Shown here one piece after another: positions 1-64,000 of a stretch of DNA of 64,000 nt. The notes beneath the pieces are model-generated. The model made no database searches and was not told the DNA's origin. It saw only the letters and a list, made by a program, of their open reading frames with translations. Source of the stretch: Thermosynechococcaceae cyanobacterium Okahandja (lineage in GTDB: Bacteria; Cyanobacteriota; Cyanobacteriia; Thermosynechococcales; Thermosynechococcaceae); assembly GCA_041530395.1 (NCBI GenBank), contig CP136945.1, forward strand, positions 186,001 to 250,000, read 5' to 3'. The first letter of the stretch is position 1. Every line of letters starts with the position of its first letter. Position numbers and translations under genes: made by a program.

Positions 1-349
1 TCCGCACGGCGTAGTCCACGACGGTGGCAGCCCTTGCTGCCGCGGCTCCCCCAAGATCTACGTAGTAGCGATCGCCCTGTTGGAGAATGGGCACCACCTC
101 AAGGTAAAGTTGGGGAGCTAGACGGCGATTGAGACGTAGCTCTTCTTGGCAATAAAACTGCCGCTGTTCAAGGGTCGTAAAGTTCAAGAAGCCAAAATCC
201 ACTGGCTTTTTTACTTTGTAGGCGTACTCACCCGTCAAAAAAACGTAGGAAATGTGGGTTTGCAACAGTTGAATCGGCTCACGAACCGGATGAGGATAGG
301 CCGCAGCCGTCAGCAGGTGTTGAACAAATGGCGCTAAGGTGGCAGACAT
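1..349 (-). CDS. COG2187-type aminoglycoside phosphotransferase-like protein, N-terminal fragment
   Basis: The gene runs off the left edge of the window; only about the first 116 residues are visible, starting at the ATG complementary to 347-349. The segment YVFLTGEYAYKVKKPVDFGF followed by a leucine/glutamate-rich stretch and EELRLNRRLAP is typical of the COG2187 family. Members have an N-terminal aminoglycoside-phosphotransferase-like kinase fold, often followed by a P-loop ATPase domain. The VKK lysine would be the kinase-type ATP-contacting residue. The substrate is unknown for the family. The rest of the gene lies outside the window, so the C-terminal domain cannot be checked. It is divergent from clpS, with about 140 bases between them. 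Confidence 0.7.
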   Translation of the reverse strand, partial: MSATLAPFVQHLLTAAAYPHPVREPIQLLQTHISYVFLTGEYAYKVKKPVDFGFLNFTTLEQRQFYCQEELRLNRRLAPQLYLEVVPILQQGDRYYVDLGGAAAARAATVVDYAVR

Positions 350-488
350 TAAGGTGCGAATGGAATGGTCAAGGGGTCTGAATTGATAGTTTCAACCATA
401 CACCGATGGATGGGGCATTTGCCAGCCAGCAGAAGAATACCCTTTGAGCTAAACTAGAGAGCAACCGTGCTGAATTGATGTTTAGCCT

Positions 489-779
489 ATGCCTACCGTC
501 TTACCGCAAGAGCGCCAGTCGCAGCAGGTTATTCGCAAGCACTATCCCAACTACAAAATCATTGTTCTCAACGACGATTTCAATACATTTCAGCATGTGG
601 CCGCTTGCCTCATGAAGTACATTCCCAACATGACCAGTGATCGGGCGTGGGAATTAACGAACCAAGTGCATTACGAAGGGCAAGCCATTGTCTGGGTCGG
701 TCCGCAGGAGCAGGCGGAACTCTACCATGAGCAGTTGCTGCGGGCGGGGTTAACCATGGCTCCCTTGGAACCGGAATAG
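489..779 (+). CDS. clpS: ATP-dependent Clp protease adaptor ClpS
   Basis: Encodes 96 residues, the normal size for ClpS, which binds N-degron substrates and hands them to the ClpC/ClpP protease in the cytosol. The sequence shows the family core: VLNDDFNTFQHV (the NDD acidic pair that contacts the substrate N-terminus), then helices ending in WELTNQVHYEGQAIVWVG with the conserved histidine, then the C-terminal QAELYHEQL helix. The N-terminal tail of about 20 residues, rich in Q and R, is the flexible extension expected to enter the Clp ATPase. The start is the ATG at 489. Cyanobacteria often carry a second ClpS paralogue and I cannot tell the two apart with certainty. The next gene begins 58 bases downstream, so co-transcription is possible. 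Confidence 0.92.
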   Translation: MPTVLPQERQSQQVIRKHYPNYKIIVLNDDFNTFQHVAACLMKYIPNMTSDRAWELTNQVHYEGQAIVWVGPQEQAELYHEQLLRAGLTMAPLEPE

Positions 780-837
780 CTCTGGGCATGGTAAGTGTTG
801 GCCTCCGCCGCGGGGGTGGAGCGTTGCGGAGGAGTTG

Positions 838-3800
838 ATGGGGGCATCGCTAGAGCATACCGCAAGTTATCAGGTGGGGGGCAGTTTACCCACAACCTCG
901 GCGGTGTATGTGCAGCGCCAAGCGGATACTGACCTACTCTCGGGGCTGCTGACGGGTGAGTTTTGCTATGTCCTGAACTCCCGTCAGATGGGCAAGTCTA
1001 GTTTGCGGGTTCAGGTGACGCAGCAACTGTTGGCTCGGGGCTATCGCTGTGCGGCGCTCGACATTACCAAAATTGGCAGTCAAAATATTCAGCCGGAGCA
1101 ATGGTACGCCAGTTTTGTTGGGGCACTCATTCAGGGGTTTAACCTGACGGAGGTGGTTTCCCTGCGCTCTTGGTGGCGCGATCGCCAGTTGGTGTCGCCG
1201 ATTCAGCGGCTGAGTGAGTTTGTGGAAGAGGTGCTGCTGAGCCACACCACAGAACCCTTAGTGATTTTTATTGATGAAATTGACAGTCTGCTGAGCTTAC
1301 CTTTTTCCACCGATGATTTTTTCGCTTGGATTCGTGCCTGTTACAATCAACGGGCCGATCGCCCCGACTATCGCCGCCTCACCTTTGCCCTGTTTGGCGT
1401 GGCCACCCCCGATCAACTGATTCAAGATAAGCAGCGCACCCCCTTTAACATTGGCCGCGCGATCGCCCTCAGTGGCTTTGAACTGCAAGAGGCTGCCCCC
1501 CTACTGGCGGGGATTGCCCACCTGAGCGATGCTCCCGAGCAACTTCTGGCGGCAGTGTTAGCGTGGACAGGCGGTCAGCCCTTTTTAACCCAAAAGCTCT
1601 GCCGTCTGTTGCAAATCCACGGTTCATTTATGGCGGCGGCAGCCATTCCGGCCACCTTGGAGCACTTCGTACACGAGCATATTCTCCAAGATTGGGAGCG
1701 TCACGATGAGCCAGAGCACCTGAAAACGATTCGGAATCGGCTGCTGGCGGATGAGCAGCGGATTGGCCGCCTATTGGGGTTGTATCAATCGGTGCTGGAG
1801 ACAGGGGGGATTCCCCTCGATGGCAGCCCGGAGCAGCGTGCCCTCTGTTTGACGGGTCTGGTGTGTCAGCGGCACGGCCAACTGGTGGTGTTTAACCCCA
1901 TCTATGCCCATGTTTTTAATCCCCATTGGATTGAGCAGCAACTGGAGCAGTTGCGCCCCTACTCCCAAGAGTTTCAGGCATGGTTGCGCTCCGGTGGCAG
2001 TGATAGTTCCCGCTTACTGCGGGGGCAAGCCCTCGAAGATGCCCTGCTCTGGGCCAGTGGCAAAAGCCTGAGTGATCTTGACTATCAGTACCTCTCAGCC
2101 AGTCAAGAGGCCAACCAAAAAGCGATTCAGCAAACGCTGCTGTTGGAGCGGCAGGAAAAGGAGGCCATTAGTGCCGCCAACCGCATTCTCGAAGCCGCAC
2201 GCCGCAAAGCCAGCCGCCTTACCCGGCGCGCCCTGTTGGCTCTGGCGGTGGTATCGGTGATTTCTGTCGGTGTTGCCGCCATCCTTGTAAAGACCCATAC
2301 AGAACTGCGCACCTCGGAACAAAGTCTCGCCCTAGAGCAGGCCAGTGACGATCTGCTTGAGCAATTCCAAACCCAAGAACTGGCGGCACTATTAGCGGCC
2401 ATCCAAGCGGGTCGGCAGTTGCAATCCCTCGTGGGGCAGCGCCCCTTGAGCCAGTACCCCACCACCCGCCCCCTGTTTGTCCTTAACTACATCTTGGATC
2501 GCATCCAAGCCCGCAATCAGTGGCATACATCGGAAGCGCCTCTTGTGGCAGCCCAGATCACGCGGGATGGCCAGCGGCTCAGCATTAGTGAAGCCGGAGT
2601 TGTGCAGTTTTGGACGGTTCAGGGACAGGCGGTCGCCACTCAACCCTTGGGCATTGGCTCTGTGAAGTTAGCGCGCCTCAATCCTCAGGGGGATCGCCTC
2701 GCGCTGCTGAATCAGCAGGGGCAGTTGTCTATCTGGCGAATTGAGCGGCAGCAACTGGTTTTGGCACACCGTTTGACACCGGTTGCCGCCGAAATTGGCA
2801 ATTTACGCTTTAGTGCCGACAGTCAGGAAATTGCTGCTACCACGACAACGGGCACCATTTTTCGCTGGCGCACCAGTGGTGAACTGATCGGCTCTATCAG
2901 CACCCCCAGCCAAACCATTAACAGCCTTAGCTACGGTCGCGATCGCCTTGCTATTGCCGATGCCGCTGGCTGGATCCGTGTTTGGTTCCTCGACGGAACC
3001 CCCTTACAGGCGTGGCAGGTGCAGGCGGATAAGCCCATTCCCCAAACCAGTCTCACGTATCTGGAGGATGGCAAACTAGCCAGTGTGGGCGAAGATGGCA
3101 CGCTGCGCCTTTGGAACGGCAACGGCCAACAGATCAATCAATGGCAGGTGAGTTCTGCGCCGGTGTATTTTGTCGGCACTACGCCCCGGGCTGGCGAACT
3201 CATTACCCTCAGCACCGACAATAGCATCCGTCTATGGTCAATAACGGGGGAATTGCTGGCGGATCTGCAGGGTCACGAGCGACTGGTGAATACGGTGAGT
3301 TTTGATGCCAGCGGTGGCACGCTCCTGAGTAGCGATCGCGGCGGTCAGATGACCCTGTGGTACCTCAACCACGATCGCCTGAGGGAGTGGTTGGCCGGTC
3401 AAGACAGTGTTTGGAGCCTTGCCCTCGATGCTGCGGCGGCCACACTGGTGACGGGGGGCAAAGACGGTCGGGTCAAACATTGGCGGCGGGATGGTCGTCT
3501 GTTGGCGCAAACGCCGGTTCTGGATCCGGAGGGGATTAATCAGGTGCTATTTACGGCTGATCAACAACGGGTTGCGATCGCCACCAAGGGGGGGAAGCTT
3601 GCCCTCTGGAACCTCAACGATAACTCGCTGCAAACATGGACGCTACCGATTGAGGATTCCCTCTATGCCATTGCCCTTGACCGACAGCAACGCTACTTTG
3701 CCGCGGGCGATGCCAAAGGAACCCTCTATTTACTGGATCTGCAGCAGCCGCAGCACATCCGACAGTGGCAGACAAAGGGCGAAATCTGGAGCTTGAGTTT

Positions 3801-4329
3801 TCATCCCGAGCGCCCCCTTCTGGCCAGCACCGGACAGGCGGGGGTCGTAGAAGTCTGGCATATCCACCGCGATCGCCTAGCCTATCGCTTGGATCCTAAG
3901 CAGGGGTGGCTAGCCAGCGTTCGCTTTAGTGGCGATGGTCACTCCCTAGTGGCGGCAGGGGAAAGTGGCTGGGTTTATCGTTGGAATGCCCAAGGGGGCG
4001 ATCGCCAAACCTTTCGCGCCCATCAGCGCAGCATTGTCAGCCTTAGCCTCAGTGCCGATGGGCAAACCATTGCCACCGCCTCACCGGATCGCAGTGTGCG
4101 CCTCTGGAATCGCTCCGGTCAGTTGATTACCCTCCTCGATGATATTCGGGCAATTCCCTACAGTGTTGATCTACAGGGCGACACGGACCAGTACGTGGCC
4201 ATCGGAACCGAGGATGACGAAGTGATTGTCACCCCCCTTTCGTCCCTCTCCCAACTGATCAGCGCGGCCTGTGAGTGGCTGCAAGACTACCGTAGCCAAA
4301 ATCCAGCCGTCACCCGTGCCTGTCCCTAG
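838..4329 (+). CDS. AAA-like (AAA_35) ATPase with C-terminal WD40 repeats
   Basis: A 1163-residue protein of the STAND-like type common in cyanobacteria. The N-terminal 400 residues match the AAA-like domain: a P-loop variant NSRQMGKSS at residues 47-55, a Walker B FIDEIDSLL, and a winged-helix-like segment. A single hydrophobic helix at about residues 464-484 follows a basic stretch, suggesting membrane anchoring. From about residue 560 to the end there are roughly 13 WD40 blades, each ending in patterns such as LRLWNGNG, VKHWRRDG and VRLWNRSG, enough for two propellers. I chose the ATG at 838, which has GGAGGAG at 828-834; a TTG at 835 sits directly on that site. The role is probably signalling or scaffolding; the ligand is unknown. 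Confidence 0.85.
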   Translation: MGASLEHTASYQVGGSLPTTSAVYVQRQADTDLLSGLLTGEFCYVLNSRQMGKSSLRVQVTQQLLARGYRCAALDITKIGSQNIQPEQWYASFVGALIQGFNLTEVVSLRSWWRDRQLVSPIQRLSEFVEEVLLSHTTEPLVIFIDEIDSLLSLPFSTDDFFAWIRACYNQRADRPDYRRLTFALFGVATPDQLIQDKQRTPFNIGRAIALSGFELQEAAPLLAGIAHLSDAPEQLLAAVLAWTGGQPFLTQKLCRLLQIHGSFMAAAAIPATLEHFVHEHILQDWERHDEPEHLKTIRNRLLADEQRIGRLLGLYQSVLETGGIPLDGSPEQRALCLTGLVCQRHGQLVVFNPIYAHVFNPHWIEQQLEQLRPYSQEFQAWLRSGGSDSSRLLRGQALEDALLWASGKSLSDLDYQYLSASQEANQKAIQQTLLLERQEKEAISAANRILEAARRKASRLTRRALLALAVVSVISVGVAAILVKTHTELRTSEQSLALEQASDDLLEQFQTQELAALLAAIQAGRQLQSLVGQRPLSQYPTTRPLFVLNYILDRIQARNQWHTSEAPLVAAQITRDGQRLSISEAGVVQFWTVQGQAVATQPLGIGSVKLARLNPQGDRLALLNQQGQLSIWRIERQQLVLAHRLTPVAAEIGNLRFSADSQEIAATTTTGTIFRWRTSGELIGSISTPSQTINSLSYGRDRLAIADAAGWIRVWFLDGTPLQAWQVQADKPIPQTSLTYLEDGKLASVGEDGTLRLWNGNGQQINQWQVSSAPVYFVGTTPRAGELITLSTDNSIRLWSITGELLADLQGHERLVNTVSFDASGGTLLSSDRGGQMTLWYLNHDRLREWLAGQDSVWSLALDAAAATLVTGGKDGRVKHWRRDGRLLAQTPVLDPEGINQVLFTADQQRVAIATKGGKLALWNLNDNSLQTWTLPIEDSLYAIALDRQQRYFAAGDAKGTLYLLDLQQPQHIRQWQTKGEIWSLSFHPERPLLASTGQAGVVEVWHIHRDRLAYRLDPKQGWLASVRFSGDGHSLVAAGESGWVYRWNAQGGDRQTFRAHQRSIVSLSLSADGQTIATASPDRSVRLWNRSGQLITLLDDIRAIPYSVDLQGDTDQYVAIGTEDDEVIVTPLSSLSQLISAACEWLQDYRSQNPAVTRACP

Positions 4330-4332
4330 GGG

Positions 4333-4653
4333 CTAGACCTGCGCCAAAGAGGCTAAGGGATTGTCCACATCGTCGCTGGTGAACTGCCCCACCAGCACGT
4401 ACTCAAGGCGCAACTTCAGCCACTGGATAAATTGCGGGTTAGTGGAAATAATGGCTGCCGCGGGTTGGGGGCAGCGGGCTTTTTGATCGGCAAACTGAGG
4501 GAGTTCTAGGAAGGCTGGCTCAGGCACCAACCAAAAATCAATCTCCTTACCTTGGTCACGGTAATGGCGCTGTCGCTCGCGGAACACTTCTTCGAGGGGT
4601 TCATCTTCCGTCAGGAATTTTTTGCTCGCAAGGACGTAGTAGTAGGTCGTCAT
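4333..4653 (-). CDS. ycf54: Ycf54, Mg-protoporphyrin IX monomethylester cyclase subunit
   Basis: Encodes 106 residues that match Ycf54 from start to end as I remember the family: MTTYYYVLASKKFL at the N-terminus, EIDFWLVPEPAFLE in the middle, and LRLEYVLVGQFTSDD near the C-terminus. Ycf54 binds the diiron cyclase AcsF/CycI and is needed for the oxygen-dependent step forming the isocyclic ring of chlorophyll, at the membrane surface. The gene stands alone, convergent with the AAA/WD40 gene (3 bases between stops) and divergent from the DprA-like gene. A TAAAAT hexamer on its strand about 50 bases upstream may be its -10. Another chlorophyll gene, bciB, lies 15 kb away. Confidence 0.9.
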   Translation of the reverse strand: MTTYYYVLASKKFLTEDEPLEEVFRERQRHYRDQGKEIDFWLVPEPAFLELPQFADQKARCPQPAAAIISTNPQFIQWLKLRLEYVLVGQFTSDDVDNPLASLAQV

Positions 4654-4725
4654 CTCAACGTTCAGTGTTAGTTAACTTAGCATTGGTAAGGTCGCTTGAA
4701 TTATTTTACCGGATTAGCGAGACCT

Positions 4726-4758
4726 CAGCCCTATAGGCTGTAGGGGGGCTGCCCCCCT
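4726..4758. repeat. Two adjacent hairpins, REP-like
   Basis: Between the divergent ycf54 and DprA-like genes lie two perfect inverted repeats in tandem: CAGCC (4726-4730) with GGCTG (4736-4740), and AGGGGGG (4742-4748) with CCCCCCT (4752-4758) around a CTG loop. There is no upstream gene on either strand for which this would be a terminator, and no T-run follows directly. It could be a REP-like element or part of a leader; copies elsewhere in the genome would decide. Confidence 0.5.
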
Positions 4759-4764
4759 GTAGAA

Positions 4765-4786
4765 ATTTTGGCCAAAATGCTAAAAT
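4765..4786 (+). promoter_or_regulatory. Palindrome abutting a -10-like box before the DprA-like gene
   Basis: A perfect 14-base palindrome ATTTTGGCCAAAAT occupies 4765-4778 and is followed after two bases by TAAAAT (4781-4786), which would be an extended -10 (TGC before it). The start codon at 4818 is 31 bases further. A palindrome covering the spacer of a promoter suggests an operator, but the binding protein is unknown. Confidence 0.4.
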
Positions 4787-4817
4787 AGCCTCGTTCTGTA
4801 GCACATGAGACACCGTC

Positions 4818-5336
4818 TTGACGCAGGCGACTGATCTTCCGGGCATTGATTCCCCCCAAATTGATGAATTTTTGCAAGAGTTAGCCACAATCCAGAATGC
4901 CGGCCCCAAGCGGATTGCCCTTTTGGGATCTCGTCATGTGCCCATTACGCATCAGCACCTGATTGAAATGATGAGTTATGCGTTGGTCTTGGCGGGCAAC
5001 CGTCTGATGACCTCCGGTGCCATGGGCACAAATGCGGCAGCCATTCGTGGGGCAATGCGGGCGGACCCCAACCTCTTGACCGTGATTTTGCCCCAGAGCC
5101 TTGAGCGGCAACCGCGGGAGTCGCGCCAGCAGCTTGATAAGGTGATGCACTTGGTGGAAAAACCAGAGAACGATCAGCTCTCCCTTGCGGAAGCCAGTTC
5201 CCTGTGCAACCAAGAAATTATTTCCCGCTGTCAGCAACTCATCTGCTTTGCCTTTCACGATAGCCATACCCTCCTGCAAACCTGTGAACTGGCAGAGGAG
5301 CAGCATAAGGTGGTGACGCTTTTTTATTTTGATTAG
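4818..5336 (+). CDS. DprA-like Rossmann protein (cyanobacterial 'DNA recombination-mediator protein A')
   Basis: Encodes 172 residues, much shorter than full DprA (about 360). It has the DprA/LOG-type nucleotide-binding fold: IALLGSRHVPITHQHL near residue 32, then GNRLMTSGAMGTNAAAIRGA, and a late segment NQEIISRCQQLICFAFHDSH. Full DprA loads RecA on single-stranded DNA during transformation; the short cyanobacterial proteins share only the central fold, and their role is not established. The start is a TTG at 4818; the ATG at 4805 is out of frame. It is convergent with ribBA, with 5 bases between stops. Confidence 0.7.
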   Translation: MTQATDLPGIDSPQIDEFLQELATIQNAGPKRIALLGSRHVPITHQHLIEMMSYALVLAGNRLMTSGAMGTNAAAIRGAMRADPNLLTVILPQSLERQPRESRQQLDKVMHLVEKPENDQLSLAEASSLCNQEIISRCQQLICFAFHDSHTLLQTCELAEEQHKVVTLFYFD

Positions 5337-5341
5337 TTTGA

Positions 5342-7009
5342 TTAGGGGGTGGGTGCCTCCGTGCGCTGAGGGGAATAGGTATAGATGAGGTGGGGCTGCC
5401 ATTCGGTGGGCGCTTGGCACTCAAAGGGCTGGCGATCAAGGTGCATGGGTAAATTGAGCATCGGGTCGCTGCCGGTGGCCACCAAGAACTCAAAGCTAGC
5501 CAAGTTCGGCCACTGGCAAAAGGTTTGCAACAACTGCTGCACCGCCATGACGTAGGGATGCTCCGGCTGCCGCATCCAGTGGCGATCGGCGAGATCCGGC
5601 TGATCAAAGCCAAAATGGACAATCAGGTCAGGATGGCTAAAAATTGCTTGGGCAACCGGTCGCGCCTCTTCCCGTACTAATAGGTGCATCCCTGCCGCTA
5701 GATGGCGCAGCTTTTCTAGGCGTTCGTAGCGATCGCCCACACTGAGATGGCTTTCTTGCCAGCGAAAGGCGACGGTCAGCAGATAGGTTTGCAGCAGCAG
5801 GTGCCCTAACTTCTCCGCCTTGGTGGTTAAGTAGCTGGTGTTGTAGGGGGTGGCCTCAATCAGCAAGGGCACCCGATCCACCACTTCGAGGCCATAGCCC
5901 TTAAGGCCGGCAATTTTGCGGGGGTTATTGGTAATCAGGCGAATTTGCCGCACTCCCAAATCATTGAGCATTTGGGCACCCACGCCGTAGTTGCGCAGAT
6001 CCGCCGGAAACCCGAGGTGCTCATTGGCTTCAACGGTATCCATGCCAATATCTTGGAGCGAGTAGGCGCGCAGCTTGTTCACTAGGCCAATGCCTCGTCC
6101 TTCTTGGCGCAGATAGACCACCACCCCCGCCCCGGCGGCATCAATCATTTTCAGGGCGGCTTGGAGTTGCATCCGGCAGTCACAGCGCAGGGAGCCAAGG
6201 GCATCCCCAGTCAGGCATTCGGAGTGTACCCGCACCAGAACCGGCTGTTGACTAAAGGTGGCGGGGTCGCCTTTCACAATGGCCACGTGCTCAGACTGGT
6301 CGAGGGAGTTCCGGTAGCCATAAATTTGGAACTCACCAAACTCGGTGGGCAGCGCCGCCACGGCTTCGCGGCGAATAAACCGCTCGTGCTGCAGGCGATA
6401 GCTAATTAAGTCGGCAATGCTAATAATTTTAAGCTGATGGGTGCGGGCATAGGCCATTAATTCCGGTAACCGCGACATTGAACCATCGGGATTTTGAATT
6501 TCACAAATAATCCCGGCCGGGTACAGTCCGGCGAGGCGGGTGAGATCCACCGCGGCTTCGGTGTGGCCAGCGCGCTTGAGCACCCCGCCCGGGCGCGATC
6601 GCAGGGGAAAAATATGACCGGGGCGGCGCAACTCTTGGGGCTGTGTGGTCGGATCAATGAGGGCTTGGATCGTGCGTGCCCGATCTTCGGCGGAAATACC
6701 GGTGGTGACCCCCCAGCGGCTGCCCGCATCCACACTCACCGTAAAGGCCGTTTGGTTGCTGTCGGTATTGGTGGTCACCATCAGGGGCAGATCAAGCTCA
6801 TCGAGGCGATCGCCCTCCATGGCCAAACAGATGAGACCGCGGGCATTGACCGCCATAAAGTTAATCATTGCGGGGGTGACCCGCTCCGCTGCCCCAATGA
6901 GATCCCCTTCGTTTTCACGGTGTTCGTCATCGACGACAACAATGACTTCACCGCGCCGTAGCGCCTCAAGGGCAGCCTCAATTGAGTCAAACGTAAACGA
7001 ATCGTTCAA
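5342..7009 (-). CDS. ribBA: Bifunctional DHBP synthase / GTP cyclohydrolase II RibBA
   Basis: Encodes 555 residues with both early riboflavin enzymes fused. The N-terminal half (about 1-205) is 3,4-dihydroxy-2-butanone 4-phosphate synthase: [13 protein letters not shown] carries the catalytic acidic cluster and GHTEAAVDL the conserved His/Glu. The second half (about 210-410) is GTP cyclohydrolase [21 protein letters not shown] supplies three zinc cysteines and [14 protein letters not shown] the GTP site. Roughly 140 extra C-terminal residues follow, an extension seen in cyanobacterial RibBA. The start appears to be a TTG at 7009, preceded by AAGAGA; no nearby ATG fits. The gene follows secA and a GNAT gene on the same strand with 47 bases between, so one transcript is plausible. 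Confidence 0.93.
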
Positions 7010-7056
7010 GGTCGTCTCTTAGAACCTTAGGAGAGAGTTTTAAGATTTATTTTATT

Positions 7057-7908
7057 TTATCCTAGCTCTAGAGTTGTTACCCCAAAAATACCCTCCAGAG
7101 GCAGGTTGGGGCAGCCGTTTTTGTACATCCGCGCTGTTTCAAAGCAGGGAGTAAAGCCGTAGTGTGCCGCTAGGGCCAAGGCGGCTAGGTTCGGTTCGGG
7201 AATATCCCAGAAGCAGGGTTTAGCGTAGCCGTGGCGCAAAAACTGGCGCAGTAGGGTTTCCGCTACTGGGGGGGTGGTGGCAAACAACGGGCCAATGCGC
7301 CAGCCTTGATGGCAGGGACGAATCATGCCGTAGCCTTGAATTGTACCGCGCTCGACCACGGCGGCGGCCAGAGCATTGGGTTGCTGCAGCCAGTGCTGCA
7401 AAAATGTTGGCCGCGCTGCCGGAAAGTAAGTGGCATCAAAGGCCATCAGTTGGTCAAAGGGCAACGTGCTTGCGGGTACCACGTCAACCGCTGCGGCCTC
7501 CTGTGGCTCAGGCAGTGTGCTGAACTGGGCGCTGTAGCGAATATTGCGGTAGGCCACCTCAAAGCCGGATTTTTGATAGTTAGCCTGCTGCGCCACCACT
7601 CCATCAAGACCCATCTGGCGATCGCGGAGGTAGGCAAGGGCGTGCTGCCACGTTTGCCAGCCGTAGCCCTGACCGCGATAGTCAGGATGGACAATATAAA
7701 ACCCAACAAACCCGTAACAGTTGTTGTAAGCGACTGCTGAAATGCACGAGATGGGTTTGCCCCCCAGTTCCCCCAGCCAAAACCCGTGTGGATCGGTGGC
7801 ATAAAAACTATCGCCATCCCCTAAGCCGGGTTGCCACCCCTCTGCGGCTGCCCACGCGATCGCGACATCAAGGTCAGCGCGGTGCATAGGACGGAGGGTA
7901 AAGGTCAT
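7057..7908 (-). CDS. GNAT acetyltransferase with Acetyltransf_18-like C-terminal domain
   Basis: Encodes 283 residues. The N-terminal half is a GNAT fold: the acetyl-CoA loop appears as IVHPDYRGQGYGWQTWQ (R/Q-x-x-G-x-G/A) near residue 75. The C-terminal half, with MIRPCHQGWRIGPLFA and the segment around LLRQFLRHGY, resembles the second GNAT-like domain of YitH-type proteins. These enzymes transfer acetyl from acetyl-CoA to small molecules or amines, but the substrate cannot be read from sequence. The gene starts 11 bases after the secA stop on the same strand, so it is probably translated from the secA message. Confidence 0.8.
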   Translation of the reverse strand: MTFTLRPMHRADLDVAIAWAAAEGWQPGLGDGDSFYATDPHGFWLGELGGKPISCISAVAYNNCYGFVGFYIVHPDYRGQGYGWQTWQHALAYLRDRQMGLDGVVAQQANYQKSGFEVAYRNIRYSAQFSTLPEPQEAAAVDVVPASTLPFDQLMAFDATYFPAARPTFLQHWLQQPNALAAAVVERGTIQGYGMIRPCHQGWRIGPLFATTPPVAETLLRQFLRHGYAKPCFWDIPEPNLAALALAAHYGFTPCFETARMYKNGCPNLPLEGIFGVTTLELG

Positions 7909-7919
7909 TAGTTACCTCC

Positions 7920-10703
7920 CTAGACCGACTCTGAGGAGGAAACCTCCGGTGGTGGTGCCACTTGGGGTTGGAACTGGAACAGGGAATAGACCACATTGCG
8001 GCGGATCATAATCATCATATCGAGGAATAGCTCGTAGCCTTCCCGCTTGTACTCAACAAGGGGATCCTCTTGGCCGTAGCCCCGCAGCCCCACCGACTCC
8101 CGCAGGGCATCCATCTGTTGCAGGTGCTCGCGCCAAAGCATATCAATTTGCTGCAAAATAAAGAACCGCTCCGCCTGCCGCATTAACCCCGCCTGTAGGC
8201 GATCGATTTCGGCTTCTTTTTGTTCGTAAGCCGTGCGCACTTGCTCGTGCAAAAAGGCTTGCATTTCCGGCACACTCAGGTGGGCAAGGTGCTCCGGTCG
8301 CAGATCCGCCAGTAAATAGACAAATTCCTGTACTTTGCTCACCAAGCCCTCTAAATCCCACTCCTCTGAGGGCAGATCCGGGTTGACGTAGGCGGCAATA
8401 ATGTCGTCCATGGTTTTTTCGGCGTACTCGAGTACCCGATCCTTGAGATCCTCGCCCTCTAAGACCCGCCGCCGCTCCGCATAAATTGCCCGCCGCTGGT
8501 TATTCATGACTTCGTCGTACTCGAACACCTGTTTGCGGATGTCGTAGTAGTAGGTCTCCACTTTGCGCTGGGCATTTTCGAGGCTGCGGGTCAGCAATCC
8601 GGACTCGATGGGCATATCTTCATCCACCCGCAGGGCGTTCATAATACTGGCGACGCGATCGCCACCAAAGATACGCAGCAGATTATCTTCCAAACTTAGG
8701 AAAAAGCGGGTTGACCCCGGATCCCCTTGGCGACCGGCGCGCCCCCGCAACTGGTTATCAATCCGCCGCGACTCGTGCCGCTCGGTACCAATCACATGCA
8801 GACCCCCTAGCTCGACCACCTCCTCGTGTTCTTTTTTGGTAACCACTTCGTACTCTTCGCGGATGCGATTAAAGGCATTGCGCAGCGCCTGAATCACCGG
8901 ATCATCGGTGGGGGCCTTTTCGGAGGCGATCGCCAGCATATCTTCCGCCTGTAATTCCGGAATACTGCGCTCGCCGTAGGTTTTCACGGCAACATCCACC
9001 GCATGACGCAGGAGCTTTTCGGCCTCTTTGCTAATCTCGCAGGGGAACAAACTGGCGGACACCTTCCAGTTTTTAGGCGCGGCTTGGCCAAACCCTTGAC
9101 CCCCTTGGCGGTCTTGCATTAACCCCAACAGCATCATTGGGTCATCGCTGGGGGGCATGACAATGCGGGGCATAAAGTATTCCCGCACCTTCAGCCGTGC
9201 CATATAGTCGGCATTCCCACCAAGGATAATATCGGTACCGCGACCGGCCATGTTGGTGGAAATGGTTACCGCCCCCTTGCGGCCCGCCTGCGCCACAATC
9301 TCCGACTCCCGCTCCACATTTTCGGGCTTGGCATTCAGGAGGTTATGGGGAATTTCTAGCTCCCGCAACAACTGGGAGAGAATTTCGGATTTTTCAACGC
9401 TGGTGGTACCCACCAATACCGGGCGACCTTGGGCATGGATTTCAGCGCACTCGGAGGCCACCGCAAACCATTTGCCGCGCTCGGTTTTATAGACCACATC
9501 GGACAAATCGCGCCGCCGACTGGGGCGGTTGGTGGGAACTACTGTGACCTCAAGCTTATAGATTTTTTCAAACTCGGCCTCTTCCGTTTTAGCGGTGCCG
9601 GTCATCCCCGCCAATTTGGGGTACAGCAAAAATAAATTCTGATAGGTAATCGTGGCAAGGGTTTGGGACTCATTTTGAATATCTAGCCCCTCTTTGGCCT
9701 CAATGGCTTGATGCAGGCCATCACTCCAGCGGCGACCCACCATGACCCGCCCGGTAAACTCATCCACAATCACCACTTCGCCGTTGCGGACAATATAGTT
9801 GACATCCTTCTGGAACAGTTCCTTGGCTTTAATGGCATTAAAAATATAGTGTGCCCACGGATCCTGCGGGTCGTAGAGGTCTTCTACCCCCAGTAATTTT
9901 TCTGCTTCAATAAAGCCTTCATCCGTCATCAGGACGTTGCGGGCTTTTTCGTCCACCTCGTAGTGTTCTTCTTTTTTGAGGCGGCGGGCAATCTCGGCGG
10001 CCTTAAGGTACTTCTCGGTGGGGCGCTCCACTTGGCCAGAAATAATGAGCGGGGTGCGGGCTTCGTCAATCAGCACCGAATCCACTTCGTCAATGACACA
10101 GTAGTTAAAGGGGCGCTGCACCACCTCCGCCATCGAGGTGGCCATGTTATCCCGCAGGTAATCGAAGCCAATTTCACTGTTGGTGGCGTAGGTAATGTCG
10201 CAGGCATAGCTTTTTTGCCGCTCTTGGGGGGCCATTTGCTGCTGAATGAGTCCTACGCTCAGACCCAAGAACCGATGCACCTGCCCCATCCACTCGGCAT
10301 CGCGCCGGGCTAGGTAATCGTTCACCGTAACAATGTGCACCCCCTTACCGGTTAAGGCATTGAGGTAAGCGGGCAGGGTGGCCACAAGGGTTTTACCTTC
10401 CCCCGTTTTCATTTCGGCAATTTGGCCATCGTGGAGGATCATGCCGCCAATCAGCTGCACATCAAAGTGCCGCATCCCCAGCACCCGCCGTGAGGCCTCC
10501 CGCACGACGGCAAAGGCTTCCGGCAACAGGTCGTCAAGGGTTTCACCGTTCTCCAGCCGCTGCTTAAATTCGCCAGTCTTTGCCTGTAATTCGCTATCGC
10601 TTAGGGGCTGAACTTGCTCCTCCAGCAGGTTGATCTCGACCACAAGGGGCTGATACTTTTTAACCTTGCGCTGATTGGGATCGCCAAATAGGGCTTTCAG
10701 CAT
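7920..10703 (-). CDS. secA: Preprotein translocase motor SecA
   Basis: Encodes 927 residues, the ATPase that drives unfolded proteins through SecYEG into or across the cytoplasmic and thylakoid membranes. Visible hallmarks are Walker A ([13 protein letters not shown], about residues 100-112), Walker B with its flanks ([19 protein letters not shown]), [14 protein letters not shown], and [15 protein letters not shown] of the second helicase domain. There is a cyanobacterial-type insertion rich in Q and G near residue 540. The C-terminal zinc motif found in enterobacterial SecA is absent, as usual in cyanobacteria. I place the start at the ATG complementary to 10701-10703 ([10 protein letters not shown]); a TTG 21 bases upstream is in frame but would add an unusual tail. 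It leads a leftward group with the GNAT gene and perhaps ribBA. Confidence 0.97.
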
Positions 10704-10769
10704 GCGACGGGCACCATGATCCAAAGCTATACACTATACATCCTATAGCAACTGCCAGCGCCGCTGCCC

Positions 10770-11057
10770 CTAAACATACTGGCTAATGTCCTCGCGGCAC
10801 ACCTCGCTCAGGTAGGTTAAGGCACGCAACCGCAGCGTCATAATCTCTTCGTAAAAGGGGTTGAGTTTACACAGGGGCGGAATGGTGATGAGGGACCGAC
10901 CAAACAGGGAAATCGTCCGGGCAAAGGGACACTGCGCCGGTACCCAGCGGCAAATCCGGTGGGCGATCGCGGGCGTTTCTATTGGTCGTGTCAGTAGCCA
11001 GTGCCGTACTTTTGCGATCATGGCGGAGTCGTTGAGTGGCGTTACTGCTGAATCCAT
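10770..11057 (-). CDS. Mo-dependent nitrogenase C-terminal family protein (solo domain)
   Basis: Encodes 95 residues. The body reads IAHRICRWVPAQCPFARTI, then LFGRSLITIPPLCKLNPFYE and LRALTYLSEVCREDI, which matches the small cyanobacterial family Mo-nitro_C (PF06967), named after a region of a nitrogenase-related protein. No nif genes are visible here and the name says little about function. Conserved cysteines (ICR, QCPF, LCKL, VCRE) could bind metal, but that is inference. The ATG at 11057 follows an in-frame GTG at 11060. It lies upstream of secA on the same strand, 66 bases away. Confidence 0.75.
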   Translation of the reverse strand: MDSAVTPLNDSAMIAKVRHWLLTRPIETPAIAHRICRWVPAQCPFARTISLFGRSLITIPPLCKLNPFYEEIMTLRLRALTYLSEVCREDISQYV

Positions 11058-11244
11058 CACTGTTGCTATCCCTAAGTACTCCCGACACTTTCACGGTAAA
11101 CATAATTAAAGCAAATATCAACATTAATTTAATATAAAAAATTTTTATCACTCATAAGGGGCATTAAACCATGAGCGGGGCGATCGCGATCCATCGTGAA
11201 GCACAATAGCTTGCAGCAAACGTCCCGTCATGAGTCGATAGAGA

Positions 11245-12417
11245 GTGATTCCGCCCGCCTTTGCTTGGTTAAACCCAGCGCTTGATGCCCTACAGCGCGC
11301 CCACTGGTGGCGCGAGCCAACCGTGAGTAGTGCCCCTGCCGCCGTGGTGACGCTAGGGGAGGCTTCCCAGCCCCTGATTAACTTTTGCAGTAACGATTAC
11401 TTGGGCTTGGCCACCCATCCTGCCGTCAAGGCGGCTGCCATTGAAGCTATTGAAACGTGGGGTACGGGGGCAACCGGATCTCGCCTCCTGAGTGGCCAGC
11501 GACCCCTGCACGCAGAACTCGAGGGGGCGATCGCCCGCTGGAAAGGCACCGAGGCTGCCCTTGTCTTTAGCTCCGGCACTGCCGCCAATATCGGTACCAT
11601 TGCCGCCTTAGTCGATCAACGGGATCTAATCCTAGGGGATGCTTACAATCATGCCTGCCTCAAAAAGGGGGCACGCTTAAGCCACGCCACCTACTACGAG
11701 TATGGCCACAACGATGTGACGCAGTTGCAGCACTACCTAAAACAACACCGCTGGCAGCATCGCCGGTGTCTCATTCTCACGGACGGGGTTTTTAGCATGG
11801 ATGGAGACGTTGCGCCCGTATCAGCCATTGTGCAGTTGGCGGCAGAGTTTACTGCCATGGTGCTAGTGGACGATGCCCACGGCACGGGTGTGTTAGGCGC
11901 AACCGGAGCAGGTACCCTCGAAGCCCTCGGGCAACTCACCGCTGCGGTGATTCAAATGGGCACCCTCAGTAAAGCCCTAGGGAGTTTAGGGGGCTATATT
12001 GCTGGTCATCAGGCGTTAATAACCTACTTACGCCATCGTGCCAGCACATGGGTCTATAGTACGGGACTCTCCCCAGCGGATGCCGCCGCGGCCTTAGCGG
12101 CTATCCAGATTCTCCAATCAGAGCCGCACCGTCGCCAAACCCTTCAGGAGCGTATCCAACAGTTCGCCACTGGTCTAGCCAAGGCAGGAGTTCCCCTATT
12201 GCCCCGCTCCCTCCCCACACCGATTTTTTGTATTCCCGCCCCGGATACCACCACCGTCCAACACTGGGGACAACAGTTACAGGCTCAGGGCTGTTGGGTG
12301 GCCACTGTGCGCCCGCCCACTGTTCCCTACAGTCGGCTACGGATAACCCTGCGCGCCGATCATACCCCCGAGCACATTGAGCACTTACTGGGTGCCTTGC
12401 TTGCTCTGGCACGGTAA
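11245..12417 (+). CDS. bioF: 8-amino-7-oxononanoate synthase BioF
   Basis: Encodes 390 residues of the alpha-oxoamine synthase family. The enzyme condenses pimeloyl-ACP (or -CoA) with alanine in biotin synthesis, using PLP in the cytosol. FCSNDYLGL, GTGATGSRLLSG, VDDAHGTGVLG (the PLP-contacting Asp and His) and TLSKALGSLGG (the PLP lysine) are all present. Related family members (glycine C-acetyltransferase, serine palmitoyltransferase) are alternatives, but length and motifs favour BioF. The start is a GTG at 11245. No other bio gene adjoins it. The next 540 bases hold only remnants. Confidence 0.88.
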   Translation: MIPPAFAWLNPALDALQRAHWWREPTVSSAPAAVVTLGEASQPLINFCSNDYLGLATHPAVKAAAIEAIETWGTGATGSRLLSGQRPLHAELEGAIARWKGTEAALVFSSGTAANIGTIAALVDQRDLILGDAYNHACLKKGARLSHATYYEYGHNDVTQLQHYLKQHRWQHRRCLILTDGVFSMDGDVAPVSAIVQLAAEFTAMVLVDDAHGTGVLGATGAGTLEALGQLTAAVIQMGTLSKALGSLGGYIAGHQALITYLRHRASTWVYSTGLSPADAAAALAAIQILQSEPHRRQTLQERIQQFATGLAKAGVPLLPRSLPTPIFCIPAPDTTTVQHWGQQLQAQGCWVATVRPPTVPYSRLRITLRADHTPEHIEHLLGALLALAR

Positions 12418-12496
12418 CCCTTTGCCAATCGCCCCGCCGAAGTATTGCCTCTTTCCAAGAAATCCGCTAGCGTTGAGGCATCATTTTTTCTTTACC

Positions 12497-12650
12497 TAGT
12501 GACATCCTCCCGCGCTGACCCTACTGGTACAGCGCGGACTTCCCAACCTCACGATTGGACATTCCTGCCCCACGCCACTTATCTAGGTCAGAGACCCCCG
12601 ACAGAACGACTTGACAGGCAGTTTCCCTTCCCCAGAGTCCCTGGGTACTG
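12497..12650 (-). mobile_element. Degenerate right end of an IS200/IS605-type element
   Basis: Read on the minus strand, this stretch ends in a hairpin followed by GGGAGGATGTCA, the classic right-end pattern of IS200/IS605 elements in cyanobacteria. The stem is CCGCGCTG (12510-12517) with CAGCGCGG (12530-12537). The 110 bases on the other side could be the 3' tail of a tnpB gene, but no intact tnpB is present. Such right ends can also produce the guide RNA of TnpB nucleases. No left end or transposase was found, so this is a scar or a MITE-like solo end. Confidence 0.6.
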
Positions 12651-12883
12651 ATCGAATGAGAAATATCAGCATATTATGCACAATTCCCGAGCTTTGGAGG
12701 TGCCGGCAATGCCTGACTTTCACTCTCAATCGGTGGGCTGCGAACCAAGCCTATCCTATCACATTAACCTATAAAGTTCAGTTTGCTGAGGCAAGTGGAA
12801 CCCAAGAATTTGACTACCTAGTTGCTGACGGCAAAGCTCAACTGCTGCGCTTTAACATCAAATCGGAAAAACTAATGGAATAA
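12650..12883 (+). pseudogene. 3' remnant of a truncated gene (DUF4864-like tail)
   Basis: The open frame ending at the TAA of 12881-12883 finishes with YPITLTYKVQFAEASGTQEF, then DYLVADGKAQLLRFNIKSEK. This looks like the last beta-strands of a small secreted DUF4864/NTF2-like protein (..YRL-x-DGKAxLxGYxINS..). The upstream part of the frame is unconvincing and abuts the transposon end, so the 5' part has probably been lost. I see no believable start codon with a ribosome site. It may be a dead gene fragment. Low-level expression from a fused start cannot be ruled out. Confidence 0.45.
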
Positions 12884-12922
12884 AGGGGTGAGTGTCGCTG
12901 CATAAAATAAGCCCCTACAGGG

Positions 12923-12928
12923 TATAAT
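12923..12928 (+). promoter_or_regulatory. Consensus -10 box upstream of murA
   Basis: A perfect TATAAT lies 30 bases before the murA start at 12959. No good -35 is visible (TGCATA at 18 bases spacing is the nearest). It lies 40 bases after the end of the truncated gene, so murA has its own promoter. Confidence 0.55.
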
Positions 12929-12958
12929 CTTCGGGAATTCTTTTGGCTGTGAGAGTAA

Positions 12959-14278
12959 ATGATGCCTACCTCAACTGCGGCACTGCCGACAACCGATCAA
13001 GCACACCTAAAGATTCAAGGGGGGCATCGATTAGCGGGGGAGGTCAACATTAGTGGTGCCAAAAACTCTGCCCTAGTGTTAATGGCCGGTGCACTACTGG
13101 CCGCAGATACAACTATTCTTCGCGCTGTTCCTGATCTGGCGGATATTCGCCGCCTTGAGGAAATTTTGCAAGCCCTTGGTGTGAAGGTGCAGCGGCTCGG
13201 CGCTGAGACCATTGCCATTGATGCCACAGAACTCAACACCAATGATCCTCCCTATCGGTTGGTGAGCCAGCTTCGCGCCAGTTTTTTTACCATTGGTGCA
13301 CTGGTGGCACGCTTGGGGGTTGCGCGGGTGCCCCTGCCGGGGGGCTGTGCCATTGGGGCGCGTCCGGTGGAGTTACACGTGCGCGGTTTGCAGGCCCTTG
13401 GCGCTGAGGTCACCATTGAGCATGGGGTCGTCACTGCCAGTGCCACTAAGCTGAAGGGCACTCGCATCTATCTGGACTATCCGAGTGTGGGTGCCACCGA
13501 GACCTTAATGATGGCGGCTACCTTGGCAGAGGGTGAAACCACGATTGAGAATGCTGCCCAAGAGCCAGAAGTCGTGGATCTGGCGAATTTTTGTAATACG
13601 ATGGGTGCCAAAATTTATGGTGCTGGAACAAACTCGATCACGATTGTCGGGGTCGATCGCCTCCACGGGACTGAGTACGAAATTATCCCCGATCGCATTG
13701 AAGCGGGCACGTTTCTATTAGCCGCGGCAGTGACTCGCTCGGCGATTAGTCTAGCACCCATTATTCCCGCCCATCTTACCCCTGTGGTGGCCAAACTCGA
13801 GGAGATGGGAGCCACGATTGAGTTTCCTCACCCGACCCGCCTGACCTTTACCCCTGCGCAGCGCTACCGCGCAACCGACATTGAAACGCTGCCCTACCCC
13901 GGATTCCCCACGGATATGCAAGCCCTCTTTATGAGTCTGCTGGCCATTAGTGAAGGGAATAGCCTCGTCAGCGAGACCGTCTTTGAAAATCGCTTTGGGC
14001 ATGTTGCCGAGCTAAACCGGATGGGTGCCGATATTCGGATTAAGGGGAATCATGCCGCAGTGCGTGGGGTTCCTTTTCTCTCGGGGGCACCAGTCACCGG
14101 TACCGATTTGCGTGCTACCGCTGCTTTAGTTGTTGCGGGTTTGGCGGCTCAAGGGGAGACGCAAGTGTATGGACTCCACCACTTGGATCGCGGCTACTGG
14201 CAAATTGAAGCTAAGCTCCGCGCCTTGGGCGCAAATTTAGAACGCTTTGTGCCCCTTGCACCCGCGGCTGAATTTTGA
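12959..14278 (+). CDS. murA: UDP-N-acetylglucosamine 1-carboxyvinyltransferase MurA
   Basis: Encodes 439 residues, the first committed enzyme of peptidoglycan synthesis, which adds enolpyruvate from PEP to UDP-GlcNAc in the cytosol. The N-terminal GAKNSAL carries the conserved Lys-Asn. The loop [16 protein letters not shown] contains the active-site cysteine that reacts with PEP and fosfomycin. Later, [14 protein letters not shown] and [11 protein letters not shown] carry the conserved catalytic aspartate region. Two ATGs lie in tandem at 12959 and 12962. No cell wall gene adjoins it, though ftsZ and an LCP gene are elsewhere in the window. The HPt gene begins 52 bases downstream. Confidence 0.95.
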
Positions 14279-14330
14279 TGGCGCTGTTCGTTACAATGAT
14301 CTCGAATTGCCCTGTTTGGAATCTGGATGA

Positions 14331-14651
14331 ATGGCATCACTGATTGATTGGGAGTATTTGGCTGCCCTCTCAGGGGGCGATCGCGAGTTTGAGCAGGAAT
14401 TGTTGCAAACGTTTATTGATGATGCCCAACTCCGCCTCAACTCGTTGATGGCTGCCGTAGCCAGTGAAAATCTAGAGCAGATTAAGCGGGATGCTCACCA
14501 TTTGAAAGGATCGAGCGGCAATGTGGGGATCACTGCCATGCAAACCGTGGCGGCTGAATTGGAGCAACAGACCAACTTGGCGGCGGCGCAGCCCCTCGTT
14601 GAAAAGCTGCACCAACTTTACAGCTCTGTCACCAGTGAAGTGGCGGTCTAG
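14331..14651 (+). CDS. Stand-alone histidine phosphotransfer (HPt) protein
   Basis: Encodes 106 residues that form a single HPt four-helix domain. The phospho-accepting histidine sits in RDAHHLKGSSGNVG (the H-x-L-K-G motif) near residue 58. Preceding helices start with DREFEQELLQTFI. HPt proteins relay phosphate between a hybrid histidine kinase and a response regulator. No kinase or regulator is adjacent; the hybrid CheA is about 39 kb away, so the partners are unknown. A TACAAT at 14292-14297 may be its -10. The DUF1995 gene follows after 5 bases, so the two are probably co-transcribed. Confidence 0.85.
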   Translation: MASLIDWEYLAALSGGDREFEQELLQTFIDDAQLRLNSLMAAVASENLEQIKRDAHHLKGSSGNVGITAMQTVAAELEQQTNLAAAQPLVEKLHQLYSSVTSEVAV

Positions 14652-14656
14652 GCACG

Positions 14657-15355
14657 ATGGTGTTAAGTCCCCCCGATAGTTTGGCTGCTGCGATTGCCCA
14701 AGCCCAAGAGGCTACTCGCTGCGCCCTGACGGACGGCAAAAACCGCCTGCAGGTGGAGGTATTATTGCCGGATGTTAAACCGATGGCGCTGGCTCACGAT
14801 TACTTACCGCTTTTTAGCGACCTCGGGGCAGACCTGAAAGTATTCTTTGCGGATGCCGGGGCGGCTGCCTTGGCGCGGCGGGAGTGGGACAACCCCATCT
14901 TCAGTGTGCGGGGGGTGAGTGAACTGCTCACGCCCATTACCCCTAGCGATCGCGCCGTGGTGATTGTGGCGGCCACACCGGTTGAAGTCACGGCAATTGA
15001 GCAAATGTGCCTAACGGCGGGCGATCGCCCCTTTATTTTGCTGAATCCCAAGTTGCAGGATGTGGCGGTGGTGGGCATTGGCTATGCGGGACGGCAACTG
15101 CGGGAACGCTTTTTGAATACGCTGGAGGTTTGCTACTATTTGCGTCCCCTCGCCGAAGAGATTATTCTCTGGCGGTGTTATCCTCAGCCATGGCAGATTT
15201 GGCAGTACGCTACTGGGGAACCCACCTGCCTCGCCGAGTTTGACCAGCGCCCCAGTGGTGAGGCCATTGAACGCGCCCTCGCACCGGAAACCGGTCGCTC
15301 GGGTGAGGGGTTCTTCAGTCGCTTGGGGCGGTTTTTACGGGCACTGCAAAACTAA
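14657..15355 (+). CDS. DUF1995 family protein
   Basis: Encodes 232 residues of a family found in cyanobacteria and plastids. Visible features are an N-terminal helix (PPDSLAAAIAQAQEAT), a Rossmann-like middle with VVIVAATPVEVTAIEQM and FILLNPKLQDV, then a family-typical C-terminal part around YYLRPLAEEIILWRCYPQPW. The plant homologue LPA3 helps accumulate photosystem II, so a role in thylakoid protein assembly is possible. I infer that only from homology at family level. The gene starts 5 bases after the HPt gene and overlaps the convergent cobyrinate synthase gene by 4 bases. Confidence 0.75.
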   Translation: MVLSPPDSLAAAIAQAQEATRCALTDGKNRLQVEVLLPDVKPMALAHDYLPLFSDLGADLKVFFADAGAAALARREWDNPIFSVRGVSELLTPITPSDRAVVIVAATPVEVTAIEQMCLTAGDRPFILLNPKLQDVAVVGIGYAGRQLRERFLNTLEVCYYLRPLAEEIILWRCYPQPWQIWQYATGEPTCLAEFDQRPSGEAIERALAPETGRSGEGFFSRLGRFLRALQN

Positions 15356-16704
15356 GGGTGCAGGGACAAAGAGCTAGCATAGGCGGCGGCACGCTGCAAA
15401 AATTTTACGGCCAGTTCTGGGTGGCCGCCCCAGTGCAGGTGGAGATAGCTGGCATGGAGGCGATCGCTGCCCCAGCCTTCCGGTTGGCCATTCAGGTGCC
15501 ACAGGGGGGATGCGGGGGAGGGGGTCACCGCAGAGTAGTGAAATTCATGCCCCCATACCTGTTGCCCATGGTCAACGCAGAGGGTCGGGTGCTGTGCCGT
15601 GGGGTGGCGATACCCCAGCGTGAGGCGATCGCCCATGCGCGCCAGCGTTGGCAGATGACCCACAAGGGGATACGTGGTACCCTCTTGGGTTTGAATGCCT
15701 TGGGATAAGTACATCAGGCCGCCACATTCGGCATAGACGGGTAAGCCGCGCTGAAGCGCCTGCCGCAGGGAGTCTAAAAAGGTGTGATTGGCAGACAATT
15801 CGGCGGCAAACACCTCGGGAAAGCCCCCGCCCAAAAGCAGGCCGTTCAGGTTAGCGCTCAGGCAGGCATCCCGCAGCGGTGACACAGGGATCAGGGTGGC
15901 ACCCAGAGCCTTCAGCAGATCAAGGGCATCCGCGTAATAGAAATGAAAGGCAGCATCTTGGGCAATCCCGATAGGGAGGGGAGAGGGAAGAGGCATGAGG
16001 GAAGAGGGAAGAGGCATGAAGGAAGAAGGAAGAGGCGTGAGGAGAGGAGTGAGTTGTGCCCAGTTAAAGGACTCATTTCCAATACGGGCAAGATGATCCC
16101 GGAGGGCTGCAATGTCTCTGGATTCCTGGGGGGGAACTAAGCCCAAGTGGCGGCTAGGTAGCGCCAGTAACTGATCGCGGTAGAGAACCCCCAGAATCGG
16201 TACCCCAAGGGGGGCAAGGGCCTCTTCGAGAATTTGACGGTGGCGATCGCTCCCCACCCGATTGAGCACCACTCCGGCAATGTGTAAGGCGGGATTGTAG
16301 TGGCAGAACCCATAGACGAGCGCCGCTACCGAGGCCGCTTGTTTCTGGACATCTAGAACCAGCAGGATGGGAGCATTCAGTAACTGGGCAATGGCGGCGG
16401 TGCTGCCCTCATGGGTGCCCCCCCGACCATCAAACAGCCCCATCACCCCTTCAATTAAAACGCCATCGGCCTCACGACCGTAGTAGCCGACGCAGGCGCG
16501 CACATAAGCCGCACTGGTGAGAATGGGGTCAAGGTTGCGGCAGGGACGACCGCTAATGGCGGTATGAAAGAGGGGATCAATATAGTCCGGCCCCACTTTG
16601 AAGGTTTGTACCCGCTGCCCCCGCGCCGTCAGGGCGGCATTTAAGGCAAGGGCAACCGTTGTTTTGCCCACACCGCTGCGATCGCCCGCAATCACTAAGG
16701 CCAT
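15352..16704 (-). CDS. cbiA: Cobyrinate a,c-diamide synthase (CbiA/CobB)
   Basis: Encodes 450 residues that amidate the a and c carboxylates of cobyrinate in B12 synthesis, using ATP and glutamine. The N-terminal domain has the P-loop GDRSGVGKTTVALAL and KVGPDYIDP. The C-terminal class I glutaminase domain has the nucleophile in YAECGGLMYL and a late His in the HEFHYS segment. Between the domains a proline/serine/leucine repeat (see 15978-16040) lengthens the linker. The start is the ATG complementary to 16702-16704. The gene stands alone with no other cob gene nearby, as is common in cyanobacteria. Confidence 0.9.
   Translation of the reverse strand: MALVIAGDRSGVGKTTVALALNAALTARGQRVQTFKVGPDYIDPLFHTAISGRPCRNLDPILTSAAYVRACVGYYGREADGVLIEGVMGLFDGRGGTHEGSTAAIAQLLNAPILLVLDVQKQAASVAALVYGFCHYNPALHIAGVVLNRVGSDRHRQILEEALAPLGVPILGVLYRDQLLALPSRHLGLVPPQESRDIAALRDHLARIGNESFNWAQLTPLLTPLPSSFMPLPSSLMPLPSPLPIGIAQDAAFHFYYADALDLLKALGATLIPVSPLRDACLSANLNGLLLGGGFPEVFAAELSANHTFLDSLRQALQRGLPVYAECGGLMYLSQGIQTQEGTTYPLVGHLPTLARMGDRLTLGYRHPTAQHPTLCVDHGQQVWGHEFHYSAVTPSPASPLWHLNGQPEGWGSDRLHASYLHLHWGGHPELAVKFLQRAAAYASSLSLHP
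15978..16040 (-). repeat. Three 21-bp tandem repeats inside the cbiA gene
   Basis: Three consecutive 21-base units (15978-15998, 15999-16019, 16020-16040) differ at only a few positions; the second is GGGAAGAGGGAAGAGGCATG plus A. Because 21 is a multiple of three the gene stays in frame and the protein gains heptads such as SSLMPLP. The unit is itself built from GGAAGAG. It falls in the linker between the ATPase and glutaminase domains. Confidence 0.85.
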
Positions 16705-16874
16705 TCCTAATTACATCCCCCCGAAAAAATCTATTCATCCGGCCAAGCCACCGCCATCATTGCCAATACGGCCAGTTTGCCCTATTCTTCAACCCCCATT
16801 ATGGCCGGAGAGAGACCCCAGCCCCTTGTAAGATGGGAGATTAAGTGTGCAGTTAAGGATTGGGGCAAAAGCCT

Positions 16875-19076
16875 ATGACAGCGGTAACCTCGGTGCCCAG
16901 CTTCTGTGAAGGAATTCAGTACTTTGGCGCGGACTGGCCAGACTGGCAGCGCTACGGGCAATCCCCCCTCCTCAGCGCCGAGCAACCCGCGCTTGCGGAT
17001 CTCGAGGCTCCAGCCGCCGCTTACCAAACGCTCCTTTACGCCGATGCCCTGCGGTACTTGATTTTGCAAATGACCGCCAGTAAAGCTTCGGGGCATCCTG
17101 GGGGCTTTGCCAGCCAAGCGGAAGCCTATGCTGCCCTGGTAATGCTGGGGCACAAAAATATCATTACCGAAGTGGGGCACCACGCTCCTGGGTTTTATGC
17201 GGCCATGTTCTTGGATCGATCCCTTGAGCAAATGGGCATTCAGACGGTGCAGGATCTGCGCGATCGCTTCCGCGAAAAGCATGGGCTATTAGGGCATCTC
17301 TCCGGCTATATTCCGGGGATTTTAGCGCCAGCGGGGCCGCTGGGGCAGGGGCAGCACTTTGCCATGGCTGCCGCGTGGTTGCACCGCACCACCCTATTCC
17401 CCTTCACATTGGGGGATGGCGGTTTGGGGGAACCCTACGTAATGAGCAGTATGGCTCACTTCCATACCGCGTTTCCCGAGGTGACCAATTTCTTGCCGGT
17501 GCTGGTGTGGAACGGCTTTAGCCAAGAGCACCACAGTATGGTCTCCCTAAAAAGTAACCGCGAAATGATGGCCTACTGGCACGGTCATGGCTTCGAGGAA
17601 GTGGTGCTGGTAGATGCCAAGGATTTTGATGATGCTAACCAGCCCGGTGATTATGTGGATAGCACCCTTTTCTCCTTTGGCCAGCGACTTGCCTTCATGA
17701 AAGCGGTACTCTTGGGGGTACAGGAAGCGGCGCGATCGGCTCTGTCTGGTAAGCTCACGGTCTTGATCCTCAAGCAACTCAAAGGGGCAGGGGTACACGC
17801 CAAAGGGGCTAAATCCCACAATCTGTACGCCCAGCACACCCTAGAGAATGCCGATATTGTCAGCGCCCTGAAAGCGCGTGCCCTTTCCCCCGCCGCTTGG
17901 GCACTGGTGCGCCAGAACTGCGAAGCCGCCGCCGGTGGCCCCGCCGCTCAGGTGGTTGTGACGGAGCAGGTGCTAGAGCTGCCGTCCCTAGGGGAGATTC
18001 CCCTTGAGGCTTACGAGTTGGGAGACTCTAAGGTGGCCACGACGGCCATGGGTCGTATGGTGGCAGAGGTGGGGCAGCGCGATCGCCGCTATCTGGTCAC
18101 CAATGCCGATGGCAACGAAGCCTCGGGAATTGGCAACATTAACCAAGCCCTAAAAATTATTCACCCCACCCGTGATGCCCTTTACAACCAAGAGCCGCAG
18201 GGACAGGTGTATGAACCCCTGAGCGAAGATGCCTGTGCGGGCTTGGCGGCAGGGCTGTGTTTGATGGGCAGCCGCAGCCTCTGGTGCTCCTACGAGTCCT
18301 TTGCCATTAATGGCCTACCCATTTGGCAGACGGTGACCCAAGCAATGGCGGAACTGCGCCGTCCCACGCCAGCAACGGTGACCCTCTATACCGCCGGTGC
18401 CCTCGAGCAAGGGCGCAACGGCTGGACGCACCAGCGCCCGGAAATTGAAGCCTATTATGGGGCGTTGCTACGCAATGGCAATGTGTTTGTGCTGTTTCCG
18501 CCGGATGCCAACAGTATCCAAGTATGCTACCGCTGGGCACTCACTGCTCAGAATAAGGGGGTTGCCATCTTTGCCAGCAAAACGCCGCTGCCGGTGCGCA
18601 CCACGTTTGCCCAAACCGAGCAGGCCTTGGTTGAAGGGGCTATGACCCTCTACGAATCCGCCAGTGGGCGTGCCACCCTCGTTCTGGCGGTGCTTGGCGA
18701 TATGATTCTGAATCCGGTGTATGGGGCGGTACCGACCCTAGAAGCGGCAGGCTATCGGGTACGCATTGTTTCGGTGGTGAATCCGCGGCGCTTGTACCGA
18801 CCCAGTGATGTGGCTTGGCAAACCTGTGCTGAGCCGGATGATGGGTTTGCTGATGCCGCCACATTTGAGCGTCTTTTTGGCGGCGATGCCCTCTTGGCCA
18901 TTACCGGCGGAGCGGCTGCTCTGCTCGAGCCGGTGCTGCTGCGTGCCATCTGCCCACGGGATCTACTGGCGTGGCAGCGGGGTGAAACCACCGCCAGTGC
19001 TACTGAACTGATGGCCTACAATGGCCTGACCCCCGAGGCCATTTGCGATCGCGCCCATAGCCTCGTCAAACCATAG
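16875..19076 (+). CDS. Phosphoketolase-like thiamine-diphosphate enzyme
   Basis: Encodes 733 residues. The first half holds a TPP-binding pattern: SGYIPGILAPAGPLGQGQHF, then LGDGGLGEPYVMSSM and, about 30 residues on, VLVWNGF. The second half has LSEDACAGLAAGL, NGWTHQRPEIEAYY and FPPDANSIQVCY, which line up with phosphoketolase motifs (LSEHxCEGWLEG, NGFTHQDPG, LPPDAN). It is shorter than the usual xylulose-5-phosphate phosphoketolase (about 800) and several canonical segments differ, so substrate and reaction are uncertain; a transketolase-type activity is the alternative. The ATG at 16875 is preferred over an in-frame TTG at 16860. It lies 30 bases before bciB, so the two genes probably share a transcript. 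Confidence 0.65.
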   Translation: MTAVTSVPSFCEGIQYFGADWPDWQRYGQSPLLSAEQPALADLEAPAAAYQTLLYADALRYLILQMTASKASGHPGGFASQAEAYAALVMLGHKNIITEVGHHAPGFYAAMFLDRSLEQMGIQTVQDLRDRFREKHGLLGHLSGYIPGILAPAGPLGQGQHFAMAAAWLHRTTLFPFTLGDGGLGEPYVMSSMAHFHTAFPEVTNFLPVLVWNGFSQEHHSMVSLKSNREMMAYWHGHGFEEVVLVDAKDFDDANQPGDYVDSTLFSFGQRLAFMKAVLLGVQEAARSALSGKLTVLILKQLKGAGVHAKGAKSHNLYAQHTLENADIVSALKARALSPAAWALVRQNCEAAAGGPAAQVVVTEQVLELPSLGEIPLEAYELGDSKVATTAMGRMVAEVGQRDRRYLVTNADGNEASGIGNINQALKIIHPTRDALYNQEPQGQVYEPLSEDACAGLAAGLCLMGSRSLWCSYESFAINGLPIWQTVTQAMAELRRPTPATVTLYTAGALEQGRNGWTHQRPEIEAYYGALLRNGNVFVLFPPDANSIQVCYRWALTAQNKGVAIFASKTPLPVRTTFAQTEQALVEGAMTLYESASGRATLVLAVLGDMILNPVYGAVPTLEAAGYRVRIVSVVNPRRLYRPSDVAWQTCAEPDDGFADAATFERLFGGDALLAITGGAAALLEPVLLRAICPRDLLAWQRGETTASATELMAYNGLTPEAICDRAHSLVKP

Positions 19077-19106
19077 CCCTTGACCTCCTCTGCTCAGGAC
19101 GTTCTG

Positions 19107-20297
19107 ATGACAACGGATCACAAAAAAGCACGTGCCCTCAAGCCCGGTAGCCGTCGCCCCGCCAAAGCGCTCTGTAGTGAGTGTGGCCTGTGTAACACCT
19201 ACTATATCCACTACGTCAAGGAGGCCTGTGCCTTTTTGAACCAGCAGTTTGAGGCCCTCGAAACCCAAGCCCACGGGCGATCGCGCCACCTCGAGAACTG
19301 GGATGAGTGCTATTTTGGCGTTCACACCCACATGCTGGCGGCCCGTAAAACCGAACCCATTGCGGGGGCACAGTGGACCGGCATTGTCAGCAGTATTGCC
19401 ATTGCCATGCTCGAGTCTGGACGGGTGGAAGGAGTCGTCTGCGTTCAAAATAGCGAGAGCGATCGCTTTACCCCCAAGCCGGTGATTGCCCGCAACCGCG
19501 CCGAGATTTTAGCCGCACGGGTGAATAAACCCACCCTGTCCCCTAATTTATCGGTGCTGGAGGACGTCGAACGCTCCGGCCTCAAGCGACTACTGGTCAT
19601 TGGCGTAGGCTGCCAAATCCAAGCCCTGCGAGCGGTGCAGGATAAACTAGGGCTAGAGAAACTCTACGTGTTGGGCACCCCCTGCGTTGATAACGTCACC
19701 CGGGCGGGGCTGCAAAAATTCCTTGAGACCACCAGCCGCTCCCCCGATACGGTGGTCTATTACGAGTTCATGCAGGATTTTCGGGTGCACTTTAAGCACA
19801 GTGATGGTTCAACAGAAACGGTGCCCTTTTTTGGCCTCAAGACCAATCAACTCAAGGATGTGTTTGCCCCCTCCTGCATGAGTTGCTTTGACTATGTGAA
19901 TGGCCTTGCTGACTTAGTGGTGGGATACATGGGGGCACCCTTTGGCTGGCAGTGGCTGGTGGTGCGCAACGCCCTTGGTCAAGAAATGCTGGACTTGGTA
20001 CAGGATCAGCTTGAGACGCAGCCGGTCATGAGCCGGGGCGATCGCCATGCCGCCGTGCAGCAGAGCATTCCTGCCTACGATCAGGGGGTAACGTTGCCGA
20101 TGTGGGCGGCGCAGTTAATGGGGCTAGTGATAGAGCGGCTCGGGCCAAAGGGGTTGGAGTATGCCCGCTTTTCCATTGACTCCCACTTTACCCGCAACTA
20201 CTTATTCGTGCGGCGCAACTATCCGGCCAAGCTGGCTGCCCATGTGCCCGCCTTTGCCCAAAAGATTGTGGCGCAGTACCAATTACCGCGCACCTAG
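19107..20297 (+). CDS. bciB: Divinyl chlorophyllide a 8-vinyl-reductase, ferredoxin type (BciB)
   Basis: Encodes 396 residues of the FrhB-like flavin/iron-sulfur family. CSECGLCNTYYIHYVKEAC near the N-terminus and FAPSCMSCFDYVNGLADLVV later provide cysteines for [4Fe-4S] clusters. The full-length pattern matches cyanobacterial BciB (Slr1923 type), which reduces the 8-vinyl group during chlorophyll a synthesis with electrons from ferredoxin. The plant relative HCAR, acting on hydroxymethyl chlorophyll a, is the main alternative but is unlikely here. The ATG at 19107 has AGGA at 19096-19099; a TTG at 19080 is in frame. It follows the phosphoketolase-like gene closely. Confidence 0.88.
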   Translation: MTTDHKKARALKPGSRRPAKALCSECGLCNTYYIHYVKEACAFLNQQFEALETQAHGRSRHLENWDECYFGVHTHMLAARKTEPIAGAQWTGIVSSIAIAMLESGRVEGVVCVQNSESDRFTPKPVIARNRAEILAARVNKPTLSPNLSVLEDVERSGLKRLLVIGVGCQIQALRAVQDKLGLEKLYVLGTPCVDNVTRAGLQKFLETTSRSPDTVVYYEFMQDFRVHFKHSDGSTETVPFFGLKTNQLKDVFAPSCMSCFDYVNGLADLVVGYMGAPFGWQWLVVRNALGQEMLDLVQDQLETQPVMSRGDRHAAVQQSIPAYDQGVTLPMWAAQLMGLVIERLGPKGLEYARFSIDSHFTRNYLFVRRNYPAKLAAHVPAFAQKIVAQYQLPRT

Positions 20298-20412
20298 CGG
20301 GCTAGCGACCCTGCGCCTTGGCATTCTTGGCCGCTGATCTTGCCATGGCACTGCCCTTCTATGGCATTCTGAAAGGGAGATTGTTATCCCCCAGTTGGCA
20401 TGAGAGCACCCT

Positions 20413-21620
20413 ATGCAAACCCTGCCTAATCCAGTTCAAGCTGCTCCGGTAGAAACGGCGATTGTGCGGCGCAAGACCCGCCCCGTGCCGGTGGGAGCCA
20501 TCACCATTGGCGGTGGACATCCGGTAGCAGTGCAGTCAATGATTAACGAAGACACCCTTGACATTGAAGGATCCGTTGCTGCCATTCGCCGCCTGCACGA
20601 AATTGGCTGTGAAATTGTGCGGGTGACCGTGCCCAGCCTTGCCCATGCCAAAGCCATGGAGGAGATTCGCGATCGCCTCTACAAAACCTATCAGCCCGTC
20701 CCCCTCGTGGCAGATGTGCACCACAACGGCATGAAAATTGCCTTGGAGGTAGCTAAATACGTGGATAACGTCCGCATCAATCCGGGGCTGTACGTGTTTG
20801 AAAAGCCCAAGGGCGATCGCACCGAATACTCCGCCGCCGAATTTGCCGAAATTGGTGCCAAAATTCGCGAAACCCTTGAACCCCTCGTGATCTCGCTGCG
20901 GGATCAGGGGAAATCCATGCGCATTGGGGTGAACCACGGCTCCTTGGCGGAGCGCATGCTTTTTACCTACGGCGACACCCCCGAAGGCATGGTGGAATCG
21001 GCCTTAGAGTTTATCCGCATTTGCGAATCGTTGAACTTTTATAACCTTGAAATTTCCCTGAAAGCCTCGCGAGTGCCGGTGATGATTGCCGCCAACCGGC
21101 TGATGGTCAAGCGCATGGATGAGTTGGGGATGGACTACCCCCTCCACCTTGGCGTCACCGAAGCGGGGGATGGCGAGTACGGACGGATTAAGTCAACCGC
21201 AGGCATTGCCACCCTCTTGGCCGAGGGCATTGGCGATACCATTCGCGTCTCGCTCACGGAAGCCCCCGAAAAGGAAATTCCCGTGTGCTACGGCATTTTG
21301 CAAGCCCTAGGACTGCGGCGCACAATGGTAGAGTACGTGGCCTGTCCCTCCTGCGGTCGCACCCTCTTTAACCTTGAGGAAGTGCTGCACAAGGTTCGGG
21401 ACGCCACCAAGCATTTAACGGGTTTGAATATTGCGGTGATGGGCTGCATTGTCAACGGCCCCGGGGAAATGGCCGATGCCGACTACGGCTATGTGGGTAA
21501 GCAGCCGGGCTATATCTCCCTCTACCGCGGTCGCCAAGAGGTGAAAAAAGTCCCTGAATCGGAAGGGGTTGCGGCCCTGATCGAACTCATTAAAGCCGAT
21601 GGCCAATGGGTTGATCCCCA

Positions 21621-21624
<4 letters not shown>
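20413..21624 (+). CDS. ispG: 4-hydroxy-3-methylbut-2-enyl diphosphate synthase IspG
   Basis: Encodes 403 residues of the penultimate enzyme of the MEP isoprenoid pathway, which reductively opens the cyclodiphosphate with a [4Fe-4S] cluster fed by ferredoxin. The N-terminal TIM-barrel start [16 protein letters not shown] is typical. The C-terminal cluster ligands are in [16 protein letters not shown] and [19 protein letters not shown]. Products feed carotenoids, the chlorophyll phytyl tail and plastoquinone. The ATG at 20413 fits the family N-terminus. The carbonic anhydrase gene overlaps its stop by four bases (ATGA). Confidence 0.96.
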
Positions 21625-22576
<952 letters not shown>

Positions 22577-22628
22577 GCCACAATTATTTACTTTCCGTAA
22601 TGGTTTTTAAGGGCGATCGCCAAAAACC

Positions 22629-22672
22629 TGTAGCTTAAGATACAGTTTCCCTAGATAACGTCCCCTTAACCT
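22629..22672 (+). promoter_or_regulatory. NtcA-activated promoter of the urt operon
   Basis: TGTAGCTTAAGATACA at 22629-22644 is a perfect GTA-N8-TAC NtcA site (GTA 22630-22632, TAC 22641-22643). TAACCT at 22667-22672 fits the TAN3T -10 box, 23 bases after the site. This is the canonical class II NtcA layout, with the site centre about 41.5 bases before the inferred start near 22678. NtcA control of urt is known in other cyanobacteria, so urea uptake should rise when ammonium is scarce. Confidence 0.85.
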
Positions 22673-22710
22673 ATGGGAGATTATTGCTGATAAATGAGAT
22701 AGCAATCCCC

Positions 22711-24021
22711 ATGGCTCAACAATTTGGACTTGGACGACGTAAATTTATTGTGTATGGCTCTGCCGCCTTGGGAACGAGCCTGTTAATTAAAGGGTGTGCT
22801 CCGGCCACGGAAACGGGGGATGGCGGCACAACCGCAGGCGGTGGTGAAACGATTAAAGTCGGTATTTTGCACTCCCTCAGCGGCACCATGGCCATCAGTG
22901 AAAAAAGCGTGGTGGATGCCACCCAACTTGCCATTGATGAAATTAATAGTGCCGGCGGTGTCCTTGGTAAGCAAATCGAGCCAATCCTCGAAGACGGTGC
23001 CTCCGACTGGCCCACCTTTGCCGAAAAAGCCACGAAACTGATTGACCAAGACCAAGTCGTTGTTGTCTTTGGCTGCTGGACTTCGGCCTCCCGCAAGGCA
23101 GTACTACCGGTGTTTGAGGCCAAAAATCATATGCTTTGGTATCCGGTGCAGTACGAAGGCCAAGAGTGCTCCAAAAACATCTTCTACACCGGGGCTGCCC
23201 CAAACCAGCAAATTGAACCCGCCGTGGATTGGTTGCTCGAGAACAAGGGCAATAAGTTCTTCTTGGTGGGGTCGGACTACGTCTTCCCGCGGACGGCCAA
23301 TACGATTATCAAAGCGCAACTGGCGGCCAAGGGGGGTGAAACCGTTGGCGAGGACTACCTGCCCCTTGGTAATACCGAAGTGACCCCCATCATTACCAAG
23401 ATCCGTTCGGCCCTGCCCGATGGTGGTGTAATCTTTAATACCCTCAACGGCGACAGTAACGTGGCCTTCTTTAAGCAGCTACAGGGGGCCGGTCTAACAC
23501 CCGATAAATACCCCACCATGTCCGTGAGTATTGCCGAAGAGGAAGTGCAAGCCATTGGCGTAGAGTACCTCAAAGGGCACTACGCGGCGTGGAACTACTT
23601 CATGACCGTTGACACCCCCAAAAACACATCCTTTGTGGAGGCCTTCAAAGCAAAATTCGGTGAAAACCGGGTCACTAACGATCCCATGGAGTCCGCTTAT
23701 ATTGCCGTTAACCTGTGGAAGCAAGCGGTGGAGCAGGCGGGCACTGCCGACGATCTCGAAAAAGTGCGCCAGGCTGCCATTGGCCAAGCGTTTGATGCGC
23801 CCCAAGGGCTGGTGAAGATGTTCCCCAACCACCATATCTCGCAGACGGTGCGGATTGGCGAAGTGGGCGACGACGGTCTCTTCAAAATTATTTACTCCAC
23901 ACCCCAGCCGGTGGATCCGCTGCCTTGGAACCAGTTTGTGGCCGAAACCAAAGGCTTTACCTGTGACTGGACGCGCACCGATGTGGATAACCCAGGTCAA
24001 TTCAAGATGGAAGGGGCATAA
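22711..24021 (+). CDS. urtA: Urea ABC transporter substrate-binding lipoprotein UrtA
   Basis: Encodes 436 residues of the periplasmic urea receptor. The N-terminus has a twin-arginine-like GRRKFIVYG followed by a short hydrophobic stretch and LLIKGC, whose cysteine is the likely lipid anchor. The body is a branched-chain amino-acid-receptor fold: [20 protein letters not shown] at the start, then [16 protein letters not shown] and [20 protein letters not shown], as in UrtA of other cyanobacteria. The ATG at 22711 is preferred over an in-frame TTG at 22684. It leads the operon urtABCDE and lies 102 bases before urtB. Confidence 0.94.
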
Positions 24022-24123
24022 TCTGGCCGTTTGGTAGCTTAAAAAACAGTTTGTGCCACTGCGACCGTTGACGATGAATGTTAACTGTTGGCGGTGGCGC
24101 TTTAACCTTAACTGCGTGTAGCC

Positions 24124-25281
24124 ATGACGTTTTTGCTTGAGAGCCTCTTTAATGGCATGAGTATTGGTGCCGTCCTGCTGTTGGCGGCCTTGGGCTTAGC
24201 CATTGTCTTTGGCATTATGGGGGTCATTAATCTGGCCCACGGCGAACTGATGATGCTGGGAGCCTACACCACCTTTGTGGTGCAAAATGGCTTTCGCGCC
24301 TTGGGCGACGGCTGGTTTGACTGGTACCTGCTGGTGGCAGTGCCCTTGGCGTTTGTTTTGGCGGCGGCGGTTGGGGTCATTCTGGAGCGGGGGGTCATTC
24401 GCTACCTCTACGGTCGCCCCCTTGAAACCCTCTTGGCTACGTGGGGAGTAAGTTTGATTTTGCAGCAGTTGGTACGTAGCATAAGCTGGCAAATGACGCT
24501 GCAAATTGGCCTCTTTTGTCTGCTGTTTTTTGGCGGGTTGTGGCTGCTGAAGGGGCGCGCCATCTCTCAACGCTGGCAGGGCTGGGTCACCCCGGTCTTA
24601 CTGGTGCTATCGGTGGGCATTGGTTTGACAGCGGGGGTGGCCGTTGGTGGTGCGGCGGGCTTGGCAGTGACGAAGCCGTGGTTTGGTGCCCAAGGGGTGG
24701 ATGTGACTGCACCCAGTTGGTTGCGGGCTGGGGTGAACGCCTTTGGGGTGCAATTTCCCTTTGTGCGCTTGTTTATTATTGCCCTGACGGCGGTGTGCCT
24801 TGTGGCGATTTATCTGTTTTTGTTGCGATCGCAGTGGGGGCTGCGCATTCGCGCCGTGACCCAAAACCGCAGTATGAGTGCTTGCTTGGGCATTCCTACC
24901 CAAACCGTGGATGCCCTCACGTTTGCCCTTGGCTCTGGCTTGGCCGGCATTGCCGGCTGTGCCATTAGTTTGCTGGGGTCGGTTAGCCCCAACACGGGGC
25001 AGAACTATATTGTCGATGCCTTTATGGTGGTGGTGGTAGGCGGCGTTGGCAAAATTGTCGGCTCGATTGTGGCCGCGCTGGGAATTGGGTTTGTGAACTA
25101 CGTCATTGGCTCTGGGCTATTGACCCGCTTTTTAAGCCCCGACACGGGCCTTTATAGTTTCTTTGAGTTTTTTGCCAGTACCAGTATGGCGCGGGTGATG
25201 GTCTTTATTTTAATCATTGCTTTCTTGCAGATTCGCCCCGCCGGTTTATTCCCGCAAAAAGGACGTACGGTCGATGCCTAA
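24124..25281 (+). CDS. urtB: Urea ABC transporter permease UrtB
   Basis: Encodes 385 residues with about eight hydrophobic segments of the LivH type. GIMGVINLAHGELMMLGAYT near the N-terminus and GLRIRAVTQNRSMSACLGI in the cytoplasmic loop (the ATPase-contact region) are characteristic. PNTGQNYIVDAFMVVVVGGV is typical near the C-terminus. Together with UrtC it forms the membrane channel for urea. The middle segment around 24520-24700 is longer than in LivH, as usual for UrtB. Its stop overlaps the urtC start by 8 bases. Confidence 0.93.
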   Translation: MTFLLESLFNGMSIGAVLLLAALGLAIVFGIMGVINLAHGELMMLGAYTTFVVQNGFRALGDGWFDWYLLVAVPLAFVLAAAVGVILERGVIRYLYGRPLETLLATWGVSLILQQLVRSISWQMTLQIGLFCLLFFGGLWLLKGRAISQRWQGWVTPVLLVLSVGIGLTAGVAVGGAAGLAVTKPWFGAQGVDVTAPSWLRAGVNAFGVQFPFVRLFIIALTAVCLVAIYLFLLRSQWGLRIRAVTQNRSMSACLGIPTQTVDALTFALGSGLAGIAGCAISLLGSVSPNTGQNYIVDAFMVVVVGGVGKIVGSIVAALGIGFVNYVIGSGLLTRFLSPDTGLYSFFEFFASTSMARVMVFILIIAFLQIRPAGLFPQKGRTVDA

Positions 25282-26446
25282 GTTACCCAAGCTATCGTTT
25301 CCCAAGCATCGCATTAGTGTGCCAGAACTGGGGGTGGTGGGGGCTATTGCCTTGGTGCTGGTCTTTATCATGCCCCTTGTGCTGCCCGGCTTTCGCTTGG
25401 ATCTGCTGCATCGCTTTTTGGCACTGGCGATCGTGGCTCTTGGTATTGACCTGATTTGGGGCTTTACGGGTCTCCTGAGTTTGGGGCACGGCATTTTCTT
25501 TGCCTTGGGCGGCTACGCGATCGCCATGCACATTAAGCTGCAAGTCCCGGCTAGTGCCACCAATCCCCTACCCGATTTTATGACCCTGTATGGGGTCACG
25601 GAGTTGCCGTGGTTTTGGTATCCGTTTTACTCCTTTGCCTTTGCCGTAGCGGCGGTGGTCCTCATTCCGGCTCTGTTGGGGGCAGTTCTGGGGTATCTGG
25701 TATTTCGCAACCGCATTCGCGGCGTGTATTTTTCCATCCTGACCCAAGCCGCCATTATTGTCTTTTTTAACTTTTTTAACGGCCAGCAAAAGCTCTTTAA
25801 CGGCACCAATGGCCTCACCGACTTTCAAACCCTGTTGGGGGTGCCGGTACGGGATGCCCAAACCCAGTACTGGTTTTACGTGCTCACGGTGGTCTTTCTG
25901 GTGCTGGCCTATTTACTCTGCCGCTGGCTGACCATGGGGCGGTTTGGTCGCCTGTTGATAGCCATTCGCGATGATGAAGCGCGGGTGCGTTTCTCCGGCT
26001 ACAACCCCACCAGTTACAAGGTATTAGTGTTTGCCATTTCGGCGGCACTGGCGGGTATTGGCGGTGCCTTTTTTACCCTGCGCACGGGCATTATTTCTCC
26101 GCGGGCAATGGATATTGCCTTTTCGATTGAAATGGTGATCTGGGTGGCGGTGGGGGGGCGTGCCAGCCTAATTGGCGCCATTTTGGGGGCGCTGCTGGTG
26201 AATTTTGCCCGTAGTCTGTTGAGCGAGCAGTTTGCCGATATTTGGCTCTTTTTTCAGGGGGCGCTGTTCCTCATTGTTGTGCTGGCTCTGCCTACGGGTA
26301 TTGTCGGCTGGGTGCGCAACGACAGTCGCCAATTTTTCGCCAAGCTGTTGGGGCGACCGCAACCGGTGGCTACCTACCCCGAATTGGAGCTGGATCCAGA
26401 GATACAGTACGAGCGTGAAGTTCTCGGGCAGGAGGGCAAACACTAA
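25274..26446 (+). CDS. urtC: Urea ABC transporter permease UrtC
   Basis: Encodes 390 residues of the LivM type, with about nine membrane spans. LIWGFTGLLSLGHGIFFALG early and AIRDDEARVRFSGYNPTSYK in the ATPase-contact loop are family hallmarks. FSIEMVIWVAVGGRASLIGA lies near the C-terminus. The ATG at 25274 (MPKLPKLSFPKH) sits inside the end of urtB, implying translational coupling; an upstream GTG/TTG frame opening would be buried deeper in urtB. It pairs with UrtB as the second permease subunit in the cytoplasmic membrane. Confidence 0.93.
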   Translation: MPKLPKLSFPKHRISVPELGVVGAIALVLVFIMPLVLPGFRLDLLHRFLALAIVALGIDLIWGFTGLLSLGHGIFFALGGYAIAMHIKLQVPASATNPLPDFMTLYGVTELPWFWYPFYSFAFAVAAVVLIPALLGAVLGYLVFRNRIRGVYFSILTQAAIIVFFNFFNGQQKLFNGTNGLTDFQTLLGVPVRDAQTQYWFYVLTVVFLVLAYLLCRWLTMGRFGRLLIAIRDDEARVRFSGYNPTSYKVLVFAISAALAGIGGAFFTLRTGIISPRAMDIAFSIEMVIWVAVGGRASLIGAILGALLVNFARSLLSEQFADIWLFFQGALFLIVVLALPTGIVGWVRNDSRQFFAKLLGRPQPVATYPELELDPEIQYEREVLGQEGKH

Positions 26447-26448
26447 CC

Positions 26449-27219
26449 GTGGCAGCACCGATTCTGGAAATTGAGGATCTCACTGTTAGCTTTGATGGCT
26501 TTAATGCCCTGAATCACCTTTCGTTTCAGATGGAAACGGGCGAACTCAGGGTGATCATTGGCCCCAATGGGGCGGGCAAAACCACGTTTTTGGATGTCAT
26601 TACCGGCAAGGTCAAGCCCACGCAGGGACGGGTGCTGTTCAAAGGCCACAACCTGCGCCGCTACAGCGAGGATCAAATTGCCCGCCTCGGTATTGGGCGC
26701 AAGTTTCAAACCCCGCGAGTCTATCTCAATTTAACGGTACGGGAAAACTTAGAATTGGCCGGCTCGCAGCAAAAAGGGGTGCTCTCGACCCTGTTTCACC
26801 CATCCCCTAAAAATGAACGGGAACGCATCCAGACCCTCATTGAAACCATTGGCCTGCGACCCAAGGCTAATTTTCCGGCAGGCTTGCTCTCCCACGGTGA
26901 AAAGCAATGGCTTGAGATTGGGATGCTGGTGGCGCAATCGCCCGATCTATTGCTGGTGGATGAACCGGTGGCCGGTCTCACGGATGAAGAAACCCATCTC
27001 ACCGGCGAGCTACTGGTGGCACTCGCGGAAAGCCATTCCATTATTGTGATTGAACACGATATGGAGTTTGTCCGCCAAATTGCCCGAACCGTCACGGTGC
27101 TGCATGAAGGCTCAGTGCTGTGCCAAGGCTCGATTGAAGAGGTGCAGAACGACCCCCGCGTCATTGAAGTCTATTTGGGCGCACCCCTTGAAGAACCTAC
27201 GTCTCAGAAACAGCCATGA
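26449..27219 (+). CDS. urtD: Urea ABC transporter ATPase UrtD
   Basis: Encodes 256 residues, LivG type. Walker A is GPNGAGKTTFLDVITG, the signature region is LLSHGEKQWLEIGM (a variant of LSGGQ, usual in UrtD), Walker B is DLLLVDEPVAGLTDEE, and the H-loop is IEHDMEFVR. It powers urea transport from the cytoplasmic side as a heterodimer with UrtE. The start is a GTG at 26449, two bases after the urtC stop, preceded by GGAGG near 26431. Its stop overlaps the urtE ATG by four bases. Confidence 0.94.
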   Translation: MAAPILEIEDLTVSFDGFNALNHLSFQMETGELRVIIGPNGAGKTTFLDVITGKVKPTQGRVLFKGHNLRRYSEDQIARLGIGRKFQTPRVYLNLTVRENLELAGSQQKGVLSTLFHPSPKNERERIQTLIETIGLRPKANFPAGLLSHGEKQWLEIGMLVAQSPDLLLVDEPVAGLTDEETHLTGELLVALAESHSIIVIEHDMEFVRQIARTVTVLHEGSVLCQGSIEEVQNDPRVIEVYLGAPLEEPTSQKQP

Positions 27220-27968
27220 CTCGTGTTGATCATTACCCTTTACCCACGACTGCGGTGGCCGCCGATTGGATGCTGCGGGTGCGTGGCCTGAACGTTTATT
27301 ACGGGGAAAGCCATATCTTGCGGGATATTGATCTGAGTGTACCGACGGGTAAGATGGTGTGCCTGATTGGCCGCAATGGTGTTGGTAAAACAACGCTATT
27401 AAAAACGATTATTGGCCTGCTCAAGCCCCGCCAAGGGGAACTGGTGTGTCAAGAGCAGTCGTTACTGCCGCTGCGGCCTGATCAGCGGGCAAAGCTGGGG
27501 ATTGGCTATGTGCCCCAAGGCCGTGAGGTGATTCCGCGGCTGACGGTCAAGGAAAATTTGCTCCTCGGGCTAGAGGCGCGCCCGTGTCCGGCCCGTCACA
27601 CGGAGATCCCTGACGACATTTTTGAACTGTTTCCGGTGCTCAAGAAAATGCTGCACCGTATGGGGGGGGATCTCAGCGGCGGCCAGCAGCAACAGTTGGC
27701 GATCGCCCGTGCCTTGATGGGGGAACCGAAGCTATTGCTGTTGGATGAACCCACCGAAGGCATTCAGCCCTCGATTATTTTGGAAATTGAAGCGGCGGTG
27801 CGGCGGATTATTGCCGCCCGTGGCATTTCTGTGCTGTTGGTAGAGCAGCACCTCCACTTTGTGCGGGAAGCGGACTGGTACTACGCCATGCAAAAGGGGG
27901 GCATTGTGGCCTCTGGCCCAACCAATGAGTTGAGTCAGGATGTGATTCAGCGCTTTTTAGCTGTCTAG
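27216..27968 (+). CDS. urtE: Urea ABC transporter ATPase UrtE
   Basis: Encodes 250 residues, LivF type. Walker A is GRNGVGKTTLLKTI, the signature is LSGGQQQQLAIARAL, Walker B is LLLLDEPTEGIQPS, and the H-loop is VEQHLHFV. The GYVPQGREVIPRLTV segment is typical of UrtE and LivF. About 18 residues precede the usual start of the domain. It ends the urt operon. The last 12 bases overlap the end of the convergent ExbB-like gene, so the two transcripts collide here. Confidence 0.94.
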   Translation: MTRVDHYPLPTTAVAADWMLRVRGLNVYYGESHILRDIDLSVPTGKMVCLIGRNGVGKTTLLKTIIGLLKPRQGELVCQEQSLLPLRPDQRAKLGIGYVPQGREVIPRLTVKENLLLGLEARPCPARHTEIPDDIFELFPVLKKMLHRMGGDLSGGQQQQLAIARALMGEPKLLLLDEPTEGIQPSIILEIEAAVRRIIAARGISVLLVEQHLHFVREADWYYAMQKGGIVASGPTNELSQDVIQRFLAV

Positions 27969-29303
27969 GGTGCCCGGCTGTTCTACGAGGGTGACCCGGC
28001 GGGGTTGCGAGAGTTGCTTCAGAACCGGCTGGAGGCTCGCCAACGTGTGATTGAGCGTCTGAAGGACCAATTGCAGGCTGCCGGTCTCGGCGAGGGCATT
28101 GAGGGCATCCCTCAGTTGCTCCACAAGGGCTAAGCGCTGCTGCAGCTGTTGTTCGTTTTGAGCCAATAACTGGGCAAGGTGCTGAGTGTACTGGTGCAGT
28201 TCTTGGCCAATGGCGGTGTGTTCTTGATTGACCCGCCCCAGCAACTGAACTTGCTGAGTGTACAACTGCTCTAGCAATTGCTGAAAGGCGGCCTCTGAGG
28301 AGTGCTGTTGCGCTGTCAGGGTGGTTAAAAACTGTTGGCGATCGCTGGCAATGGCTTGTGCTAACTGGCTCAGGTTTTGCACCAACTGCTCTAGCCGCTC
28401 GGTGGCCGGAGCCATGAGGGTCTCTGGATTGGGCAGTTCTGCGCGAATCACCTCTTGGACAACCGTCTGTAAGCTCTCCGGTGCCAGCGCCGGTGGTGGC
28501 GCACCGACCGGTAGGCGTGGCAGCAGTTGATCGTTAATGTAGGTGTCAATTTGCAGCAGGAATTTGGCTTCCCAGCGCTCGACGGCCACCAAGGGAATCA
28601 TCACAAACACACTCAAAACCAAGGCCACCAAGGTGGTATCAAAGGCAACCGCTAAACCGGTGGTAACGCTACCAATGCCCTCCTTAATTTGGTTCACATC
28701 TTGGGCCGTGTCCAGAAAACTAGAAAAGCCGCTGACCGCTTGGCTAATGCCCACAACGGTGCCAATGAATCCCAGTAAAGGGATAGCCCATACCAGTACC
28801 CGCGGGATGGTGTAGGAGGCATCCATGGCGGCGGCAGCACTGCCACTGTCTTCAGCCGCCACTTCAGCGGCAATGGCACGCTGTTCACTGGTCAGGAAGG
28901 CTGCCAATACGCGACTACAGCGATTGGGGAGAATGCCCCGCCGCTGCGCTAAGGTCTGCTGCAGGTGAGCCACATCCCGGGGGCTAGAAAACGGATAGTT
29001 AACCGGAACCCAATTTTGGCGCAGGCTAGGAAACTGCTGCACAAGGGCGATCGCCTTCAACAGGGTAAAGATCAGCACTGCCCAAGCAAAGAATAGTGCC
29101 ATTGGCTGCGTCCACCCCCGCGCCAGCAGTAATTGCCCTAAATAGGTTCCCTGAAACGGCAGAAAAACAATATAGACCGCCACCGTGGCCACAAGGGCGA
29201 TCGCCAAGGCCAGCCAAAAATTAGCCCGCAGATCCTTACGGCTAACCGCCGCAGGGGTCAACGGTAGGGTGGAGGCGGGCACAGGGGTGGAAGAAACAGT
29301 CAT
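27957..29303 (-). CDS. MotA/TolQ/ExbB-type proton channel protein with long coiled-coil tail
   Basis: Encodes 448 residues. Membrane spans are visible near residues 28-50 and 65-85, then a pair near 160-185 and 210-240 that forms the conserved core (LVWAIPLLGFIGTVVGISQA, then GLAVAFDTTLVALVLSVFVM). After that come about 190 residues rich in Q, L and E (e.g. LAQNEQQLQQRLALVEQLRD) that should form coiled coil. ExbB/TolQ proteins use the proton gradient to energise outer-membrane processes, normally with an ExbD/TolR partner; none is adjacent, so the partner and role are open. The gene is third after ftsZ and the BASS gene on the same strand. Confidence 0.8.
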   Translation of the reverse strand: MTVSSTPVPASTLPLTPAAVSRKDLRANFWLALAIALVATVAVYIVFLPFQGTYLGQLLLARGWTQPMALFFAWAVLIFTLLKAIALVQQFPSLRQNWVPVNYPFSSPRDVAHLQQTLAQRRGILPNRCSRVLAAFLTSEQRAIAAEVAAEDSGSAAAAMDASYTIPRVLVWAIPLLGFIGTVVGISQAVSGFSSFLDTAQDVNQIKEGIGSVTTGLAVAFDTTLVALVLSVFVMIPLVAVERWEAKFLLQIDTYINDQLLPRLPVGAPPPALAPESLQTVVQEVIRAELPNPETLMAPATERLEQLVQNLSQLAQAIASDRQQFLTTLTAQQHSSEAAFQQLLEQLYTQQVQLLGRVNQEHTAIGQELHQYTQHLAQLLAQNEQQLQQRLALVEQLRDALNALAETGSLQLVLQTLNHTLASLQPVLKQLSQPRRVTLVEQPGTLDS

Positions 29304-29348
29304 AGGCGTAGATAAGGCAAACCTTATTGATCTTAACCAAAGGGGAAC

Positions 29349-30284
29349 TTAGGGCTTAGGCACAATGCGCTGCTGCCAACGCCAAATCCCCGCTAAAAGG
29401 CTACCAATCAGAGAATGCACCACCCCCGAAATGGCACAGGGAACCGCCGTCAGCGGATTGGCAAAGGCTTGCCGAGCCAACGCCACCCCCAAACCGGAAT
29501 TTTGCATCCCCACCTCAATGGAAATGGTGCGGCAGGTTCGCTGCGAATAGCCCACGGATCGGGCAATGTAGTACCCACCCAAAAAACCAATACTATGCAA
29601 CGAGATGACCGCCGCCAATAGTTGAATGCCGTGGGTCAGAATGGCACTGGCACTGGCGGCAAAGACACCGCCGCAAATTACACAAATCCCCAACACCGAA
29701 ATAAACGGTGCAATGGGCAGCACTTTTTTCACCAGATGCGGTGCCGTTGTATTCAGGGCTAGCCCCACAAGGATGGGTAACAGCACCACCTGCACAGTGC
29801 CCCAAAACAGTTGCAGCGCATTGACTTCCACGTACTGCCCCGCCAACAGCTTGGTTAACAGCGGTGTCATGACAATGGCTGCCAACGTAGAGCAGAGGGT
29901 CATCACCACCGAAAGGGCAACGTGGGCACGGGCAATAAAGCTCACCACATTTGAGGCGGTTCCCCCCGGGCAGCAGGCCACAAGGATCAGACCCACCGCA
30001 AAGGGAGTGGGTAACTGATACAAACGCGCCACCAACCATCCTGCCGTTGGCATAATCAGGTACTGCGCCACAAAGCCTAGAGCTACCGAGCGGGGCATTA
30101 AGCCCACCGCCTTGAACTCTGCCCAACTGAGGGTAATGCCCATCCCCAGCATCACCACCATCAAAATCCAGACAATGTAGTCGCTGGTCACCCACAAAAA
30201 CAGCGGTGGATGAATTAGAGCGGCAATGGCCGTCATCAACACCCACAGGGGAAAAAGATTTGTCAACCACTCAACGCGAGACAT
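29349..30284 (-). CDS. Bile acid:sodium symporter (BASS) family transporter
   Basis: Encodes 311 residues with about nine or ten membrane segments. LGMGITLSWAEFKAVGLMPR and LVACCPGGTASNVVSFIARA (the sodium-site PGG-x-x-SN motif) are family hallmarks, and the crossover EVGMQNSGLGVALARQAF is the second sodium region. Plant and cyanobacterial members carry pyruvate, 2-keto acids, bicarbonate-like or glucosinolate compounds, so the substrate cannot be read here. It starts 15 bases after the ftsZ stop on the same strand, suggesting co-transcription with cell division. Confidence 0.85.
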   Translation of the reverse strand: MSRVEWLTNLFPLWVLMTAIAALIHPPLFLWVTSDYIVWILMVVMLGMGITLSWAEFKAVGLMPRSVALGFVAQYLIMPTAGWLVARLYQLPTPFAVGLILVACCPGGTASNVVSFIARAHVALSVVMTLCSTLAAIVMTPLLTKLLAGQYVEVNALQLFWGTVQVVLLPILVGLALNTTAPHLVKKVLPIAPFISVLGICVICGGVFAASASAILTHGIQLLAAVISLHSIGFLGGYYIARSVGYSQRTCRTISIEVGMQNSGLGVALARQAFANPLTAVPCAISGVVHSLIGSLLAGIWRWQQRIVPKP

Positions 30285-30299
30285 GGCCAGCCGTGCTTC

Positions 30300-31532
30300 C
30301 TAGGGGGTGGGTCGCCGCCGCTGCAAAAATTCCGGAATATCCAGCTTGGGTTTTTCGTCGCTCTCTGGCAGTTCAGAAGTGGAGGCGGGGGCACTCGGCT
30401 GGGCCCTCTGGGGTAGCGGCGTTGCTTTGCTCACTGAGCGCGGGCGACCCGTGGCTTCGCCAGTAAACCCGGTGGCAATGACGGTGACTTGTACCTCGCC
30501 CTGTAGTTCGGGATCAATGACGGCACCAAAGATAATGTTGGCATTGGCATCGGCGACATTGTAGATTACCTCTGCGGCCGCATTGACTTCGTGCAAGGTT
30601 AAATCGGTGCCGCCCGTAATATTAAAGACAACCCCTTTGGCTCCCTCAATAGAGCCTTCCAGCAGGGGGGAGGAAATGGCTGTGACCGCTGCCTCTGCGG
30701 CGCGGGACTTACCGGAGGCAATACCAATCCCCATCATGGCAGACCCGGCATCCGCCATCACCGAGCGAATATCGGCAAAGTCCACATTAATGAGGCCGGG
30801 CAGGTTAATAATATCGGAGATCCCCTGCACCCCTTGGCGCAGCACGTCGTCGGCAACCCGGAAGGCATCCTGCACCGAGGTTTGCTCAGAGATCACTGCG
30901 AGAATTTTATCGTTGGGAATCACAATTAGGGTGTCAACGCGACTTTGCAGCGCTTCAATTCCCTCATCTGCTTGCGCTGCACGGCGACGGCCTTCAAAGG
31001 TAAAGGGACGGGTTACCACTGCCACGGTCAGGGCACCCTGCTCCTTGGCCACTTCAGCCACAATGGGTGCCGCACCGGTTCCTGTACCACCTCCCATGCC
31101 ACAGGTAATAAAAATTAAGTCGGCATCCTTAAGGGCTGCGGCTAAGTCTTCGCGGGATTCTTCGGCAGCCTTTTGACCAATGGCCGGATTGCCGCCTGCT
31201 CCTAGACCACGGGTTAATTTTTGACCAATTTGTAGGGAGCGATGGGCATGGGACTGAGCGATCGCCTGAGCATCGGTATTCACCGACCAAAACTCAACGC
31301 CAGCAACATTACTGGCAATCATGCGATTAACTGCATTGCCACCGCCACCACCAACACCAATGACTTTAATGCGAGCTGCTGAAGTGTCCACCAAGCTGTC
31401 ATGACTCCTTAACACATCGGTTGGTGTGCTATGACCATTGTCGTCAGATGCAGTATCGTATTCTCCTGCCGTTAAATGATTGGAATGCTCAACAGGAATG
31501 GCCTGCGCAGGAAAAGGATGCTCTGACTCCAT
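30300..31532 (-). CDS. ftsZ: Cell division GTPase FtsZ
   Basis: Encodes 410 residues that polymerise at midcell. [16 protein letters not shown] starts the GTPase domain at about residue 56, [18 protein letters not shown] is the tubulin signature, and [11 protein letters not shown] is the T7 loop. The N-terminal extension of about 55 acidic/polar residues is usual in cyanobacteria. The C-terminus ends in a linker and [13 protein letters not shown], the conserved tail that binds partners such as Ftn2/SepF. I use the ATG complementary to 31530-31532; a TTG lies 21 bases upstream. On the minus strand TATAGT (complement of 31568-31573) may be its -10. BASS and ExbB-like genes follow. Confidence 0.97.
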
Positions 31533-31728
31533 AACACAACTTTTTTGACCCAAGATAAATTATGGGGCAACTATATCATGAACTTTAGCAAAGGCAGGAT
31601 TAACCCCCTGACAAACTTTTGCTACGCTGGGAGTGAAGCTGGCAGGATGGCAAGTGCTGGGCAACACAATACAAAAAATCAATAGCACTGTGCTAGATTT
31701 GTGAAAATTTAATGTTTGTGAGGCCGGT

Positions 31729-33114
31729 GTGTTTATTCGCTTCCAGCCACGGCGGCGACCTGCTCCTCCAGAGGAGGGGAGTCTCTTTTGGCAAATGGTC
31801 TTGTGGGTAGGGGTTGGTTTCCTTTCGGCCAGCATTGGGGCGATGTGGGGGCTGATGAGTCAGAGTACCCCCCTGATGCAGCGATCGCTCTCCGCAAATG
31901 AATGGCGGGTGTTTCAGCGGGGCGATCGCGCCGCCGCCACCCTCAAGCACCCCCTGAATTTACTGGTCATTGGTTCTAAGGTGCTCACCTCGGATTTAGA
32001 TGAGCCACCAGACCCAAACCTAACCTATCACGCCTTGGTGAACTCGGTCGAAGGCCTCTCCGACTCCCTATTACTGGTGCGGTTTGATCCTAACCATCAA
32101 CGGTTGGTGGTGCTCTCGATTCCGCGGGATACCCTCACGTTTATTCCTGGGCGGGGGGATGCCAAAATTAACGAAGCCAATGCCCTAGGTGGCCCCGCCT
32201 TGACGGCAGAAACCGTCAGCGACCTACTGGGGGATGTGCCCATTGACCGCTACTTGCGGATTAACGTCCAAGGGATTGAGCGATTTATTGATGCCCTTGG
32301 CGGTGTGACGGTTGATGTACCCCAAGTTATGCGCTACCGCGACGATAGCCAGCGGCTCCACATCGATCTGCAACCTGGACGGCAGCACCTGAATGGCAAT
32401 CAATCGCTGCAATTTTTACGCTTTCGCTACGATAGCCTTGGGGATATTGGCCGTGTTCAGCGCCAACAGATGTTTTTGCGCGCCCTGATGGAACAATCGG
32501 CACGTCCGGACACCCTAGCCCGCATTCCCACCATTCTGGGCATTATTCGCGAGAATTTAGATACGAACCTGAGCGTGGAGGAACTGCTAAGCCTGAGTCA
32601 GTTTATGGCGCAGTTACCGCGATCGCGCATTGAGTTTCTGCTGTTGCCGGGCGACTTTAATGGCACAGGCGAGTTAGACATTAGCTATTGGCTGCCCAAC
32701 TATCGCCGCATTGCTTGGCTATCGGATACCTACTTCCGGGATAGGCCGACTGCCGACCCGCGGGAAACGGGGCTGACCCAGCCAGAAAACGTGCGCATTG
32801 CCCTGCAAAACACTCACCTGAGTGACACTGTGGTTGAGGAACTCAGCCAGCGGCTATGGGAGGCAGGGTACCGGGATCAGTTTGTGGCCGATCCCTTGAG
32901 CCAACCCATTGAAGTGACGCGCATTATTGCCCAGCAGGGAGACTTGGCAGCGGCGCGCCGGGTGCAACTGCTGTTGGGGTTTGGCGAAGTGCGCGTTGAA
33001 AGTACGGGCGTGTTAGCATCGGATGTAACCATCCAATTGGGGAATGATGCCCGCCATCGCCTGATGCCTATGCCCCAGACACACCAGACAGATATGCCGC
33101 CGAGCGCCCTGTGA
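31729..33114 (+). CDS. LytR-CpsA-Psr (LCP) family protein with LytR_C domain
   Basis: Encodes 461 residues. One membrane span lies near residues 22-44 after a basic N-terminus. The LCP domain follows: LNLLVIGSK, then SDSLLLVRFDPNHQRLVVLS and IPRDTLTFIPGRGDAKINEA with the conserved arginines and aspartate that bind polyprenyl phosphate. LCP enzymes move glycans from lipid carriers to the cell wall outside the membrane. A C-terminal LytR_C domain starts near residue 350 (VRIALQNTHLSDTVVEELS). The GTG at 31729 is the likely start. It is divergent from ftsZ and overlaps the ROK gene start by four bases. Confidence 0.88.
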   Translation: MFIRFQPRRRPAPPEEGSLFWQMVLWVGVGFLSASIGAMWGLMSQSTPLMQRSLSANEWRVFQRGDRAAATLKHPLNLLVIGSKVLTSDLDEPPDPNLTYHALVNSVEGLSDSLLLVRFDPNHQRLVVLSIPRDTLTFIPGRGDAKINEANALGGPALTAETVSDLLGDVPIDRYLRINVQGIERFIDALGGVTVDVPQVMRYRDDSQRLHIDLQPGRQHLNGNQSLQFLRFRYDSLGDIGRVQRQQMFLRALMEQSARPDTLARIPTILGIIRENLDTNLSVEELLSLSQFMAQLPRSRIEFLLLPGDFNGTGELDISYWLPNYRRIAWLSDTYFRDRPTADPRETGLTQPENVRIALQNTHLSDTVVEELSQRLWEAGYRDQFVADPLSQPIEVTRIIAQQGDLAAARRVQLLLGFGEVRVESTGVLASDVTIQLGNDARHRLMPMPQTHQTDMPPSAL

Positions 33115-34007
33115 GTGAACCCTACGTTATTGGCGTGGATTTGGGGGGCACCGCCATCAAGATGGGTCGCTTTAGCCCCAAGGGCGAGTGTCTGAATGCC
33201 GTAACATTGCCCACGCCCCAGCCACCCTATCCCGATGCAGTTCTCAAAGCCGCTGTCCAAGGGATTCAGGAATTGGACCCGGAGGATCGGGCGATCGCCA
33301 TTGGTATGGGCATCCCGGGGCCTGTGGATGCTGCAGGACGAGTGGCACGCCGCGCCATTAACCTCGGCTGGTACGATGTCCCGGTCAGTGATACCCTCGA
33401 GCACGTCACGGCAAAGCCCACGGTGATCTGTAACGATGCCAACTGCGCGGGCCTCGGCGAGGCATGGCTAGGGGCAGGCAGCCAGTTTCAGAATCTCATT
33501 TTGCTCACGTTGGGTACGGGGGTTGGCGGTGCTATTATTCTCAACGGCGAACTGTTTGTAGGGCGTGACGGTACGGCGGGGGAGTTGGGCTTAATTACCC
33601 TTGACTACAACGGTCCCCCCTGTAATAGTGGCAATCGCGGCTCCTTGGAGCAACACGTTTCGGTGCAAGCCATTCGTCGCCGCCAAGGCTGTGAACCCCA
33701 CGAGCTAGATCAACGTGCCCGTCAGGGGGATCCGGTGGCGATCGCCTTCTGGCAGGAGTACGGTCGGGAATTGGCGGCGGGCATTGCCAGTTTAGTGTAT
33801 GTGCTCACCCCCGAGGCGGTCATCATTGGCGGTGGCATTAGTGCCGCCAGTGATCTCTTTTTCCCCAGCCTGATGAGCGAATTAGAGGCGCGGGTACTAC
33901 CCACCTCCCGCAACAACCTCCACTGCCTACGGGCGACCCTTGGCAATCAGGCAGGCATGGTGGGGGCCGCAAAGCTGGCATGGCAGTTTGTCAAGCAACG
34001 CCTTTGA
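33111..34007 (+). CDS. ROK family sugar kinase-like protein without the usual zinc site
   Basis: Encodes 298 residues with the ROK fold: N-terminal phosphate loop GVDLGGTAIKMGRF, NDANCAGLGEAWLGAG with the catalytic aspartate, and LGTGVGGAIILNGELFVG. Typical ROK glucokinases continue with ExGH and CxCGxxGCxE zinc ligands; here the segment is AGELGLITLD and CNSGNRGSLEQ, so the His and all but one Cys are gone. It may be a sugar kinase that has lost zinc, or another sugar-binding role. It starts with GTG overlapping the LCP stop. A non-ROK glucokinase follows 45 bases downstream. Confidence 0.8.
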   Translation: MSEPYVIGVDLGGTAIKMGRFSPKGECLNAVTLPTPQPPYPDAVLKAAVQGIQELDPEDRAIAIGMGIPGPVDAAGRVARRAINLGWYDVPVSDTLEHVTAKPTVICNDANCAGLGEAWLGAGSQFQNLILLTLGTGVGGAIILNGELFVGRDGTAGELGLITLDYNGPPCNSGNRGSLEQHVSVQAIRRRQGCEPHELDQRARQGDPVAIAFWQEYGRELAAGIASLVYVLTPEAVIIGGGISAASDLFFPSLMSELEARVLPTSRNNLHCLRATLGNQAGMVGAAKLAWQFVKQRL

Positions 34008-34052
34008 TTTAGATCAACAGTTCCCTTGTAGGCACGCTTTTGGGGAGGGGTC

Positions 34053-35033
34053 ATGAGTATTATCCTTGGCGCTGATGTGGGCGGCACAAAAACCCTAGTG
34101 CAGTTGTGGGAGGTGGTGGGCAGTGACTGGCACCTGCTGCGCAGCCAAAAGTACGCCAGCCGTGACTTCGCCAATTTAACCGCCCTCCTGCAAGACTTTC
34201 TGAGTCACGGATCGGTTTGGCCGCAGCGCGCCTGTTTGGGCATTCCGGGGCCGGTCATTGATCAAACCGCCCAAGTGACCAATTTAGGCTGGCGGGTGAG
34301 CGCCCAAGAGCTACAGGAGACCCTGCGGATTCCCTGTGTGACCCTGTTGAACGATTTTGCTGCGGTGGCCTACGGCTCCCTAGTGCTGCCCCCCAGCGAT
34401 ATTGTTGTGCTCCAAGATCGACCGCGGCGCTCCCAAGCCCCCATTGCCTTGCTAGGGGCGGGTACCGGCTTAGGGGAAGCCCTAATGCTGTGGCAGGGCG
34501 ATCGCTACCGGGTCTTGCCGATTGAGGGGGGCCACACCGACTTTCCCCCCCGCAATGAACTGGAAATTGGCCTATTGCGCTATCTGTGGGAGCGTTACGA
34601 GCGGGTCTCGGTCGAGCGGGTGGTGTCTGGCCCCGGCCTCGTCAACATCTATGAGTACCTCAAACACATTGAATTTGCCCCCGAGGCCGCCGACGTGCAG
34701 GCAGCCATGGCCAGTGGTGATGCGGCAGCGGTCATTAGTCGGTTTGGCATGGCGGGGGATCCCCTATGTGCCCAAGCCTTGGAGATGTTTGTGGCCGCCT
34801 ACGGTGCCGAGGCCGGCAACCTTGCCCTCAAAAGCTTGCCCTTGGGCGGAATCTTGATTGCCGGTGGCATTGCCGCCAAGATACTGCCGAAGATGACGGA
34901 TGGCACCTTCTTAACTCACTTTTTAGATAAAGGGCGCTTTCGCCCCTTGATGGAGCAGTTGTTTGTTGCCGTGATTACCAATCCCGAGGTTGGGCTGTTG
35001 GGAACGATTCATCTGGCCGCCCAAGGGAGTTGA
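34053..35033 (+). CDS. glk: Glucokinase (Glk, non-ROK type)
   Basis: Encodes 326 residues, the normal size of the bacterial glucokinase family that phosphorylates glucose to glucose 6-phosphate in the cytosol. GADVGGTKTLVQLW is the N-terminal phosphate loop. LNDFAAVAYGSL holds the catalytic aspartate, GAGTGLGEALM the adenosine region, and IEGGHTDFPPRNELE the sugar-contacting Glu/His. The ATG at 34053 has GGGGAGGGG a few bases upstream. It lies downstream of the LCP-ROK pair on the same strand and ends before an A/T-rich promoter region. Confidence 0.9.
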   Translation: MSIILGADVGGTKTLVQLWEVVGSDWHLLRSQKYASRDFANLTALLQDFLSHGSVWPQRACLGIPGPVIDQTAQVTNLGWRVSAQELQETLRIPCVTLLNDFAAVAYGSLVLPPSDIVVLQDRPRRSQAPIALLGAGTGLGEALMLWQGDRYRVLPIEGGHTDFPPRNELEIGLLRYLWERYERVSVERVVSGPGLVNIYEYLKHIEFAPEAADVQAAMASGDAAAVISRFGMAGDPLCAQALEMFVAAYGAEAGNLALKSLPLGGILIAGGIAAKILPKMTDGTFLTHFLDKGRFRPLMEQLFVAVITNPEVGLLGTIHLAAQGS

Positions 35034-35091
35034 GGATCTACCCTAACGGTTTTCAACAGAAAATCGTCCAAAATATAAATATATATTGAGG

Positions 35092-35134
35092 GCAATAGCT
35101 TGATGTGCCTATTGCTTCCCGCCAGAGGTGCGGG
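35092..35134 (+). promoter_or_regulatory. Two hairpins in the 5' leader of the coiled-coil gene
   Basis: Downstream of an A/T-rich promoter-like stretch (TATAAATATATATTG, about 35074-35088), two perfect stems follow: GCAATAG (35092-35098) with CTATTGC (35109-35115), and CCCGC (35118-35122) with GCGGG (35130-35134). The ribosome site TGGAGG begins about 6 bases later and the ATG is at 35152. A structured leader so close to the ribosome site could control translation. Confidence 0.45.
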
Positions 35135-35151
35135 GTAATTTGGAGGTTTTG

Positions 35152-35544
35152 ATGGACTCTCAACTGCCCCCCAGTCTTACGGAGCACCTACCACCGGATG
35201 TGCTCAATTGGCTGTACCACTATCAGCAAGAGCATCAGTTTGCCAACCTCGAGGGGGTCATTGTTGATATTCTCTGTAAGTCCTTTGAGCAGGCAAACCA
35301 CGTACCCGAGCGCCTCGCTGACCTCGAACGGCGCATGAATGCCCTGAGTCGCGAAGTCGTTCATCTACGCCAGCAACTGCCGGAAACCTACGATCGCCTG
35401 CGGGAGCAATTGGCCGCCGTGCGCCTGAGCCATTCCGGTATTCTGCACAATCTGCGGGATCGGGTTGAAAGCCTTGAAGCGCAGGTCTTCCCCAGCCCAC
35501 CTAGTGAGCGGGTTGCGGACGCTGACGCAGCGGTTGATAGCTAA
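35152..35544 (+). CDS. Hypothetical coiled-coil protein
   Basis: Encodes 130 residues; I do not recognise a named family. The N-terminal part (LTEHLPPDVLNWLYHYQQEH) looks like a small helical domain with a ribbon-helix-like feel. From about residue 55 a heptad pattern runs to the end (RLADLERRMNALSREVVHLR, then LRDRVESLEAQVF), predicting a coiled coil and probably a dimer. The ATG at 35152 is preceded by TTTGGAGG. There is no signal peptide or membrane span. Its last 44 bases overlap the 3' end of the convergent CTDH gene. Confidence 0.65.
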   Translation: MDSQLPPSLTEHLPPDVLNWLYHYQQEHQFANLEGVIVDILCKSFEQANHVPERLADLERRMNALSREVVHLRQQLPETYDRLREQLAAVRLSHSGILHNLRDRVESLEAQVFPSPPSERVADADAAVDS

Positions 35545-35929
35545 ACAGTTCCTCGAGGGTGGCAAGGAGATCCACTTTGACACCGGTAATCTGATCTTGG
35601 GCGTTTAAGCCAAACTGCCATGCCACATTGACGCTAAACAGGGGCAGTTGCGCCCGACCGACAATGCGATACACGCGCTCGTGCGGCTCGTGGCTGAGCA
35701 GTTCTCCCTTGGTGGGGCTGACCCGCATCCCTACGGCCTCTTGGGCAAGGTAGGTGGCGATCGCCGCCCGGCCAACCACAGGGTCCTCAAAGGGAGGCAC
35801 CAGTACACCATCGGCAGCAAACAGGTCGGCTACCTCTGGATAGGCTTCGGCATTCAACCCAGCAAAATAGGCGCTAATGGTGGCCTCATTCACTCCCGCA
35901 ATGGTGGGGGACAGGGATGTTGTGGGCAT
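35501..35929 (-). CDS. C-terminal domain homologue of orange carotenoid protein (CTDH)
   Basis: Encodes 142 residues of the NTF2-like fold that matches the C-terminal half of orange carotenoid protein. From remembered OCP sequences, ISAYFAGLN (Tyr21) aligns with the OCP tyrosine that hydrogen-bonds the keto-carotenoid, and VNVAWQFGLN (Trp104) with the partner tryptophan; PPFEDPVVGR and VDLLATLEEL also match. CTDHs bind and deliver carotenoid to HCPs and are soluble. No cysteine is present, unlike the Anabaena CTDH whose cysteine controls dimerisation. It lies 77 bases after HCP on the same strand, so the two are likely co-transcribed. Confidence 0.88.
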   Translation of the reverse strand: MPTTSLSPTIAGVNEATISAYFAGLNAEAYPEVADLFAADGVLVPPFEDPVVGRAAIATYLAQEAVGMRVSPTKGELLSHEPHERVYRIVGRAQLPLFSVNVAWQFGLNAQDQITGVKVDLLATLEELFSYQPLRQRPQPAH

Positions 35930-36006
35930 TGGGGATTCCTCCTAACGGCTGCCAGCAAAGCAAAAAAGGGAGCGATCGCCCCCTTGCGTAACCCATGGCG
36001 TTGATA

Positions 36007-36504
36007 TTAAGCGGCGAGGGGATCCACACCCATGGCCACCACGGCATTGCGCAGCACCGTGATTTGCTGGCCAAAATCAAGGGCTTTAATGGCCTCAAAG
36101 ACGCGATCGGCATCCCGGCTGAGACGATAACCGGCGGGCACCGGCACCACAAACCCCTGCTTCATCAGTTCCGCCAGTTGGTACCAAAAGGCCAACTTGG
36201 TGTTGGGGCTAAAAACACCGTAGGCGCGGGTGAGGGGGGTTTCCACGTTGGCCACCAAGTCGCGCATAAATTGCAGTTGAGCGTCAAAACTGAGGGCCTT
36301 AACTTGGTTCAGCAGCCCCTCGGCTAGTTGCAGGCGAGCCGTCCCCGGCGCAGCCGCAGTAATTGAACGACCGGTTTCTGTGTAAATAAACCACAGCAGA
36401 CCGAGCTTATCGTCAGTACTCAGGCAGTTGAACAGCGTTGTCACGTCCTGCACCGCAGTGGCGATGGTGGACTGGGTGAAACGGTTATCTGTCGTAAAGG
36501 TCAT
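36007..36504 (-). CDS. Helical carotenoid protein (HCP), OCP N-terminal domain homologue
   Basis: Encodes 165 residues, all helical, corresponding to the N-terminal domain of orange carotenoid protein. LLWFIYTETGRSITAAAPG (Tyr41) and SPNTKLAFWYQLAELM (Trp107) match the OCP carotenoid-ring contacts, and FGQQITVLRNAVVAMG closes the domain as in OCP. HCPs bind keto-carotenoids and, by clade, quench phycobilisome excitation or singlet oxygen; which applies cannot be told from this sequence alone. It lies directly upstream of CTDH, forming the split equivalent of OCP. No FRP gene is seen nearby. Confidence 0.9.
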   Translation of the reverse strand: MTFTTDNRFTQSTIATAVQDVTTLFNCLSTDDKLGLLWFIYTETGRSITAAAPGTARLQLAEGLLNQVKALSFDAQLQFMRDLVANVETPLTRAYGVFSPNTKLAFWYQLAELMKQGFVVPVPAGYRLSRDADRVFEAIKALDFGQQITVLRNAVVAMGVDPLAA

Positions 36505-36561
36505 ACAGCTTCAGAGATGTTTCACGTTTAGCGTTGCGCTATCTTATCTCTGCCTCCTAGT

Positions 36562-36600
36562 CAACATTATGTTACATATCTTCACAGAAAGCAACATTAT
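36562..36600 (-). promoter_or_regulatory. Direct repeats in the HCP upstream region
   Basis: CAACATTAT occurs at 36562-36570 and again at 36592-36600, exactly 30 bases apart (about three helical turns). The first copy is part of an inverted AACATTATGTT (36563-36573). They lie 58-96 bases upstream of the HCP start. The spacing suits a protein binding one DNA face. No known regulator matches. Confidence 0.35.
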
Positions 36601-36701
36601 TTTATAAATGGCAACGATAGACTCCTCAAAATGTAGGGCAGTACGCCGATGGTTAATCGGTGCAGATGTTAAGATCGCCTCTGGTTTGTGGGGGGTCAGG
36701 A

Positions 36702-37793
36702 GTGGCGCGGCCAACGCTCTACGTGGCAATAACAAATCATGGTTTTGGGCATGTGGCGCGGACAACGGCGTTGGTGAATGCCATTCGCCGCCAAGTGCCG
36801 GATCTACTGCCGTTGATGGTGACCTCAGCCCCCCGCTGGTTGCTGGAGACCAATCTTGAGGGGGAGTTTATCCATCGTCCCCGCGCCCTCGACCTCGGGG
36901 TCATGCAGCGGGACAGCCTTCAGATGGATTTGACGGCCACCCATGCCAAACTGTTGCAACTGAAGGCGATGGCACCCGAGTTAATCCATGCCGAAGTGGA
37001 CTTTATTCAGCAGAACCGGGCGCAATTAGTACTGGCGGATGTTCCCCCCCTAGCGGTGGCGATCGCCCACGGGGCAGGGGTTCCCTGCTGGATGGCCACC
37101 AACTTTGGCTGGGATTTTATTTATCGCTCGTTTGGCGCGGCCTTTGATGAAATTGCCGACTGGGTAAGTGATCTCTACAGCGGTTGCGATCGCCTCTTTC
37201 AGTTGCCCTTTGCTGAACCCTTAGGGGCCTTTCCCCACAAAGAACCCGTCGGCTTAACGGGGGCTGAACCCCGCTACAGTGCTGCGGCCATCCGGGCACA
37301 ACTGGGGTTAACCGTTCCGCCGGAGCGCACGGTCTTACTCACCTTTGGCGGCCTGAGTCTGGCGGCCATTCCCTACCACGCCTTGGCTGACTTTCCCGAG
37401 TGGCAGTTTCTCACATTTGATGCGGCGGCTCCCGACCTGCCCAATCTGCTCAAGCTGTGTGGGCGGCAGTTACGCCCGGTGGATGTCATGCCCCTCTGTG
37501 GTCGTATTGTCTCGAAGCCCGGCTATGGCACGTATGCGGAAGCCTGCCGGTTGGGAATTCCGGTGACCACGATTCGCCGCGATGATTTTGCCGAAGGCCC
37601 AATTTTAGTGGCGGGGTTACAGGCCCATCACTGCCATCAAATCCTCAGCCATGAGGAATTTTTTCAGGGGGATTGGCGGTTTCTGCACGCCGCCCCAGCC
37701 CCCCCCCAACAGAGCGACCCCCTCGATACCAAGGGCAACCTCACGATTGCGACCGCCGTTGCGTATTATTTGAATAACCTTTCACAGCCCTAG
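36702..37793 (+). CDS. GT-B fold glycosyltransferase-like protein (ARA1 N-terminal type)
   Basis: Encodes about 363 residues. The start LYVAITNHGFGHVARTTALV and the later SKPGYGTYAEACRLGIPVTT are GT-B features. The N-terminal pattern (HGFGHxxR, then LDLGVMQRDSLQMD) resembles the glycosyltransferase-like half of plant L-arabinokinase. The donor is likely a nucleotide sugar; the acceptor is unknown. The start is uncertain: GTG at 36702 gives the usual short N-terminus, while ATG at 36666 and GTG at 36660 are in frame. The gene sits just upstream of a TPR-glycosyltransferase gene (1 base apart). Confidence 0.65.
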   Translation: MARPTLYVAITNHGFGHVARTTALVNAIRRQVPDLLPLMVTSAPRWLLETNLEGEFIHRPRALDLGVMQRDSLQMDLTATHAKLLQLKAMAPELIHAEVDFIQQNRAQLVLADVPPLAVAIAHGAGVPCWMATNFGWDFIYRSFGAAFDEIADWVSDLYSGCDRLFQLPFAEPLGAFPHKEPVGLTGAEPRYSAAAIRAQLGLTVPPERTVLLTFGGLSLAAIPYHALADFPEWQFLTFDAAAPDLPNLLKLCGRQLRPVDVMPLCGRIVSKPGYGTYAEACRLGIPVTTIRRDDFAEGPILVAGLQAHHCHQILSHEEFFQGDWRFLHAAPAPPQQSDPLDTKGNLTIATAVAYYLNNLSQP

Positions 37794-37794
37794 G

Positions 37795-39666
37795 TTGCTT
37801 CATCCCGTGGGTATTCTTCCGTGGCGGCAATCCTCCGTCCTGAAAAAAGCGTGGCGATATTACCAGCAACAAAACTGGTTGGCGGCGCAACAGTTGGCGC
37901 AACAACTCCTTGAGAAATCGCCGCAGCCCGAAGCCTACTACCTGTTGGGCTTAACTGCCGAGCAGTTGCAGCAGCCGTTGCACTCACGCCGGGCCTACGA
38001 ACAGGCGATCGCCCTCGATGCTTGGTATGCCCCAGCCCACTACCGCTTAGCCGTGGTGCTGCACGATTGCCTCAAACAACCCGCCGCCGCCTTACCCCAC
38101 TATCAGCGTGCCCTTGAGGTAAAGCCCGACTGGGTCGAAGCCCACAGTAATTTAGGCAATGCCTATCTAGATTTAGGGAATGTTGACGCGGCGATCGCCT
38201 GCTATCAAAAGGCCTTGTCCCTCAACCCCGACTTACCCACCACCCTCTACAATTTGGGACTTTGCCTACAATCCCAAGGGAAACTCACCGAAGCCAGTGC
38301 CTGCTACGAACAGTCCCTTTACCTTGAACCCGGGGTTGCCGAGGTACACAACAACTTGGGCAGCCTTTACCTTGAACTGAAAAACTACGAGGGCGCTGTC
38401 GCCCAGTTTGAAGCCGCCCTCGCTGCCAATCCGGAACTGTTGGTGGCTCACTATAACCTTGGTTATGCCCTCCACCTGCAGGGGAACCTCAGGGCCGCCC
38501 GCACCCGCTACGACGAAGTGCTACTGCGGGACAATAAACATCAGCAGGCGCTCCTGCAACTGGGACAGTTATGCCTGAGCGAAGAAGACTTTAACGCCGC
38601 CATTGGCTACTATCAGCGGTGTCTGGGCCTAGACCCCCTCAACGGTGCTGCCCATGCGGGGCTAGCCACTGCCCTGCTGGAGACCGCAGACCCCCAGACG
38701 GCCCTCAAGCATTTTCAGCAGGCGGTGCACCTAACGCCAACGGCGGTGGAGGCTCACCTCAACTATGCCTTTGTCCTTCTTTCCTTGGGGCACTTTAAGG
38801 AGGGCTGGCAGGAGTACGAATGGCGCTGGCAGCAACCGGATGGCGGACTGCGGCAGTATCCCCAACCGCGCTGGCAGGGGCAGTCCCTCCACGGGAAAAC
38901 CCTCTTTGTCTATAGCGAGCAGGGTTTGGGGGACTGTATTCAGTTTGTCCGCTACTTACCCTTGCTGGTGCCCCACGCCCAGAAAATTATCTTTGCGGCG
39001 TACCCTCCCCTCCTGCGCCTGTGTGAAACCATTCCGGGAATTGAGGTTGTCAGTAGTGAGTCACCGCCACCCGAGTTTGACTATCACACACCGCTACTGA
39101 GTGTGCCCCAGTGCTTGGGGATCAGTAAAGAGCGGTTTCCCAAGTTTAGTCCCTACTTTGAGTTACCGCCAGCGCCACCCCAAGCCATTTTTAGCGTGGC
39201 CAAGCCGCGACTTGGGCTGGTGTGGGCCAGCCGCAGCAAAACCCGCACCACTGCTAAGCGCTCCTGTCCGCTTGAGGAATGCCTGCCCCTGTTGGACAGG
39301 CTCGAGGTGCAGTGGTACGGTCTGCAAAAGGAGCGATCGCCCGCGGAGGCAGACCTTCTCCGGCAAGCGGGGGTGATTGATTGCCAGCCCTATATGGCGG
39401 ATTTTTTGGATACGGCGCGGCTCATTCAGCAGTTGGATGGGGTCGTTAGCGTGGATACGGCTGTGGCGCATCTGGCGGCGGCCCTCGGCAAACCCACTTG
39501 GATTCTCTTGCCCTTTGTGGCTGACTGGCGCTGGTTTTGGCACCGCTGTGACTCACCGTGGTACCCATCGGCGCACCTGATCCGTCAACCGCAGCGCAAC
39601 GACTGGTCGGGGGCGATCGCCCAGCTATACCCGATACTATTTGCCCGTTATGCCGCAGTAGAATAG
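37795..39666 (+). CDS. TPR protein with GT9/GT41-like C-terminal domain
   Basis: Encodes 623 residues. Roughly eleven tetratricopeptide repeats fill residues 15-330, with clear units such as EAHSNLGNAYLDLGNVDAAI and LYNLGLCLQSQGKLTEASA. The C-terminal 280 residues match the TPR-linked glycosyltransferase-like domain: LFVYSEQGLGDCIQFVRYLP and, later, DGVVSVDTAVAHLAAALGKP with the family Asp/His. The protein may glycosylate partners or simply scaffold. The start is uncertain: a TTG at 37795 directly follows the previous stop and a GTG at 37807 is in frame; neither has a strong ribosome site. The SNF2 gene follows after 4 bases. Confidence 0.75.
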   Translation: MLHPVGILPWRQSSVLKKAWRYYQQQNWLAAQQLAQQLLEKSPQPEAYYLLGLTAEQLQQPLHSRRAYEQAIALDAWYAPAHYRLAVVLHDCLKQPAAALPHYQRALEVKPDWVEAHSNLGNAYLDLGNVDAAIACYQKALSLNPDLPTTLYNLGLCLQSQGKLTEASACYEQSLYLEPGVAEVHNNLGSLYLELKNYEGAVAQFEAALAANPELLVAHYNLGYALHLQGNLRAARTRYDEVLLRDNKHQQALLQLGQLCLSEEDFNAAIGYYQRCLGLDPLNGAAHAGLATALLETADPQTALKHFQQAVHLTPTAVEAHLNYAFVLLSLGHFKEGWQEYEWRWQQPDGGLRQYPQPRWQGQSLHGKTLFVYSEQGLGDCIQFVRYLPLLVPHAQKIIFAAYPPLLRLCETIPGIEVVSSESPPPEFDYHTPLLSVPQCLGISKERFPKFSPYFELPPAPPQAIFSVAKPRLGLVWASRSKTRTTAKRSCPLEECLPLLDRLEVQWYGLQKERSPAEADLLRQAGVIDCQPYMADFLDTARLIQQLDGVVSVDTAVAHLAAALGKPTWILLPFVADWRWFWHRCDSPWYPSAHLIRQPQRNDWSGAIAQLYPILFARYAAVE

Positions 39667-39670
39667 CCCT

Positions 39671-42600
39671 ATGGCTGTTTTACACGGAACGTGGCTGGGA
39701 ACCCCCGCGCCACACTTCTTTTTATGGGCGCAAGCATGGCAACCCTTAGGGCGGGTAACCACACCGCTACAGGGGGACGCGGTGCCCGTGTATCCCTACA
39801 ATATCACCCTAGATCAGCCCCCCTTACCCAGTCTCACCTCCGGTACGGCGAGGGTAGGTCTGCCGGCTCAATGCCACGACGGGGTGCTGGTGCCGCCCCC
39901 CTTGAGTGACGTTAATGGCGAACCCCTCTTTTTATGGGGGGTTAACGGCTGGGAACTGCCGCCAACCCACGTGCTTAGCCACCTACACCAATTGGCCACT
40001 GCGGTGCCCGCCGGAGTCATCCTCGGCGATGATCTGCGCTTCTGGACCCATGTGGGGCGCTGGCTGTTGGACTTAATTGTGCGGGGTCAGTACTTGCCCA
40101 CAGCCACGGGATGGCGGTTATTGTTGACCCACCAACGCGATCGCCAGCGGTTTCATCAGTTTTGCCAGCAGATGCCGCACCTGTGTCGCTGCTACCAAAC
40201 CGAGGAGAACGCCCTGCCCTTACCCGAGCGCCCCGATGACCTGCTGAGCAACTTTTTGCAGCACAGCTTACGGGGGTATCTCCAACAGGTATTGGCCTCC
40301 CTTGAATTCGCCAAAGTGGGGCTAGCCAAAGAACACGCCCAATGGCTCACCCGCCTAAAAAACGGCACCCCGCCTGAGCTAGACCCCACCTTCACGGAGC
40401 GGCTCCAGCGCTGGCAGGAACCCTATCGCGACCAGTTGAGTTTGCAGCCCCAGTGGCGACTGGCCTTGCAGTTGGTGCCTCCAGAAACGCCCCAAGGACC
40501 TTGGCAACTGACCTTTGGCCTGCAAAGCGAAGGGGAAACAGAGACCCTCCTACCTGCCGCGGACATTTGGCAGTGCCAGCATGATGTCTTGATCTATCAG
40601 GATCAGGTCTTGATCCACCCCCAAGAAACGCTGCTGCGCGGTCTTGGCTTGGCATCCCGGGTGTACCCTCCCCTAGATCGCAGCTTACAGGAGCCGCGTC
40701 CGATACACCTGACCCTCCAAACCGCCGAAGTGTATGAGTTGCTCCAGCAACAGATCCCTCACCTCGAGCAGCAGGGAATTGCCGTCCTTTTGCCTGAAAG
40801 TTTGCGCCGCCATAGTACCCAGAATCGTCTGGGGCTAAGTATTACGGCGGATTTACCCACAACGACCGCCGGTGTTGGCCTAGATAGCCTACTGCAATTT
40901 AAGTGGCAGTTGCAGTTGGGGCAGCACCCCCTCTCGGAAGCAGATTTTGCCCAGCTTCTGCGTCAAGACGTTCCCCTAGTCTATCTGGATGGTGAGTGGG
41001 TACTGCTGCGTCCCCAAGAGGTCAAAGCAGCCCAAGACTTTCTCCAAGCCCACAGCCAGCAACAACACCTCTCGTTGGCGGATACACTGCGGATTGCCAC
41101 AGGCGATACGGTCACGGTAGCCAAGCTGCCAATTTTGGGTCTGACGGCCAACGATGCTCTCCAAGCCCTCCTCGATACGCTCACGGGGAAGCAAACCCTT
41201 GAACCGATTGCCACTCCCGCAGAATTTGTCGGCACCTTGCGTCCTTATCAGGCGCGGGGGGTGGCATGGCTGAGTTTTTTGGAGCGCTGGCGGCTGGGTG
41301 CCTGTCTGGCGGATGATATGGGCTTGGGTAAAACAATCCAATTGCTGGCTTTTTTGCTGCACCTTAAGGAACACAAGCGTCCCTATGGGCCGACCCTGCT
41401 CATTTGCCCCACATCGGTTCTGGGGAATTGGCTGCGGGAAGCCCAACGATTTGCACCCAGTTTGCGGGTGTATGTGCATCACGGTAGCGATCGCCCCAAG
41501 GGGAAAGCGTTTCTCAAACAGGTCAAGAGCCACGATCTGATCCTCACCAGTTATGCGCTGCTGCAACGGGATCGCCCCACCCTCAAACAGGTGGCATGGC
41601 AGCACCTCGTCTTAGATGAAGCGCAAAATATCAAAAATGCCAATACCCAACAATCCCAAGCCGCCCGTGACCTCTCGGCGCAGTTTCGGATTGCGTTGAC
41701 CGGCACCCCCCTCGAAAATCGCCTCAGTGAACTCTGGTCGATCATTGATTTTCTGCACCCGGGGTACCTCGGCAGCCGCGCTTACTTTCAGCATCGCTTT
41801 GCCCGTCCCATCGAACGCTACGGCGATACCACGTCCCTCAATGCCCTGCGCACCTACGTCCAGCCCTTTATTTTGCGCCGCCTAAAAACCGATCGCAGCA
41901 TTATTCAAGACCTGCCCGAAAAACAGGAAATGCTGGTCTATTGCGGCCTCACCCCTGAGCAGGTTGCCCTTTACAGTGCGGTGGTTGAACAGGCGCTTGC
42001 GGCCATTGAAACCAGCGAAGGCATCCAACGCCGCGGCATGATTTTAGCCACCCTCACAAAGCTCAAGCAAATTTGTAATCATCCGGCGCAGTTTCTCAAA
42101 GAAACGGACTACAGGGCGCACCGCTCCGGCAAGCTGCAACGCCTAACCGAGATGCTGCAAGAACTGCAAGAGGTGGGCGATCGCTCCCTTGTCTTTACCC
42201 AATTTGCCGAACTCGGTAAGCACCTGAAAACGTATTTAGAAGAGGCCCTCGGGCAAGAGGTGCTCTTTCTGTCTGGGCAAACCCCCAAGGCGCAGCGGGA
42301 ACTGATGGTGGATCGCTTCCAGCAGGATCCCCAAGCGCCAAAGGTATTTATCCTGTCCCTAAAGGCTGGCGGCGTAGGACTCAACTTAACCCGCGCTAAT
42401 CACGTCTTCCATTACGATCGCTGGTGGAACCCCGCCGTCGAAAACCAGGCCAGCGATCGCGCCTTTCGCATTGGTCAACAGCGAACCGTGCAAATCCACA
42501 AATTTCTGTGTTCAGGCACCCTTGAGGAAAAAATCCACGAACAAATTGAGCGCAAAAAAACCTTAGCCGAGATGATTGTTGGCAGTGGCGAAGACTGGCT

Positions 42601-42676
42601 CACCGAACTTAACCTTGATCAACTGCGGCAGTTGCTGACCCTTGACCACCAGCGGGTGATGGCGATCGATGCCTAG
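39671..42676 (+). CDS. SNF2-family helicase-like ATPase
   Basis: Encodes 1001 residues. The N-terminal 500 residues are the SNF2-associated region typical of bacterial members. The motor follows: motif I LADDMGLGKTIQLLAF at about residue 545, motif II LDEAQNIKN, motif III ALTGTPLENRLSELWSII, motif V SLKAGGVGLNLTRANHVFH and motif VI ASDRAFRIGQQRTVQIHK. Such ATPases translocate along double-stranded DNA and remodel protein-DNA contacts rather than unwind. Cyanobacterial members are common and uncharacterised. A hairpin (TGGGTT/AACCCA, 42682-42695) lies just after the stop and may end the transcript. Confidence 0.88.
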   Translation: MAVLHGTWLGTPAPHFFLWAQAWQPLGRVTTPLQGDAVPVYPYNITLDQPPLPSLTSGTARVGLPAQCHDGVLVPPPLSDVNGEPLFLWGVNGWELPPTHVLSHLHQLATAVPAGVILGDDLRFWTHVGRWLLDLIVRGQYLPTATGWRLLLTHQRDRQRFHQFCQQMPHLCRCYQTEENALPLPERPDDLLSNFLQHSLRGYLQQVLASLEFAKVGLAKEHAQWLTRLKNGTPPELDPTFTERLQRWQEPYRDQLSLQPQWRLALQLVPPETPQGPWQLTFGLQSEGETETLLPAADIWQCQHDVLIYQDQVLIHPQETLLRGLGLASRVYPPLDRSLQEPRPIHLTLQTAEVYELLQQQIPHLEQQGIAVLLPESLRRHSTQNRLGLSITADLPTTTAGVGLDSLLQFKWQLQLGQHPLSEADFAQLLRQDVPLVYLDGEWVLLRPQEVKAAQDFLQAHSQQQHLSLADTLRIATGDTVTVAKLPILGLTANDALQALLDTLTGKQTLEPIATPAEFVGTLRPYQARGVAWLSFLERWRLGACLADDMGLGKTIQLLAFLLHLKEHKRPYGPTLLICPTSVLGNWLREAQRFAPSLRVYVHHGSDRPKGKAFLKQVKSHDLILTSYALLQRDRPTLKQVAWQHLVLDEAQNIKNANTQQSQAARDLSAQFRIALTGTPLENRLSELWSIIDFLHPGYLGSRAYFQHRFARPIERYGDTTSLNALRTYVQPFILRRLKTDRSIIQDLPEKQEMLVYCGLTPEQVALYSAVVEQALAAIETSEGIQRRGMILATLTKLKQICNHPAQFLKETDYRAHRSGKLQRLTEMLQELQEVGDRSLVFTQFAELGKHLKTYLEEALGQEVLFLSGQTPKAQRELMVDRFQQDPQAPKVFILSLKAGGVGLNLTRANHVFHYDRWWNPAVENQASDRAFRIGQQRTVQIHKFLCSGTLEEKIHEQIERKKTLAEMIVGSGEDWLTELNLDQLRQLLTLDHQRVMAIDA

Positions 42677-42681
42677 CCCCA

Positions 42682-42737
42682 TGGGTTGTAACCCAAATTT
42701 ACAGAATTTACAGATCCACTCACAGATCCATTAACAG
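42682..42737 (+). repeat. Small hairpin and ACAG repeats upstream of the VWA gene
   Basis: A perfect stem TGGGTT (42682-42687)/AACCCA (42690-42695) is followed by a tandem duplication of AATTTACAG (42696-42713) and two copies of ACAGATCCA (42710-42718 and 42722-42730). ACAG recurs at 42701, 42710, 42722 and 42734, with spacings of 9, 12 and 12. The hairpin could terminate the SNF2 message; the repeats might be binding sites for the VWA gene promoter. Confidence 0.45.
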
Positions 42738-42808
42738 CCCGAGTGCATAAGGAGAGGAGTTGCCTTGGAGAACCTTATAGCAACTCTAGTTATGCTGAGG
42801 TCACACCC

Positions 42809-44077
42809 ATGACACACCCTCAGGTTGAATTGATTCCCCTGCGCCCTGCCCTCTGCCGTGATAAGGACATCACCTTAGATGTGCTGATTAAAATCACGGT
42901 TTCCGGTGCGGCACAGCCACCCCAACGACCGGCGCTGAATCTTGGCTTGGTGATTGATCGCTCTGGATCCATGGCGGGGCAAAAATTAGCCTATGCCCGC
43001 CAAGCCGCTAGCTTTGTTGTGAATGAATTGCTCAGCAGCGATCGCGTCAGTATCACCATTTTTGACAATCACGTGGCAACACTTGTTCCCAACACACCAG
43101 CGCTAGATAAGCCCTATTTGTTAGGGCAAATTCGTGGCATTCACAGTGGCGGCACAACCGCATTGCACCAAGGCTGGCTCAATGGTGCTGAGGAAACAAA
43201 GCGCTTTGTCAGCTCCCAAGCCCTCAATCGCGTCCTCTTACTGTCAGATGGCTTAGCCAACGTTGGTGAAACCAATCCCGACCGCATTGCCCAGACGGTT
43301 CATCATTACGCTCAGCAGGGCATTAGCACCTCAACCCTTGGGGTGGGTCTCGACTACAGCGAAGATTTGTTGGCGGCCATGGCCAGTAGCGGTGATGGCA
43401 ATTTTTATCACATCGAGAATCCTGACCAATTGCCAGCCATTTTTCTCAATGAGCTACAGGGCCTCGTCACCACTGTGGGGCGGGAAGTCAACCTAGGAGT
43501 GGAACCCTACGGTAATGTGACGCTGAACCAAGTCCTCAATCGGCTGCCGCAAACCCCCACGGGAGCCTATCAACTGGCCAACTTGGTTATGGATCTGCCA
43601 CTGCTGGTTGTCGCGCGCCTTCAGGTTCCGCCAACCCCTGCCTCATCATCGGTGTTGACGGTTAATCTCTCTTGGATAGATCTGGCCACCTCTAGCCGAC
43701 AAACCCTCTGCCAAACCCTAAACCTAGAGGTGGTTTCGGCGGCAGAGTGGGAGGCTCTTGTCGAGAATCCAGAGGTGCGGGCGCAGGTGATGTTACTGGA
43801 GGCGGCAGCAGCGCGGGAGCAGGCAATCCACTATACGGATTCCGGTGACGTTGAGGAAGCAGCAGCTGTTATTCAAGCCACAACCGATGCACTTTCTTGT
43901 CTTTGTTTCGATTTTTTCGATTTAGAAGAGCTCGACCTATCCGTCTCCTTCCCTATCCGTCAAGAGATTGATGCTCTCGAGGATCTGAAGCAGGACTTAG
44001 CGGAGCGCAAGTTACCTTCCCTGCGCAAAAAAATGCGGGGGCAATCCTATAACCGCTATCGCAGCAAACCGCTCTGA
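42809..44077 (+). CDS. VWA (von Willebrand factor A) domain protein
   Basis: Encodes 422 residues. The VWA fold covers about 40-230 with the metal site DRSGSMAG (D-x-S-x-S), GGTTAL with its threonine, and LLLSDGLANVG with the second aspartate, so a divalent metal should bind. A beta-rich middle and a helical, acidic tail (DVEEAAAVIQATTDALSCLC) follow. There is no signal peptide, so it is presumably cytosolic. The ATG at 42809 has GAGG upstream. The family is usually a protein-protein adaptor; no partner is visible. A large repeat-rich gap precedes it. Confidence 0.8.
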   Translation: MTHPQVELIPLRPALCRDKDITLDVLIKITVSGAAQPPQRPALNLGLVIDRSGSMAGQKLAYARQAASFVVNELLSSDRVSITIFDNHVATLVPNTPALDKPYLLGQIRGIHSGGTTALHQGWLNGAEETKRFVSSQALNRVLLLSDGLANVGETNPDRIAQTVHHYAQQGISTSTLGVGLDYSEDLLAAMASSGDGNFYHIENPDQLPAIFLNELQGLVTTVGREVNLGVEPYGNVTLNQVLNRLPQTPTGAYQLANLVMDLPLLVVARLQVPPTPASSSVLTVNLSWIDLATSSRQTLCQTLNLEVVSAAEWEALVENPEVRAQVMLLEAAAAREQAIHYTDSGDVEEAAAVIQATTDALSCLCFDFFDLEELDLSVSFPIRQEIDALEDLKQDLAERKLPSLRKKMRGQSYNRYRSKPL

Positions 44078-44087
44078 CACTCCCCAG

Positions 44088-44200
44088 CGCTGTAGCTTGC
44101 TTCACGCAGGGTTCCGCGGTGCCTCCTGCGCCCAGCCGAACAGAGCTGCACCAAAGGGCGACTGCCAAGACACCACAAGCCGCAACAGGGATTTTGGCAC
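44088..44200 (-). mobile_element. Possible IS605-type right-end remnant
   Basis: Read on the minus strand, the stretch contains AACCCTGCGTGAAGCAAGCT and then CAGCGCTGGGGAGTGTCA, an imperfect hairpin (CCCTGCG/CGCTGGG with one T-T mismatch) followed by a GGGGAGTGTCA end. This is similar to known right ends of IS200/IS605 elements. The frame ahead of it (AKIPVAACGVLAVALWCSS) resembles a degenerate TnpB tail. The similarity is weaker than for the 12.5 kb copy. It lies between the convergent VWA and PlsC genes. Confidence 0.35.
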
Positions 44201-44225
44201 CCCCCTCCGTTCGCGGCGGGAAAAT

Positions 44226-44882
44226 TCAGGGGTAATGGGTTGCCTCGACAACTGCCGCCAACAGCGCTGCTTCTAACTCTTGGGTGAGTTCTTGGGCGCG
44301 GCGCTTGAGGGTGGTGTGGCAAGGGGAACTCGGCTCGCCCCAAAGGGGAGGGGCAATGTAAAGGGTGACTCGCGCCCGAAATTGGGGCTGGGGCTTGTAG
44401 GCAATGCCGACCGGAAAAATGGGAACGGGGCGATCGGCTTGCAGTACAAGGCGGGCGAGTCCGGGCTTCAGGGGGCGCAGCGGTCGTTCCCGCTCAATCC
44501 CGCCCTCGGGAAACAGCACCAAGGGCTGTCCTGCCTCGAGGATCTCTAGGGTATGGCGCAAGCTACTGGCTTGAGGACGGTTGAGGTTAATGGCAAACGC
44601 CCCTAAGCGGCGAATAAACCAACCCTGTACGCCGCCAAATTCAATGGCATTGGTCATAAACCGCAGGGGGTAGGGCCACACCAAGGGCAAAATGACCGGA
44701 TCCCAGCGGCTATAGTGCTTCGGTGCCAGCACAAACGCGCCATCCTTGGGCAACCGTTCGCGACCAATAATTGTAATGTTGGCAAAGTACAGGCGCAGCA
44801 GGAGGCGGTGCAACGGCCAGAGTCCCCAGTACAGCCATGGCACAATCCTAGAGGTTGTTTGGGGTTTGGTTTCCCCGACCAT
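44226..44882 (-). CDS. plsC: 1-acyl-sn-glycerol-3-phosphate acyltransferase (PlsC type)
   Basis: Encodes 218 residues. The catalytic HX4D motif is KHYSRWDPVILP, and FPEGGIERERPLRPLKPG is the glycerol-phosphate binding block. An N-terminal hydrophobic stretch (VPWLYWGLWPLHRLLLRLYF) anchors it to the membrane. PlsC makes phosphatidic acid from lysophosphatidate and acyl-ACP. Cyanobacteria usually have several paralogues, and a role in other lipids cannot be excluded. It is divergent from the ABC half-transporter gene, with 70 bases between the two starts. Confidence 0.85.
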   Translation of the reverse strand: MVGETKPQTTSRIVPWLYWGLWPLHRLLLRLYFANITIIGRERLPKDGAFVLAPKHYSRWDPVILPLVWPYPLRFMTNAIEFGGVQGWFIRRLGAFAINLNRPQASSLRHTLEILEAGQPLVLFPEGGIERERPLRPLKPGLARLVLQADRPVPIFPVGIAYKPQPQFRARVTLYIAPPLWGEPSSPCHTTLKRRAQELTQELEAALLAAVVEATHYP

Positions 44883-44952
44883 TTGTGCTCCTCCGTCGCC
44901 ACCCCCACTACAATAGTAGGCTTGTAGCCCATCAACACTTCGGTAGTGTCCA

Positions 44953-46893
44953 GTGTCTCAACCTAGCCATCGGTTTGATGCCCGCGTTTGGGGGCAATTT
45001 CTCACCATTGCTCAGCCCTACTTCTTTCCCCGCGATCGCCGCGGCAGTAGTGTCATCTTCATTCTGCTGCTATTTCTGGTGATTGCCTTAATGTTTGGGG
45101 TGCTGTTTGGTGTTACGGCAGCGGCCACGTTTGGGTTGAATGCGCTTGCCCCCGAGTTAATGGCGCAAATTGCTGGTGGCCTCATGGAGACCTTCCGTAA
45201 CCTGTGGGCAGCGCCCCTCAGCCGTAGTCTCATTCTTGCGACCGTGATTGTCCCCCTAGGGGTATTTGCCCTTTTACGGCGTGACCTTCTGCCCCGCTGG
45301 CAGGCATGGACACTGCTGGGGTTACTGCTGATGCTGTCCCTGTCGGTCAGTGGCTTGAATGTGATCATTAGCTTTGTGGGGCGGTTTTTCCAAACAGCAC
45401 TGGCGGAAAAAAAAGAACCCGAGTTCTGGCGATTTCTTGGGGTCTATGCCGCGGTCTTTGTGGTGGGCACGCCGATTGTGGTGATCTACCGCTATGTGCG
45501 GGAGTACTTGGGGCTGCGCTGGCGCGATTGGCTCACCCGTCATTTTTTAGATCGCTATTTTCAAAACCGCGCCTACTATACGGTTGAAAACCAAGGTGAC
45601 ATTGACAACCCAGATCAACGGATTACGGAGGATGTGCGCTCCTTTACCCAAACCTCTTTGCAGTTTCTGTTGATCATTCTCAGCGATATTATTGATTTAA
45701 TTGCCTTTAGTGGCATCCTCTGGAGTATTTCCCGTCCCCTGACCCTCACCCTTGGGGGTTATGCCGTCTTCGGAACCATCATCACCGTTCTCATTGGCCA
45801 GCGCTTAATTCGCCTGAACTTTAACCAACTGCGCTGCGAAGCGGATTTCCGTTACGGTCTTGTCCATGTGCGTGACAATGCCGAATCCATTGCTTTTTAC
45901 CGCGGTGAGGCGCAAGAGTCGGTACAGGTGCGTCAGCGGTTCCTTGAGGTGCTACGCAATTTTAATTTGCTGATTGGCTGGCAGCGAAATCTTGACTTTT
46001 TTACCACTGCCTACAACTACTTTGTGGTGATTGTACCGGCGGCGGTGGTGGCTCCCCGCTATTTTGCCGGTGAAATTGATTTTGGTGCCATTAGCCAAGC
46101 GAGCTTTGCCTTTAGCCAAATTTTTAGCTCTCTTTCAATTATTGTGCTCCAGTTTCGGGAGTTGAGTGGCTTTATTGCCGGGATTGAGCGTCTGGCGGAG
46201 TTTAATGATGCCTTGAGTACGTCGCATCTGCCGCCGGAGTCCCCCATCCAAGTGGCGGAAAAGCCCTATATTGCCCTAGAGCACGTGACGGTTGATACCC
46301 CCAATCGCACCCGACGGCTGATTGAGGATGTGACGTTTGCCCTTGAGGCGGGCGAAAGCGTGGTGATTATGGGGCCAAGTGGGGTGGGGAAAAGTTCGAT
46401 GCTGCGGGCGATCGCCGGCCTGTGGCAGAGTGGCAGTGGCTGCATTTATCGACCGCCGATCAGCGAGATTCTCTTTTTGCCGCAGCGCCCCTATATGATC
46501 CTAGGGACGTTACGGACGCAGTTGCTGTATCCGGGGGGCGATCGCCACACGAGTGATGATGCGTTGCTTCATGCCCTTGTTCAGGTGAATTTAGAGCATC
46601 TGCCGGATCGTGTCGGCGGGTTTGATGTGGAACTGGCGTGGGATGATGTGCTCTCCCTTGGCGAACAACAACGCTTAGCGATCGCCCGTCTGTTGCTCAA
46701 TCAACGTCCCTACGCCATTTTGGATGAAGCCACCAGTGCCCTTGACTTAGAGAATGAAAAACGGGTGTACGAGCATATTCAGCGCACGAGCCGTAACTAT
46801 ATCAGCGTTGGTCACCGTGAGAGCCTTGTGCAGTACCACACCTATGTCTTGGAACTCAAAAATAGTAAAGAATGGAGCTTTGCCCCCACCTAG
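44953..46893 (+). CDS. ABC half-transporter, permease fused to ATPase (YddA/SbmA-like)
   Basis: Encodes 646 residues. The first 400 carry about six spans of the ABC_membrane_2 type (SbmA/BacA and peroxisomal ABCD relatives), with NPDQRITEDVRSFTQTSLQF in the cytoplasmic loop. The ATPase domain has Walker A GPSGVGKSSMLRAIAGLW, signature LSLGEQQRLAIARLLL, Walker B YAILDEATSALDLE and H-loop GHRES. Relatives move long-chain acyl-CoAs, B12 or peptides, so the substrate is open. The start is GTG at 44953; TACAAT at 44909-44914 may be its -10. Confidence 0.85.
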   Translation: MSQPSHRFDARVWGQFLTIAQPYFFPRDRRGSSVIFILLLFLVIALMFGVLFGVTAAATFGLNALAPELMAQIAGGLMETFRNLWAAPLSRSLILATVIVPLGVFALLRRDLLPRWQAWTLLGLLLMLSLSVSGLNVIISFVGRFFQTALAEKKEPEFWRFLGVYAAVFVVGTPIVVIYRYVREYLGLRWRDWLTRHFLDRYFQNRAYYTVENQGDIDNPDQRITEDVRSFTQTSLQFLLIILSDIIDLIAFSGILWSISRPLTLTLGGYAVFGTIITVLIGQRLIRLNFNQLRCEADFRYGLVHVRDNAESIAFYRGEAQESVQVRQRFLEVLRNFNLLIGWQRNLDFFTTAYNYFVVIVPAAVVAPRYFAGEIDFGAISQASFAFSQIFSSLSIIVLQFRELSGFIAGIERLAEFNDALSTSHLPPESPIQVAEKPYIALEHVTVDTPNRTRRLIEDVTFALEAGESVVIMGPSGVGKSSMLRAIAGLWQSGSGCIYRPPISEILFLPQRPYMILGTLRTQLLYPGGDRHTSDDALLHALVQVNLEHLPDRVGGFDVELAWDDVLSLGEQQRLAIARLLLNQRPYAILDEATSALDLENEKRVYEHIQRTSRNYISVGHRESLVQYHTYVLELKNSKEWSFAPT

Positions 46894-46911
46894 CACACTT
46901 GCTTTGTGGAT

Positions 46912-46982
46912 GTAGGATAGCCAGTACAGTGCTGTAGCGGCATTGCTGCCATTCGGCCTACACTGAGGGGCAGTCATCCTAC
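46912..46982. other. Nested inverted-repeat element, candidate structured RNA
   Basis: In the 140 bases between the ABC and ATP-grasp genes, three stems nest: GTAGGAT (46912-46918) with ATCCTAC (46976-46982); CAGT (46927-46930) with ACTG (46962-46965) continuing as GTAG (46934-46937) with CTAC (46958-46961); and an inner GGCA/TGCC. This organisation suggests a folded RNA, either a leader of the downstream gene (start 47034) or a small RNA. No family such as a riboswitch is recognised. Confidence 0.4.
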
Positions 46983-47033
46983 CCAAGTTGCTGCCAGTGT
47001 GCAGACATCCTGAGGAACAGTGGAGAGAGGATA

Positions 47034-48467
47034 GTGGAACTTGATCGCTACGACCCCGGTGATTTTTATGATGAGTGGTTTATTGCCCGTGGCCAACCGC
47101 GACCGTTTATTGAACCCCTATTAGAGCGGGCGCGATCGCTCCCCGAAGGAGAGCTAAAGCGGCGGCAAAGGGCGGCGCAACAGGTCATGTTTAATATCGG
47201 CGCCACCTTTACGGTGTATGGGGCGGACGAAGGCACGGAGCGGATTATGCCCTTTGATATTTTGCCGCGCGTGATTCCTGCCCCGGAGTGGCGGATGCTG
47301 GAGCGGGGTCTAAAACAGCGCATTCAGGCTCTCAACTGCTTTATTGAGGATGTCTATGGCTCGCAAAAAATTATTAACGATGGTGTGATTCCGCGAGCAC
47401 TGATTGAGTCAGCCAAGGGCTACCTGCGGGCGTGTCATGATCTGAAACCCCCTGCGGGTATTTGGTGCCACATTACCGGAACAGACCTTGTGCGCGATCG
47501 CGATGGCACGTGGTACGTCCTAGAGGATAATTTACGCTGCCCCTCGGGCATTTCCTACGTGCTGGAAAATCGCCGTGTGATGAAGAGCACGTTTCCCCTT
47601 GTATTTAGGGAACTGGACATTCAGCCCGTAGATGAGTACGCTAGCCACCTGCTAGAAACGCTCCTGAATTTAGCCCCGCCTGGGTTGCCCGATGCCACCG
47701 TGGTCGTGCTCACGCCCGGAATGTATAACTCTGCCTATTTTGAGCATTCGTTTTTAGCGCAGCAGATGGGCGTGACCCTTGTAGAGGGGCGAGATTTGGT
47801 GGTGGCAGATGGGTATTTGCAAATGCGTACCACCAAAGGGTTAAAGCGGGTGGATGTGGTCTATCGCCGTATTGATGATGACTTTATTGATCCGGCAGTC
47901 TTTCGCTCCGATTCGATGCTCGGGGTTGCCGGACTCATGGAGGTGTATCGTCAAGGTCGGGTGGCGATCGCCAATGCCTTGGGCACCGGTGTTGCCGATG
48001 ACAAAGTGATTTATGCCTACGTGCCCCAAATGATCCGCTACTACCTTGGCGAAGACATGCTATTGCCCAACGTGCCCACCTATCTGTGCTGGGAACCCCA
48101 GCAACTCGACTATGTGTTGCACCACTTAGATGAGTTGGTGGTGAAATCTGCCAATGAGTCGGGGGGCTACGGTATGCTAATTGGGCCTCAAGCCACACCC
48201 GAGCAGCGGGCAGAATTTGCCGAACGCATTCAGGCCAACCCCCGCAACTATATTGCCCAACCGACGCTCTCTCTCTCACGGGTGCCCACACTCCTTGGGG
48301 ATGAAATTGTTGGCTGCCACGTGGACTTGCGCCCCTATATCCTCTACGGCAAAGAAATTTACGTGCATCCGGGCGGCCTGACCCGCGTGGCCATGAAGCG
48401 CGGCTCCCTTGTGGTGAACTCCTCCCAAGGCGGCGGCAGCAAAGATACGTGGGTACTCAGCGACTAA
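47034..48467 (+). CDS. Circularly permuted type 2 ATP-grasp protein
   Basis: Encodes 477 residues of the COG2308 family. FDILPRVIPAPEWRMLERGL, IWCHITGTDLVRDRDGTWYV followed by LEDNLRCPSGISYVLENR, and the late segment VKSANESGGYGMLIGP are signatures, the last contributing nucleotide contacts. Members form a non-ribosomal amide ligase-like ATP-grasp with swapped order; they are usually paired with an Alpha-E domain protein and a transglutaminase-like protein in a putative peptide-modification cluster. None of these partners is next door. The GTG at 47034 is preceded by GAGAGAGG. A CheR gene follows after 15 bases. Confidence 0.85.
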   Translation: MELDRYDPGDFYDEWFIARGQPRPFIEPLLERARSLPEGELKRRQRAAQQVMFNIGATFTVYGADEGTERIMPFDILPRVIPAPEWRMLERGLKQRIQALNCFIEDVYGSQKIINDGVIPRALIESAKGYLRACHDLKPPAGIWCHITGTDLVRDRDGTWYVLEDNLRCPSGISYVLENRRVMKSTFPLVFRELDIQPVDEYASHLLETLLNLAPPGLPDATVVVLTPGMYNSAYFEHSFLAQQMGVTLVEGRDLVVADGYLQMRTTKGLKRVDVVYRRIDDDFIDPAVFRSDSMLGVAGLMEVYRQGRVAIANALGTGVADDKVIYAYVPQMIRYYLGEDMLLPNVPTYLCWEPQQLDYVLHHLDELVVKSANESGGYGMLIGPQATPEQRAEFAERIQANPRNYIAQPTLSLSRVPTLLGDEIVGCHVDLRPYILYGKEIYVHPGGLTRVAMKRGSLVVNSSQGGGSKDTWVLSD

Positions 48468-48482
48468 TACACCTCAACCCTC

Positions 48483-49847
48483 ATGGACGATTCATTACTA
48501 GCAGAATTTTTGCAACTCATTCGCCAGCAAACGGGCATTGCCATTCGGGCACAGGATACACCGCAACTGGCCAAGAAACTGCTCAGCCGCTGCCGTGCCC
48601 TTGAGTACCGCCATCCCCGTCAGTATCTTGCCCTCCTTGCCCATCCGGCATCCTTGGCCGCCCAGCAGGAATGGCAGCAGCTTGCGGACCTCATTACCAC
48701 TGGGGAGAGCTACTTTTTTCGTGACCAAGGTCAGATTAAAGTGCTGCGGGAAACGATTTTGCCCCACCTGATTGGCCGCCACCAGGGCGATCGCACCCTC
48801 CGCATTCTGAGTGCAGGCTGCTCCACCGGTGAGGAGATCTATTCCATCGCCATCCTCCTCAAGGAATTGATCCCTGATCCCGACCGCTGGCAACTCCACC
48901 TTGTGGGCTACGATCTCAGTCCACAGGCCATTGCCCAAGCACGAGCCGGGCTGTATGGCCGTTGGTCGTTTCGCGGTATGGATCCCACACTGCAACGGCG
49001 CTACTTTCAGGAAACGCCTCAGGGCTGGGTCATTAATGAAGAGTTGCGGCAGGGGGTACGTTTCCGTTGTGTGAATTTGCTGGCTCCGGAAGAGTACGAT
49101 CTGTTACCCGCCAGCGTTGATCTGATTATTTGTCGTAACGTCTTTATCTATTTTGACAGCACCGCCATTCAGCAAATCTTAGGCACGTTTGTGTCTCTGC
49201 TGCGTCCCCACGGCTATCTGTTAACCGGCCACACCGAACTACAGGGACAAGACATTAGCCCCCTAGACATCCTGAGCTACCCTGAATCGGTAGTGTATCA
49301 ACTGGGCGCTGATCCCCAGCCACCCCAAGCGCCAACGCCACCGCCAATCTCGGCACTAGAGGAAGCCCGTGCCGCCTTTGCTCTACGTAATTACACGCAA
49401 GCCTTAACCCTTGCCCAACAATGGCAAGCCCACCAGCCTAACGATCAGGCCTGTTTACTACTGATGGCGCAAATTTATGCCAATCAAGGGCGCTATACCG
49501 AGGCGATCGCCCTTAGCCAACAACTGCTCCAGCGAGATGCGGCCAACATTGATGCTCTATTACTGCTTGCGCATATTGCCCAAGAGCAACAAAATAAACC
49601 TCTAGCCAAAGATTACCTGCGGCGCATCATTTTTCTTAGCCCAGACACCATTGTGGCCTACGTCGAACTCATTGAACTGCACCTCAGCGAGCAGGAACTT
49701 GATCCCGTTCCGTCGCTACTGGCAACGGCGCAACTGCTGTTGCAGAACTGTCCACCCAATGAAATAATTTCCTTTCATCAAGGTATTACTGTGACCATGT
49801 TGCAACAGTATCTTAAACAACTGACAATCACACCCCTTGCCCCCTAG
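48483..49847 (+). CDS. cheR: CheR-type chemoreceptor methyltransferase with TPR tail
   Basis: Encodes 454 residues. The N-terminal 280 are the CheR methyltransferase: the family helical domain ending in TTGESYFFRDQGQIKVL, the SAM site LSAGCSTGEEIYSIAILL, and LIICRNVFIYFD. The rest is proline linker and TPR-like repeats (e.g. CLLLMAQIYANQGRYTEAIA), which in CheR relatives may target receptors. It methylates glutamates on the MCP to adapt the sensor. It begins 15 bases after the ATP-grasp gene, and the NtcA-like promoter of the taxis operon follows it, so cheR may be transcribed separately. Confidence 0.9.
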   Translation: MDDSLLAEFLQLIRQQTGIAIRAQDTPQLAKKLLSRCRALEYRHPRQYLALLAHPASLAAQQEWQQLADLITTGESYFFRDQGQIKVLRETILPHLIGRHQGDRTLRILSAGCSTGEEIYSIAILLKELIPDPDRWQLHLVGYDLSPQAIAQARAGLYGRWSFRGMDPTLQRRYFQETPQGWVINEELRQGVRFRCVNLLAPEEYDLLPASVDLIICRNVFIYFDSTAIQQILGTFVSLLRPHGYLLTGHTELQGQDISPLDILSYPESVVYQLGADPQPPQAPTPPPISALEEARAAFALRNYTQALTLAQQWQAHQPNDQACLLLMAQIYANQGRYTEAIALSQQLLQRDAANIDALLLLAHIAQEQQNKPLAKDYLRRIIFLSPDTIVAYVELIELHLSEQELDPVPSLLATAQLLLQNCPPNEIISFHQGITVTMLQQYLKQLTITPLAP

Positions 49848-49911
49848 AAGAAGTGTGATATACTTGCCTCGTTATCTAAATACCTGCCGTGTTATCATTA
49901 GCGCCCATAGC

Positions 49912-49956
49912 AGTGTAGTAATTAATACACTACACGTCATTTTATTACTATAAGAT
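49912..49956 (+). promoter_or_regulatory. NtcA-type promoter upstream of the chemosensory operon
   Basis: GTA (49915-49917), 8 bases, TAC (49926-49928) form an NtcA site inside a wider palindrome AGTGTA/TACACT (49912-49917 and 49926-49931). TAAGAT (49951-49956) fits TAN3T, 22 bases after the site. The site centre lies about 41.5 bases before an inferred start near 49963, the canonical activator position, and no -35 is visible. The same layout is seen upstream of urtA. This supports nitrogen control, not proof of it. Confidence 0.65.
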
Positions 49957-50197
49957 AGCTACTAAAGTTCATTAAAGTCAGTTAGGAGCCTAGGCTGTAA
50001 GCCTAATATTGCCTTGTTTTCAATGACTATTTGTAAAGTAGCTTTGTGCAGTTATTAAGCATACTGTCTTTGCGAGCGGGGAAGACTGCGCGATTGAGTA
50101 GTAGTACCACCAGATTAGCAGCACCCAAGAAATAGCGGTTCAGCACCGCTTTGTGGATCGAAAGTTGTCTAGTGTGTTTTGAAAAGGGGGAGTAACC
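49957..50197 (+). other. Long untranslated leader of the chemosensory operon
   Basis: About 235 bases separate the inferred start near 49963 from the ATG at 50198. The leader holds hairpins TAGGCT/AGCCTA (49991-49996 and 50000-50005) and AGCGGT/ACCGCT (50134-50139 and 50145-50150), with no convincing open frame. It may be a structured or regulatory leader. The remaining bases between 49848 and 49911 hold no gene I can see. Confidence 0.4.
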
Positions 50198-51331
50198 ATG
50201 CAAGCCTTTGAAGACGTTCGCCATTCATCAGCAAGTACCCTAGAAGCAGTGATGCCGCTGGCGCAACTGTTGCAGATGCTTCGCGATCAGCAGTTTACAG
50301 GGATTGTGCGGGTGGCTGCCCATGTTCCAGAGACAGGGCGGCACTTAGCCTATCACCTCAGTTTTTACCACGGCAACCTGACCATCGCGGCCAAGGAACT
50401 GCCGACACCGGAAGAGTTATTGCGGCTGCTGGGCAAAATTCTCAAGGTGGGGTTTATGGATACCCTGATGCAGTACGCCCAAAGCCGCACTGCCAATTAT
50501 TCCCATCGAGCGATTCTTGAAGCTGTGGTCAATACCCGCGCCCTTAGTTGGGAGGATATTGAAAAAGCCATTACCGAGCGATTAGTTGTCATCCTAGAAC
50601 GCCTTGCTCCCCACACCTGTACTGTTGAACCCCAGCCCCATCCCGACTGGGATCTCAGCTACGGCGAAATTCCCCATGGCATTAATGCCAACAGCCTATT
50701 AGAGCGCGTTAACAGTCGCAAAACCCTATGGCAGCAGTTGTATCCAGCTATTCCGTCCTTTGAAGCCATTCCCCGTCTGCACGAGGGGGCACTATCAACC
50801 GTTCACCATGAGGCAACGGCACAACACTTACAAGCGTGGGTGAATGGCGAAAACACCATTGCCGATATTGCCGAAAATCTTTATAAAGACTCCCTCGCTT
50901 TAGCCTCCCTTTACCTGCGCTGGGTAAATGATGGCCTGATTGGTTTTGTCACCAACGAGAGCAGTCCGGTAGGGCTGCCCGTTGTTTTAACCGTTGATGA
51001 CAGCCCAATTGTACAGGCGATGATTCGGCGTGCCTTGGGCGATCGCTACGAGGTTATTAGTGCTACCAGTGCGATTGATGCCCTGTCACTGCTAAATAAC
51101 CGGAATGTCTCACTCGTTCTTTTAGATGTAACGATGCCGGAAATTGATGGCTTTGAATTTTGCCGTACCATCCGCAAAATTGAAAAATTTAAGGACATTC
51201 CAGTGATCATGCTAACGGCCAAGGATGGCTTAATTGATCGCGCCAAAGGACATCTAGCAGGCACTAACTACTACCTGACCAAGCCCGTGGATCGAGAGGT
51301 ACTACTCAGTACGATTGAGAAATTTATTTAG
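50198..51331 (+). CDS. PATAN-domain CheY-like response regulator
   Basis: Encodes 377 residues. The N-terminal 240 match the PatA N-terminal (PATAN, DUF4388-like) domain: LAQLLQMLRDQQFTGIVRVA at the start. The C-terminal receiver (about 260-377) has VDDSPIVQAMIRRAL with the acid pocket, VLLDVTMPEIDGFEF with the phospho-accepting aspartate, and YLTKPVD with the lysine. Synechocystis PATAN response regulators (e.g. PixE) can bind the pilus motor PilB1, which suggests output on PilB here. The ATG at 50198 has GGGGGAGT upstream. It leads the operon. Confidence 0.85.
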   Translation: MQAFEDVRHSSASTLEAVMPLAQLLQMLRDQQFTGIVRVAAHVPETGRHLAYHLSFYHGNLTIAAKELPTPEELLRLLGKILKVGFMDTLMQYAQSRTANYSHRAILEAVVNTRALSWEDIEKAITERLVVILERLAPHTCTVEPQPHPDWDLSYGEIPHGINANSLLERVNSRKTLWQQLYPAIPSFEAIPRLHEGALSTVHHEATAQHLQAWVNGENTIADIAENLYKDSLALASLYLRWVNDGLIGFVTNESSPVGLPVVLTVDDSPIVQAMIRRALGDRYEVISATSAIDALSLLNNRNVSLVLLDVTMPEIDGFEFCRTIRKIEKFKDIPVIMLTAKDGLIDRAKGHLAGTNYYLTKPVDREVLLSTIEKFI

Positions 51332-51347
51332 CACTGGCTGCGCACGT

Positions 51348-52373
51348 ATGAACTACTTAACGTTGCGATCGCAGGGGCTAAGTTGTGTGTTGCCCCTATC
51401 GGTGGTGCAAGAACTCATTAACTTACCGGAGCTAACCCTCGTTCCTGAGACACCGGTTGATATTATCGGCATCATGAACGTGCGAGGCGAGCTAGTGCCA
51501 GTGATGCATCTGGGCTGTCGCTTGGGTATAGCTCATCCTCAATGCCACGCCACCGATGTGGTCATTCTCGTTGAGGCACTCGGCCTGCGACTTGGGGTAG
51601 TGGTCAACCAAGTGGAAGATGTCGTGAACATTGACCCTAGCGAGCTGTTGGAGGAACCCGATTACGGTCATCTTGGTGGAGTTAACACGGCCTTTGTAGC
51701 GGGCTTAGCCACGGTTCAAGACGAGTTGGCCATTGTCATTAATGTAGAAACGTTAATTCGAGAACCCGCTGCCGTGGCGGAATTCACTGTGTCTCTGCGT
51801 TCACCAGACCTTGAAGCCTCCCCCCAGTATGATTTCTATGCCCGCTATTGGCCAGCCGCAACCCCTGCGCAGAAAGCACTCTTAAAGGAGCGGCAACAGC
51901 GCCTCAGTCAAGATCAGGAAGATGCCGAGGCACTGGATCAGCAGCTAAGTGTGGGCGTGTTTGAACTGGGGGGCGAGCAATTTGCGGTTCCGTTAACGGA
52001 GATTCGCCAATTTATTGATTTGGGCAATGTTGTCCCCATTCCGGGAGCGCCTCCATTTATTATCGGTCACCTCCCTTTGCAGGGGGAGGTCATCCCTCTT
52101 GTGGATGTTCGCGAACCACTGCGCGTCAAGACATCTGCTATCCCCTTAAAAAAAGCCATCGTTGTCTATGTTAACTCAATCACAATTGCTATTTTAATCC
52201 AAGGAATCCAAGACATCATGACCTATCATTATCAGCAACTGCAACTGAGTTCATTTTTGTCGGTTCATGACAACGGTCATGTGGGTTCAATTATTCAAGA
52301 GGGAAAAGTTATTAAGCTGCTCAATCTCAAGCAATTATTCAGTAAGATGGTGCCATCCTTTGCCGCTGCTTAG
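51348..52373 (+). CDS. cheW: Double CheW-domain adaptor
   Basis: Encodes 341 residues with two CheW domains. The first (about 1-140) shows VVQELINLPELTLVPETPVD and IIGIMNVRGELVPVMHL, the SH3-like CheW core. The second (about 200-340) shows GVFELGGEQFAVPLTEIRQF and IIGHLPLQGEVIPLVDVRE. A charged, coiled linker (KERQQRLSQDQEDAEALDQQ) joins them. CheW bridges the chemoreceptor tip to CheA. The ATG at 51348 is 16 bases after the previous stop. A double CheW allows one protein to hold two array contacts. Confidence 0.9.
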   Translation: MNYLTLRSQGLSCVLPLSVVQELINLPELTLVPETPVDIIGIMNVRGELVPVMHLGCRLGIAHPQCHATDVVILVEALGLRLGVVVNQVEDVVNIDPSELLEEPDYGHLGGVNTAFVAGLATVQDELAIVINVETLIREPAAVAEFTVSLRSPDLEASPQYDFYARYWPAATPAQKALLKERQQRLSQDQEDAEALDQQLSVGVFELGGEQFAVPLTEIRQFIDLGNVVPIPGAPPFIIGHLPLQGEVIPLVDVREPLRVKTSAIPLKKAIVVYVNSITIAILIQGIQDIMTYHYQQLQLSSFLSVHDNGHVGSIIQEGKVIKLLNLKQLFSKMVPSFAAA

Positions 52374-52424
52374 GCTGTATCGTTATATGATTTATGTCAT
52401 TTGTAACATCTGTGAGGAGTCTTC

Positions 52425-53768
52425 ATGCGTATTCGTTATCAACTGTATTCTCTGATTGGTGCCATTTCCTTTATGGCCTTGACCAGCTTAGGGGTCGTTC
52501 TATTTAACCGTGCAGGGGACGAAGCCCTTGTAGTGAATGAAGCGGGCTTAGTGCGGGGGGGCAGCCAGCGCATTTTTAAGCTACGCCTTGCTGGGAACAG
52601 TATTGATGAATTAGCTGCTCGCAACGAGCGCCGAATTAATGCCCTGATCAATGGCGATGCTGAAATGGGGATTCCAGCCGCACGGGATCCCCAGTTTCGC
52701 AACCTGATGTTACAGGTACAATCCGAGTGGCAACAACTAAAACAGCAATTGCAGCAACCTCAAATTAATGTTGCACAACTCATCGAGGATAGTGAAGCAT
52801 TTTTTAAGCTCACGGATGAGGCCGTCAAAGCAGCAGAATTGGCGGCTAAAGCAAGTGAGGAACAAAATAAATTGATTGAAATCGTCCTCGTCTTTATAGA
52901 AATCATATTGGTTGTTACTGTAGCTTTAATTATTAACCGCATTATCACCTTACTATCACGCCTGTCGAGTCAAATTGCGACCTCGTCGAACGAAACGGCA
53001 GCGGCTCTAGCTGAACAAGAAAAAGTGATTGCCCAACAGGCGGCCTCGGTGAACCAAACAACCACCACCATGGAAGAACTCGGAGCCTCCTCGCGGCAGT
53101 CCGCCGAGCAAGCCGAAGCTTCCTCCGCAGGTGCTAAGCAAGCCATGGAACTAGCCACCTATGGCAAAGAAACGGTGCAGCGAACGGTTGCCGGCATTGA
53201 CACCCTAAAAGGGAATGTGATGGCGATCGCCGAGAAAATCATGCAACTGAGCGAGCAAACCACTCAAGTCACCGCTATTTCTGAGTTGGTGGCGGATATT
53301 GCCAACCAAACCAACATTCTTGCCCTCAATGCGGCTGTCGAAGCAGCCCGAGCAGGAGAGCACGGCAAGGGCTTTTCCGTTGTGGCGCAGGAAGTGCGCA
53401 AACTAGCGGATCAAAGTAAAAAATCGGCAGAAAAAATTACCACCCTCATTCGTGAAGTCCAAGGTGCCATGAACAGCACCGTGATGGTGACCGATGAGGG
53501 TATGAAAGCCACCAATGAGTGTGCAAAGCTAGCCCATGACACCTCCGAGACGTTTGCCACGATCGCCAACGCCATTGATGCGGTTCATTTGAACAGCCAG
53601 CAGATTGCCCTCAGTTCTAAACAGCAGGCGGTAGGGGTGCAGCAGGCCATTTCTGCGATGAATGCCATTAACTTGGGTGCGCAGGAAACGTCCACCAGTG
53701 TGTCGCAGATTAAGACCGCGACCCAGCAGCTTGTTGAAGCCGCTCAAACATTGCAAAGTACCATATAG
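52425..53768 (+). CDS. Methyl-accepting chemotaxis protein with PilJ/NarX-like sensor
   Basis: Encodes 447 residues. TM1 is about residues 7-27 and TM2 about 150-170, enclosing a helical sensor of about 120 residues. At 38-49 the motif [12 protein letters not shown] matches the N-x-A-G-x-x-R-x-x-S-x-R P-box of PilJ and NarX/NarQ domains, which bind nitrate; a later W102 in VQSEWQQL also fits PilJ. No HAMP domain is evident, so signalling passes from TM2 into the long coiled coil. The tip is [20 protein letters not shown]. The ATG at 52425 has a good GGAG nearby. It lies inside the operon. Confidence 0.9.
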
Positions 53769-53783
53769 TGCCTAATAGTACCT

Positions 53784-56030
53784 ATGTACATTGAAGATGA
53801 TGAGTTACGCTCCCTCTATCGCGCCGCCAGCAGTGAGCATCTGCAAGCGATCGAGGCTGGCCTGCTGGCGCTAGAAAGCAATCCTCAGGATCGCTCCCCC
53901 CTTGATCAACTGCTGCGGGAAGCGCATTCCCTAAAGGGAGACTCCCGCATGTTGGGGGTAACGGACGTAGAGGCGCTCATGCACCATGTGGAAGACATCC
54001 TCAGCCACTGGCGGCAAGGGCAGTTGGAACCATCCCCTACCCTGTTTGAGGCGCTCTACCGTGCCCTCGATGCCGTGAAAAAAATGGCCCATGAGGCGGT
54101 GACCGGCGAGCCAGCCAATCTCAGCCCCTTTCATATTGCGGCTGAACTGTTGCAATTTTTGCAGGGGGCACCCCCTGAGGTGGATGATTTAGATGCGTTA
54201 ATGGCGGCAACCCCCACGAGCATCTTTCCCGAGGCCACTCCTGAACGTCCGCCCGAGGATGACGGTGCCGCAGCCGTGACGACTCCAGTGAGTTCCCATG
54301 AGGACTATCGCATTGACAGTGTGCGCGTGGCCAGCCACACCCTAGATGCCCTAATGACCTCCATTGCCGATTTAACGGTGACCCAGCAACGCATTGCCCG
54401 GCAGCAGGAACTCATTGCCAAGGGGTTGGCGCACTGGGAACAGGCGCAGGTGCATCTGCTGGCGAGTCAGCGATTATTGCAGCCCCACCCCGAATTATTT
54501 GCCCTGCGGCAGCACTACGATCATCTCCGGCAGCAACTGGACGCCCTCGGGCGATCGCTCCAGCAATTAGAGGCGCAGGCAGACGTGGACGATGCGCATC
54601 TAACAGCAGTGGTGAATGGTCTTGAGAGGGACATCCAAAATTTGCAATTTTTACCCCTAGGAACGATCTTTAACCTGTTGCCGCGAGCCGTACGGGATAT
54701 TGCCAAACAACAAAACAAAGCGGTGCAACTCCTGATTGAAGGGGCAGAGGTTGCCGTTGACCGCCGCATCCTCGAAGGCATGAAAGCCCCCCTCACCCAT
54801 CTGGTGCGCAATGCCTTAGACCATGGCATCGAGTCACCCGAAGAACGTCAGCAGCAGGGGAAGCCGCCCCAAGCAACACTGACGGTACGGGGGCGCACCA
54901 ATGGCAACGAAGTGGTGATCGAAGTCATTGATGATGGCCGGGGTCTCGATCATGAGGCCATTAAGCGAACGGCGCTCCAGCGGGGTCTCTACAGCGCGGA
55001 AGCACTGGCGGCGATGAGTCGTGCCGAGATCGAAGCCCTCATTTTTGCGCCCGGATTTTCAACCCGTGCTCAGGTCAGTACCCTCTCCGGACGAGGAGTG
55101 GGGTTAGATGTGGTGCGAGCAAACGTTGAGGAACTCAACGGCACCATTGAGGTGATCTCGACCCCGGGACAGGGGTGCTGTTTCCGAATCACCCTGCGCG
55201 CTAATCGAGCCACCATCCCGGTGCTCACGGTGCGCTTGCAGGAGTTCCTCTATGGGTTACCCGTTGAGGCGATCGCCACCACCCTGCTGTTGCGACAGGA
55301 AGCCCTCCTGCTAGAGGGGGCAGAACCCACCCTGCTTTGGGAACAACGCCCGGTCGGTCTCCGTTGGTTAGCGGATCTCCTCCATCTAGAGGGGAACGCC
55401 CGCCACCAGTCCCAGTACCCCTGCGTGATTCTGCGCCATGGCGATCGCTATCGGGGGCTAATTGTCGATGAGATTGTCAATTTCCAGAACGTGCAGTTAA
55501 AGCCCCCCCATCCCTTACTGAGTGGCCTGCCCCATCTATTGGGGGTCACGGTTCTGGAAACGGGCGATATTTGCCATCTCCTCAAACCCAGTGCGTTGCT
55601 CGCCGCAACTGGGGGCGATCGCCCCCAACCCACCGCCGTCTCGACCCCGCCCACCAAGCCACGGATTCTCCTCGTCGAAGACTCTCTCCCGATTCGCACT
55701 CAACTACGGCGCATTTTAGAGCGGGCAGGGTATGAAGTGACTACTGCCGTGGACGGTGCCGATGGTTTTCAGCAGTTGCGCACCGGAACATTTAACGCCA
55801 TTGTCTCTGACGTGGAAATGCCCCAGCAAAATGGCATTGAAATGACCCAGCGCATTCGCCAACTGCCTGAGTACCAACGCTTACCGATTGTCTTGGTGAC
55901 CACCTTAGCAGCAGCTAGCGATCGCCAACGCGCCCTTGCCGCCGGTGCCAACGCCTACCTCACCAAGGGAAATTTTGACCAAACCCTATTACTAGATACC
56001 CTAGCGGAGCTAATTTATGAGCAAAATTAA
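53784..56030 (+). CDS. cheA: Hybrid CheA histidine kinase
   Basis: Encodes 748 residues. The P1 HPt domain carries the phospho-histidine in REAHSLKGDSRMLG (His48). A dimer/linker region runs to about 290, then the ATPase P4 with HLVRNALDHGIESPEE (N box), IEVIDDGRGLD (G1) and LSGRGVGLDVVRANVEEL (G2). The P5 CheW-like domain follows (VLTVRLQEFLYGLPVEAIAT), then a C-terminal receiver with LLVEDSLPIRTQLRRIL and VSDVEMPQQNGIEM. It phosphorylates response regulators on signal from the MCP via CheW. Its end overlaps the next gene by 14 bases. Confidence 0.93.
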   Translation: MYIEDDELRSLYRAASSEHLQAIEAGLLALESNPQDRSPLDQLLREAHSLKGDSRMLGVTDVEALMHHVEDILSHWRQGQLEPSPTLFEALYRALDAVKKMAHEAVTGEPANLSPFHIAAELLQFLQGAPPEVDDLDALMAATPTSIFPEATPERPPEDDGAAAVTTPVSSHEDYRIDSVRVASHTLDALMTSIADLTVTQQRIARQQELIAKGLAHWEQAQVHLLASQRLLQPHPELFALRQHYDHLRQQLDALGRSLQQLEAQADVDDAHLTAVVNGLERDIQNLQFLPLGTIFNLLPRAVRDIAKQQNKAVQLLIEGAEVAVDRRILEGMKAPLTHLVRNALDHGIESPEERQQQGKPPQATLTVRGRTNGNEVVIEVIDDGRGLDHEAIKRTALQRGLYSAEALAAMSRAEIEALIFAPGFSTRAQVSTLSGRGVGLDVVRANVEELNGTIEVISTPGQGCCFRITLRANRATIPVLTVRLQEFLYGLPVEAIATTLLLRQEALLLEGAEPTLLWEQRPVGLRWLADLLHLEGNARHQSQYPCVILRHGDRYRGLIVDEIVNFQNVQLKPPHPLLSGLPHLLGVTVLETGDICHLLKPSALLAATGGDRPQPTAVSTPPTKPRILLVEDSLPIRTQLRRILERAGYEVTTAVDGADGFQQLRTGTFNAIVSDVEMPQQNGIEMTQRIRQLPEYQRLPIVLVTTLAAASDRQRALAAGANAYLTKGNFDQTLLLDTLAELIYEQN

Positions 56031-56430
56031 AGTGGTTCTCATTGAAGACTCAGTCGTTGCCCTAGAAATCCTACAGCGACTCATTAACTCCTCCGAGGAG
56101 GTGGAGGTTGTGGGCACCGCCCTCGATGGGGTGTCAGGGTTGCAGGTCATTGAGCGCACGCAGCCGGATGTGATCTGTACCGATTTACAGATGCCCGGCA
56201 TGGATGGTCTAGAGTTTACCAAAGAAGTGATGAAACGCTTTCCGCGCCCCGTGCTTGTGATTAGTAATGCAGTACAGCCAACGGATGTGGACAATATCTA
56301 TAACCTCATGCAGGCGGGCGCACTAGATTTCTTCCCGAAGCCGACGACCGGCTCTGCCACCGACTACGAACGCCTGAAAAGCACCTTAGTCACCAAAATT
56401 CGTGTCCTCGCCAGCAAAAAAGCGCCCTAG
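56017..56430 (+). CDS. Stand-alone CheB-type receiver domain protein
   Basis: Encodes 137 residues, a single receiver domain: LIEDSVVALEILQRL (acid pocket), VICTDLQMPGMDGLEFTKEV (phospho-accepting Asp) and DFFPKP (lysine). It is closely similar to the receiver part of the next gene (VVCTDLYMKEMDGLEFTRQL), and the PKP ending is of CheB type, yet no methylesterase follows. It is likely a truncated duplicate used as a phosphate sink or competitor of CheB. It overlaps the end of cheA by 14 bases. Confidence 0.88.
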   Translation: MSKIKVVLIEDSVVALEILQRLINSSEEVEVVGTALDGVSGLQVIERTQPDVICTDLQMPGMDGLEFTKEVMKRFPRPVLVISNAVQPTDVDNIYNLMQAGALDFFPKPTTGSATDYERLKSTLVTKIRVLASKKAP

Positions 56431-56479
56431 CGTGCCGTCCTAAGCTATTGTGTTGGCTAAGACGTTGGATGGCACCTGA

Positions 56480-57514
56480 ATGTCAATCCGTGTTTTTTTG
56501 GTAGAAGATTCCCCGATTGCCCTGAATATTCTCAAGCAACTCTTACAGACTGCCCCGGATATCCTTGTCGTGGGCACCGCAGTCACTGGTAAAGAGGCAC
56601 TCCTGCGCATTCCAGAGTGCCAGCCGGATGTTGTCTGTACCGATCTCTACATGAAAGAGATGGATGGCCTAGAGTTTACCCGTCAACTGATGGCGCGATC
56701 GCCCCGGCCTGTTTTAGTCATTAGCGTTGCTGTGGGTGAAGCACAAACGGCCTTTGAACTGCTCCAAGCAGGTGCAACCGATGTCTTTCCCAAGCCTAGC
56801 AGTGGTTTAATGGCAGACTACAACCGCCAAGAACTGATCAACAAAATTCGGGTTCTATCAGGGGTCAAGGTGTTTACCCGCCCCTTACAGTCCCGTACGA
56901 CCACAGGGGCACCGGCGCGATCGTTGCCCCCAGTGGCTGCCCAGCATACGGCCATTGTGGGCATTGGTGCCTCAACCGGCGGCCCACAGGCGATTGCCAA
57001 GATTTTGCAACAGCTTCCGGCTCATTTTCCGGTGCCGATTCTCTGTACCCAGCACATCAGTGTTGGGTTTTTAAGTGGCCTAGTGGCTTGGCTGGCACGA
57101 GAGACAAAGCTGCGGGTCACGATTGCCAATGGCGGTGATACCCCCCAAGCGGGGGTTGTCTATTTTGCTCCCGATAGCTGGAATTTAGAAGTGGATCGCC
57201 GCGGTAAGCTGGCCTTGAGTGGCGCCGTCGCCGGTGAACGTCATTGTCCATCGGTGAATGTCATGTTCCGATCCCTCGCTGCCTTTTATGGGGAAGCCAC
57301 CATTGGTGTGCTCCTCACTGGCATGGGGGATGATGGTGCCGCCGGGATGCAGGCGATCGCCCGAGTGGGAGGGGTCACGATTGCCCAAGACGAAGCCACA
57401 AGCGTTATTTTTGGTATGCCCAAGGAGGCGATCGCCCTTGGCGCCGCCCGATACATTCTGCCCATCGAGCGAGTGGGAGCCGTTTTAACTGAATTGGTGG
57501 CTGTTACCCCTTAG
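56480..57514 (+). CDS. cheB: Chemoreceptor glutamate methylesterase CheB
   Basis: Encodes 344 residues. The receiver is residues 1-125, then a linker, then the methylesterase. The catalytic serine is in VGIGASTGGPQAIAKILQQL, the histidine in LCTQHISVGFLSGLV, and the aspartate in LLTGMGDDGAAGMQAIAR. It removes methyl groups from the receptor and balances CheR. It closes the operon 50 bases after the stand-alone receiver. Together with cheR 8 kb upstream this gives a full adaptation cycle. Confidence 0.95.
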   Translation: MSIRVFLVEDSPIALNILKQLLQTAPDILVVGTAVTGKEALLRIPECQPDVVCTDLYMKEMDGLEFTRQLMARSPRPVLVISVAVGEAQTAFELLQAGATDVFPKPSSGLMADYNRQELINKIRVLSGVKVFTRPLQSRTTTGAPARSLPPVAAQHTAIVGIGASTGGPQAIAKILQQLPAHFPVPILCTQHISVGFLSGLVAWLARETKLRVTIANGGDTPQAGVVYFAPDSWNLEVDRRGKLALSGAVAGERHCPSVNVMFRSLAAFYGEATIGVLLTGMGDDGAAGMQAIARVGGVTIAQDEATSVIFGMPKEAIALGAARYILPIERVGAVLTELVAVTP

Positions 57515-57728
57515 ATGCCCCAAGCAGCACCCCAAAGGAACGTGTTAGCCCACAAATGAAACATTTAATCTGTTGTCAGGGTTACGAAATAGCAGGGGAT
57601 AAATTTGCTAGATTAGCATCCAATTCCCTTAAAACAGGATAGTCACCCTCAGCGTTATGAACCCCAAAAAAGCGCTGTCTATTGTTGTTGAACGCTATTA
57701 ACTCACGGCTCCTGTGGGGCAAATGCTT

Positions 57729-58484
57729 ATGTTTGTACACATTGAAATTATTGAAAGCAACCCCCACCTCCGCTCCCTCTTAGGCTGGCACTTACAGCAG
57801 GTTGGCCACATCGTTCATTTGGCCAGTGGCTCTCAGCAAGGGCAAGAACTGTTTCAACAGCGGCATCCCGATTTGGTGGTGCTCGACCTAGACCTGACTG
57901 AAGGCAACGGCCTTGAACTGTGCCGTTGGCTGCATCATCAGCAGCAGTCACTCATTCTAGTGCTTTCAGCCCACAGCGACGAAATCGATATTGTCACCGC
58001 CCTGCGCTCAGGGGCGGACGACTACCTTGCAAAACCCTTTGGGATGCAGGAGTTTTTAGCCCGCGTTGAAGTGCTCACCCGCCGCCACCGCCCATTTTTA
58101 CCCAGCATTCTAAATTTAGGTGAGTTGCAAGTGGATCTGGTGCAGCGGCGAGTGGTTGTCCGCAATGTGCCTGTTGACTTAACCCCCCAAGAATTTAGTT
58201 TGCTCTACGTCCTTACCCAAATGGGGGGCACGCCCATCAGCCGCCAAGAACTGTTGCGCCGCGCTTGGCCGGAAAGTATTGATAACCCCCGTACCGTCGA
58301 TACCCATATTCTGTCCTTGCGCAAAAAAATCGAGCTAGATCCGCAGCAACCCCGCCTGATCCAAACCGTTCGCAATGTCGGCTATCGCCTGCACCTAGAG
58401 CCGTTGAACGGTCGCTACAATGGTCATGCCATCCAGCCCAACCCGCGGTCAAGGACGGCTCGCTCTTCCCATATCTTTGTTTAG
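57729..58484 (+). CDS. OmpR/PhoB-family response regulator
   Basis: Encodes about 251 residues. The receiver shows IIESNPHLRSLLGWH (with an E-S pair in the acid pocket), LVVLDLDLTEGNGLEL with the phospho-accepting Asp, and DDYLAKPFG with the lysine. The C-terminal winged helix has PVDLTPQEFSLLYVLTQMGG and DNPRTVDTHILSLRKKIELD, typical of OmpR-type DNA binding. The partner kinase is not adjacent and target genes are unknown. ATG at 57729 is preferred because GGGG at 57716-57719 is well spaced; ATG 57723 and GTG 57714 are in frame. Confidence 0.85.
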   Translation: MFVHIEIIESNPHLRSLLGWHLQQVGHIVHLASGSQQGQELFQQRHPDLVVLDLDLTEGNGLELCRWLHHQQQSLILVLSAHSDEIDIVTALRSGADDYLAKPFGMQEFLARVEVLTRRHRPFLPSILNLGELQVDLVQRRVVVRNVPVDLTPQEFSLLYVLTQMGGTPISRQELLRRAWPESIDNPRTVDTHILSLRKKIELDPQQPRLIQTVRNVGYRLHLEPLNGRYNGHAIQPNPRSRTARSSHIFV

Positions 58485-58525
58485 GCTTTACTGTTTGGTT
58501 TAGATTAATTTGTATTTCTTACCTT

Positions 58526-58544
58526 AGCTCCCTCCATTGGAGCT
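58526..58544 (+). terminator. Possible terminator hairpin after the response regulator gene
   Basis: AGCTCC (58526-58531) pairs with GGAGCT (58539-58544) around a 7-base loop, some 40 bases after the OmpR-type stop. A classic T-run is missing, so termination is uncertain; it may instead lie in the leader of the radical SAM gene, which starts at 58573. Confidence 0.35.
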
Positions 58545-58572
58545 TAAGCTGATACGCACAAGGAACATCCCA

Positions 58573-59580
58573 ATGAGTCCATTAGTTGCCAACTATTACC
58601 TCACCTACCGTTGTAACGCCCGCTGTCATTTCTGTGACATTTGGGCGCTTGACCCGGGCAAAGAGGCGGAATTTAGTGCCATCCAAACCAACCTGCGGGA
58701 TCTCAAGCGCTTAGGAGTGAAGTATGTAGATTTCACCGGTGGTGAGCCACTCCTGCGGGCAGATGCGCCAGCCATTTATCGGGAAGCAAAGCGACTGGGC
58801 TTTGTGACGAGTATGACCACCAACACCATTCTCTATCCGCGGCGCGCCAAAGAAATTCAAGGCTTAGTCGATTTCCTCAACTTTTCCTTAGATGGACCTG
58901 ATGCGGCCACCCACGACCAATCTCGGGGGGTAAAAATCTTCGATACGCTGGTGGAGTCCGTCAACATTGCCCTTGAGCTTGGGGAATATCCAGTCCTCAA
59001 TCATACGGTGACCGCCCAGAACTACGAGCGCATTGGTGAGGTTGCCGAACTTGGCCAACAATTGGGGGTACGGGTATGGTTAAACCCGGCCTTCACAGCC
59101 CATGAGCACTACAACGATAAAAAGAACCCAACACCGGAAATTGCCGACAGTATTGAACAAAATGCAAAGAAGTATAACAATGTTGGTTACAATAAGGCAG
59201 CACTCGCACTCATTCGGGCGGGTGGCAACAACACCCAAACCCCTCGCTGCAAAGCGGTGGATGCGGTGATTGCCGTTTCTCCCAACGACGAGCTGCTGCT
59301 ACCGTGTTATCACTTTGCGCAGACGGGGGTACCCATCAATGGTCGCCTGTACGACCTCTACAAAGAGTCTGAGATAGTTGACCAGTATCGGCGTTCCCAA
59401 GGACGTCTAGCGGTTTGTGAGGGGTGCACGGTGTGGTGTTATCTTATCCCCAGTTTCTTTAAGGGGATGGATAAGTACTGGTTCCTTAATCAGGTGACCT
59501 ATGCCGGAGAATTCCTGGCCCGAAAACAGTTTCTACAACGAGGCCGATCCGCTCGACGAGCTACTGTCGGAGTGGGCTGA
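58573..59580 (+). CDS. Radical SAM protein with SPASM-like cysteines
   Basis: Encodes 335 residues. The cluster motif is YRCNARCHFCDIW (CX3CX2C), followed by DFTGGEPLL, the SAM contact. C-terminal cysteines (CKAVD, LPCYHF, CEGCTVWC) are typical of an extra cluster (SPASM). It is predicted to do a radical reaction in the cytosol, but the substrate is unknown. The ATG at 58573 has AAGGAA at a good distance; a TTG at 58537 is in frame. Its last 80 bases overlap the GT2 gene in another frame, an unusually long overlap implying co-regulation. Confidence 0.85.
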   Translation: MSPLVANYYLTYRCNARCHFCDIWALDPGKEAEFSAIQTNLRDLKRLGVKYVDFTGGEPLLRADAPAIYREAKRLGFVTSMTTNTILYPRRAKEIQGLVDFLNFSLDGPDAATHDQSRGVKIFDTLVESVNIALELGEYPVLNHTVTAQNYERIGEVAELGQQLGVRVWLNPAFTAHEHYNDKKNPTPEIADSIEQNAKKYNNVGYNKAALALIRAGGNNTQTPRCKAVDAVIAVSPNDELLLPCYHFAQTGVPINGRLYDLYKESEIVDQYRRSQGRLAVCEGCTVWCYLIPSFFKGMDKYWFLNQVTYAGEFLARKQFLQRGRSARRATVGVG

Positions 59581-60880
59581 TACCGTTGATAGTCCGCCGC
59601 TACAGCCCCGTTCAGAAGGGCGGCGGCGCAAAGCCTTTGTTGCCCTCTCCTGTATTTGGGGCATCACCCTTGTTCTCCATCTGGTGATGGGAGCCGTCTG
59701 GCTGGTTTATGGCCTGACGCTGCTAATGAGTTGGCAGACCCTACGCTACTGGCGGGCAGTTCCCCAGAGCCTACCGGAAGGGGTGACGGCAAACGCCGTC
59801 GCAACCGACTCCCTACCGCCGATGGTCTCCCTCATGGTTGCCGCTAAAAATGAGGAGGCGGTCATTGGTCGCTTGGTGGAAAATCTCTGTCGGATTGACT
59901 ACCCTCGCTACGAACTCTGGGTAATTGACGACAACAGTAGCGATCGCACCCCCGAAGTCTTAGCCGCCCTCCAGCAAACCTATCCCCAACTCAAGGTAGT
60001 ACGGCGACTCCCCGGCGCAGGGGGCGGTAAATCGGGTGCCCTCAACCAAGTCCTGCCCCTCACCCGCGGCGAAATTATTGGTGTCTTTGATGCGGATGCC
60101 ACGGTCACCCCAGACCTATTGCAGCAGGTGGTGCTGCACTTTCAGTTGCCCAAGGTGGGGGGTGTGCAGGTTCGTAAAGCCATCAGTAACGCCCAGATCA
60201 ACTGGCTCAGCCAAGGGCAAGCCGCCGAAATGCTCCTTGATGCCTACTATCAACAGCAGCGGGTAGCCTGTGGCGGCATGGGAGAACTGCGGGGCAACGG
60301 TCAATTTGTGCGACGGCAAGCCCTAGAGCGCTGCGGTGGCTGGAACGAAGAAACCATTACCGACGACCTCGATTTAAGCTTAAAACTGCATCTTCACGGG
60401 TGGCAGATTCATGCCCTGATGACCCCGGCGGTACAGGAAGAGGGAGTGACCTCGCTGCTCGCCCTTTGGCATCAGCGGAATCGTTGGGGCGAGGGTGGCT
60501 ATCAAAGCTACCTTGACTATTGGCAGCCCCTGTTGCGCAATCGTCTTGGCTGGCAAAAAAGCTGGGATGTCTTCTGTTGGTTCCTGATCAAGTACGCCAT
60601 TCCCACCGCCACAATTCCAGATTTCCTGATGGCGATCGCCCAGCAGCGTTTGCCCCTGCTCTTTCCCCTAACCACCCTGAGCCTTTTGATTTCCTTTGTT
60701 GGCATGGCACGCGGTATCTCCCAAGTGCAGCCCATGGGGCTGTGGGGCACCCTAGGGCACAGTTTGTGGGGCACCCTGTATATGTTTCACTGGTTACCGG
60801 TGATGAGTAGTACCACCGTACGGATGGCGCTGCGGGCAAAGCGCCTCAAGTGGGTGAAAACCGTACACCACGGAGCCTAG
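59501..60880 (+). CDS. Membrane glycosyltransferase family 2 protein
   Basis: Encodes 459 residues. A helix pair near 45-80 precedes the GT-A domain: LMVAAKNEEAVIGRLVENL, LWVIDDNSSDRTPEVL (DDN), IGVFDADATVTPDLL (DxD), EETITDDLDLSLKLHLHG (TDD) and HQRNRWGEGG (Q-x-x-R-W type) are all visible, the set of a processive glycan synthase. About three spans follow. Such enzymes polymerise or add sugars on the membrane; the sugar is unknown. It starts inside the end of the radical SAM gene (80-base overlap). pilB starts 170 bases downstream. Confidence 0.88.
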   Translation: MPENSWPENSFYNEADPLDELLSEWADTVDSPPLQPRSEGRRRKAFVALSCIWGITLVLHLVMGAVWLVYGLTLLMSWQTLRYWRAVPQSLPEGVTANAVATDSLPPMVSLMVAAKNEEAVIGRLVENLCRIDYPRYELWVIDDNSSDRTPEVLAALQQTYPQLKVVRRLPGAGGGKSGALNQVLPLTRGEIIGVFDADATVTPDLLQQVVLHFQLPKVGGVQVRKAISNAQINWLSQGQAAEMLLDAYYQQQRVACGGMGELRGNGQFVRRQALERCGGWNEETITDDLDLSLKLHLHGWQIHALMTPAVQEEGVTSLLALWHQRNRWGEGGYQSYLDYWQPLLRNRLGWQKSWDVFCWFLIKYAIPTATIPDFLMAIAQQRLPLLFPLTTLSLLISFVGMARGISQVQPMGLWGTLGHSLWGTLYMFHWLPVMSSTTVRMALRAKRLKWVKTVHHGA

Positions 60881-60971
60881 GGATATTGGCGAGTTGGCAA
60901 GGGTTTTGGTAGCGAAGGCCCTGTAGCAAAAGCGGCGGTATCGGTGACTCCCAAGGCGAGTCATTAAGAAC

Positions 60972-61021
60972 CGTAAAAATTACGTATGAAATCATTGGGA
61001 AAGATATTGCTACTATAGTAG
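60972..61021 (+). promoter_or_regulatory. Inverted repeats in the pilB promoter region
   Basis: CGTAA (60972-60976) and TTACG (60980-60984) form an inverted repeat around AAA. CTACTATAGTAG (61010-61021) is a perfect palindrome containing TATAGT at 61014-61019, a candidate -10. The ATG is at 61051. No -35 hexamer is found, which suggests activator control, but none can be named. Confidence 0.4.
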
Positions 61022-61050
61022 GCAAGCCATCCAGCACCCAGACAACACCT

Positions 61051-63072
61051 ATGGTCAACACATCACCTTCTTCTGCCCGTAAGGCGATCGCCCTGCGGAA
61101 AGCCGGCAACCCTACAGAGCGTGCCCTTGTGGCCTCCGGCTACGCTAGCCTTGAGCAAGTGCGCGAAGCCATGAATGCTGCCCGCAAAACCGGTAAATCT
61201 CTCGTGGTGGCTCTACAAGAGATTACGGGTACCACGATGCCCCCCGATGTGTTGCGCCAGTACCATAAGCAGCAACTTTTTGAGCTGAAGGTCATCTACG
61301 GTGTTGACTGCCTTGACCCCGAGCTAAACCGCTTTCCCACCGATCAAATTGAGGAACTGATCAACACCATCTTGCCGGTGGACACCTGCCGCACCTACCA
61401 AGTGATCCCCATTGCCAAGTATCCCAACGCCGATCCCCCCTACGTCTTAGTGGCAATGGTGGATCCCGATAACCTGCAGGCCATCGATAACATTAACCGC
61501 ATTCTGCGGGGACATGGTCTGACCCTAAAGCGCATGGTCATTACCCTTGAAGATTATCAGCGTCTCATTGACCCGATTCTTAACAAGCAAGTTGCAGAAA
61601 CAGCCGCCAGCAAAAATGCACCCGCGGCCCTAGGGGAAATTAATATTGAGGACGACATTGATGCCATTGGTGGTCTCGATGACGTTCAAGCGGATCAGGA
61701 AGTTGACCTTGTCGATGCCCTCAAAGGGGCTGAAGACGCACCGATTATTGCCCTTGTGAACAAAATTTTAGCAAAGGCGCTGACAGAGGGGGTCTCTGAT
61801 ATCCACATTGAGCCCCAAGAAGAGTATCTACGGGTGCGCTTCCGCAAAGATGGCGTGCTGCACCAAGCCTTTGATCCTCTCCCCAGAAAAATTGTGCCTG
61901 CGGTGGTCTCCCGCTTTAAGATTCTGGCGGATCTCGACATTGCCGAGCGCCGTGCTCCCCAAGATGGCCGCATCCGCAAAATGTTTCAGGGGCGGCGGGT
62001 GGACTTTCGGGTCAACACCCTGCCGAGCCGCTGGGGCGAAAAAGTGGTATTGCGGATTCTGGATAACTCCGCCACCCAGTTGGGGCTAGACAAACTCATT
62101 ACCGACCCCGAGAGCCTTGCCATTGTCCGTGAAATGACCAAGCGCCCCTTTGGCCTCATCCTAGTGACGGGGCCAACCGGGTCAGGGAAAACCACAACGC
62201 TTTACTCGGCCTTAGCGGAGTGTAACAGCCCGGGGGTCAACATCAGTACCGCCGAAGACCCGATTGAATATACCTTGCCCGGCCTGACGCAGGTGCAGGT
62301 GATCCGCGAAAAAGGGATGGACTTTGCCTCCATTCTGCGTGCCTTCCTGCGGCAAGACCCGGACGTGATTCTGGTGGGGGAAACCCGCGACAAAGAAACG
62401 GCCAAAACGGCAATTGAAGCGGCGCTGACCGGTCACTTAGTGCTGACCACCCTCCACACCAATGATGCCGCCAGTGCCGTGGCGCGTCTTTCGGAAATGG
62501 GCGTAGAGCCCTTTATGGTGTCCGCCTCACTGATTGGGGTGGTGGCCCAGCGGCTGATGCGGCGGGTGTGCTCTGAGTGTCGCATTCCCTATACCCCCAC
62601 CCCCGAAGAACTGGCGCGGTTTGGGCTATCGGCCTCCAAGGGGGTTAACCTCACCCTCTACAAGGCCAACAAACTCACGGCTGAGCAATTACAGGCTGCC
62701 AAGGCCAGTGGTCAGCCCATCTGTAGTAAGTGTGGTGGCGTGGGCTACAAAGGTCGCTGCGGTGTCTATGAAATCATGCGGGTGACCGAACGCCTTCAGA
62801 GCCTGATTACTGAAGGTGCCCCGACCGAGCGTATCAAAGAAGTCGCGGTGGAAGAGGGCATGAAAACCCTGCTGGCCTACAGCCTCAACCTTGTTAAGGA
62901 GGGGGTCACCACCCTTGAGGAAGTAGAGCGGGTTACCTTTACCGATACCGGTCTCGAATCAGAACTCAAAGCCAAGCGTAAGAGTTCATTAACCTGCCGT
63001 ACCTGTGGTGCCGAAGCACAGCCGGAATGGTTAGAATGCCCCTATTGTTTAACGCCGCGCTTTATAGATTAG
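61051..63072 (+). CDS. pilB: Type IV pilus extension ATPase PilB
   Basis: Encodes 673 residues of the GspE/PilB family, which powers pilus extension at the cytoplasmic face. The N-terminal N1-type domain precedes a long acidic linker (ALGEINIEDDIDAIGGLDD). The ATPase has GPTGSGKTTTLYSA (Walker A), VILVGETRDKETAKTAIEAA (Walker B) and ALTGHLVLTTLHTND (His box). Cysteine pairs (CSEC and CSKCG) are the zinc fingers of the C-terminal part, and CRTCG/CPYC ends the protein in an extra zinc ribbon. The ATG at 61051 fits. pilT lies 60 bases downstream, so both motors may share a transcript. Confidence 0.95.
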   Translation: MVNTSPSSARKAIALRKAGNPTERALVASGYASLEQVREAMNAARKTGKSLVVALQEITGTTMPPDVLRQYHKQQLFELKVIYGVDCLDPELNRFPTDQIEELINTILPVDTCRTYQVIPIAKYPNADPPYVLVAMVDPDNLQAIDNINRILRGHGLTLKRMVITLEDYQRLIDPILNKQVAETAASKNAPAALGEINIEDDIDAIGGLDDVQADQEVDLVDALKGAEDAPIIALVNKILAKALTEGVSDIHIEPQEEYLRVRFRKDGVLHQAFDPLPRKIVPAVVSRFKILADLDIAERRAPQDGRIRKMFQGRRVDFRVNTLPSRWGEKVVLRILDNSATQLGLDKLITDPESLAIVREMTKRPFGLILVTGPTGSGKTTTLYSALAECNSPGVNISTAEDPIEYTLPGLTQVQVIREKGMDFASILRAFLRQDPDVILVGETRDKETAKTAIEAALTGHLVLTTLHTNDAASAVARLSEMGVEPFMVSASLIGVVAQRLMRRVCSECRIPYTPTPEELARFGLSASKGVNLTLYKANKLTAEQLQAAKASGQPICSKCGGVGYKGRCGVYEIMRVTERLQSLITEGAPTERIKEVAVEEGMKTLLAYSLNLVKEGVTTLEEVERVTFTDTGLESELKAKRKSSLTCRTCGAEAQPEWLECPYCLTPRFID

Positions 63073-63132
63073 TAACTGCTGAAGCTAGATAACCGATTGT
63101 TCACCCCAGTGACCTAAACGAGGAATGGTGTT

Positions 63133-64000
63133 ATGGATCTAATGATTGAAGACCTAATGGAGCAAGTCGTTGCCAACGGTGGCTCAGATTTGCATATTTC
63201 GGCGGGGCTGCCCCCCTACATCCGCATCAGTGGCAAGTTGACCCCCACCGACTATGAACCCTTGACACCAGAGCAGTGCCAACGGCTGATCTTCAGTATG
63301 CTCAATAACACCCAGCGCAAAAACCTTGAGCAAAACTGGGAGCTAGACTGCTCCTACGGCGTGCGCGGACTCGCTCGCTTTCGGGTGAATGTGTATAAGG
63401 ATCGTGGCACCTACGCCGCCTGCTTACGCGCCCTCAGTTCCAAAATTCCCACCTTTGAGCAACTGGGCCTGCCCAACATTGTCCGCGAAATGAGTGAGCG
63501 ACCCCGCGGCCTCATCCTAGTGACCGGCCCCACCGGTTCAGGGAAAACCACCACCTTAGCGGCAATGATTGACCTGATTAATAAAACCCGTGCCGAGCAC
63601 ATCCTCACCATCGAAGACCCAATTGAATTCGTCTATGAGCCAATCAAGAGCCTCATCCACCAGCGGCAAGTGGGCGAAGATACCAAGAGCTTTTCCAATG
63701 CCTTGCGAGCCGCCCTACGGGAAGACCCGGATATTATTCTGGTGGGTGAGATGCGGGACCTAGAAACCATTCAGTTGGCCATCTCAGCGGCGGAAACGGG
63801 TCACTTGGTCTTTGGTACGTTGCACACCAGTTCCGCCTCTCAGACGGTGGATCGGATGGTGGATGTGTTCCCGCCTGAGCAACAGCAACAAATTCGGGTG
63901 CAGCTTTCTAACTCCTTGGTGGCGGTCTTTAGCCAGACCTTGGTGCCGAAAAAGAACCCTAAACCCGGGGAATTTGGCCGGATTATGGCTCAAGAAATCA
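63133..64000 (+). CDS. pilT: Type IV pilus retraction ATPase PilT, 5' part
   Basis: The visible 289 codons of the gene run off the right edge. LVTGPTGSGKTTTLAAMIDL is Walker A, TIEDPIEFVYEPIKSLI the Asp box, ILVGEMRDLETIQLAISAAE Walker B, and HLVFGTLHTSSASQTVDRM the His box, as in PilT. PilT disassembles the pilus to pull the cell. The N-terminal LMEQVVANGGSDLHISAG is the PilT/PilU opening. PilU is the main alternative. The ATG at 63133 follows GAGGAA. It forms a probable operon with pilB. Confidence 0.93.
   Translation, partial: MDLMIEDLMEQVVANGGSDLHISAGLPPYIRISGKLTPTDYEPLTPEQCQRLIFSMLNNTQRKNLEQNWELDCSYGVRGLARFRVNVYKDRGTYAACLRALSSKIPTFEQLGLPNIVREMSERPRGLILVTGPTGSGKTTTLAAMIDLINKTRAEHILTIEDPIEFVYEPIKSLIHQRQVGEDTKSFSNALRAALREDPDIILVGEMRDLETIQLAISAAETGHLVFGTLHTSSASQTVDRMVDVFPPEQQQQIRVQLSNSLVAVFSQTLVPKKNPKPGEFGRIMAQEI

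Follow-up and report, generated by a model that had tools for sequence, protein, structure and literature searches.

A candidate nitrogen-linked chemosensory cluster with an NtcA-type promoter and a nitrate-sensor-like receptor in a Thermosynechococcaceae cyanobacterium

The window, a stretch of 64,000 nucleotides of contig CP136945.1 from the thermophilic Thermosynechococcaceae cyanobacterium Okahandja, contains a seven-gene chemosensory cluster encoded entirely on the forward strand. An earlier note, made from the sequence of this DNA, had described a contiguous set of CheR-TPR, PATAN-REC, double CheW, MCP, hybrid CheA, lone receiver and CheB; profile searches recovered all seven genes in that order, at the positions given there and with matching domains. 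The features are as follows:

48483..49847, + strand: CheR methyltransferase with TPR repeats (PF01739, 158.5 bits, plus TPR matches)
49914..49929, + strand: NtcA-type site TGTA-N8-TACA, TGTAGTAATTAATACA (motif scan; conserved in orthologous upstream regions)
49951..49956, + strand: −10 box TAAGAT (TAN3T), 22 bases after the NtcA-type site
50198..51331, + strand: PATAN-REC response regulator (REC, 85 bits; DUF4388, 21.5 bits, below cut-off)
51348..52373, + strand: double-CheW protein (PF01584 in two stretches, 154 bits; ATG at 51348)
52425..53768, + strand: MCP with TM1, periplasmic PilJ-type four-helix sensor, TM2 and signalling domain (PF00015, 132 bits; PF13675, 36.7 bits)
52536..52583, + strand: P-box of the MCP sensor, residues 38–53 (aligned to McpN and PilJ)
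53061..53090, + strand: only perfect methylation-consensus match in the scanned part of the MCP, residues 213–222 (consensus scan)
53784..56030, + strand: hybrid CheA-REC kinase (Hpt, HATPase_c, CheW and Response_reg matches)
56017..56430, + strand: lone receiver resembling that of CheB
56480..57514, + strand: CheB methylesterase with receiver (PF01339, 201 bits; PF00072, 74 bits)

Judged from gene spacing, the promoter at 49914–49956 probably serves the unit from PATAN-REC to CheB, with a transcription start placed near 49963 from the −10 box; the CheR-TPR gene lies upstream of this promoter, outside the unit. A CheR-TPR orthologue precedes PATAN-REC in G405, G179, G404, G280, G401 and G390 (our handles for genomes); in G391 and G389 the contigs break off within 1 kb on the upstream side of PATAN-REC, too early to show whether CheR is present. 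Promoter and terminator scans gave matches no more frequent than in shuffles. The cluster is the fourth chemosensory system of its genome, and in a CheA tree, which carries a long-branch warning, the cluster CheA sits in a 27-row clade that includes none of the three paralogues of the same genome. Within the genus, the cluster is absent from 5 of 11 genomes and decayed in one.

The proposal that the receptor carries a P-box like those of nitrate-binding PilJ/NarX domains proved real: the sensor scored 36.7 bits for the PilJ domain (PF13675; cut-off 26.6), and it retains the G-x-x-R nitrate motif with an asparagine three residues before the glycine. Lack of P-box conservation in orthologues had been named beforehand as one outcome that would refute the idea; among 19 orthologue rows chosen for having a PilJ-like sensor, N38, G41 and R44 were invariant, as were G45, Q48, R49, K52 and L53, and the PilJ domain was detected in all 19 (E 0.01). 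The rows dropped have degenerate P-boxes, namely the second G402 receptor, which lacks the P-box glycine and gave no PilJ match at 1e-3, and G390, which lacks the asparagine. No HAMP match was found between TM2 and the signalling domain. With the predicted structure (pLDDT 85), Foldseek returned McpN or NarQ chains as the first ten PDB matches, with PilJ at rank 23 (E 0.25). Structural comparison placed McpN (Z 16.8, rmsd 1.5 over 112 residues) above other helical bundles; NarQ (Z 14.3) was not above them (up to 13.9). By sequence, the sensor profile matches PilJ (E 3e-7) more closely than it does McpN (E 0.11), and phmmer with the sensor alone against PDB sequences gave no relevant match. The sensor fits 7 of the 10 fixed positions (by eye) of the McpN-type N-box, [IVL]-[ND]-x-A-G-x-Q-R-M-L-[ST]-Q (PMC6381276), the M and L of R-M-L being replaced by G-G. 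The NarX consensus and PilJ likewise score 7/10; since a binder and a non-binder reach the same value, we rejected this score as a means of telling whether nitrate is bound.

These comparisons, the modelled fold among them, support a receptor domain of the nitrate-sensor type, with the chances of nitrate being its ligand about even. A competing reading, which we hold to be a real if clearly lesser possibility, accepts NtcA control of the array and has the sensor read a ligand other than nitrate or nitrite, be it a different anion, a protein partner (a pilin, for example) or a peptide; a ligand of the pilin or peptide kind has reportedly been proposed for PilJ of Pseudomonas aeruginosa. The PilJ-like sequence profile, the replacement of R-M-L-S-Q by R-G-[GA]-[TS]-Q-R and the degenerate P-boxes of G390 and the second G402 receptor are consistent with such a ligand, as is G405 (99% complete), which keeps the cluster with its P-box but in which no NarB and no NrtA orthologue was found, an absence that could be a draft-assembly gap. 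The structural ranking, with McpN nearest and PilJ far lower, argues for nitrate or nitrite instead, as does the retention of both the asparagine and G-x-x-R in the sensor, PilJ having glycine at the asparagine position.

The cluster encodes both CheR and CheB, and its receptor carries a consensus methylation site. The site reads E-E in all nine family MCP rows with CheB, and the three family clusters that lack CheB have E-G; because clusters that have no CheB have also lost this site, the full adaptation cycle proposed in the earlier note gains indirect support, and the receptor itself is probably methylated. CheB and the receptor methylation site thus seem to represent a case of joint loss. 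The Synechocystis tax loci are not known to contain CheR or CheB. The broader statement that cyanobacterial taxis systems lack these enzymes was, however, too strong: a CheB-like receiver was identified in 47 out of 386 genomes from the phylum, CheB-type systems are no rarity among cyanobacteria, and CheR-TPR proteins have been on record there since 2012 (PMC3447774).

The lone receiver shares 51% identity with the CheB receiver. It is the best-conserved part of the cluster, with 71–97% identity to 12 relatives compared with 46–84% for CheA (identity was used alone, as synonymous sites were saturated in many pairs in the dN/dS analysis), and 14 of its 19 helix-4 positions are invariant. Neither its likeness to CheB nor its top conservation had been foreseen.

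The cluster lies 3.5 kb before pilB and pilT, as previously noted: pilB starts at 61051, and a PilT-like frame, read off the bases, runs from 63133. The link to type IV pili drawn from this position did not survive the comparison of gene order in relatives, in which the pilB neighbourhood was not conserved and pilB stood beside the cluster in this genome alone among those examined. In the four other members of the genus that carry the cluster, no pilB was found in the surrounding 20-kb stretches. An rSAM-GT2 pair is conserved downstream in 7/7 genomes with no pilB found behind it, and we rejected position as evidence for a pilus link. Upstream, the ATP-grasp gene has other neighbours in all five genomes examined. 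Because pilB proximity is not conserved, pilus output now rests on a weak PATAN label: the N-terminal part of PATAN-REC matched DUF4388 with a long insertion at 21.5 bits, short of the cut-off (25); the domain was detected at E 0.01 in 4/8 orthologues versus 3/3 own-genome paralogues, and hhalign against these paralogues gave 7% probability with E 0.005. Output of the array to type IV pili is presumed. It is unlikely, in our estimate, that the cluster, instead of serving taxis, is an alternative-cellular-function pathway through which nitrogen-starved cells tune aggregation, polysaccharide or cyclic di-GMP. CheR-TPR is a typical feature of such clusters (PMC3447774) and the isolated pilB adjacency fits them, but the cluster's Pfam matches include neither GGDEF nor EAL nor any other enzymatic output domain, and PATAN regulators of Synechocystis bind PilB/PilC (PMC12288463).

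The NtcA-type promoter proposed before the PATAN-REC-to-CheB block was upheld as a conserved, spacing-specific motif in class II geometry. The window holds four NtcA-type sites against 0.31 expected. Genome-wide, the motif occurs 29 times compared with 28 for the reversed control, which is no enrichment; a single promoter site was rejected as proof of NtcA control on this ground, and the case therefore rests on conservation of the site. GTA-N8-TAC occurs in 11 of 14 orthologous PATAN-REC upstream regions, or in 10 if an occurrence lying within cheR is left out, with other spacings from 4 to 13 reaching at most 3/14 each, a clear preference for N8. None of 500 shuffles of these regions reached 11, and the background was 13/294 regions. 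The exact site was not found near PATAN-REC in G280, G401 and G014, nor in L166, L012 and L022, all three outside the 14 regions; it was likewise not found in the genome's three other che clusters, ahead of frames of at least 150 residues. A −10 box follows the site by 22–23 bases in 5 of 6 genus promoters (that of the window and four more), and the G405 promoter has the site with no TAN3T at 20–24. These five promoters match the canonical NtcA layout, in which GTAN8TAC lies about 41.5 before the start and TAN3T about 22 further on (PMC3898017). The same motif directly precedes urtA (22629) and the nirA-type gene of this genome. NtcA-type control of the unit is thus supported at the sequence level, NtcA being predicted to bind the site, and a nitrogen-starvation-induced, adapting array is likely. 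That another CRP-family protein reads the conserved palindrome is very improbable: the lack of genome-wide enrichment would suit it, but the N8 preference with TAN3T at 22–23 is the published NtcA layout (PMC3898017), and urtA and the nirA-type gene carry the same motif.

We give as much credence as doubt to the reading that this is a dedicated array, built under nitrogen shortage, which senses a small anion, adapts by methylation and steers or regulates type IV pili. Nitrogen shortage would lead NtcA to switch on the PATAN-REC-to-CheB unit. The periplasmic PilJ-type bundle, whose P-box presumably lies on the dimer axis, the arrangement of McpN and NarQ, would bind a small anion, with nitrate or nitrite the likeliest candidates, and the two CheW domains would couple the receptor to CheA. 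Phosphate may then pass from CheA to PATAN-REC (and the pilus motor), the lone receiver, CheA's own receiver and CheB; the lone receiver could act as a private second output or a brake, using its own helix-4 face. With CheR and CheB resetting the receptor through methylation, the cell would compare nitrogen supply over time and steer or regulate its pili. The NtcA-type promoter together with the nitrate-sensor-like receptor fold points to a search for nitrogen by starving cells. A bolder version, which we advance tentatively, is a cyanobacterial nitrogen-hunting sense with memory: an array made in nitrogen starvation only, with a P-box of a new subtype, N-x-A-G-x-V-R-G-G-T-Q-R-x-x-K-L, to detect a nitrogen oxyanion outside the cell, with methylation for adaptation, and with a private receiver evolved from that of CheB to address the pili.

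Studies of cyanobacterial taxis have dealt mostly with light. By term counts, the main text of a 2025 review of cyanobacterial pili mentions neither CheB nor nitrate, and the open-licence literature on nitrogen taxis or CheB/CheR in cyanobacteria yielded no title on this cluster. A conserved NtcA-type promoter, an adapting array and a nitrate-sensor fold make nitrogen taxis directly testable in Thermosynechococcus, for which transformation methods are published.

Like the nitrogen-linked cluster, the three other che clusters of the genome, which we take to correspond to tax1–tax3, comprise a PATAN-type regulator (a putative one in the nitrogen-linked cluster), CheW, MCP and hybrid CheA; unlike it, they belong to a separate CheA clade and lack the NtcA-type promoter site, and no CheB/CheR match was found in their 20-kb stretches. 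Synechocystis tax1 (Pix) and tax3 (Pil) share the same four parts, in a type IV pilus context. The nitrate sensor kinases NarX and NarQ share the fold and the P-box core with G-x-x-R (motif A-I-N-x-A-G-S-L-R-M-Q-S-Y-R-L; PMC8199190); they differ in being kinases that also contain HAMP, GAF-like and DHp regions. PilJ of the Pseudomonas aeruginosa Pil-Chp system shares the PilJ domain, is the nearest sequence profile and feeds a pilus-related pathway; it differs in having two PilJ domains and glycine for the P-box asparagine, and it does not bind nitrate (PMC6381276). The top structural match, the P. aeruginosa nitrate chemoreceptor McpN (PA2788), is a PilJ-type periplasmic bundle predicted to feed a Che pathway (PMC6381276). 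It has R-M-L where the cluster MCP, which lacks a HAMP match, has R-G-G, and our alignment shows N-x-A-G-x-x-R and S-Q common to both sensors. McpN acts under nitrate starvation only (PMC6381276), so that both receptors are tied to nitrogen shortage.

Domain matches placed the seven genes where the earlier note had drawn them, with the domains it had named: CheR-TPR, PATAN-REC, double CheW (start codon ATG at 51348), MCP, hybrid CheA-REC, lone receiver and CheB.

48483-57514, + strand, seven-gene che cluster
56017-56430, lone receiver, far better conserved than all other parts of the cluster

The genome (G000) is a single contig of 2.82 Mb, and its ten CheW-domain matches fall within this cluster and three further che regions. 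The other three CheAs of the genome lie outside the clade containing the window CheA in a tree that carries a long-branch warning. Judged by CheB, the closest named relative is a Thermosynechococcus MAG (79%).

Identity to the lone receiver ranges from 71 to 97% in 12 relatives, compared with 46 to 84% for CheA and 31 to 74% for the double CheW in the 11 relatives having one. Within the genus it is 88 to 97% in four genomes; CheY-like proteins of another cluster of the same genome reach 80 to 89% in seven genus genomes. The lone receiver is 51% identical to the CheB receiver and is retained where CheB is lost. Across 14 lone receivers, 14 of the 19 positions of helix 4, with limits drawn by analogy with CheY, are invariant, and eight of these differ from the CheB majority; the signature is approximately N-x-V-[QH]-P-x-D-x-D-N-I-[YF]-N-L-M-x-A-G-A-L-D-F-F-P-K-P. 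CheY contacts its target via the helix-4 side, and we infer a private partner for the lone receiver at this face.

Intact MCP and CheB orthologues occur in five of 11 genus genomes (G000, G402, G405, G179 and G404), and none were found in five others. The remaining one, G407, holds only a decayed remnant of the lone receiver and CheB (8579-9963 of its locus stretch L159), at the ldpA-side locus; the cluster decays in this genome. Among 29 family genomes, 11 carry an MCP orthologue (at least 45% identity across the full length) and eight a full CheB orthologue. Across 386 genomes sampled from the phylum, the sensor occurs in nine and a receiver resembling that of CheB or the lone protein (E 1e-20) in 47; five of these 47 (G000, G179, G280, G014 and G070) are listed with a lone receiver in a frame 138-150 residues long, the remaining rows being frames of CheB size or longer. 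These counts show that CheB-type systems are not exotic in cyanobacteria, so the proposed uniqueness relative to published cyanobacterial taxis falls; it is the subtype combining a PilJ sensor with a lone receiver that is rare.

The gene order is kept in G179, G280 and G401, in G405 with extra frames after CheR, in G404 with PATAN-REC in two frames, and in G390 with two lone receivers. Between CheR and PATAN-REC of G405, the TPR tail of CheR occurs again, next to a methyltransferase frame (L155, 15026-16168); the split of the G404 PATAN-REC (L157, 14298-15454) is a real break or a sequencing error. CheR was not seen in the 20 kb viewed in each of G402 and G014, nor in the G386 stretch, and the G391 and G389 contigs end just upstream of the cluster, giving no basis for a CheR call. 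The cluster is flanked by ldpA and an R3H protein (Pfam) in G405 and by frames similar in size and order to these in G179, G404 and G407; in G402, leuS lies beside it, as does an outer membrane efflux protein. Among the loci compared, pilB adjoins the cluster in the window only, and the suggested pilus neighbourhood is therefore not upheld. In G402, a second PATAN-REC and MCP pair with its own NtcA-type site at -63 lies directly upstream of the cluster (L154, 3264-6072), and a GDP-mannose dehydratase frame with an internal LAGLIDADG match, perhaps an intein, occupies 16135-18240 of the same stretch.

The MCP contains one perfect 10-residue methylation consensus at residue 213. This site reads E-E in all nine MCP rows from family clusters with CheB, and E-G in G391, G389 and G386, in whose genomes no CheB orthologue was found. 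If a pair is counted whenever its first residue is E, D or Q and its second E or Q, then among 34 MCP rows, with one truncated row excluded, it is kept in 24 of 27 rows with CheB in the locus versus one of seven without (Fisher p 0.0004, for rows that are not independent and with several loci cut by contig ends). It is lost despite CheB in two of three receptors of locus L168 and one of L013, and kept without CheB in one receptor of L166.

The NtcA-type site (GTA-N8-TAC) was present in 11 of 14 PATAN-REC upstream regions of 450 bases from 12 genomes (11 of the family plus G014); each of the other spacings between 4 and 13 gave 0 to 3, and 500 shuffles averaged 0.93, none reaching 11. Discounting the G280 match at -439, which lies inside cheR, leaves 10 of 14, counts that are not independent, as a single site, presumably inherited, is common to G179 and G404. 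No exact site lies nearby in G401, G014 or G280, the G280 candidate at -266 having one mismatch. Beyond the 14, the site is missing from the PATAN-REC regions of loci L166, L012 and L022, and L169 has TGTA-N8-TACA between a REC gene and the MCP. The site occurs in 13 of 294 other upstream regions, the motif count across the genome is not enriched, and no site precedes frames of at least 150 residues in the three other che clusters of the genome. A TAN3T box follows 22 or 23 bases after the site in five of six genus promoters (the exception being G405), a spacing that puts the site near -41.5, as described for canonical NtcA promoters (PMC3898017). Class II patterns numbered 11, cluster promoters included, on both strands of the scanned genus loci (604 kb, that is, 302 kb in both directions). 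cheR lies outside this promoter unit. TGTA-N8-TACA also occurs just upstream of urtA (urea transporter; 22629-22644), and a site of this kind precedes the nirA-type gene (L237, about 3281), the two serving as positive controls.

The nitrogen link proposed in the earlier note is thus much strengthened, by the promoter and by the sensor fold, with nitrate itself remaining a good guess as ligand. The periplasmic part of the MCP (52425-53768) matches PilJ over the cut-off. No HAMP match was found between TM2 and the signalling domain, and two of the three paralogous MCPs scanned in this genome have one. Eight of the 13 sensor columns invariant across 19 orthologues fall in the P-box (N38-L53), whose presence is partly by choice, the orthologues having been selected for this kind of periplasmic part. 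The fold of this part points to the nitrate-sensor type. Modelled with AlphaFold2 on the basis of five sequences (pLDDT 85), it retrieved McpN first and NarQ next in a structure search. VIA-align gave Z 16.8 for McpN (rmsd 1.5 over 112 residues) and Z 14.3 for NarQ, about the same as for other bundles, which reach 13.9. Nitrate is a guess and not a result for several reasons. The P-box retains the G-x-x-R nitrate motif, but after it G and G stand in place of M and L, and the sequence departs from the strict N-box. The P-box is degenerate in G390 (KEVGLLRGDAEH) and in the second G402 receptor (NETHRVRESGQR), which has no PilJ match at 1e-3. G405 (listed as 99% complete) keeps the cluster whole and has urtA, yet neither a PF00384 (NarB-type) protein nor an NrtA orthologue was found there, only a 53% paralogue of the latter; both are present in the other four genus carriers. 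Finally, by sequence profile the sensor is nearer to PilJ, which does not bind nitrate.
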